Below are positions 1 through 29,354 of a DNA stretch of 29,354 bases, one piece after another. The DNA lies in IMG/VR virus record IMGVR_UViG_3300009008_000183, positions 1 to 29,354 of that record. One strand, given 5' to 3'. The notes under the pieces are model-generated. The model saw only the letters and a program-made list of their open reading frames with translations. It was not told the DNA's origin and ran no database searches. The DNA is from a virus. A program made the translations under genes and the position numbers. Positions within the stretch are counted from its first letter, which is position 1, and each line of letters opens with the position of its first letter.

Positions 1-1275
1 GTTACTAAAACATGTTTAAGATTAGGTAGAAGAATTATCGGTAAATGTATGATGGGATCCACGAGTAATGCTTTAGATAAAGGAGGGCAAAACTTTAAAG
101 ACATTTATAATAGTTCCGATGTAAACTCTAGAAATAGAAATGGTCAAACTAAGTCTGGTTTATATTCTTTATTTATCCCTATGGAGTGGAATTATGAAGG
201 TTATATAGATTTATATGGAGCACCAATATTTGATACACCTAAAAAACCTATAATAGGTATAGATGGTTTACCAATAAAAATTGGAGTAATAGAATATTGG
301 AATAATGAAGTAGAGGGTTTAAAAGAGGATCAAGACGGTTTAAATGAATTTTATAGACAATTTCCTAGAACAGAAGCTCATGCTTTTAGAGATGAATCTA
401 AACAATCTTTATTTAATTTAGTAAAAATATATGAACAAATAGATTACAATGATGGTGTAAATAATGCTGCTAATATTACTACAGGTAGTTTTCAATGGCA
501 ACATGGTATTAAAGATAGTCAAGTAATCTTTATACCCAATAAAAATGGTAGATTTAAAATATCTTGGGTTCCACCTAAAAGTCTTCAAAATCAAGTGATT
601 ATAAAGAATGGAACTAAATATCCTAGAAATGAACATGTAGGTGCATTTGGATGTGATAGTTATGATATATCAGGTACTGTTGATGGTAAAGGTTCTAATG
701 GATCATTACATGGACTTACTAAATTTAGCATGGAAGACGCGCCACCAAATCACTTTTTTTTAGAATATATATCAAGACCACAAACAGCGGAAATATTTTT
801 TGAAGATGTATTAATGGCTTGTATATTTTATGGAATGCCACTACTTTGTGAAAACAATAAACCAAGATTACTTTATTATTTTAAAAGAAGAGGTTATAGA
901 GGATTTTCAATGAATAGACCAGATAGATTATGGAATAAATTATCTGTTACAGAAAGAGAAATTGGTGGAATACCTAATTCAAGTGAAGATATAAAACAAG
1001 CACATGCTGCAGCTATAGAATCTTATATAGAAACTTATGTTGGTTTAGTAGATGAAACATGTGGAGATATGTATTTTCAAGAAACACTAGAAGATTGGGC
1101 AAGATTTGATATTAACAAAAGAACCAAGCATGATGCGTCTATAAGTTCAGGTTTAGCTATAATGGCATGCAACAAAAATAGATATAGACCATCAGCGATT
1201 AAAAATATAAATTCTATATCATTAGGTTTTAAAAAATATGACAACAAAGGATATACTTCAAAAATAATAGAATAG
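1..1275 (+). CDS. terL: Terminase large subunit (TerL), 5'-truncated by window edge
   Basis: This is the DNA-packaging motor that pumps and cuts concatemeric phage DNA at the portal. The frame is open from base 1, so the gene starts outside the window and the ATG at 49 is internal. The Walker A/B region is missing. The visible part starts near the ATPase coupling region (GSTSNALDKGG, about residues 19-29 counted from base 1). It continues into an RNase H-like nuclease domain with a plausible acidic triad: D219 in GCDSYDI (with D222), E284 in LLCENN and D378 in KHDAS. The nuclease architecture is known for phage terminases; assigning these exact residues is my reading. It ends TAG at 1275 and the portal ATG follows with no gap, which suggests coupled translation. 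TerL beside portal, scaffold and MCP is the normal late packaging order. Confidence in the family is high. Confidence 0.92.
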   Translation, partial: VTKTCLRLGRRIIGKCMMGSTSNALDKGGQNFKDIYNSSDVNSRNRNGQTKSGLYSLFIPMEWNYEGYIDLYGAPIFDTPKKPIIGIDGLPIKIGVIEYWNNEVEGLKEDQDGLNEFYRQFPRTEAHAFRDESKQSLFNLVKIYEQIDYNDGVNNAANITTGSFQWQHGIKDSQVIFIPNKNGRFKISWVPPKSLQNQVIIKNGTKYPRNEHVGAFGCDSYDISGTVDGKGSNGSLHGLTKFSMEDAPPNHFFLEYISRPQTAEIFFEDVLMACIFYGMPLLCENNKPRLLYYFKRRGYRGFSMNRPDRLWNKLSVTEREIGGIPNSSEDIKQAHAAAIESYIETYVGLVDETCGDMYFQETLEDWARFDINKRTKHDASISSGLAIMACNKNRYRPSAIKNINSISLGFKKYDNKGYTSKIIE

Positions 1276-3687
1276 ATGCAGATTAAGACAAATAATAGTA
1301 GTTCATTTCCCGATCAGATTGTACCGGATGCTGAGAAAGCCACTTGGGAGTATGGATTAGCAGTAGGTAGAGCTATTGAAGGCGAGTGGTTTAGAAATAC
1401 TTCAAACACTGGTTTTAGATTTGCTTCAAACTATAATAACTTTCATAGTTTAAGATTATATGCAAGAGGTGAGCAAAATGTTCAAAAATACAAAGATGAA
1501 TTATCTATCAATGGTGATTTATCTTATTTAAATTTAGATTGGAAGCCAGTACCTATAATACCTAAGTTTGTAGATATAGTTGTCAACGGTATTTCACAAA
1601 GAAATTATGAGATTAAAGCTTTTGCTCAAGATCCAGAATCTACTCAAAAAAAGACTATATATGCAGAACGTATAATTAGAGATATTCAAATAGCTGAATA
1701 TAACGCCGCTGTTAAAGCAACGTGGGGTATTGACTTATCAGAATCTAAAAAAGGGGAAGATACACCGAAAACAATGGATGAATTATCAGCTCACATGCAG
1801 TTAGATTATAAACAATCTATTGAATTAGCTGAAGAAGAATTAATTAGTCAAATTTTAGATAAAAATAAATATAATTTAACAAGAAAAAGATTAAATCAAG
1901 ATTTAACTATTTTAGGTATAGGATGTGTAAAAACTAGTTTTAACAAGTCAGAAGGTATTTGTGTAGAATATGTAGATCCAGTAAATTTAGTTTATTCATA
2001 TACAGAAGATCCAAACTTTGAAGATATATATTATGTAGGTGAAGTTAAAAGCGTTAGTTTACCAGAACTAAAAAAGCGCTTTCCAAATATATCTCCTGAG
2101 GAAATGATAAAGATACAAAAGTATCAAGGTAATACTAGTTATGCTCGAAACTGGAATGGTAGACAAGATGGTAACGCGGTGCAGGTTTTATTTTTTGAAT
2201 ATAAAACTTATACTAATCAAGTATTTAAAATAAAAGAAACTGCATCAGGACTCGAAAAAACATTGGAAAAAACAGATATGTTTAATCCACCAGAATCTGA
2301 TACATTTAAAAAGGTTTCAAGATCTATTGAAGTATTATATACTGGAGCTAAAATATTGGGTCATGAACAAATGTTAGATTGGAGATTAGCAGAAAACATG
2401 ACTCGACCTATTGCCAATACTGTGAAGGTTAATATGAATTATAATATTACAGCACCTAGAATGTATAGAGGTAAAATCGAATCATTAGTTAGTAGAATAA
2501 CTGGATTTGCTGACATGATACAATTAACTTCTTTAAAACTACAACAAGTTCTTTCTCGCATGGTTCCAGATGGTGTTTATTTAGACATGGATGGATTAGC
2601 TGAAGTTGATTTAGGTAATGGTACAAATTACAATCCTGCAGAAGCTTTAAACATGTATTTCCAAACAGGTAGTATAGTTGGTAGATCTTTAACTCAAGAT
2701 GGTGAAATGAATCGTGGCAAAGTACCTATTCAAGAATTACAATCATCGAGTGGTGGTGCTAAAATACAATCATTAATACAAACTTATCAGTATTATTTAC
2801 AAATGATTCGGGATGTCACCGGGCTTAACGAAGCTAGAGACGCTAGTACTCCAGATAAAAACGCATTAGTAGGATTGCAAAAATTAGCAGCAGCTAATTC
2901 AAATACTGCTACTAGGCATATTTTACAAGCTGGATTATATATTACTTTAAAAACATGTGAAAATATTACATTAAGAGTAGGTGATGCTTTAATGTTTCCA
3001 TTAACTAGAATGGCTTTACAAGATAGTATTTCAATATATAATGTAGCAACATTAGATGAAATATCTACAGCTAGTTTACATGATTTTGGTATATTTTTAG
3101 AACTAGAACCTGACGAAGAAGAAAAAGCATTATTAGAACAAAATATTCAAATGGCTTTACAAACTCAATCAATTGATTTAGAAGACGCTATAGACATAAG
3201 AAATATTAATAATCTAAAACTTGCTAATGAATTACTGAAGAAAAGACGTAAGCAAAAGTTTAAAAGAGATCAACAAGCTCAACAAGCTAATATACAAGCG
3301 CAAGCACAAGCAAATGCAGAAGCTGCGGAAAGAGCAGCTATGGCAGAAGTTCAAAAGCAACAAATATTAACAGAATCTACCTTACAAATAGAGCAAGGTA
3401 AATCTCAATTTGCTATTCAAAAAGCACAACAAGAAGCGGAATTAAAAAAGCAATTGATGCAACTAGAGTTTGAATTTAATATGCAACTTACTAAAGCTCA
3501 ATCTGAAAATAAAAGAACTGCTGAAACTCAAAAAGAAGATAGAAAAGACGAAAGAACTAAAATTCAAGCAACACAACAAAGTGAACTAATATCTCAAAGA
3601 AAAAATGACTCTTTACCTGTAGATTTTGAATCCAAAGGATTTGACAATCTTGGTGGATTTGGTTTAGAGCAATTTGCTCCTAGATAA
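1276..3687 (+). CDS. Portal protein
   Basis: Portal proteins form the dodecameric ring at one capsid vertex through which DNA is packaged and ejected, and they dock TerL and the neck. This 803-residue protein has the right place (directly after TerL, before scaffold and MCP). Its body includes a clip/stem-like central region and a conserved-looking stretch around VTGLNEARDASTPDKNALVG (about residues 516-535), followed by helices. The last ~150 residues (from about 655) are a long Q/A/K/E-rich helical tail (QAQQANIQAQAQANAEAA and so on), typical of the barrel and coiled-coil extension of large podovirus portals. It starts on the ATG abutting the TerL stop, with no Shine-Dalgarno. At ~800 residues it is longer than T7 gp8 (about 535) and nearer P22- or crAss-type portals. 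Assigned from position and sequence character. Confidence 0.9.
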   Translation: MQIKTNNSSSFPDQIVPDAEKATWEYGLAVGRAIEGEWFRNTSNTGFRFASNYNNFHSLRLYARGEQNVQKYKDELSINGDLSYLNLDWKPVPIIPKFVDIVVNGISQRNYEIKAFAQDPESTQKKTIYAERIIRDIQIAEYNAAVKATWGIDLSESKKGEDTPKTMDELSAHMQLDYKQSIELAEEELISQILDKNKYNLTRKRLNQDLTILGIGCVKTSFNKSEGICVEYVDPVNLVYSYTEDPNFEDIYYVGEVKSVSLPELKKRFPNISPEEMIKIQKYQGNTSYARNWNGRQDGNAVQVLFFEYKTYTNQVFKIKETASGLEKTLEKTDMFNPPESDTFKKVSRSIEVLYTGAKILGHEQMLDWRLAENMTRPIANTVKVNMNYNITAPRMYRGKIESLVSRITGFADMIQLTSLKLQQVLSRMVPDGVYLDMDGLAEVDLGNGTNYNPAEALNMYFQTGSIVGRSLTQDGEMNRGKVPIQELQSSSGGAKIQSLIQTYQYYLQMIRDVTGLNEARDASTPDKNALVGLQKLAAANSNTATRHILQAGLYITLKTCENITLRVGDALMFPLTRMALQDSISIYNVATLDEISTASLHDFGIFLELEPDEEEKALLEQNIQMALQTQSIDLEDAIDIRNINNLKLANELLKKRRKQKFKRDQQAQQANIQAQAQANAEAAERAAMAEVQKQQILTESTLQIEQGKSQFAIQKAQQEAELKKQLMQLEFEFNMQLTKAQSENKRTAETQKEDRKDERTKIQATQQSELISQRKNDSLPVDFESKGFDNLGGFGLEQFAPR

Positions 3688-3691
3688 GTTC

Positions 3692-3705
3692 TATATAATT
3701 ATATA
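3692..3705. repeat. 14-bp perfect AT palindrome between portal and scaffold
   Basis: TATATAATTATATA reads identically on both strands and lies in the 28-bp gap between the portal stop and the scaffold start. It contains TATAAT-like sequence and could be part of a promoter, but in DNA this AT-rich such palindromes also arise by chance. No matching -35 element is evident. Confidence 0.25.
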
Positions 3706-3715
3706 ATATCATATC

Positions 3716-4891
3716 ATGAAAAAAGAAAAAGAAGAGAAAGTAAAAGAAGAAGGCACTTTTAAAGTAAAGAAAAAGTCTTCAATGAAGAAATTAACTAAAA
3801 ATGATGAACCTATTAAGGTTGATTTATCAAAACCTAAAAAAGATGCCATTCAAGAATCAAGATCAGATGACAGCAATGTTGTTGTCGAAGGATCCAAAAA
3901 CACGGAAAGTGGGGAAAAGGTAGTTGAAGCTATACGGTCCACCGAAGAGCCGAAGCAAGAAGAGACCGGGAAGAAAGAAGTAGAAACTCCTACACTTTCA
4001 GAAATAACTCAAGAAGAAATTGCACCTGTTAATACAAATACAGAACAATCTCCCACAACTCCACAAATAGAATTACCAGAAAATATAGAAAAGCTTGTAG
4101 CTTTTATGAAAGATACTGGTGGTGATATGAAAGATTACATAAGATTAAATGCGGATTATTCTACTGTAGATGATAACGTATTATTAAAAGAATATTATAC
4201 TCAAACAAAACCACATCTAAATGATGAAGAAATTAAATTTATTATAGATGATAAATTTACATGGGATGAAGAGTACGACGAAGAGCGAGAAGTTAAAAAG
4301 AAAAAACTCGCCTTCAAGGAAGAAGTTGCTGAAGCCACGAACTTTTTAGAAGGTTTAAAAAGTAAATATTATGAAGAGCTTAAGTTAAGACCTTCAATTA
4401 CTAATGAACAACGAAAAGCGACTGACTTCTTCAATAGATATAACGAAGAACAAAAGGTAGTTAAACAACGTCATGAAACGTTTAGAAACTCTACTAAAGA
4501 TTATTTTACCAATGATTTCAAAGGTTTTGATTTCGATCTTGGTGAAAAAAGATTTAGATATGGAGTTAATAATCCTAGTGATGTTGCAACCAATCAATCT
4601 GATTTAAACGATTTTGTTAAGAAGTTCTTAGACGAAAAAGGGAATATATCCGATTACAAAGGTTATCATAAAGCTATCTATGCCGCTAGAAATGCTGATA
4701 CAATAGCAAAACATTTTTACGATCAAGGTAAATCTGATGCTATTAAAGATATTACGGCTAAGTCTAAAAACATAAATAATGAACCTAGAAGCACTGCTTC
4801 GGGAGATGTTTTTGTTAATGGTTTAAAAGTAAGGGCGATTAATGGTGTTGATAGTTCTAAGTTAAAATTTAAAAGAAAAATAAATAACTAA
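3716..4891 (+). CDS. Probable scaffold protein
   Basis: This is likely the internal scaffold that directs procapsid assembly and leaves before or during packaging. The 391-residue product lies between portal and MCP, where scaffolds usually sit. The first ~120 residues are highly charged and of low complexity (Lys/Glu, then Ser/Thr/Glu/Pro), predicted disordered. Residues ~122-275 are predominantly helical and acidic, with coiled-coil potential (LVAFMKDTGGDMKDYIRLN onward). The C-terminus is basic (KLKFKRKINN), as in scaffolds that contact the coat through a positively charged tail. The start is the first ATG after the portal; the leader is AT-rich without Shine-Dalgarno. A short GC-richer stretch with different codon choice falls in the disordered region (about 3885-3985). 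The function is inferred from order and composition, with no catalytic motif to test. Confidence 0.78.
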   Translation: MKKEKEEKVKEEGTFKVKKKSSMKKLTKNDEPIKVDLSKPKKDAIQESRSDDSNVVVEGSKNTESGEKVVEAIRSTEEPKQEETGKKEVETPTLSEITQEEIAPVNTNTEQSPTTPQIELPENIEKLVAFMKDTGGDMKDYIRLNADYSTVDDNVLLKEYYTQTKPHLNDEEIKFIIDDKFTWDEEYDEEREVKKKKLAFKEEVAEATNFLEGLKSKYYEELKLRPSITNEQRKATDFFNRYNEEQKVVKQRHETFRNSTKDYFTNDFKGFDFDLGEKRFRYGVNNPSDVATNQSDLNDFVKKFLDEKGNISDYKGYHKAIYAARNADTIAKHFYDQGKSDAIKDITAKSKNINNEPRSTASGDVFVNGLKVRAINGVDSSKLKFKRKINN

Positions 4892-4902
4892 AAACTAAAA
4901 TT

Positions 4903-6405
4903 ATGAGTTTTGTAACAGGCGGGAGTTTTCCCGCATCTTTAGTTCCTGCGCAATCTCAAATGGCATTAGCTAGTAACTATTTGACATTTGACGGTGCTGC
5001 TGGGAGCTTCGCACAACAATACCTACCTGAGCTTTATGAGCAAGAGGTGGAGAGATATGGTAATAGAACCTTATCTGGATTTTTAAGAATGGTTGGAGCA
5101 GAAATGCCAATGACCTCAGATCAAGTAATCTGGTCTGAACAAAATAGATTACACATTGCTTACAAAAGTAATACAGTTGCACTAGGCGGTGCTGGGGTTG
5201 CAGATATTACAGTAACACTAAATTTAACAGCTGCTAGTTCTCCTACTACAACAGTAACTTCTGGCGCTATTAGAGTAGGTCAGACAATTTTACTTTCTGA
5301 TCAAGCTACAGGTCTTGTGACTGCAAAAGCAATTGTAACAGCTAGAGCAAATTCAGGTGGTGCTTTAACAAATGATGTACTTACATGTCAACTTTATGAG
5401 ACTACTGCCGCTGCAATTCCTACGGGAATAGTATCAACTGGAGCAACAGATCTATTTGTATATGGTGCTGAATTTGGTAAAGGTACAGGTGGAATGGCTG
5501 AGTCTATAGAACCAAACTTTACTCAATATAGCAATTCACCAATTATAATTAAAGATAACTTCCAAGTTAGCGGTTCTGATGCTGCTCAAATTGGTTGGGT
5601 TGAAGTTGCTACTGAAGATGGTACTTCGGGATACTTATGGTATCTAAAATCTGAATCTGAAACTAGATTAAGATTTGAAGATTATTTAGAAATGGCAATG
5701 GTTGAAGGTGAACTAATGGTAAATGCGGTGACATTTACTGGTGCTGCTGCTGCTGCTGGTACTCAAGATGTAAAAGGTACAGAAGGTTTGTTTGCTGCTA
5801 TTGAAGCAAGAGGTAATGTATACTCTGGTTTTTCTGGTGCTGCTGCTCCTGGATCTGGTGCTTTAGGTGATTTTGATGAAATCCTTAAAAATCTTGACAA
5901 GCAAGGTGCTATTGAAGAAAATATGTTATTCTTATCAAGAAGTACAGCTCTTGATTTTGATGATATGATAGCTGCTCAAGCTGGTGGAGGTTATGCTTCT
6001 ACTGCTGCTGCTTCTTATGGTCTATTTGACAATGAAGAAGAAATGGCGTTGAATTTTGGATTTTCAGGGTTTAGAAGAGGTTCTTATGACTTCTATAAAA
6101 CTGATTGGAAATATCTTAATGATGCTTCTACTCGTGGTATGTCTGCAGAAATAGATGGTGTACTTGTTCCTGCTGGAACTACAACAGTATACGATCAAAT
6201 GCTGGGATCTAACATTAGAAGACCATTCTTACACGTAAGATACAGAGCTTCTCAAACTGAAGATAGAAGATTCAAAACTTGGATCACTGGTTCTGTTGGA
6301 GGCGCATATACGGACACTCTAGATGCTATGAATATTAGTTTCTTATCTGAAAGATGTTTAGTAACTCAAGCTGCAAATAACTTCGTGTTATTAAAAGGAG
6401 CTTAA
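4903..6405 (+). CDS. Major capsid protein (HK97-fold expected)
   Basis: This is the coat protein forming the icosahedral shell. The 500-residue length, place directly after the scaffold with an 11-bp gap, and Ala/Gly/Thr-rich composition fit an MCP. Residues ~1-75 (ending near MTSDQVIWSEQNRLH) form an N-terminal arm. Residues ~85-170 are beta-rich and Thr/Ala/Gly-rich, probably an insertion or elongated loop. The rest alternates helix and strand, ending NIRRPFLHVRYRASQTEDRR... and NFVLLKGA. There is no obvious prohead-protease cleavage site and no protease gene nearby. The ATG follows AAAACTAAAATT, without Shine-Dalgarno. A strong GC hairpin lies in codons 6-11 and an intrinsic terminator follows the stop. 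Those elements suit a very highly expressed transcript. Assigned by context; the fold is expected, not demonstrated. Confidence 0.9.
   Translation: MSFVTGGSFPASLVPAQSQMALASNYLTFDGAAGSFAQQYLPELYEQEVERYGNRTLSGFLRMVGAEMPMTSDQVIWSEQNRLHIAYKSNTVALGGAGVADITVTLNLTAASSPTTTVTSGAIRVGQTILLSDQATGLVTAKAIVTARANSGGALTNDVLTCQLYETTAAAIPTGIVSTGATDLFVYGAEFGKGTGGMAESIEPNFTQYSNSPIIIKDNFQVSGSDAAQIGWVEVATEDGTSGYLWYLKSESETRLRFEDYLEMAMVEGELMVNAVTFTGAAAAAGTQDVKGTEGLFAAIEARGNVYSGFSGAAAPGSGALGDFDEILKNLDKQGAIEENMLFLSRSTALDFDDMIAAQAGGGYASTAAASYGLFDNEEEMALNFGFSGFRRGSYDFYKTDWKYLNDASTRGMSAEIDGVLVPAGTTTVYDQMLGSNIRRPFLHVRYRASQTEDRRFKTWITGSVGGAYTDTLDAMNISFLSERCLVTQAANNFVLLKGA
4919..4934 (+). promoter_or_regulatory. Hairpin in the first codons of the capsid gene
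   Basis: GCGGGA-GTTT-TCCCGC forms a perfect 6-bp all-but-one GC stem with a 4-base loop, 16 bases after the start codon of the MCP. In such AT-rich DNA this is a conspicuous stable structure. It may stabilise or process the capsid mRNA or tune its translation. The role is inferred. Confidence 0.45.
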
Positions 6406-6416
6406 TATTATATAAT

Positions 6417-6441
6417 GAGAGCGACTTTTGTCACTCTCTTT
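6417..6441 (+). terminator. Intrinsic terminator after capsid gene
   Basis: GAGAGCGAC-TTTT-GTCACTCTC forms a nine-position stem with a single C/A mismatch and a 4-T loop, followed by TTTATT. It lies 12 bp after the MCP stop. It probably ends part of the capsid transcripts and protects their 3' end. Confidence 0.65.
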
Positions 6442-6465
6442 ATTAATCTTTTAAATATAGAAATT

Positions 6466-6834
6466 ATGGCAAGTTTAATTAAGATACCTTATGGCGCTGT
6501 AGGAGCAATGCCTGGATCTAATCCAGCTTATTTAGCCGTAAATGTCGAAGGAGTTTATTCTGTTACTGATAATGGCGGAACAGATGGTATTACGTTATAT
6601 TATGATCAATATGACGCAACTACACCTGCGAACTACTTAAATGTAGTTTTAAACTTCAAAGGAGCAGCTTCAGTTTCCGCTGCCGACATCACGACTTTTG
6701 CTAATTTAGTAGCTGAGGCATCTCAAGCAGAAAATAGCGTCCCTTCTTTTGAATTAGAAGGAGACGACGGTACAGATGATTATCATTTAACTCAACTGAC
6801 ACCATTAACATTAACATCGGCGGCGCCGGTTTAA
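6466..6834 (+). CDS. Small decoration/auxiliary capsid-type protein (paralogue 1)
   Basis: A 122-residue, Ala/Gly/Thr/Asn-rich, beta-type protein with no membrane segment, directly downstream of the MCP. It is probably a head-decoration or auxiliary capsid protein. Its C-terminal half is related to the next gene: VAEASQAENSVPSFELEG here and SAIQAENSIPTASFGG there, each preceded by a strand of the type ITLYYDQYD or TIRLWMKDG. An upstream in-frame ATG at 6415 would add 17 residues encoded by the terminator hairpin, so I chose 6466, which follows AAATATAGAAATT like other starts here. The last codons are unusually GC-rich (CGGCGGCGCCGG). No enzymatic motif was seen. The role is inferred from position, size and composition. 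Confidence 0.75.
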   Translation: MASLIKIPYGAVGAMPGSNPAYLAVNVEGVYSVTDNGGTDGITLYYDQYDATTPANYLNVVLNFKGAASVSAADITTFANLVAEASQAENSVPSFELEGDDGTDDYHLTQLTPLTLTSAAPV

Positions 6835-6844
6835 AAATATAGAT

Positions 6845-7477
6845 ATGAGTAATTATTTAAAAATAGCTATGTTACAGACTGGTTTAACAACCGCTGGAGA
6901 TGCTTTAAAAGCTTCTGTAACAACTGATGTATCAGGTGGATCTAATGGAACATTTACTGGTTTAACTGTAGCTGATGGTGATCTAACAATCGCTGATTCT
7001 GCAGGTGTAGCGAAAACCTTATCACAACCATGTACACTTAGAATTGTTGTTGCCGCTGGCACAATAACCTCTGGTGCTGGTGAGGCTACAGCAACAATAG
7101 CTGGAGAAGGATTTGCGGTTGGTGATACTATTACTATAGCAAAAGCTTCTATTGGAAGTCCAACGGCTGATGCTGTTATCACTATAGTGGCAGATGATTT
7201 ACAATCTGCTACAGTACCTGCTACTAGATATATTCCTGTAGAGGATATATTATATGTAGTACCATTATCTACAACTACAATTAGATTGTGGATGAAAGAT
7301 GGAGCTAATGTAGGAACAGGGTCTGACTCTTTGATAACATTTAGTAATCCAGCAATATCAATTGATGCTTTAGCTGGAAGTGCTAGTAATAGCATAATAA
7401 GTGCCATTCAAGCTGAAAATAGTATTCCTACCGCATCATTCGGTGGAATAAAACCTGTTTCAGTAGTAATGACCTAA
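6845..7477 (+). CDS. Decoration/auxiliary capsid-type protein with inserted beta module (paralogue 2)
   Basis: A 210-residue Gly/Thr/Ala/Ile-rich protein of almost entirely beta character. The C-terminal ~85 residues (from ATVPATRYIPVEDILYV) are related to the preceding 122-residue protein and share the QAENS(V/I)P motif. The N-terminal ~115 residues hold an extra Gly-rich beta module, including GEGFAVGDTITI (about residues 86-97). That resembles the GxGYxxGDxxTI modules in the neck and tail proteins downstream. I infer a head decoration or fibre-base protein that exposes the extra module. It starts 10 bp after the previous stop (ATG after AAAATATAGAT) and is followed by a strong intrinsic terminator. 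A long open frame on the opposite strand is only a shadow. Confidence 0.75.
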   Translation: MSNYLKIAMLQTGLTTAGDALKASVTTDVSGGSNGTFTGLTVADGDLTIADSAGVAKTLSQPCTLRIVVAAGTITSGAGEATATIAGEGFAVGDTITIAKASIGSPTADAVITIVADDLQSATVPATRYIPVEDILYVVPLSTTTIRLWMKDGANVGTGSDSLITFSNPAISIDALAGSASNSIISAIQAENSIPTASFGGIKPVSVVMT

Positions 7478-7488
7478 CAAACAATTAT

Positions 7489-7516
7489 AAGATCCCGCTT
7501 AGGTGGGATCTTTTTT
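7489..7516 (+). terminator. Strong intrinsic terminator
   Basis: AAGATCCCGC-TTAG-GTGGGATCTT forms a 10-bp stem (one G-T pair) with a 4-base loop and continues into a run of six T (TTTTTT, 7511-7516). It lies 11 bp after the paralogue-2 stop and is the clearest terminator of the capsid region. Confidence 0.88.
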
Positions 7517-7520
7517 AACA

Positions 7521-7540
7521 ATTATATTATATTATATTAT
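7521..7540 (+). repeat. Four tandem ATTAT units running into a start codon
   Basis: ATTAT is repeated exactly four times, and the last unit supplies the AT of the ATG start at 7539. This is the whole spacer between the upstream terminator and the gene. It is a short slippage-prone tract that could change spacing or act as an unstructured AT leader for translation. Confidence 0.8.
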
Positions 7541-8309
7541 GAAAACAAAAGAAAAAGAAGTTCCTGAAGTAAAAGATACTTGGGAATATAAAGATAGAAA
7601 TTACTATTTATTAGGCAATAAAGAACCTTTAACTTATACAATAGCAGCTAGACATACTCAAAGATATCCTTTAACTTGGTTTGATCCAGAATTAGGATAT
7701 GAAAGAGAGTTAAGATATGCTACTAATCAAAAAAGTATTTTTGTGGATGAGCAAGAAGGCCCATCTACTTTAAAACATATTGTATTTGAAAAGGGACATT
7801 TATTTGTAGGTAAAAATAAAAGAAATCTACAAGAGTTTTTGCTTAAACATCCTCATAAAGAGATTTTATTTACTGAATATGATGCAGTTGTTGAAGCTAA
7901 AGATCAATATAAAGATTTAGAACTTGAAATAAATGCTATGAATGCTGCATATAATATAGATGTAGATCAAGCAGAAGCTATATTGAGAGTAGAAAGAGGA
8001 TCTAATGTATCTAGTTTGAGTTCTAAAGAACTTAAAAGAGATGTGTTGATATTTGCTAAGAAAAATCCAAAATTGTTCTTAAATTTAGCTAGTGATGAAA
8101 ATATAGTTCTTAGAAATTTTGCTATTAAAGCAAGAGAGTTAGGTATTATAAGTTTGGCAAGTGATCAAAGAACTTTTAAATGGGGTAGTAATGGTCGTAA
8201 ACTTATGACTGTTCCTTTTGACGAAAATCCATATTCAGCTATGGCTGCATGGTTTAAGACAGATGAAGGGTTAGAAGTTTATAAGTCAATAGACAAACGT
8301 TTATCTTAA
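7539..8309 (+). CDS. Conserved structural-region protein of unknown function
   Basis: A 256-residue soluble protein, Lys/Glu-rich and mostly helical after residue ~110, without signal peptide or membrane segment. Residues ~15-85 form a mixed alpha/beta region with the motifs YPLTWFDPELGYERELRYAT and QKSIFVDEQEG. Residues ~105-180 are strongly helical (DLELEINAMNAAYNIDVDQA). The N-terminus is charged (MKTKEKEVPEVK). I do not recognise a named family. Lying between decoration and neck genes and bounded on both sides by terminators, it is probably a virion or assembly protein. An in-frame GTG at 7503 lies inside the upstream terminator and would add 12 odd residues, so I chose the ATG at 7539. 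Confidence 0.82.
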   Translation: MKTKEKEVPEVKDTWEYKDRNYYLLGNKEPLTYTIAARHTQRYPLTWFDPELGYERELRYATNQKSIFVDEQEGPSTLKHIVFEKGHLFVGKNKRNLQEFLLKHPHKEILFTEYDAVVEAKDQYKDLELEINAMNAAYNIDVDQAEAILRVERGSNVSSLSSKELKRDVLIFAKKNPKLFLNLASDENIVLRNFAIKARELGIISLASDQRTFKWGSNGRKLMTVPFDENPYSAMAAWFKTDEGLEVYKSIDKRLS

Positions 8310-8336
8310 AAATAACACTTAACGTGTGATTATAAT

Positions 8337-8368
8337 AAGGGTGGCCTAGTCGCCACCTTTATTTTTTT
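8337..8368 (+). terminator. Intrinsic terminator upstream of neck genes
   Basis: AAGGGTGGC-CTAGTC-GCCACCTTT forms a nine-position stem with one G-T pair and a six-base loop, followed by ATTTTTTT. It ends only 13 bp before the next start, so the neck and tail genes must rely on read-through or on a promoter overlapping the hairpin. Confidence 0.82.
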
Positions 8369-8381
8369 AAAAATATTAAAT

Positions 8382-9416
8382 ATGGTTAATGTAGATACAG
8401 TTTATAAAACGGTTTTATATATCTTAAATAAAGAGCAAAGAGGTTATATACCACCAGATGAATTTAACAAATTAGGAATACAAGTTCAACGTGAAATATT
8501 TGAACAATATTTTGAAGAGTTAAATCAACAATTACGTATACCTCAAACTGATAATGAATACGCTAATCGTATAAAAAACCTAGAAGAAAAAATAGATGTA
8601 TTTAAAACTAATGCTGCGTGTACAGGGGCAAATCCTTTTACATTACCAACAGATTTACATCGACTAGGTACATTAATTTATAATGTAAATTCTAAAGAAA
8701 TTCAAGGCGTAAATAGAAATGAATATTTCTTAATCAATAAATCTCCTCTCACAGCGCCAACAACAACAAATCCATTATACATATTAGAAGGTACTGGTGC
8801 TCCATCAGCCGCACCTAGCACTGCCACAGTATTTCCAAATACAGGTACTAATGCTATTACTACTGGTCAAGTCGATGCTTATTATGTTAAAGCTCCAGCA
8901 GATCCTAGATGGGGTTATTCATTAGGAAGTGCAGGACAATATTTATATGATAGTACAACATATGGGGCAACTTTATTAAACAATGGAGGAACGTTAAGTT
9001 CAATAAAAACTAATCCTACGGGGATTGCTCCTGATAAAACTTACACTGGATTAACCACAACGGTTACTCCAGCCGGTGGATCTGGAGCTATACTGTCAGC
9101 AGTAGTTACTGGAGGAACAGTAACATCCGTTACCGTAACTACACCAGGATCAGGATATAGTCCTGATGATGAAATAACCGTATCCTCTGGTCAATTCACA
9201 GGTGCGCCAAGTAGTGACTTAGATATTACCTTAACAGCTGCAGATTTTAACGCTAATAGTACCTATGGTTCAACTCAATTTGAATTGCATCCTTCTGAAC
9301 AAACCAATATAATACTAAATATACTGATGTATTCTGGTATTATAATAAGAGATCCACAAATAGTCCAAAGTGCTGGTAAAATGATACAGCAAGATGAAAT
9401 GGTAGAAAAACAATAA
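8382..9416 (+). CDS. Neck/ring (head-tail connector) protein with inserted beta module
   Basis: A 344-residue protein. Residues 1-75 are helical with a distinctive NKEQRGYIPPDEFNKLG motif (about 17-32) followed by a heptad-like stretch. I associate this N-terminus with connector-type proteins of marine podoviruses. The C-terminal ~50 residues (ELHPSEQTNIILNILMYSGI to the end) are again helical. Between them lie about 70 residues of Gly/Thr-rich beta sequence (roughly 220-290), with VTTPGSGYSPDDEITVSS at its core. This looks like a module inserted between AYYVKAPADPRWGY and the helical C-terminus. The neighbour downstream is a second neck protein 6 bp away, so the two are co-translated and probably stack under the portal. 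The ring role is inferred from order and remembered family resemblance. Confidence 0.72.
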   Translation: MVNVDTVYKTVLYILNKEQRGYIPPDEFNKLGIQVQREIFEQYFEELNQQLRIPQTDNEYANRIKNLEEKIDVFKTNAACTGANPFTLPTDLHRLGTLIYNVNSKEIQGVNRNEYFLINKSPLTAPTTTNPLYILEGTGAPSAAPSTATVFPNTGTNAITTGQVDAYYVKAPADPRWGYSLGSAGQYLYDSTTYGATLLNNGGTLSSIKTNPTGIAPDKTYTGLTTTVTPAGGSGAILSAVVTGGTVTSVTVTTPGSGYSPDDEITVSSGQFTGAPSSDLDITLTAADFNANSTYGSTQFELHPSEQTNIILNILMYSGIIIRDPQIVQSAGKMIQQDEMVEKQ

Positions 9417-9422
9417 TAAGAT

Positions 9423-10550
9423 ATGGCATTATTAACAGAAACTAACGAACAATACTACGCAGGTCAACAAGCTTACGTAGGTGATAATGTAAAAGTAAAT
9501 TTTTTATGGACTGGAGATACTACTTTAGTCGGAACTGTAAGCGGTATTTCATTTACTAATTTTACAGTAACATTAAATAATGTATTACAAGTTGAAGGAG
9601 TAGATTACACATTATCTGCTACTGCTAATACTGTTCAATTTACAGTAGCTCCTGCTCTTGGATTAGTTGTTGTTATTGAGTTAGTAGATGATGCTAAATG
9701 GGCTAATTATGGAGGTTATGCTTATATAACTATAGAAGAAATAGTTAATAACTTTTTAGTAGCATATGTAGGTGATGGGAAATTAATACCTAGTGTTAAA
9801 AGAACAGATGTTATATTTCATGCTAAACGTGGATTACAAGAATTTAGTTATGATACTTTAAAAAGTATTAAATCTCAAGAATTAACAATACCTCCAAGTT
9901 TATCAATAATAATTCCACAAGATTATGTTAATTATGTAAAATTATCATACATAGATGATGTAGGTATTAAACATATTATATATCCCACTACTTTAACTAG
10001 TAATCCATTTACTGTCCCAATTCAAGATGTTGATGGAGTACCTACTCAAGATAGCTTGGGTGCTAATTTAGAAGGTACTTCTCAAACTAATGAAAGATGG
10101 GATAATAATAATTTATTTAGAACCAATTTAAATAATCAAGAAAGTCTTTATTATGATTATAATAATTGGTGGATGTATCGTTATGGTCGAAGATATGGAC
10201 TTCAACCCGAAGTTGCTCAATCAAATGGTTGGTTTACTATAGATGAAAGAGAAGGTAAATTTTCTTTTAGTAGTAATTTAGCTAATCAACTGATAATTTT
10301 AGAATATATATCTGATGGTTTGTCTAGTGATTTAGATACTAAAGTGCCTAAAATGGCAGAAGAAGCTATGTATATGCATATTGCTCATTCTATATTAGCA
10401 GGTAGAGCTGGAATTCAAGAATATGTTGTAAGAAGATATAAAATAGAAAGAAGAGCAGCACTTAGAAATGCTAAGATTAGATTATCAAATATTAAATTAG
10501 AGGAATTTACTCAAATAATGAGAGGTAAATCTAAAATACTTAAAAATTAA
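9423..10550 (+). CDS. Tail tubular A-like / adaptor ring protein
   Basis: A 375-residue protein in the place of T7 gp11 (tail tubular A), the ring between portal and nozzle. Residues ~24-88 are a beta module with FTVTLNNVLQVEGVDYTL and VAPALGLVVVIEL, the type of small repeat common in phage tail and fibre proteins. This looks like an N-terminal addition. The core starts about residue 95: a helix (ITIEEIVNNFLVAYVGDGK), a gp11-like helical region (FHAKRGLQEFSYDTLKS), then IPQDYVNYVKLSYIDDVG. Near the end there is a helix-rich segment that is strongly basic (YVVRRYKIERRAALRNAKIR). Residues ~215-270 are Asn/Tyr/Trp-rich. It starts 6 bp after the previous stop and is followed 6 bp later by the large tail protein. 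The role comes from order and general resemblance. Confidence 0.72.
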   Translation: MALLTETNEQYYAGQQAYVGDNVKVNFLWTGDTTLVGTVSGISFTNFTVTLNNVLQVEGVDYTLSATANTVQFTVAPALGLVVVIELVDDAKWANYGGYAYITIEEIVNNFLVAYVGDGKLIPSVKRTDVIFHAKRGLQEFSYDTLKSIKSQELTIPPSLSIIIPQDYVNYVKLSYIDDVGIKHIIYPTTLTSNPFTVPIQDVDGVPTQDSLGANLEGTSQTNERWDNNNLFRTNLNNQESLYYDYNNWWMYRYGRRYGLQPEVAQSNGWFTIDEREGKFSFSSNLANQLIILEYISDGLSSDLDTKVPKMAEEAMYMHIAHSILAGRAGIQEYVVRRYKIERRAALRNAKIRLSNIKLEEFTQIMRGKSKILKN

Positions 10551-10556
10551 AATTCA

Positions 10557-13500
10557 ATGGCAGAAGTAAAACAAAATTTTCTAAAGTCTAAAATGAATAA
10601 AGATTTAGATGATAGATTAGTTCCTAAAGGAGAATATAGACATGCTCAAAATATATCTGTTGCTAAATCTGAAGGTCAAGATGTTGGAGCTCTTGAAAAT
10701 ATTTTAGGTAATAATTTAATTAGTAATTTTACTTTACCTACCGATACATATGGTGTAGAGATTATTGGACATTTTATGGATGTTAGAAATAATCGTATAG
10801 TAGTTTTTATGACTAATTATGTAGATACATCTAGTGATGCATTATCTAGTTTTTCTCCTGCTGGCGCTTATCATGCTATCGGTGTTTATGATGTAACTAG
10901 TGCTGTTAGTTCTATTGTAGTTACAGGAAGATTTTTAAATTTTTCTAAAACACAAGAAATATATGGCGTGAATATGATTGATAGTTTATTATTTTGGACA
11001 GATAATAGAAATCAACCTAGAAAAATAAACTTAACAACAGCTATAGGGAATAATAGTTATTATACTAGTGAAGATCATATTTCAGTATCAAAATATTATC
11101 CATATCAAACAATAGATTTAATAACTAACGAAGTTGTTGGTTTGGTTGGTTTACCTGTTCCAGGATCAGGGTATACTACTACTACTAACGTTGCTACTAG
11201 TGGAGGTACGGGTGTAGGATTAACATTAAACTTAGTGCTTGGAGGTGGTGGAGCGGTTAATATAGCGTTTGTAAATAATCCAGGAATTGGATATACTAAT
11301 GGAGATGTAGTTAATATTATTGAACCTTTCGTAGGTGGAGGAAGTGGCGCTACTGTTACACTTACCGTACAATCAGCAAGTACAATGCGAGATGTTGTTA
11401 GTGATTTCTTACCAGATGGTACTACTAATAATCCTTATAGACAACCCACTGGTACTATAGATCCTATTACTTGGCCCGGAGATGCTGAATATTTAAAAGA
11501 AAAATTCGTTAGATTTAGTTATAGATTTAAATTTGATGATGGAGAATATTCTTTAATAGCTCCATTTACTCAAACATGTTTTATTCCTAAACAAGATGGA
11601 TATTTTATTGGAGATGACGATGCTAAGACATTTAAGAGTACAGAGGTCGGATTTATGCAAAATAAGGTTAATGATATAAAATTAATAATTAATTCTCCTA
11701 CTGGTGATTGGAATGACATAGATGACGCTCTTAAAGTAGAAGAAGTGGATATTCTTTACAAAGAGGCAGGTCAAAATACAATAAAAATAGTTGACACTAT
11801 TACTAATGATGAATTAAATTTAGTTAATTCTACATATTTAACATATGATTATTTATCATCTAAACCGTGGAAAACTTTACCAGAAAGAGAAATATTAAGA
11901 GTATCTGATCAAGTTCCAGTAAGAGCTTTTGCTCAAGAAGTAGCCGGAGATAGAGTAATTTATGGTAATTATATAAATAAACCTACTCCACCCTCAACAA
12001 TAAACTATTCTTTAAATATTAGTGAAAAAGATGTTAACACTCAAATTGAATATCAAAATCAAAATCTAAAACAAAACAGATCTTATCAAGTAGGAATTGT
12101 TTTATCAGATAGATATGGAAGGCAGTCCACTGTAATTCTTTCTAGTTTAGATGATAATATAGGATCCTCCTCAATAAAAGGTTCTAGTATTTTTAATAAA
12201 TTTAAAGAAAGTCCTTTTTCGCAATATAGCGCTGGTTCTTTATTAAGTGCAGGTGATGTTTGGGATGGAGATAATTTAGAAATGACATTTTGGGATACAA
12301 TATCTTCGACTAGAGATAATAACATAGGAACACCTGGATTATACGATGCTACAACTAATCCATTAGGTTGGTACACTTATAAAATAGTAGTTAAACAACA
12401 AGAGCAAGATTATTATAATATATATTTTCCAGGAATATTAAATGGTTATATTGATGGAGATGGTGCAGGCACAGAAGCAACAGCTGATGAACCAGTATGT
12501 CATTTTGTTTTACAAGGAGATAATATAAATAAAGTTCCTAGAGACTTATCTTTAGTAGGTCCAAATCAAAATATTTTCAGAACAGGTAGACCTAGTATAC
12601 AACAAGATCCTGGTTATTATAAATTTGTTGATAGTAATGGGGTAGGATTTTCAGCAGATCCATTATCAGAAGAAGGAGAAAGATTATTAAAAGAAAGAGA
12701 CAGAGAAAGAGATTTAGATTCTGGTAGTCAAATAACTAATGCTAGTGTTAAATTGTCATTAAGACTTAATAATACCATTGGCGCTACAGCTCTTTTTCCG
12801 ACTACTCAACAGTTTTATCCAGATACTCGTGTAGATACTGTTACCACAATTGGAACAGGTTCAGAGTTGGGATTATGGGATCCTTCGGCTATACCTCCGT
12901 TTAATACAGCTAATGTCTTTTATTCATATGAAAACAATCCATACGTAGCTAAAGAAAATGTATTATCTCAAATTGTATATCCTGGAGCTGTTGGCCCTAG
13001 TGCTTTAGCAACAAAAGTTGGACTTAAAGGTCCTCATCCAAACTCAGGAAGATTAAATTTTAAAATAGCACTGACTGATCCTGGAACTGGTTATATTGCA
13101 GAAAGTAAAAATATTAGTTGTGATATACCTAGTTCTAGCGCTGGAACAGGTTTTAAGGTTAATATTGATAAAGCCACAAGTGGAAATATTGATGCAGGAG
13201 GAATATCTATAGCAGATCCTGGAATAGGATGGGATATATTAGGACCAGCATCTCCTGGCGGCATAGCTAATTGTATAATAACAGGCGCTGGTAATGGAGA
13301 TGCGCAATTTACTTTATCATGGACAAAAACCTCTTTTGCTGGAAACATGATTCCCTCGTTGTCAGTATATGAAACAGAACCATTGGAAAGTAAGTTAAAT
13401 ATATATTGGGAAACTTCATCTAATGGGTTAATAAGTGAATTAAACACGGCGGTACAAAGTGGAGATGTTACAACTCCAGTAGGTTTTATTGGTACAGGAT

Positions 13501-14192
13501 CAAATCCAATAGAATATATTCAAACAGAAAACAACAATACTGGTACAAATATAACATCAAATGCAGCATTATTTGCTACAAATGTAAGTGGTAATATTAT
13601 ATCAGGACCTATTACATTTACTTTAGATAGTGTTATAGATGGTTATAGTGTAGATAGAGCAAGCGACTTTACATTAGAAGACGCACCTGTGGGATATCCT
13701 GACGGATTTAAATTAAAAACAAATGCTTTATTTGTATGTGATCATGACAATCTTGTAAATAATACGTTTATATTTAATATTAATGTAAATGCTCCAAGTG
13801 CTACTTACGGTAGCGATGGCACGTTTATAGATAGACAATTATCTTTAGGACCTTATACATTGGAAAATGTTGCACCAGCATTTATCGCTAACCCAGCTCC
13901 TCCATATTTATCTTCTAATCCTAATAGCTCTATTGGTACATGGCGAGCTTATAATGGATCTTATGTACTTGGAAGTTTAAGAGCTCAAGGATTAAATTGG
14001 GAAATAGTAGATTATTATACTCGCTTACCAATCCCTCAACTATATTTTGTTCCAACAGGTAATTTAGGAGAAATGAATATATTTGTTGATAATAGCGTTA
14101 CACCGGGACAAGTAATTACTTTTGAGTTAGTTGTTACTGACGGATTAGGAGTTGCTACTACACCATTAATTTATGGATTAACTATAACTTAG
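10557..14192 (+). CDS. Large tail tube/nozzle ('tail tubular B' or muzzle-type) protein
   Basis: A 1,211-residue, beta-rich protein occupying the place of T7 gp12, which forms the tail nozzle. The N-terminus is distinctive: LDDRLVPKGEYRHAQNISVA, then SEGQDVGALENILGN (residues ~17-52), which I associate with tail stabilisation or nozzle proteins of marine podoviruses. A run of beta-propeller-like segments follows (FWTDNRNQPRKINLT about residue 144; RFSYRFKFDDGEYSLIAPFT about 318). Two Gly-rich modules seem inserted: about 198-275 (PGSGYTT, PGIGYTNGDVVNI) and about 841-930 (DPGTGYIAE, ADPGIGWDI). The second is followed by YETEPLESKLNIYWETSSNG. The C-terminus resembles a cadherin-like or Ig-like end (FELVVTDGLGVATTPLIYG). 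There is no signal peptide or membrane segment. The next gene encodes a second propeller-type tail protein. Confidence 0.78.
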   Translation: MAEVKQNFLKSKMNKDLDDRLVPKGEYRHAQNISVAKSEGQDVGALENILGNNLISNFTLPTDTYGVEIIGHFMDVRNNRIVVFMTNYVDTSSDALSSFSPAGAYHAIGVYDVTSAVSSIVVTGRFLNFSKTQEIYGVNMIDSLLFWTDNRNQPRKINLTTAIGNNSYYTSEDHISVSKYYPYQTIDLITNEVVGLVGLPVPGSGYTTTTNVATSGGTGVGLTLNLVLGGGGAVNIAFVNNPGIGYTNGDVVNIIEPFVGGGSGATVTLTVQSASTMRDVVSDFLPDGTTNNPYRQPTGTIDPITWPGDAEYLKEKFVRFSYRFKFDDGEYSLIAPFTQTCFIPKQDGYFIGDDDAKTFKSTEVGFMQNKVNDIKLIINSPTGDWNDIDDALKVEEVDILYKEAGQNTIKIVDTITNDELNLVNSTYLTYDYLSSKPWKTLPEREILRVSDQVPVRAFAQEVAGDRVIYGNYINKPTPPSTINYSLNISEKDVNTQIEYQNQNLKQNRSYQVGIVLSDRYGRQSTVILSSLDDNIGSSSIKGSSIFNKFKESPFSQYSAGSLLSAGDVWDGDNLEMTFWDTISSTRDNNIGTPGLYDATTNPLGWYTYKIVVKQQEQDYYNIYFPGILNGYIDGDGAGTEATADEPVCHFVLQGDNINKVPRDLSLVGPNQNIFRTGRPSIQQDPGYYKFVDSNGVGFSADPLSEEGERLLKERDRERDLDSGSQITNASVKLSLRLNNTIGATALFPTTQQFYPDTRVDTVTTIGTGSELGLWDPSAIPPFNTANVFYSYENNPYVAKENVLSQIVYPGAVGPSALATKVGLKGPHPNSGRLNFKIALTDPGTGYIAESKNISCDIPSSSAGTGFKVNIDKATSGNIDAGGISIADPGIGWDILGPASPGGIANCIITGAGNGDAQFTLSWTKTSFAGNMIPSLSVYETEPLESKLNIYWETSSNGLISELNTAVQSGDVTTPVGFIGTGSNPIEYIQTENNNTGTNITSNAALFATNVSGNIISGPITFTLDSVIDGYSVDRASDFTLEDAPVGYPDGFKLKTNALFVCDHDNLVNNTFIFNINVNAPSATYGSDGTFIDRQLSLGPYTLENVAPAFIANPAPPYLSSNPNSSIGTWRAYNGSYVLGSLRAQGLNWEIVDYYTRLPIPQLYFVPTGNLGEMNIFVDNSVTPGQVITFELVVTDGLGVATTPLIYGLTIT

Positions 14193-14226
14193 TAAAAATA
14201 ATACCTAATAAGTAATAATATTAACT

Positions 14227-15936
14227 ATGGCATATCAATTAAAAGTAAAATATTTCAATTCTTTCGTTTTAAGAAAAGTCGTTAAAACTGGTGATGTTCA
14301 AACTGGTAGTTGGCCTAGCTTACCATGGGCACCTACCGCTATAGGAACTGATGGTATTTCTAGATCTTATCCTAATTTTCCTTGGGGTGTATATGGAACA
14401 ACAGCAAATGAATATGTAAATTGGTATTTAGAAGAATCTAGAATAAAAGGTGGTTTTAATAATAGCATTATGGACTTAGGTGTTAGAGCTTATGCTGTTA
14501 ATAATAAAACTGATCAAGATGATAGATCTAGTAGTTTAATATTTTCTGGAATTTATAATGATAGAACAGGATTTAATAATACTAATGTATTTTCTATTAG
14601 TGAAAGTATAATTAGAGATGCAGATCCTAGTCATGGTAGTATTCAAAAATTGTATGCAGAAAATACAAATTTACTAGTTCTTCAAGAAAATAAAGTCCAT
14701 AAAGCATTAATTGATAAAAGTACTATATATAGTGGAACTCAAGGATCAGAAGAATTATTAGGAGATCCTAGAACTATAGGACAATTAGTTCCTTATGCAG
14801 GAGAATATGGAATTAGTAGAAATCCAGAATCATTTGCAATATATAGTAATAGAAAATATTTTGCTGACAAAGATAGAAATGCTATGTTAAGATTATCTGC
14901 TGGTCCTGATGGTGGAGATGGTATAACTGAAATATCTATGTATGGTATGCGAGATTATTTTAGAGATGAATTATCTACTATTGCTGACAATAGAACAAGA
15001 AGATCGGTGTTTAAAACGCAAGTAATTGCTCCTGGAACCTATACTACGTTGACATTGCCTAATGTAACTAATATTGAGGTAGGAGCACAATTAGAAGTAC
15101 AATACTCTACTGCAGGTGTAACCACTACAACTAGTATTGTAACTGGTATACCTAGTTCTACAACTATTACTATATCACCAAGTTATACAGTGGATCCTAC
15201 TTTAGGTACTGTACAAGGAGTAAATATTATAACATACAGAAGAGATAAAATTTATGGAGGATGGGATATTCATAGAAAAAATTATACAGCATCATTACAA
15301 CAATCTTCTAGATTTATTTCAACAGCTGAAGATTCTTTTAATACTTTAAGTTTTGATGAAAATGCTAAAGGTTGGACTAGTTTTTATAGTTATAAACCTA
15401 TATTTTTAGGTAGTTTAAAAAATAAGTTTTATACTTTTATCAATGATGAGATATATGAACATTATGTATCAATAGGAAATAATCATTGTAAATTTTATGG
15501 TAATGCAACTCCAGATGAAGCTAGTGTAGAATTAATATTTAATCCTAGTCCATCTATTAAAAAGAATTTTAACACTATATCCTATGAAGGTGATAATGGA
15601 TGGGAAGTGGAATCTATAATATCTAGTAAACAAGGAGTTGATAATGGGATTCAATATCAAGATACTGGAAATCCAATAAAAAGTTATGATGAAGGATCAT
15701 ACATAGAAAATGGGGTTACTTATCAAGCAGGATTTGATAGAAAAGAAAATAGATATGTAGCTAATATAGTAAATGCTAGTAGTGTAAGACCAGGGGAGAT
15801 AATATTTGGAAAAAGTGTTAGTGGTATAAAAGGATACTTTGCTACAGTTAAAATTAAAGTTGATTCAACAACTAATGTAGGAGGTGCTAAAGAATTGTAC
15901 TTAGCATCGTCTAACTATGTAATGTCATCTTATTAA
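14227..15936 (+). CDS. Beta-propeller-type tail protein
   Basis: A 569-residue beta-rich protein following the large tail protein. Recurring hydrophobic/aromatic strands with Asp/Asn turns suggest a propeller, as in tail-hub or stabilisation proteins. Recognisable stretches are WYLEESRIKGGFNNSIMDLG (about 59-78), SIQKLYAENTNLLVLQENKV (about 138-157), YAGEYGISRNPESFAIYSNR (about 196-215) and NFNTISYEGDNGWEVES (about 446-462). Residues ~265-335 are a separate Thr/Val-rich beta insert (TYTTLTLPNVTNIEVGAQLEV). It probably works with the upstream protein to close or extend the short tail and may contact the cell surface. No catalytic motif was seen. The gap before it is 34 bp of AT-rich DNA. I have seen this kind of protein in marine phages as a separate gene, so I do not call it a broken half. 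Confidence 0.75.
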   Translation: MAYQLKVKYFNSFVLRKVVKTGDVQTGSWPSLPWAPTAIGTDGISRSYPNFPWGVYGTTANEYVNWYLEESRIKGGFNNSIMDLGVRAYAVNNKTDQDDRSSSLIFSGIYNDRTGFNNTNVFSISESIIRDADPSHGSIQKLYAENTNLLVLQENKVHKALIDKSTIYSGTQGSEELLGDPRTIGQLVPYAGEYGISRNPESFAIYSNRKYFADKDRNAMLRLSAGPDGGDGITEISMYGMRDYFRDELSTIADNRTRRSVFKTQVIAPGTYTTLTLPNVTNIEVGAQLEVQYSTAGVTTTTSIVTGIPSSTTITISPSYTVDPTLGTVQGVNIITYRRDKIYGGWDIHRKNYTASLQQSSRFISTAEDSFNTLSFDENAKGWTSFYSYKPIFLGSLKNKFYTFINDEIYEHYVSIGNNHCKFYGNATPDEASVELIFNPSPSIKKNFNTISYEGDNGWEVESIISSKQGVDNGIQYQDTGNPIKSYDEGSYIENGVTYQAGFDRKENRYVANIVNASSVRPGEIIFGKSVSGIKGYFATVKIKVDSTTNVGGAKELYLASSNYVMSSY

Positions 15937-15961
15937 AGATAAATATATAAAATATAACAAA

Positions 15962-16699
15962 ATGGATTATGTAAACCTTTTCCAAGATATAATAGGTACT
16001 GGAGCTCAAGTTTATACAGGGCTTCAAGCTAGAAGTAAAAAGAAAGCTGAAGAAAAAAAAGCTCTTGATGCTGAGCGAAAATTAAAAAACCTTGAAAGCA
16101 GTAGACAAGCGGTTCTAGATCAATCTGGAGCAATAAGAGCAATGAAATCTCAAGTATTTAATCCAGCTGCTAATTTAGCTGTAGCTAATAAAGCTGCGGA
16201 ATTAAAAATAGAACAAACAGATCAAGCATTAGCTAATACTTTAGATCAAATAAATAGAAGTGGTACCGGTGCTGGAGCTGCCACTGCACTTGCTAGAATG
16301 GCTGCTGCATCAAAAGCTGAAGTTGGAGCATCTTTAGAAAAAGGAGAAGTTGAAAATCAAAAACTACGTGCTGCAGGTGAAGCTAAAGCTGCTGAAACTA
16401 AACTGAGAATAGAAGAATCCGCTATTAGAGCAGAAGGCGCTGCATGGGATAGACAAGAAACTAGAGATTTAACACAATTAGATAGACTTCAAGCACAGCA
16501 AGAAAATGCTGAAGCTCAAGCATTAGCTTTTGGAGAACAACAAGATGCTGCTATGTTAGCAGGTTTAACTGGTTTAGCAGATACATTAGGAGGTGAAGAA
16601 AACGAAACTCCTGATTTTGTAGAAGCAACAGATCCTACTACAGGCCTAGCATCTTCTTATGCTCCAGGATGGGAACCAGGTGGCATATATAACCCGTAA
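15962..16699 (+). CDS. Internal virion protein, T7 gp14-like position
   Basis: A 245-residue, very Ala/Glu/Gln-rich, almost wholly helical protein, probably an ejected internal core protein. The N-terminus carries a short amphipathic/hydrophobic segment (VNLFQDIIGTGAQVYTGLQA, about 4-23) followed by a long coiled coil (about 25-210) with a Gly/Ala-rich break near SGTGAGAATALARMAAASKA. The C-terminus is Pro/Gly-rich (YAPGWEPGGIYNP). T7 gp14 (196 residues) is likewise a small Ala-rich membrane-active core protein placed just before gp15 and gp16, and the order is the same here. The ATG at 15962 follows an AT-rich leader (AATATAACAAA). The assignment rests on size, composition and gene order. 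Confidence 0.75.
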   Translation: MDYVNLFQDIIGTGAQVYTGLQARSKKKAEEKKALDAERKLKNLESSRQAVLDQSGAIRAMKSQVFNPAANLAVANKAAELKIEQTDQALANTLDQINRSGTGAGAATALARMAAASKAEVGASLEKGEVENQKLRAAGEAKAAETKLRIEESAIRAEGAAWDRQETRDLTQLDRLQAQQENAEAQALAFGEQQDAAMLAGLTGLADTLGGEENETPDFVEATDPTTGLASSYAPGWEPGGIYNP

Positions 16700-16748
16700 T
16701 AAGGTTAATTATTCTAAATTAGATATAATATTTAAGAAAATATAAATT

Positions 16749-18527
16749 ATGAGTTATAGAAATCCAAGACAAACAATAGATAATAGATTAGGTAAAATTA
16801 GCCAAGGAGTTAGTAAGTGGTATCAAGGTAAACTTAAAGATAGAAAAGCATACGAAGCTGCTGAACTAAAAGATAATGAAGAAGTTGCTACTAAAATCAA
16901 ATCAAATTATAAGCCAGATGCCAAATATGATACTGCTTGGAATAAAGCTAAAGCTGCAGGTGATAAATTTACTAGTAAATTACGCGATAAAGAAGGTGGC
17001 GTAGCTGAGGGAGCACCTAGAATTAATGAGCAAATAAATGAAATATTAGCTAATATAGGTACTGAATTAGATGAGTCTTTAAAAGATCCATCATTAAGTG
17101 AAAGACAGCAAAATGAATTAAGATTAAAGGCTATAGCTAATATGAATAATTTCACTCAACAAATGGCTAATTGGCAATTAGGAATGGATGAATTTTTACT
17201 AGCTAGAACACGAGCCGGTGGTGTAGGTAGTTTATTAGCAGATGCAGGTAATACTAGAAATAAAGATTTAATTAAAATGTTTCAACATATTACTGATAAA
17301 GATAAATCTAATGTGTGGATGACATGGGAAGATGGTCAACTTAATTTTTCTGAAGGTTATTTTACAGATAATGGTGATTTTGATGTACAATCTAATATAG
17401 ATTTCACTGCTGCAATTGGTGATAAAGATCAATTTGGAGATGGTCAATTTTTCTTACATAATCAAGAATTTAATGATGATGTAGAATTTGCAGGATTTGA
17501 TAAAGTAATACAAGAAGATTTAGCTGAGCGTACAGATTTAATGGGAAGTGATGGTAAATTAGATTATACAGAAGTAAAAAAATACTTTTTAACAGATGAT
17601 GCAGGAAAAGCAATTATGGAGACTTTTGTAGACGCCGATAATGAAGGTGAAACAAAGTGGAATGATTTTGGAGGTGAAGGAAATTATGATAAAGACGCTT
17701 ATTTAGCTGCAGTTTTAGAAAGAGGATTAAAAAGAAATAAATTAGATGCACCTGCTGTAGAAGAAGAAGAAGATACTACTACAACTACAACGAATGCAGC
17801 AGGTCAAACAACTACAACTAATACTGCTAGTACGACAACTGGAGGTGGTGTAGCAAATGCTACAGCGATGCCTGCTACAACAACAACGACTACTACTACT
17901 GAAGAAGAATCAGAAGATGGCGTTGTAGATCAAGCTAGTTCTATAATAGAAATGGAAACATCTTTTGGTGGAGCTCCTGATAAAAATGGTGTTGCTACTC
18001 CTCTTCCTCAATACAAAGGGAAAGAAGATGAAGCAGATAGATATTTAAATTCTAAAGAACAAGTTCAAAAAGATGATTATTATGCGTCTGATGAAAATAA
18101 ATCTGCAAAAAAGAAAAAAAGAGGATTAAAAATAGACATAGGAGCTGATGTTTACGACAACTTGTCTCAAGCTGAGCAATTAATACTAAGAACAGAACAT
18201 TTTAATTTAAGATGGGATCCTAGAGTTTTATTATTACAAACAGCTGGTATGTTAGGGCCTTATGAAAGAAAAGATTTACATAACGATGCTAAGTTATTAG
18301 ATAAGCAATGGGCAACGATCGATAAGAAGAAACTAGTAGAAGCTTTAAAAGGTAAAGATCAAGAAATGTTAGACAATTTCGCTTCTATAATGTCAGGAAC
18401 TAGTGGTAATAACCAAGATCAATACAACAAAAGAATTGCATACTTAGCTGAAAAATTAGGATTAAAAGATAGTTATCAATTAAAGAAGAAAAATGCAACT
18501 GCATCTCAATTTAATAAAAAACCATAA
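16749..18527 (+). CDS. Internal virion protein, T7 gp15-like position
   Basis: A 592-residue hydrophilic protein, probably part of the ejected internal complex. Residues 1-170 are charged and helical (coiled-coil potential; basic start MSYRNPRQTIDNRLGK). Residues ~180-330 are acidic and contain two EF-hand-like loops: MGSDGKLDYTE about 265-275 and DADNEGETKWND 295-306, separated by a helix. Residues 343-384 form a poly-Thr linker (TTTTTT, TTTGGG, TTTTTTTT). The C-terminal ~150 residues are basic and helical (SAKKKKRGLKIDIGADVYDN, then LRTEHFNLRWDPRVLLL). It sits between the gp14-like protein and the 3,353-residue protein with a 3-bp gap to the latter. I do not recognise a named family; the internal-protein role is from position and composition. 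Confidence 0.7.
   Translation: MSYRNPRQTIDNRLGKISQGVSKWYQGKLKDRKAYEAAELKDNEEVATKIKSNYKPDAKYDTAWNKAKAAGDKFTSKLRDKEGGVAEGAPRINEQINEILANIGTELDESLKDPSLSERQQNELRLKAIANMNNFTQQMANWQLGMDEFLLARTRAGGVGSLLADAGNTRNKDLIKMFQHITDKDKSNVWMTWEDGQLNFSEGYFTDNGDFDVQSNIDFTAAIGDKDQFGDGQFFLHNQEFNDDVEFAGFDKVIQEDLAERTDLMGSDGKLDYTEVKKYFLTDDAGKAIMETFVDADNEGETKWNDFGGEGNYDKDAYLAAVLERGLKRNKLDAPAVEEEEDTTTTTTNAAGQTTTTNTASTTTGGGVANATAMPATTTTTTTTEEESEDGVVDQASSIIEMETSFGGAPDKNGVATPLPQYKGKEDEADRYLNSKEQVQKDDYYASDENKSAKKKKRGLKIDIGADVYDNLSQAEQLILRTEHFNLRWDPRVLLLQTAGMLGPYERKDLHNDAKLLDKQWATIDKKKLVEALKGKDQEMLDNFASIMSGTSGNNQDQYNKRIAYLAEKLGLKDSYQLKKKNATASQFNKKP
17775..17900 (+). repeat. Thr-codon-rich low-complexity linker
   Basis: Runs of ACT/ACA/ACG triplets encode a Thr-rich linker of 42 residues. 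It separates the acidic N-terminal part from the basic C-terminal part of the internal virion protein. Codon mixing argues that the protein property, not simple slippage, is kept. Confidence 0.8.
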
Positions 18528-18530
18528 TAT

Positions 18531-21500
18531 ATGAATCCAGAAGCATTAGAATATAGTTACGGGTTATTTCAAAATGACGGATATGACGGTAGTTTAGAAG
18601 AGTATCAAGAGTTAATCTCTACTAATCAAGAAGCTAAAGATTATTCGTTTAATTTGTTTTCAGCAGATGGATATAATGGTTCTCTTGAAGATTTTTCAAA
18701 TCTTATAACAAGTGAAATAGTACCCGAGGCAGGAGCTCCAGTTGCAGGAATAGATAAAACTGAATCTGTCTTTTACGAAGATGTAGAAATTGAAGAACCT
18801 GCACATTCAGAAGAAGAAATTAAAGAAGCTAATATCTGGGTTACTCCTGATATGATACAAACTGCAAATAAAAAACTTAAGTGGAATGAAGATATTTCAG
18901 AAGATAATTATGATGCGTGGGTTGGAGATAATGCTGATGGTAAAGTAGTTGAAGCTTGGGATTTATATAAAAGTGAAAACCTAGGAATTGAAAAACAACC
19001 TGGTCAAGAAGCTATCACTATTGAAGGTTTAAATGAAGCTACATTAGAAGATATTACTCCAATAATTAATAGAGAATATGGAAGTAGTGATTTAAAAATA
19101 GATACTTTTGTTGATTATTTAACTGAACAATCTTCTAAAATTGAAAAAGAACAACTAAAAGAATTAGAAAAATTATTAGGTAAACCTATTGAAAAATTTG
19201 CCACTACAAATAAAGATGGAAAAAAAGTATATGATATTCCTAAAGATAAAATTGATGAATTTAATGCTATTGTAGAAAAATATAGAGATAGTAATAACAA
19301 TATAAATAGAAATTGGAGAAAAGCTAGTATGATCATTGATAAATATAATGAATTAGCAGAAGCAGCAGGAAAAACAAGTGGTGACACAACTCCAATCATA
19401 GATAAAGAATATTTAAATGCCGGTCTTCAAGTTGAAAGATATGACAAAGACACAGGTGAAGTTATTGAATCTTGGCCTTATAATGAAGTAAAGTCTATGT
19501 ATATTGACAAGCCAAAAGCGAAGACTGGAACATCTGAATTTAAGGATGTTCAGGAATATGTTGATAGATGGAATGAAAGTTTACGCTATAGAGTAAAGTC
19601 AGATGGAATTAAATCTCGTAATACACGAATGCGAATTGCTACAAAACAAGGGCCTGGAGAGATGCTTGAAGAAATTGAAATTGTAACTAAAAAAGAAACT
19701 TGGGATGATAAAACTAGAAAGAAATATCTTAAAGGCGTAGATAAAAAAAGAAATCTAAAATATTGGGAAAATTTATTAAAGAATGAAAGAAGTAATGATA
19801 TATTTACACAAACTCAAGCTGGTGGTAGAGCATTTTTAGAAACTTTTCTTCCGGACGCATTTACAGTTGTAGAAACTGGTGCAGGAGTTACTGATTGGGT
19901 TACAATTAAACATAATGCAACTGGTGAAACTGTGCCAATAGGATTTGATTATGATGAAACAGATAAAAAGAAAATTACAGAGCAAAAAACTAATTTAATA
20001 GCTTTTTTATCAACATATAGTACTAGAGAAGAGATGGAAGAATCTCGTGAAAAAAGTATGAGTAATTATCAAATATTTAAGAAAGCATCACTTTTAACTC
20101 CTGATGAAGATGGGTTTAATGTAGATGATTTAAAAATACAAGCTTATGATAGATATTCTATTAATGCAACTCCTAATTTATTTAGTCCTAGTTTCAAAGG
20201 AATACCAAAGTCTTCTTTATATGAAGATGATGCTCATTCATTAGCGTATGGACCTGCTTATAGTTTAGATGCAATTAAAAGAATGAATATTGAAGGTATT
20301 GAAGATTTAAGGGAAGATCAAGCTTATCGTATTATATTTAATAAAAACGCAGTTAAAGCTCAAAAAGATGCATTGCAAATTTTAATAAAAGAAAGAGAGC
20401 AAGAAGGAGTAAAAAATGGAGAAACTCCAGAATTAATTATTGGATTAGATCATGATTCTAGTATAGCTAAAGGATTAAATATAACACAAAGGGAAGTTGA
20501 TAATTTAGCTAGAGAAATATTAGGTGATGATAATTGGCAGAAAGTACAACAAGACGCTTTTGAGAAATGGGTGGAAAATGACAAGTGGTGGGATAAAGAG
20601 ATAAAAGATCAAATGGGTGTTATGTTTATGAGTATGGTAGATAAAAATCAAGTTACCAGAAAAGCTATGTTAGCTAGCTCTTATTTAGAACACACTACAA
20701 ATATATTAAAACAATATATTGATCCTGATTTAGAAGATGCTATTGATGAAACAGATCCTAGAAAAATGCTATATTCTAACATGTTTAAAGAATGGAAAGA
20801 TGATAAATCAATAGATTATGCTTTAACAATTAAACCTGGGCAAGGATACTATGTAATAGATGAAAGAAAAATACCATCTTATATAATTGATGGTATGCGT
20901 CAAGAGAATCAAAAACTTAGTTTAGCTTATAAAAACTATGAAGATGCTAAAATGTATGCAGATTTTGCGGTTAATAAAGTAACAGAGTTTGATGATAAAT
21001 GGAGTATATATAAAGCTAATTATAATGATGCTCAAGCTGCTGGTACTGCTTTTGTATTAGGTACAGTAGGTATAGTTTTAGATATAGCGCATGGAGCATA
21101 TAAATTATCTACACTACCTACTGACATAGCACTTACAGCTTACGGATTAGATGATCAAGATATTGTTGATAATGTTATGTTTAAATGGCACTCATTTGTT
21201 GATCGTGAAAAAGGACAATTTGCTAGAGTTAAATATGGACAGTGGTATGACACTGAAGGAAATCTTCAATGGGGTCATCTTGGTAGCTATTGGTTCAATA
21301 CTGGAGCTGAGCAAATACCAATTTATGCGGCTATGATAGGTGCTAATCTATTATTTCCAGGTAGTAGTTTAGCTATTGGAGCTACAGCAGGTTTATCTAC
21401 TTATTCTAGTACAGATTATAGAATGAGAAGAGAAGTAATGGACGGAACTGCTGAATGGACGCAAGGAGAAATTATTTACAAAGGTCTTTTATCGGGGCTT

Positions 21501-24500
21501 AATGAAACTCTTTTAACAACTATGTTTGGTGGAAATTTATTAAAAAATTCTAGTAAAATTTTAAGAGGGAATAAAGCTGCTAGGGCTAAATTTAGCACAG
21601 GTAAATTAGATTACCTTCGTAATACAACCCCATTAATAATTAAAGGTTACATTAGTGAAGCAACTGAAGAATCTTTGATTAGACTAAATGACAATCTTAT
21701 AATGAATAGACCTTGGCTTGAAGGTGTAGAAGAAGCGGGAGTTGTTGGAGGATTTTTTGGTACTACAATGACATTAACGCCAGCAATATATCATATGGTA
21801 TCTAATAATTTTACTAATGGAGAGTCATTAAATAAAATGAGGGAAAATAATGAAGCATTAGGTAATCTTTATAGTGAAAATGATATAATAGGAGAAAAAA
21901 TAAGAGAATTAGAATATAGAAAATTTAATCAAAATATTACAGAAAAGCAACAAACTCAAAAATTAATTGATGATTACAAATTAATAATAAATAATAATAA
22001 TACAATAAAATCAGAACTTACTACTGAAATTGCAGAAGTACTTGATGAGGTACAAGAAAAAATTGTGGGAGAAGGACTTAGTGTAGAAGCTTTTAATGAT
22101 TTTACAATAAGTTCTACAGGTTTGTTTGATTTAGATAATCAAATTAAAGAAGTTGAAAAAAGTGATATGGACAAAAAAAGTAAAAAACAATTACTTAATA
22201 TATTACAATCACAATTCAATGGTATAAGATCTAATTTAGAAAAATTTAAATCTAAAAAACTGTGGGGACATGGATATTATTCTTTATTAGCAAGTTCATT
22301 TTTAAATAAAAAGAATAAAGAACGTGTAAGCGAACTTAGAAAAGAAGCAACTACGCGTATATTAGATAAAAAAGGTAGTGAGCATGATATAAGTCAAAAA
22401 GAATTAGATCAAGAAAGTGCTACTATATACATGGAGCAGGAAGTATCAAAACAATTAAAAATTGATAAAAAAGGTAATAAAGATTTAAAATCTGTAAAAA
22501 CCAAAGAAGAAGGAGTTGTAGAAATTACTAATTATTATGACAGTTTAATTGAAATAGCTGAAAAAGAAAATAACTTAAGTCAAAAATTAGCATTAGAAGC
22601 ACAAAAAAGAAATGCTGTAGAAGCTATAAATTCGGGTTCTGTAAATGGAGTTTATTTAAAAACTGGAAATATAAAAGATTATACTCTAAATGAAACATTT
22701 TTAGCTATTGAAGAAAACATGGTCGCTAATGAAAGCAAAATGGCAGGAGCACATGAAATTGGACATGGATGGAGTGTTAGAGCAATGGCAAAAGATCCTA
22801 AACAATTTAAGGAATTTGGAGAAGTATTAACTAAATACTTACAAGAATCACATGCAGATGTTTGGGAATTAATTGAAGTTGAAAATACAAACTTATATAA
22901 TGAAGATGGTACGTTAGATTATGAAGAAGTAATGTCTTCTTTTTTCGAACAAGTAGGTAAAAATAAAATTAGAATAAATAAAAAAGGTGTATGGCCAGGA
23001 TTATTTGGTAATATATTAAATAAAGGACTTAAAACATCTACAGGTAAGACTATACCTTTTAAAGGACAAAATGATATTGTTAATTATTTATATGGCGTAG
23101 CTAAAAGTATAACTGATGGAACATTAACTTTAAAAACTCCAGTTGATCCATTTAAAAGATTAGAAGTAGATAAAGATGGAACTGAAATCTCTGAAGTAAG
23201 TAAAACAGATATAACACCTAAGGTTTCAAAATCTGAATCAAGAGCACGTAAAAAAATAAATAGAGATAGAAAACAAGTTGGTGAACAAATAAATGAATTA
23301 GCAGGGGATATTCAAAATGCTAATGAATTAGCCACTAATTTATATAATGAAATATTGAATCCAGAATCAACTAGTAGTAGCGCTAGAATGATAGATAATA
23401 TAATAGATAATCAACTACGTATAAATGGAATAGATGTAGCTGCAGGTAATGTTTACAATAAACCTATAAAAGAATTTAGAGATGAAGTAAAAGATCAACT
23501 GTTAGATAAAACCATAATGCGTTTTGATCCTAAAAAAGCTGTTAAAAAAGATGGTGTATATGATCCAGGTGGATTTATTGTTTCTGAATTAGTTAATTAT
23601 AGAATTGGAGATGTATTAAAAAAATATAAACCTAAAGCAGGAGAAGTATCAATTGACGCTCCTTTAGAGTCTGGTAAAACTAGAGAATTTGTAGACGAAA
23701 GTATAGATATTGAAGGTGCAATAGATGAAAAACCTACAGTAACTCCAAGATCTAAAATAAAAAAAGAAGCTCCAGATTTAGTAACTCAAGAATTAGAAGA
23801 TTTAATTGAGGCAGCAGTATTAGAAATTGAAGCAGGAGTAAGGCCTGATGTAGATGATAAAGCATTTAAACCTTTTATACAAGAAGTGTTGGAAGGTAAG
23901 CTTACTAATAAAGTAAAAGATAGATTTGGTAAAGGCGTAGAGTATGATAATTTTATTAAGAAATTTGCTCCAGTTTTAAAAAAATCAATGCCACCACAAT
24001 TTTTTGTTAAAATTGAATCTCAAATAAAACCAAAAGATAGACAGTTTACATATCCTCCTAAAAGATTAACTACACAAGCTGAAATAGATAAAGCTATGAG
24101 AAGTGATCAAGTATATGTAGAAAATACTGCACAAGGTGTTAATATGTATAAGTTAAAAGATTTTTCAAGTAGAGATTTAGCTAATTTCTTATTACCTCCA
24201 GCAATTCATCCTAAAACTGGTAAGAAAAGTGGTAGAAAAGGAACTATAAAAACATCTGTAGCTAAATCTGTTGGAGTAGAACTAGGTAAAGATATGATAC
24301 CTTCAACATTTATAAATAAAGTTCCTCCTGCTGAATTAGCAAAAATTAATGTTAAAATTCAAAGAGATCCTATAATAAAATTTAGTGCTAACGTTATTAA
24401 TAAAGCTTCAGAAAATTTTTATAAGAAAAATAATTTAGAATTTCCTGGACATCTTGTTAATACCAATGCTAAACATGTATATAATTATCAACAAATAACA

Positions 24501-27500
24501 GAAAATATTTTACCATTATATTTACCTATGGATATTGTTAATAGTAGTAATTATGCTTCTAGAAAAGACAAATATGGAAGAGGTCATTTTATGACTGGTG
24601 AAGAAAGAGGAAATATTGTAAAAAAAGGTAGAAAAAATGAAAGTAATTTTACTGATCATCAACGTAAGATAGTTAAAGAAGCAGTAAGAGCTAAATCTTT
24701 TACTGTTACAAAAAACGGCGTTATTTATAGTCTTGATTTTGGAAGTAGTAAATATAAACAAGATACAAAAAATAATTATGAAGGATTTGAGTTTATAGCT
24801 CTTCAATTAGAGAAAATGGTAAAAGATTATCCTCATACAGCCGTTTATGTAGCAGCCTTATTCAATAGTGCCTCTGGAAATTCTGGTCATTTTATAAGAC
24901 AAACCGCAATGCCTAGAAGTATTGATAGTGAATTTGTAAAATTAGAAAGAAAAAAAGATAAAATAAAAAAAGATTATAAAAAAGGATTAATAACTGAAAA
25001 ACAATATAAAGACGGATTAATAAAATATAACACAGAAAAAGAACATATTTGGCAACAAAACCAAATGTCAGAAAATTTATATCAATGGATATTAGATGGT
25101 ACTGTTAAAGATAATTTTCAAATAATAAAAGATAATTATTTTATGGTAGGACTTTCTAATCAAAACAATAGTAAATTAAGTGATGTAAGTGGAAAATATG
25201 GAGAATCCTATAATTATGGACAAGTTGCTCCTGAGATATTTATAGAACGATTAAATAGTGCTTTGAAGAAAGGAGATATTAACGATGCTATGAGTATATG
25301 GATTAGATATTTTAATTCAAATGTTAATAATAATAATGGAGGAATAAATTCTAATAATTTATTTTTTGATGGTAAATCTGTAGCTTCTATATTTAATGTT
25401 GATGTCAGTGAAGAATACAGAAATAATCCTGAAGTAGTTCAATTACAAAACAAACTTATTGAAGCTCAACTATTAGGTCAAGATGTAAAACCTAAGAAAG
25501 TAATGTATTTTTTCACTAGAGATTTAGCTATTCCAAAAGACAACGCATTAAAAGTACGTAAAAAAGAAGTTGATAACAATAAAGTTATATCTAAATTTAG
25601 TCAATCAGCTAATGGTAATAATGTCAATAGAGAAAGTCAAATATTAGACAAAGCTTTACAAATTGCTAGAGATCCTAACGCTCCTGTTAAAAAGATTAGA
25701 GTGTTTGATTTTGATGATACATTAGCTAGAACTAAAAGTAAAGTTTTATATACAATGCCTGATGGTAAGACAGGTAAAATAACTCCTGCAGAATTTGCTA
25801 AACGAGGTAATGAAATGGAAGCTGAAGGTGCTACATGGGATTTCTCTGAGTTTGAGAAAGTTATTAAAGGAAAGAAAGGACCTTTATTTGTTGTAGCTAA
25901 AAAAATTCAAGAAGCTAGAGGAACTGAAGATGTATTTATTTTAACTGCTAGACCTCAAGAAGCAGCAGGACCTATCAAAGAATTCTTAGAAAGTATAGGG
26001 TTAAATATACCTATAAACAATATAACAGGATTATCTGATAGTTCTCCACTTGCAAAATCAGGGTGGATTGTAAATAAAGCAGCTGAAGGTTATAATGATT
26101 TTTATTTTGCAGATGATCATATGGCAAATGTTGATGCTGTTAAAAAAGTATTAGATGTTATAGATGTTAAAGGTAAAGTTCAACAAGCTAAAGTTAAATT
26201 TAGTAAAAGCATTGATCAAAAGTTTAATGAAATTATAGAAAATAAAACTGGTATAGAATCATTTAAAGAATTTTCTCCAGCTAAAGCTAAAGTAAGAGGT
26301 AAAAACAAAGGTAGATTTAAATTCTTTGTTCCTCCATCTGCTGATGATTTTGTAGGATTATTATATCATTTATTAGGTAAAGGTAAAAAAGGAGATGCTC
26401 AAATGACTTGGTTTAAAGAACATTTACTAGATCCTTATGCTAGAGCTATGGCTGATATTACTAGAGATAGAGTTCAAATGATGGCAGATTTTAAAGCTTT
26501 AAAAAAGAATTTAAAAAATATACCTAAGAACTTAAGGAAAGAAGCATTTGATGGTTATACTTATGAAAATGTTGTTAGAATTTATGCTTGGAATAAACAA
26601 GGTGAATCTATCCCAGGTTTATCTAAAGCAGATTTAGCTAAGGTAGAAGATTTTATGGCTAAAAATCTTGAGTTACAAATGTTTGCTGATCAATTAATTG
26701 ATATTACAAAAGATGGTGGATACAATAAACCTAGTGATAGTTGGTTAAGTGGTACTATAACTACAGATTTAATGAGTGTACTCAATAATAATAAAAGAAA
26801 ATTATATCTTAAACAATGGCAAGATAATGTTGATTTAATATTCTCAGATAAAAATTTAAATAAATTAGAAGCTGCATTTGGTTCTAATTATAGAGAAGCG
26901 TTAGAGAATATGTTACATCGAATGGAAACAGGAAGTAACAGAGGTAACACAGGTACTGATAGAATAGCTAATAGATTTCTTGACTATGTAAATAACTCCG
27001 TAGGAATTGTAATGTTCTTTAATATGAGATCTGCATTACTTCAGACTATATCAGCCGTTAACTTTATAAATTGGAGTGATAATAATATGTTAGCAGCAGG
27101 AAGAGCTTTTGCTAATCAACCTCAGTTTTGGAAAGATTTTATGAAATTAATGAACTCTGATTTCTTAGTTGATCGTCGAAATGGTTTAAAAATTAATGTT
27201 TCTGAATCAGAGATTGCAGATGCCGCAGCTACAAGTAAAAACAAAGCTAAAGGAGTTATAGCCTATTTATTGAAAAAAGGTTTTATACCCACTCAATTTG
27301 CTGATAGTTTTGCTATAGCTTCTGGTGGCGCTACTTTCTATAGAAATAGAATTAAGAAGTATATTAAAGATGGCATGAGTCAAAAAGAAGCAGAAGTTAG
27401 AGCTTTTAATGATTTCAGAGAAATTGCAGAAGAATCACAACAATCGTCTAGACCTGACAGAATTAGTCAGCAGCAAGCTGGAGGATTAGGTAGAATTATA

Positions 27501-28592
27501 TTAGCATTTGCTAATACACCTATGCAATATACTAGATTAATTAAGAAAGCAAGTTTAGATTTGATGAATGGTAGAGGTGATTGGAAAAGTAATGTTTCTA
27601 GAATAGTATATTATGCTGCTATTCAGAATGTTATATTTAATGCACTACAACAAGCATTATTTGCTTTAGCATGGGGAGAAGATGATGATGACGACGACGA
27701 GGAAAAAGAAAAGATGAGCTTAAAAGAAAAGAAAACATATGGCGTAATAAACGGTATGTTAGATTCTATATTAAGAGGAACTGGAATAGCTGGTGGAATA
27801 TTATCTGTAGTTAAAAATATATCTTTAGAAGTATATGAAAGATCAGGTAAGAAACGCCCAGAATATTCTCAAGCTGCTTGGAGATTATTAGATATTTCAC
27901 CACCAATAGATATAAAAGTTAGTAAATTAAAACAAGCAGGTGATAATTATGAATATAATCAAGATTTAATAAAAACTAAAGGATTTGCTATTGATAACCC
28001 TGCTTGGTTGTCTTTAGGATATGTAATATCAGCTACAACAAATATTCCATTAGATAGACTTATTTTGAAAATGAATAATGTTAAGTATGCTTTAAATAGT
28101 GATGATGATGCTTGGAAAAGAATAGCGGCTATATTAGGTTATCAAGAGTGGCAATTAAGAACTGAAGCTGAACAAGAAGTTTATCAGAAAAAGAGAAAAG
28201 CAGAAAAAGCAGAACATAAAAGTTTGATGAAATGGGAGGTTATTGATGGGGACGAAATAGAAGCTTTAAATAAAAGAGAACAAACAAATATACTTAAAGA
28301 AATAGGTTTATCTGATGAAGAAATTAAAGGACTTAAGTATGAAGCAGATAGAGTTAATAGAATACTTGATGAATATAATAAAGATAAAAAGAAAATTACA
28401 AAAATTCTAGATAAAAGAGGTAAAGATAGAAAATTAACTAAAAAAGAAATAGAATATAATAAAATTGAAGATCAAACTAAAGCAGAACAAATTGAAACAT
28501 TAACAGAATATGGATTAACTAAAAAAGAAATACGCGAATTAAAATATGAAGATGATAGAGTTAAAAAGATTTTAGAATTACAAGAAGATTAA
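18531..28592 (+). CDS. Giant multidomain internal/ejected (polyvalent-type) protein
   Basis: A 3,353-residue protein in the place of T7 gp16, most likely packaged and injected with the DNA. Visible in order: two ~30-residue repeats (4-62); charged helical region; hydrophobic segments about 838-873 and 929-960; a zincin signature HEIGH (1408-1412, in AGAHEIGHGWSVRAMA) with a candidate third ligand in DYEEVMSSFFE (E1465/E1466); a sigma-like stretch about 1660-1735 (MRFDP, VSIDAP); an uncharacterised region to ~2385; and a HAD-type phosphatase domain with DFDDTLA (2393-2399), LTARP (T2472) and FADDH (D2528/D2529). After that come helical segments, hydrophobic stretches (about 2820 and 3030), an acidic run EDDDDDDEE (~3053) and two C-terminal repeats (3250-3279, 3319-3348). 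No virion RNA polymerase motif was recognised. The reading frame is uninterrupted. Domain functions are by motif only. Confidence 0.85.
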   Translation: MNPEALEYSYGLFQNDGYDGSLEEYQELISTNQEAKDYSFNLFSADGYNGSLEDFSNLITSEIVPEAGAPVAGIDKTESVFYEDVEIEEPAHSEEEIKEANIWVTPDMIQTANKKLKWNEDISEDNYDAWVGDNADGKVVEAWDLYKSENLGIEKQPGQEAITIEGLNEATLEDITPIINREYGSSDLKIDTFVDYLTEQSSKIEKEQLKELEKLLGKPIEKFATTNKDGKKVYDIPKDKIDEFNAIVEKYRDSNNNINRNWRKASMIIDKYNELAEAAGKTSGDTTPIIDKEYLNAGLQVERYDKDTGEVIESWPYNEVKSMYIDKPKAKTGTSEFKDVQEYVDRWNESLRYRVKSDGIKSRNTRMRIATKQGPGEMLEEIEIVTKKETWDDKTRKKYLKGVDKKRNLKYWENLLKNERSNDIFTQTQAGGRAFLETFLPDAFTVVETGAGVTDWVTIKHNATGETVPIGFDYDETDKKKITEQKTNLIAFLSTYSTREEMEESREKSMSNYQIFKKASLLTPDEDGFNVDDLKIQAYDRYSINATPNLFSPSFKGIPKSSLYEDDAHSLAYGPAYSLDAIKRMNIEGIEDLREDQAYRIIFNKNAVKAQKDALQILIKEREQEGVKNGETPELIIGLDHDSSIAKGLNITQREVDNLAREILGDDNWQKVQQDAFEKWVENDKWWDKEIKDQMGVMFMSMVDKNQVTRKAMLASSYLEHTTNILKQYIDPDLEDAIDETDPRKMLYSNMFKEWKDDKSIDYALTIKPGQGYYVIDERKIPSYIIDGMRQENQKLSLAYKNYEDAKMYADFAVNKVTEFDDKWSIYKANYNDAQAAGTAFVLGTVGIVLDIAHGAYKLSTLPTDIALTAYGLDDQDIVDNVMFKWHSFVDREKGQFARVKYGQWYDTEGNLQWGHLGSYWFNTGAEQIPIYAAMIGANLLFPGSSLAIGATAGLSTYSSTDYRMRREVMDGTAEWTQGEIIYKGLLSGLNETLLTTMFGGNLLKNSSKILRGNKAARAKFSTGKLDYLRNTTPLIIKGYISEATEESLIRLNDNLIMNRPWLEGVEEAGVVGGFFGTTMTLTPAIYHMVSNNFTNGESLNKMRENNEALGNLYSENDIIGEKIRELEYRKFNQNITEKQQTQKLIDDYKLIINNNNTIKSELTTEIAEVLDEVQEKIVGEGLSVEAFNDFTISSTGLFDLDNQIKEVEKSDMDKKSKKQLLNILQSQFNGIRSNLEKFKSKKLWGHGYYSLLASSFLNKKNKERVSELRKEATTRILDKKGSEHDISQKELDQESATIYMEQEVSKQLKIDKKGNKDLKSVKTKEEGVVEITNYYDSLIEIAEKENNLSQKLALEAQKRNAVEAINSGSVNGVYLKTGNIKDYTLNETFLAIEENMVANESKMAGAHEIGHGWSVRAMAKDPKQFKEFGEVLTKYLQESHADVWELIEVENTNLYNEDGTLDYEEVMSSFFEQVGKNKIRINKKGVWPGLFGNILNKGLKTSTGKTIPFKGQNDIVNYLYGVAKSITDGTLTLKTPVDPFKRLEVDKDGTEISEVSKTDITPKVSKSESRARKKINRDRKQVGEQINELAGDIQNANELATNLYNEILNPESTSSSARMIDNIIDNQLRINGIDVAAGNVYNKPIKEFRDEVKDQLLDKTIMRFDPKKAVKKDGVYDPGGFIVSELVNYRIGDVLKKYKPKAGEVSIDAPLESGKTREFVDESIDIEGAIDEKPTVTPRSKIKKEAPDLVTQELEDLIEAAVLEIEAGVRPDVDDKAFKPFIQEVLEGKLTNKVKDRFGKGVEYDNFIKKFAPVLKKSMPPQFFVKIESQIKPKDRQFTYPPKRLTTQAEIDKAMRSDQVYVENTAQGVNMYKLKDFSSRDLANFLLPPAIHPKTGKKSGRKGTIKTSVAKSVGVELGKDMIPSTFINKVPPAELAKINVKIQRDPIIKFSANVINKASENFYKKNNLEFPGHLVNTNAKHVYNYQQITENILPLYLPMDIVNSSNYASRKDKYGRGHFMTGEERGNIVKKGRKNESNFTDHQRKIVKEAVRAKSFTVTKNGVIYSLDFGSSKYKQDTKNNYEGFEFIALQLEKMVKDYPHTAVYVAALFNSASGNSGHFIRQTAMPRSIDSEFVKLERKKDKIKKDYKKGLITEKQYKDGLIKYNTEKEHIWQQNQMSENLYQWILDGTVKDNFQIIKDNYFMVGLSNQNNSKLSDVSGKYGESYNYGQVAPEIFIERLNSALKKGDINDAMSIWIRYFNSNVNNNNGGINSNNLFFDGKSVASIFNVDVSEEYRNNPEVVQLQNKLIEAQLLGQDVKPKKVMYFFTRDLAIPKDNALKVRKKEVDNNKVISKFSQSANGNNVNRESQILDKALQIARDPNAPVKKIRVFDFDDTLARTKSKVLYTMPDGKTGKITPAEFAKRGNEMEAEGATWDFSEFEKVIKGKKGPLFVVAKKIQEARGTEDVFILTARPQEAAGPIKEFLESIGLNIPINNITGLSDSSPLAKSGWIVNKAAEGYNDFYFADDHMANVDAVKKVLDVIDVKGKVQQAKVKFSKSIDQKFNEIIENKTGIESFKEFSPAKAKVRGKNKGRFKFFVPPSADDFVGLLYHLLGKGKKGDAQMTWFKEHLLDPYARAMADITRDRVQMMADFKALKKNLKNIPKNLRKEAFDGYTYENVVRIYAWNKQGESIPGLSKADLAKVEDFMAKNLELQMFADQLIDITKDGGYNKPSDSWLSGTITTDLMSVLNNNKRKLYLKQWQDNVDLIFSDKNLNKLEAAFGSNYREALENMLHRMETGSNRGNTGTDRIANRFLDYVNNSVGIVMFFNMRSALLQTISAVNFINWSDNNMLAAGRAFANQPQFWKDFMKLMNSDFLVDRRNGLKINVSESEIADAAATSKNKAKGVIAYLLKKGFIPTQFADSFAIASGGATFYRNRIKKYIKDGMSQKEAEVRAFNDFREIAEESQQSSRPDRISQQQAGGLGRIILAFANTPMQYTRLIKKASLDLMNGRGDWKSNVSRIVYYAAIQNVIFNALQQALFALAWGEDDDDDDEEKEKMSLKEKKTYGVINGMLDSILRGTGIAGGILSVVKNISLEVYERSGKKRPEYSQAAWRLLDISPPIDIKVSKLKQAGDNYEYNQDLIKTKGFAIDNPAWLSLGYVISATTNIPLDRLILKMNNVKYALNSDDDAWKRIAAILGYQEWQLRTEAEQEVYQKKRKAEKAEHKSLMKWEVIDGDEIEALNKREQTNILKEIGLSDEEIKGLKYEADRVNRILDEYNKDKKKITKILDKRGKDRKLTKKEIEYNKIEDQTKAEQIETLTEYGLTKKEIRELKYEDDRVKKILELQED
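18540..18716 (+). repeat. Two N-terminal ~30-residue tandem repeats in the giant protein
   Basis: Residues 4-33 (ALEYSYGLFQNDGYDGSLEE) and 34-62 (AKDYSFNLFSADGYNGSLED) align without gaps: A-x-x-YS-(Y/F)-x-LF-x-x-DGY-(D/N)-GSLE-(E/D). A short N-terminal pair of this sort may tether the protein to the internal core or serve as a packaging signal. That role is inferred. Confidence 0.85.
28278..28574 (+). repeat. Two C-terminal ~30-residue repeats in the giant protein
   Basis: Residues 3250-3279 and 3319-3348 share EQ-x3-L-x-E-x-GL-x3-EI-x2-LKYE-x-DRV-x2-IL: 17 of 30 positions are identical by hand count, and the repeats lie 69 residues apart. The intervening stretch is Lys-rich. The repeat probably forms a helical binding element at the extreme C-terminus. 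Confidence 0.85.
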
Positions 28593-28593
28593 T

Positions 28594-28956
28594 ATGAAAA
28601 TAAATGAGAAAACTGAGATTAAATTAGATCTTAAAACTATTGTAACAGTTATCGTAGTAACAGCTTCTTTTGTTGGAATGTATTTCACTTTGAAAACAGA
28701 TATAGAACTTGCTAAAACTTTACCACCTACTGAAATTCAAAGATTAGAATATGATCTTAAGAATCAACATGTACAAGAGAGATTACAAGATATAGAAATG
28801 GCAATGGAAGCTATGTTTGAATATTGTCGAGAGCACGAGTTAGAATTGCATAAGTTAGATGAGAATTATAATAGTCATGTAGATTCTAAAATTAGAAATT
28901 TAGAAAAAAGAATTCATGCAAATGCCGCAAAGAATAAAAAAAGAAAATCAAAATAA
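28594..28956 (+). CDS. Small membrane-anchored protein, holin- or inner-spanin-like
   Basis: A 120-residue protein with one hydrophobic segment at about residues 14-33 (IVTVIVVTASFVGMYFTL) after a charged N-terminus. A long charged, helical C-terminal part with coiled-coil potential follows (DLKNQHVQERLQDIEMAMEA), ending in a basic tail (NAAKNKKRKSK). One N-terminal anchor plus a soluble helical domain suits an inner-membrane spanin or a small holin. Its place just after the ejection proteins matches the T7 region of gp17.5/gp18.5. No endolysin or outer spanin is visible here, so the lysis role is a suggestion. It starts 1 bp after the stop of the giant gene, which suggests coupled translation. 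Confidence 0.6.
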   Translation: MKINEKTEIKLDLKTIVTVIVVTASFVGMYFTLKTDIELAKTLPPTEIQRLEYDLKNQHVQERLQDIEMAMEAMFEYCREHELELHKLDENYNSHVDSKIRNLEKRIHANAAKNKKRKSK

Positions 28957-28998
28957 GGAACATAAAAAATGGGCACCATACCCAAAGTTCCTGTAACC

Positions 28999-29037
28999 AA
29001 AAAAGGGGATCTCATTACGAGGTCCCCTTTTTATTTT
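28999..29037. terminator. Symmetric (bidirectional) terminator between converging genes
   Basis: AAAAAGGGGATCTC-ATTAC-GAGGTCCCCTTTTT forms a 14-bp stem (one T-G pair) with a five-base loop. The A-tract on the left and the T-tract on the right give a U-run on both strands, so the same hairpin can end the + strand virion operon and the - strand reductase gene. Confidence 0.9.
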
Positions 29038-29048
29038 AGGTATATTAA

Positions 29049-29354
29049 TTATTTTATTTCACAAGAACCACCAGCACAAGCTAATTCACCAGCTAAATCT
29101 GTCTCATCATCATTTTCTACTATATTAGTTAATTCTATTTCTTCTAAAGATTTTAACATCTCACTATATCTAGACGCTGATATATCTTCAAATGGCGCTT
29201 GAATATAACTACCACCATCATAAGGTAATACTGACAATCCATTATAGTATTCTCTATTTTCCCACATCCATTCTCCAGCATCATCCCACTCATGATCTTT
29301 TAAAGATATTGTAGCAGAAACATTATGAGTATTAGATCCTTTTCTATGACCAGG
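29049..29354 (-). CDS. nrdJ: Adenosylcobalamin-dependent (class II) ribonucleotide reductase, C-terminal part
   Basis: The reverse-strand frame is open to the window edge, so the 5' part lies beyond 29354; about 101 residues are visible. The segment reads NTHNVSATISLKDHEW, then GEWMWENREYYNGLSVLPYD and GGSYIQAPFEDI, the C-terminal hallmark of monomeric class II reductases (Lactobacillus leichmannii RTPR type). It ends LACAGGSCEIK, where the CxxxxC pair is the C-terminal redox-active cysteines that re-reduce the active site. Such enzymes make deoxynucleotides without oxygen dependence but need cobalamin, and they are common in marine phages. The - orientation, opposite to the virion genes, fits an early/metabolic module. 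The internal ATG that begins MWENREYY is not the start. Family confidence is high; the radical-site cysteine region is outside the window. Confidence 0.9.
   Translation of the reverse strand, partial: PGHRKGSNTHNVSATISLKDHEWDDAGEWMWENREYYNGLSVLPYDGGSYIQAPFEDISASRYSEMLKSLEEIELTNIVENDDETDLAGELACAGGSCEIK

Follow-up and report, generated by a model that had tools for sequence, protein, structure and literature searches.

A small accessory domain of marine phages is found in unrelated virion proteins and is optional in the relatives of each of them. We describe it in a 29,354-nucleotide virus contig (IMGVR_UViG_3300009008_000183, hereafter the window) from an uncultured marine phage whose kin, though remote, are Cellulophaga phage phi38:1 (Pervagoviridae), the Flavobacterium elemo phages and crAss-like phages, as indicated by PHROG, Pfam and tblastn comparisons. 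Because it is missing from some relatives and has been copied across proteins in others, it gives the impression of an accessory part moved around the phage surface. A sequence-only reading of the window had proposed that copies of one Gly-rich surface module were inserted at several exposed places on the virion. The profile matches, the optional sites and the exchange between proteins bear out that a single module was copied and inserted repeatedly. The explanation that we favour as a whole, and consider fairly probable, is that of an optional, mobile virion-loop domain with a putative multivalent surface role. The domain itself, its boundaries and its copying from one core virion gene into another of the same genome are new.

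Module copies in the window

The window is a single structural block with all genes on the + strand. It begins with a partial terminase (49-1275), a portal (1276-3687) and a major capsid protein (MCP; 4903-6405). The genes of interest follow, namely those of a small head-associated protein of 210 residues (6845-7477), a neck protein of 344 residues (8382-9416) and a muzzle-type tail protein of 1,211 residues (10557-14192), with genes for a 268-residue and a 375-residue protein in the first and second interval, respectively. The 1,211-residue ORF corresponds to the N-terminal part of the muzzle (PHROG 14478; PF25731, crAss_MUZ, 32.9 bits over aa 7-167) and the next ORF, of 569 residues (14227-15936), to its C-terminal part (PF25729, crAss_MUZ_C, 35.4 bits). 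Both scores exceed the Pfam cut-off of 27, with only part of the ORF covered in each case. The C-terminal muzzle protein is without a module in the window. The gene of the 210-residue protein lies two genes downstream of the MCP gene, a position from which its presumed 'decoration' function derives. It is preceded by a gene for a short, module-free companion (6415-6834; E 7e-6 against the short-form HMM, with the match starting at aa 18), the true start of which is probably at position 6466 (MASLIKIPYG).

All the Gly-rich peptides quoted in the sequence-only reading were found where it had placed them: GEGFAVGDTITI at aa ~87 of the 210-residue protein, PGSGYSPDDEITV at aa ~255 of the neck protein, and PGIGYTNGDVVNI at aa ~242 of the tail protein, in which PGTGY and DPGIGW follow at aa ~842 and ~888. 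The pattern G-x-G-[YFW]-x3-D-x3-I occurs three times in the window proteins versus 0.024 expected from shuffles, one of the three being in an unrelated ORF of 3,353 residues. The bare GxG[YFW] motif occurs 12 times versus 4.6 in shuffles. As this 2.6-fold excess is small, the short motif is weak by itself, and counting motifs cannot decide whether the stretches are related.

Profiles are more informative. An HMM trained exclusively on the neck inserts of relatives recovered both the 210-residue protein (E 2.6e-8, 30.3 bits) and a first site in the tail protein (E 3.9e-5, 20.1 bits), compared with a best score of 8.4 bits in 200 shuffled proteomes. A search of the whole contig with a second alignment (A2) returned exactly three places (E 7.8e-23, 1.7e-16 and 9.5e-14, the latter two for copies 3 and 1). 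Copy 1 spans aa 23-119 of the 210-residue protein (6911-7201), copy 2 with its linker aa 190-296 of the neck protein (8949-9269; HMM core aa 205-289) and copy 3 aa 191-275 of the tail protein (tail site 1; 11127-11381). Judged by these profiles, the three copies are homologous and represent one module, apparently a self-contained, beta-rich domain of ~85-110 residues. The nearest relatives of copy 1 are neck copies, with 43-44% identity. The second site in the tail protein (aa 835-892; 13059-13232) aligns co-linearly with an extended module HMM at 7.8-11.1 bits, a score equalled by about 2 of every 1000 shuffled versions of this protein. It is thus a probable fourth, diverged copy, so that three of the four segments originally proposed stand well above shuffles and the last is probable only.

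The muzzle copy modelled alone gave a mediocre prediction (pLDDT 73), and a fold search with it found no match to solved structures at E <2; the case for one module therefore rests on sequence rather than structure. The module part of the neck model (aa 196-290) weakly resembles EF-Tu domain III-like barrels (Z ~4). Kinship with the EF-Tu/eIF2-gamma barrels was set aside, as a Z score of ~4 reflects a likeness common among small barrels.

Presence and absence of the module in relatives

We compared 80 MCP-anchored loci of relatives, plus two additional sets (L numbers below). The sequence-only reading had also held that the stretches are flanked by conserved cores of other families, which proved correct. 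In the AF2 model of the neck protein (pLDDT 89), helices and a beta-sandwich form the core, and the module is an additional all-beta unit between two strands. The core matches the crAss001 tail-barrel protein 7qoj_E (Foldseek 1.1e-4; VIA Z 13.4 over 195 residues, rmsd 4.6), and additional ring and adaptor proteins match it with Z scores of 7-10. Going by this model, with its three helices and beta-sandwich, the neck core is a crAss001-type tail-barrel ring protein. At the sequence level, aa 2-183 match PHROG 14543, and a profile search of the PDB with the neck family yielded nothing significant.

The neck insert is all-or-none. Among 77 relatives kept after dereplication at 90%, 31 have the module and 46 do not, and their lengths do not overlap (328-368 residues with the module, plus one of 444, versus 231-269 without). 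The segment between the conserved neck strands is correspondingly either 14-32 or 111-131 residues long. The neck protein of L036 is devoid of the module and has 74% identity on one side of the site and 81% on the other. Closer still, the DNA of L149 and L150 differs from that of L162, L165 and L167 by a single clean block of 327 bp; the neck proteins of the latter three have 84-88% identity with that of L070, which is itself identical to that of L149. In the cultured phage phi38:1, the site is empty in the 232-residue neck protein gp095, and no module was detected in any of the four homologues checked.

In the small head-associated protein, the core consists of a first strand, MSNYLKI, and a part running from RYIPVEDIL to QAENSIP, with the module in between. 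Many relatives encode short, module-free versions of ~90-130 residues at the same locus. The long form with the module is present in 24 loci, invariably next to a short form; 66 loci have the short form only, and 57 have no such gene. With their C-terminal parts, long forms align to the profile of the short ones, starting at about position 10-18 of that profile (E 9e-5 for L117, 0.002-0.01 for others), and an N-terminal strand, M-x-x-Y-I-K, is common to both forms. These two observations place the insertion point after strand 1, a location that is moderately supported. A search with the 210-residue protein found no match among named phages.

Both sites of the tail protein can also be nearly empty. 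At tail site 1, just 2-11 residues remain in six relatives (L034, L038, L078, L088, L089 and L097), and the removable segment around site 2 (aa 802-926; 12960-13334) has shrunk to 7-18 residues in L097 and L071. Modules in the muzzle proteins of relatives lie near window positions 63, 190-275, 245-289, 421-427, 599 and 632-640, and the homologue of the 569-residue protein carries a module in eight loci (L042, L149, L150, L161-L163, L165 and L166). One record had five to six module matches.

Module-free forms thus exist for the neck protein, the 210-residue protein and both tail sites. Since every site is empty in some relatives, we ruled out that the stretches are core strands universal among them.

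Exchange between proteins and possible roles

Whole copies of the module pass between genes, and at least one such transfer, within a single genome, was recent. In L149, the DNA of the neck copy is 83.9% identical to that of the muzzle copy over 211 bp without gaps, and in L070 the corresponding figure is 83% over 190 bp. The source of a copy shared within a genome could also have been another phage. In L079, the copy in the muzzle has 64-66% identity with those in the neck proteins of other phages, and the muzzle copy of L019 (aa 305) is likewise nearest to neck copies. A tree of 105 copies calls for 18 switches of host protein, compared with a minimum of 3 and with 47 in shuffles, and several of these switches are forced by starred branches; the tree comes from a short alignment and has many open forks. 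As the copies mainly cluster by host protein, much of the pattern corresponds to vertical descent and loss; copies appear mostly to descend within the same host protein, with exchange occurring repeatedly. The module probably spreads when its copies recombine or undergo gene conversion.

We propose that the module is an optional insert in virion loops, namely between strands 1 and 2 of the small head protein, between strands of the tail-barrel ring protein and in the muzzle, where several points are used. It would point outward, as suggested by the tolerance of these sites to insertion. Since a virion contains many copies of the ring, muzzle and head proteins, a single insertion would put the domain on display many times over. 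The GxGY and GD residues most likely form tight turns and packing contacts rather than a binding site. As its most likely role, such a low-affinity, multivalent surface domain would promote attachment to glycans of the host envelope or to particles, or else alter surface properties. By analogy with two systems discussed below, phage Ig-like domains and the BppA-type modules by which 936 phages bind carbohydrates, a role in surface adhesion is plausible. Against it, no ligand was identified, nor any conserved patch on the surface or aromatic binding site.

The module might instead be a neutral or stabilizing spacer, tolerated in exposed loops and spread by recombination, with no binding role. 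It is dispensable in phi38:1 and many relatives, and its conserved residues (Gly turns, Tyr and Asp) appear structural with variable loops. However, its repeated retention and repeated acquisition at many sites of several proteins, with five to six matches in one record, suggests some benefit, and we regard such a spacer as unlikely.

A docking or assembly platform for virion parts such as tail fibres is, in our view, quite unlikely too. It would be modelled on domain I of T4 gp18, a six-stranded barrel plus a helix. This domain is the only biologically sensible motif match among solved structures (E 0.024 in a PDB profile search, which besides gp18 returned only short Gly/Ser matches, e.g. 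to antibody light chains). Its Pfam model, PF22639, is matched by 5 of 37 module copies (best E 0.0029), with a probability of 86-89% in profile-profile comparison. Domain I, an insertion of ~90 residues, has in common with the module the motif I-x-x-P/A-G-S-x-Y-x-V-G-D-x-I-x-V. Domain I of gp18 points outward and binds the retracted long tail fibres (PMC3004832), and the rings R1 and R2 of crAss001 touch the tail-fibre hubs (PMC10172136). However, only 22 of 100 columns are aligned, the rest of the domain being unaligned, and no fold match was found; gp18 is absent among the listed fold matches of the neck and muzzle models, an absence that is not evidence of difference. A specific partner is also hard to reconcile with the presence of the module in head, ring and muzzle proteins and its loss in close relatives. 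Kinship with gp18 domain I is thus a lead suggested by profile similarity, short of membership.

Finally, convergent Gly/Thr-rich turns in unrelated beta proteins, to which the compositional bias of such sequences and the small excess of the bare motif might point, are highly improbable given the full-length profile matches, the block-like presence and absence and the neck-muzzle DNA identity of 83-84%, which contradict convergence at three of the four sites and leave it conceivable for tail site 2. Returning to the mobile surface domain, the near-identical natural pairs with and without the module make its function directly testable.

Relationship to known phage domains

None of the known families appears to claim the module in sequence comparisons, and no paper naming it was found in the mostly open-access literature that we searched. 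Module copies match 20 PHROGs, including those of a virion protein (6005), a tail fibre (5342), baseplate wedges (32294 and 438) and the head closure protein Hc2 (460). Clear sequence relatives are found in virion proteins of T4-like cyanophages (gp7 wedge, gp14 Hc2 and tail fibres; PHROGs 6005, 5342, 438 and 460), again several different proteins. A canonical muzzle copy matched 72 records in named phages, nearly all of them marine cyanophages, and the neck module of the window had no protein-level match in named phages at E 0.01. In cyanophage P-HM2, the wedge proteins and gp14 hold several copies. In contrast with the phages studied here, cyanophages often have the stretches repeated many times within very long proteins, and we found neither a family name nor a described function for them. 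It is possible, and we put it forward tentatively, that T4-like cyanophages and the marine crAss-related phages have in common a promiscuous, so far unnamed virion domain family to which T4 gp18 domain I would belong distantly. Active copying of this domain between genes for head, neck and tail proteins in one genome would then let the phage retune its whole surface by means of a single domain type.

Domain shuffling is known in phages (PMC10684548). In this case, one small domain moves among genes for core virion proteins in an abundant group of uncultured marine phages, whereas shuffling has so far been known mainly from receptor-binding proteins, endolysins and some replication proteins. 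Boundaries can now also be given to the Gly-rich stretches behind many 'virion structural protein, unknown' annotations of marine phages.

The muzzle of crAss001, which belongs to the same protein family as the tail protein of the window, contains the inserted beta domains IG1 and IG2, and its insertions, the nearest structural precedent for the module, are thought to change surface properties (PMC10172136). From the PF25731 alignment, tail site 1 would lie near the place of IG1. The module differs from IG1 and IG2 in its sequence and in its many alternative sites. The 936 lactococcal phages similarly have one type of module, the BppA-type carbohydrate-binding module (CBM), on tail, neck and baseplate proteins, with strain-variable presence; CBMs occur in their Dit, MTP and neck proteins, and binding has been shown (PMC6669499), so that among precedents with demonstrated binding this one is the nearest. 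The marine crAss-related phages differ from it: none of the window proteins matched CBM families, and 1 of 37 copies did so at E 0.056.

Ig-like domains of phages are optional beta domains common to unrelated virion proteins, and weak surface interactions are presumed for them. Their occurrence as insertions in phage structural proteins was described by Fraser et al. (2006), as related in PMC10684548. At E 1, none of the three proteins matched an Ig-like Pfam model, and 1 of 37 copies matched a Big model at 0.07. The module described here differs from Ig-like domains in that it has another sequence motif, sits in loops and is copied between genes of one genome.

Small head-associated proteins

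Among the 147 loci in which both the MCP and the 268-residue protein are encoded, 57 have no gene whatever between the two, and the small head-associated proteins coded at this position are therefore optional themselves. In the window, the module-free short companion of the 210-residue head-associated protein (6415-6834) probably starts at position 6466 (MASLIKIPYG), 51 bases downstream of the start of the ORF.

Neck-like and muzzle-type tail proteins

Neck-like proteins of two relatives, L033 (8474-9466) and L139 (7727-8710), harbour the GxGY module, a beta-rich domain of virion proteins, at a different site, after about residue 80. The L033 protein is a second paralogue, and a module-free one adjoins it.

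Two separate ORFs of the window (10557-15936; PF25731 and PF25729) encode the muzzle-type tail protein, whereas a single fused ORF codes for it in the relatives L079 (14246-18913) and L031 (10263-15956). Its C-terminal part in the window, of 569 residues (14227-15936), has a beta insert devoid of GxGY at residues 257-341, which is absent from the relative L078. The GxGY module is found within the counterparts of this part in other relatives.

The 3,353-residue ORF

A Pfam search with this ORF (18531-28592) gave no match. By eye, a HEIGH metalloprotease-like motif at about residue 1405 and a DFDDTLA HAD-like motif were seen.

The 375-residue protein

Most relatives share the N-terminal beta region (residues 1-95) of the 375-residue protein (9423-10550), which is absent from L059, L062 and gp096 of the cultured Cellulophaga phage phi38:1. 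This region is a further optional module, of a sequence type unlike GxGY.
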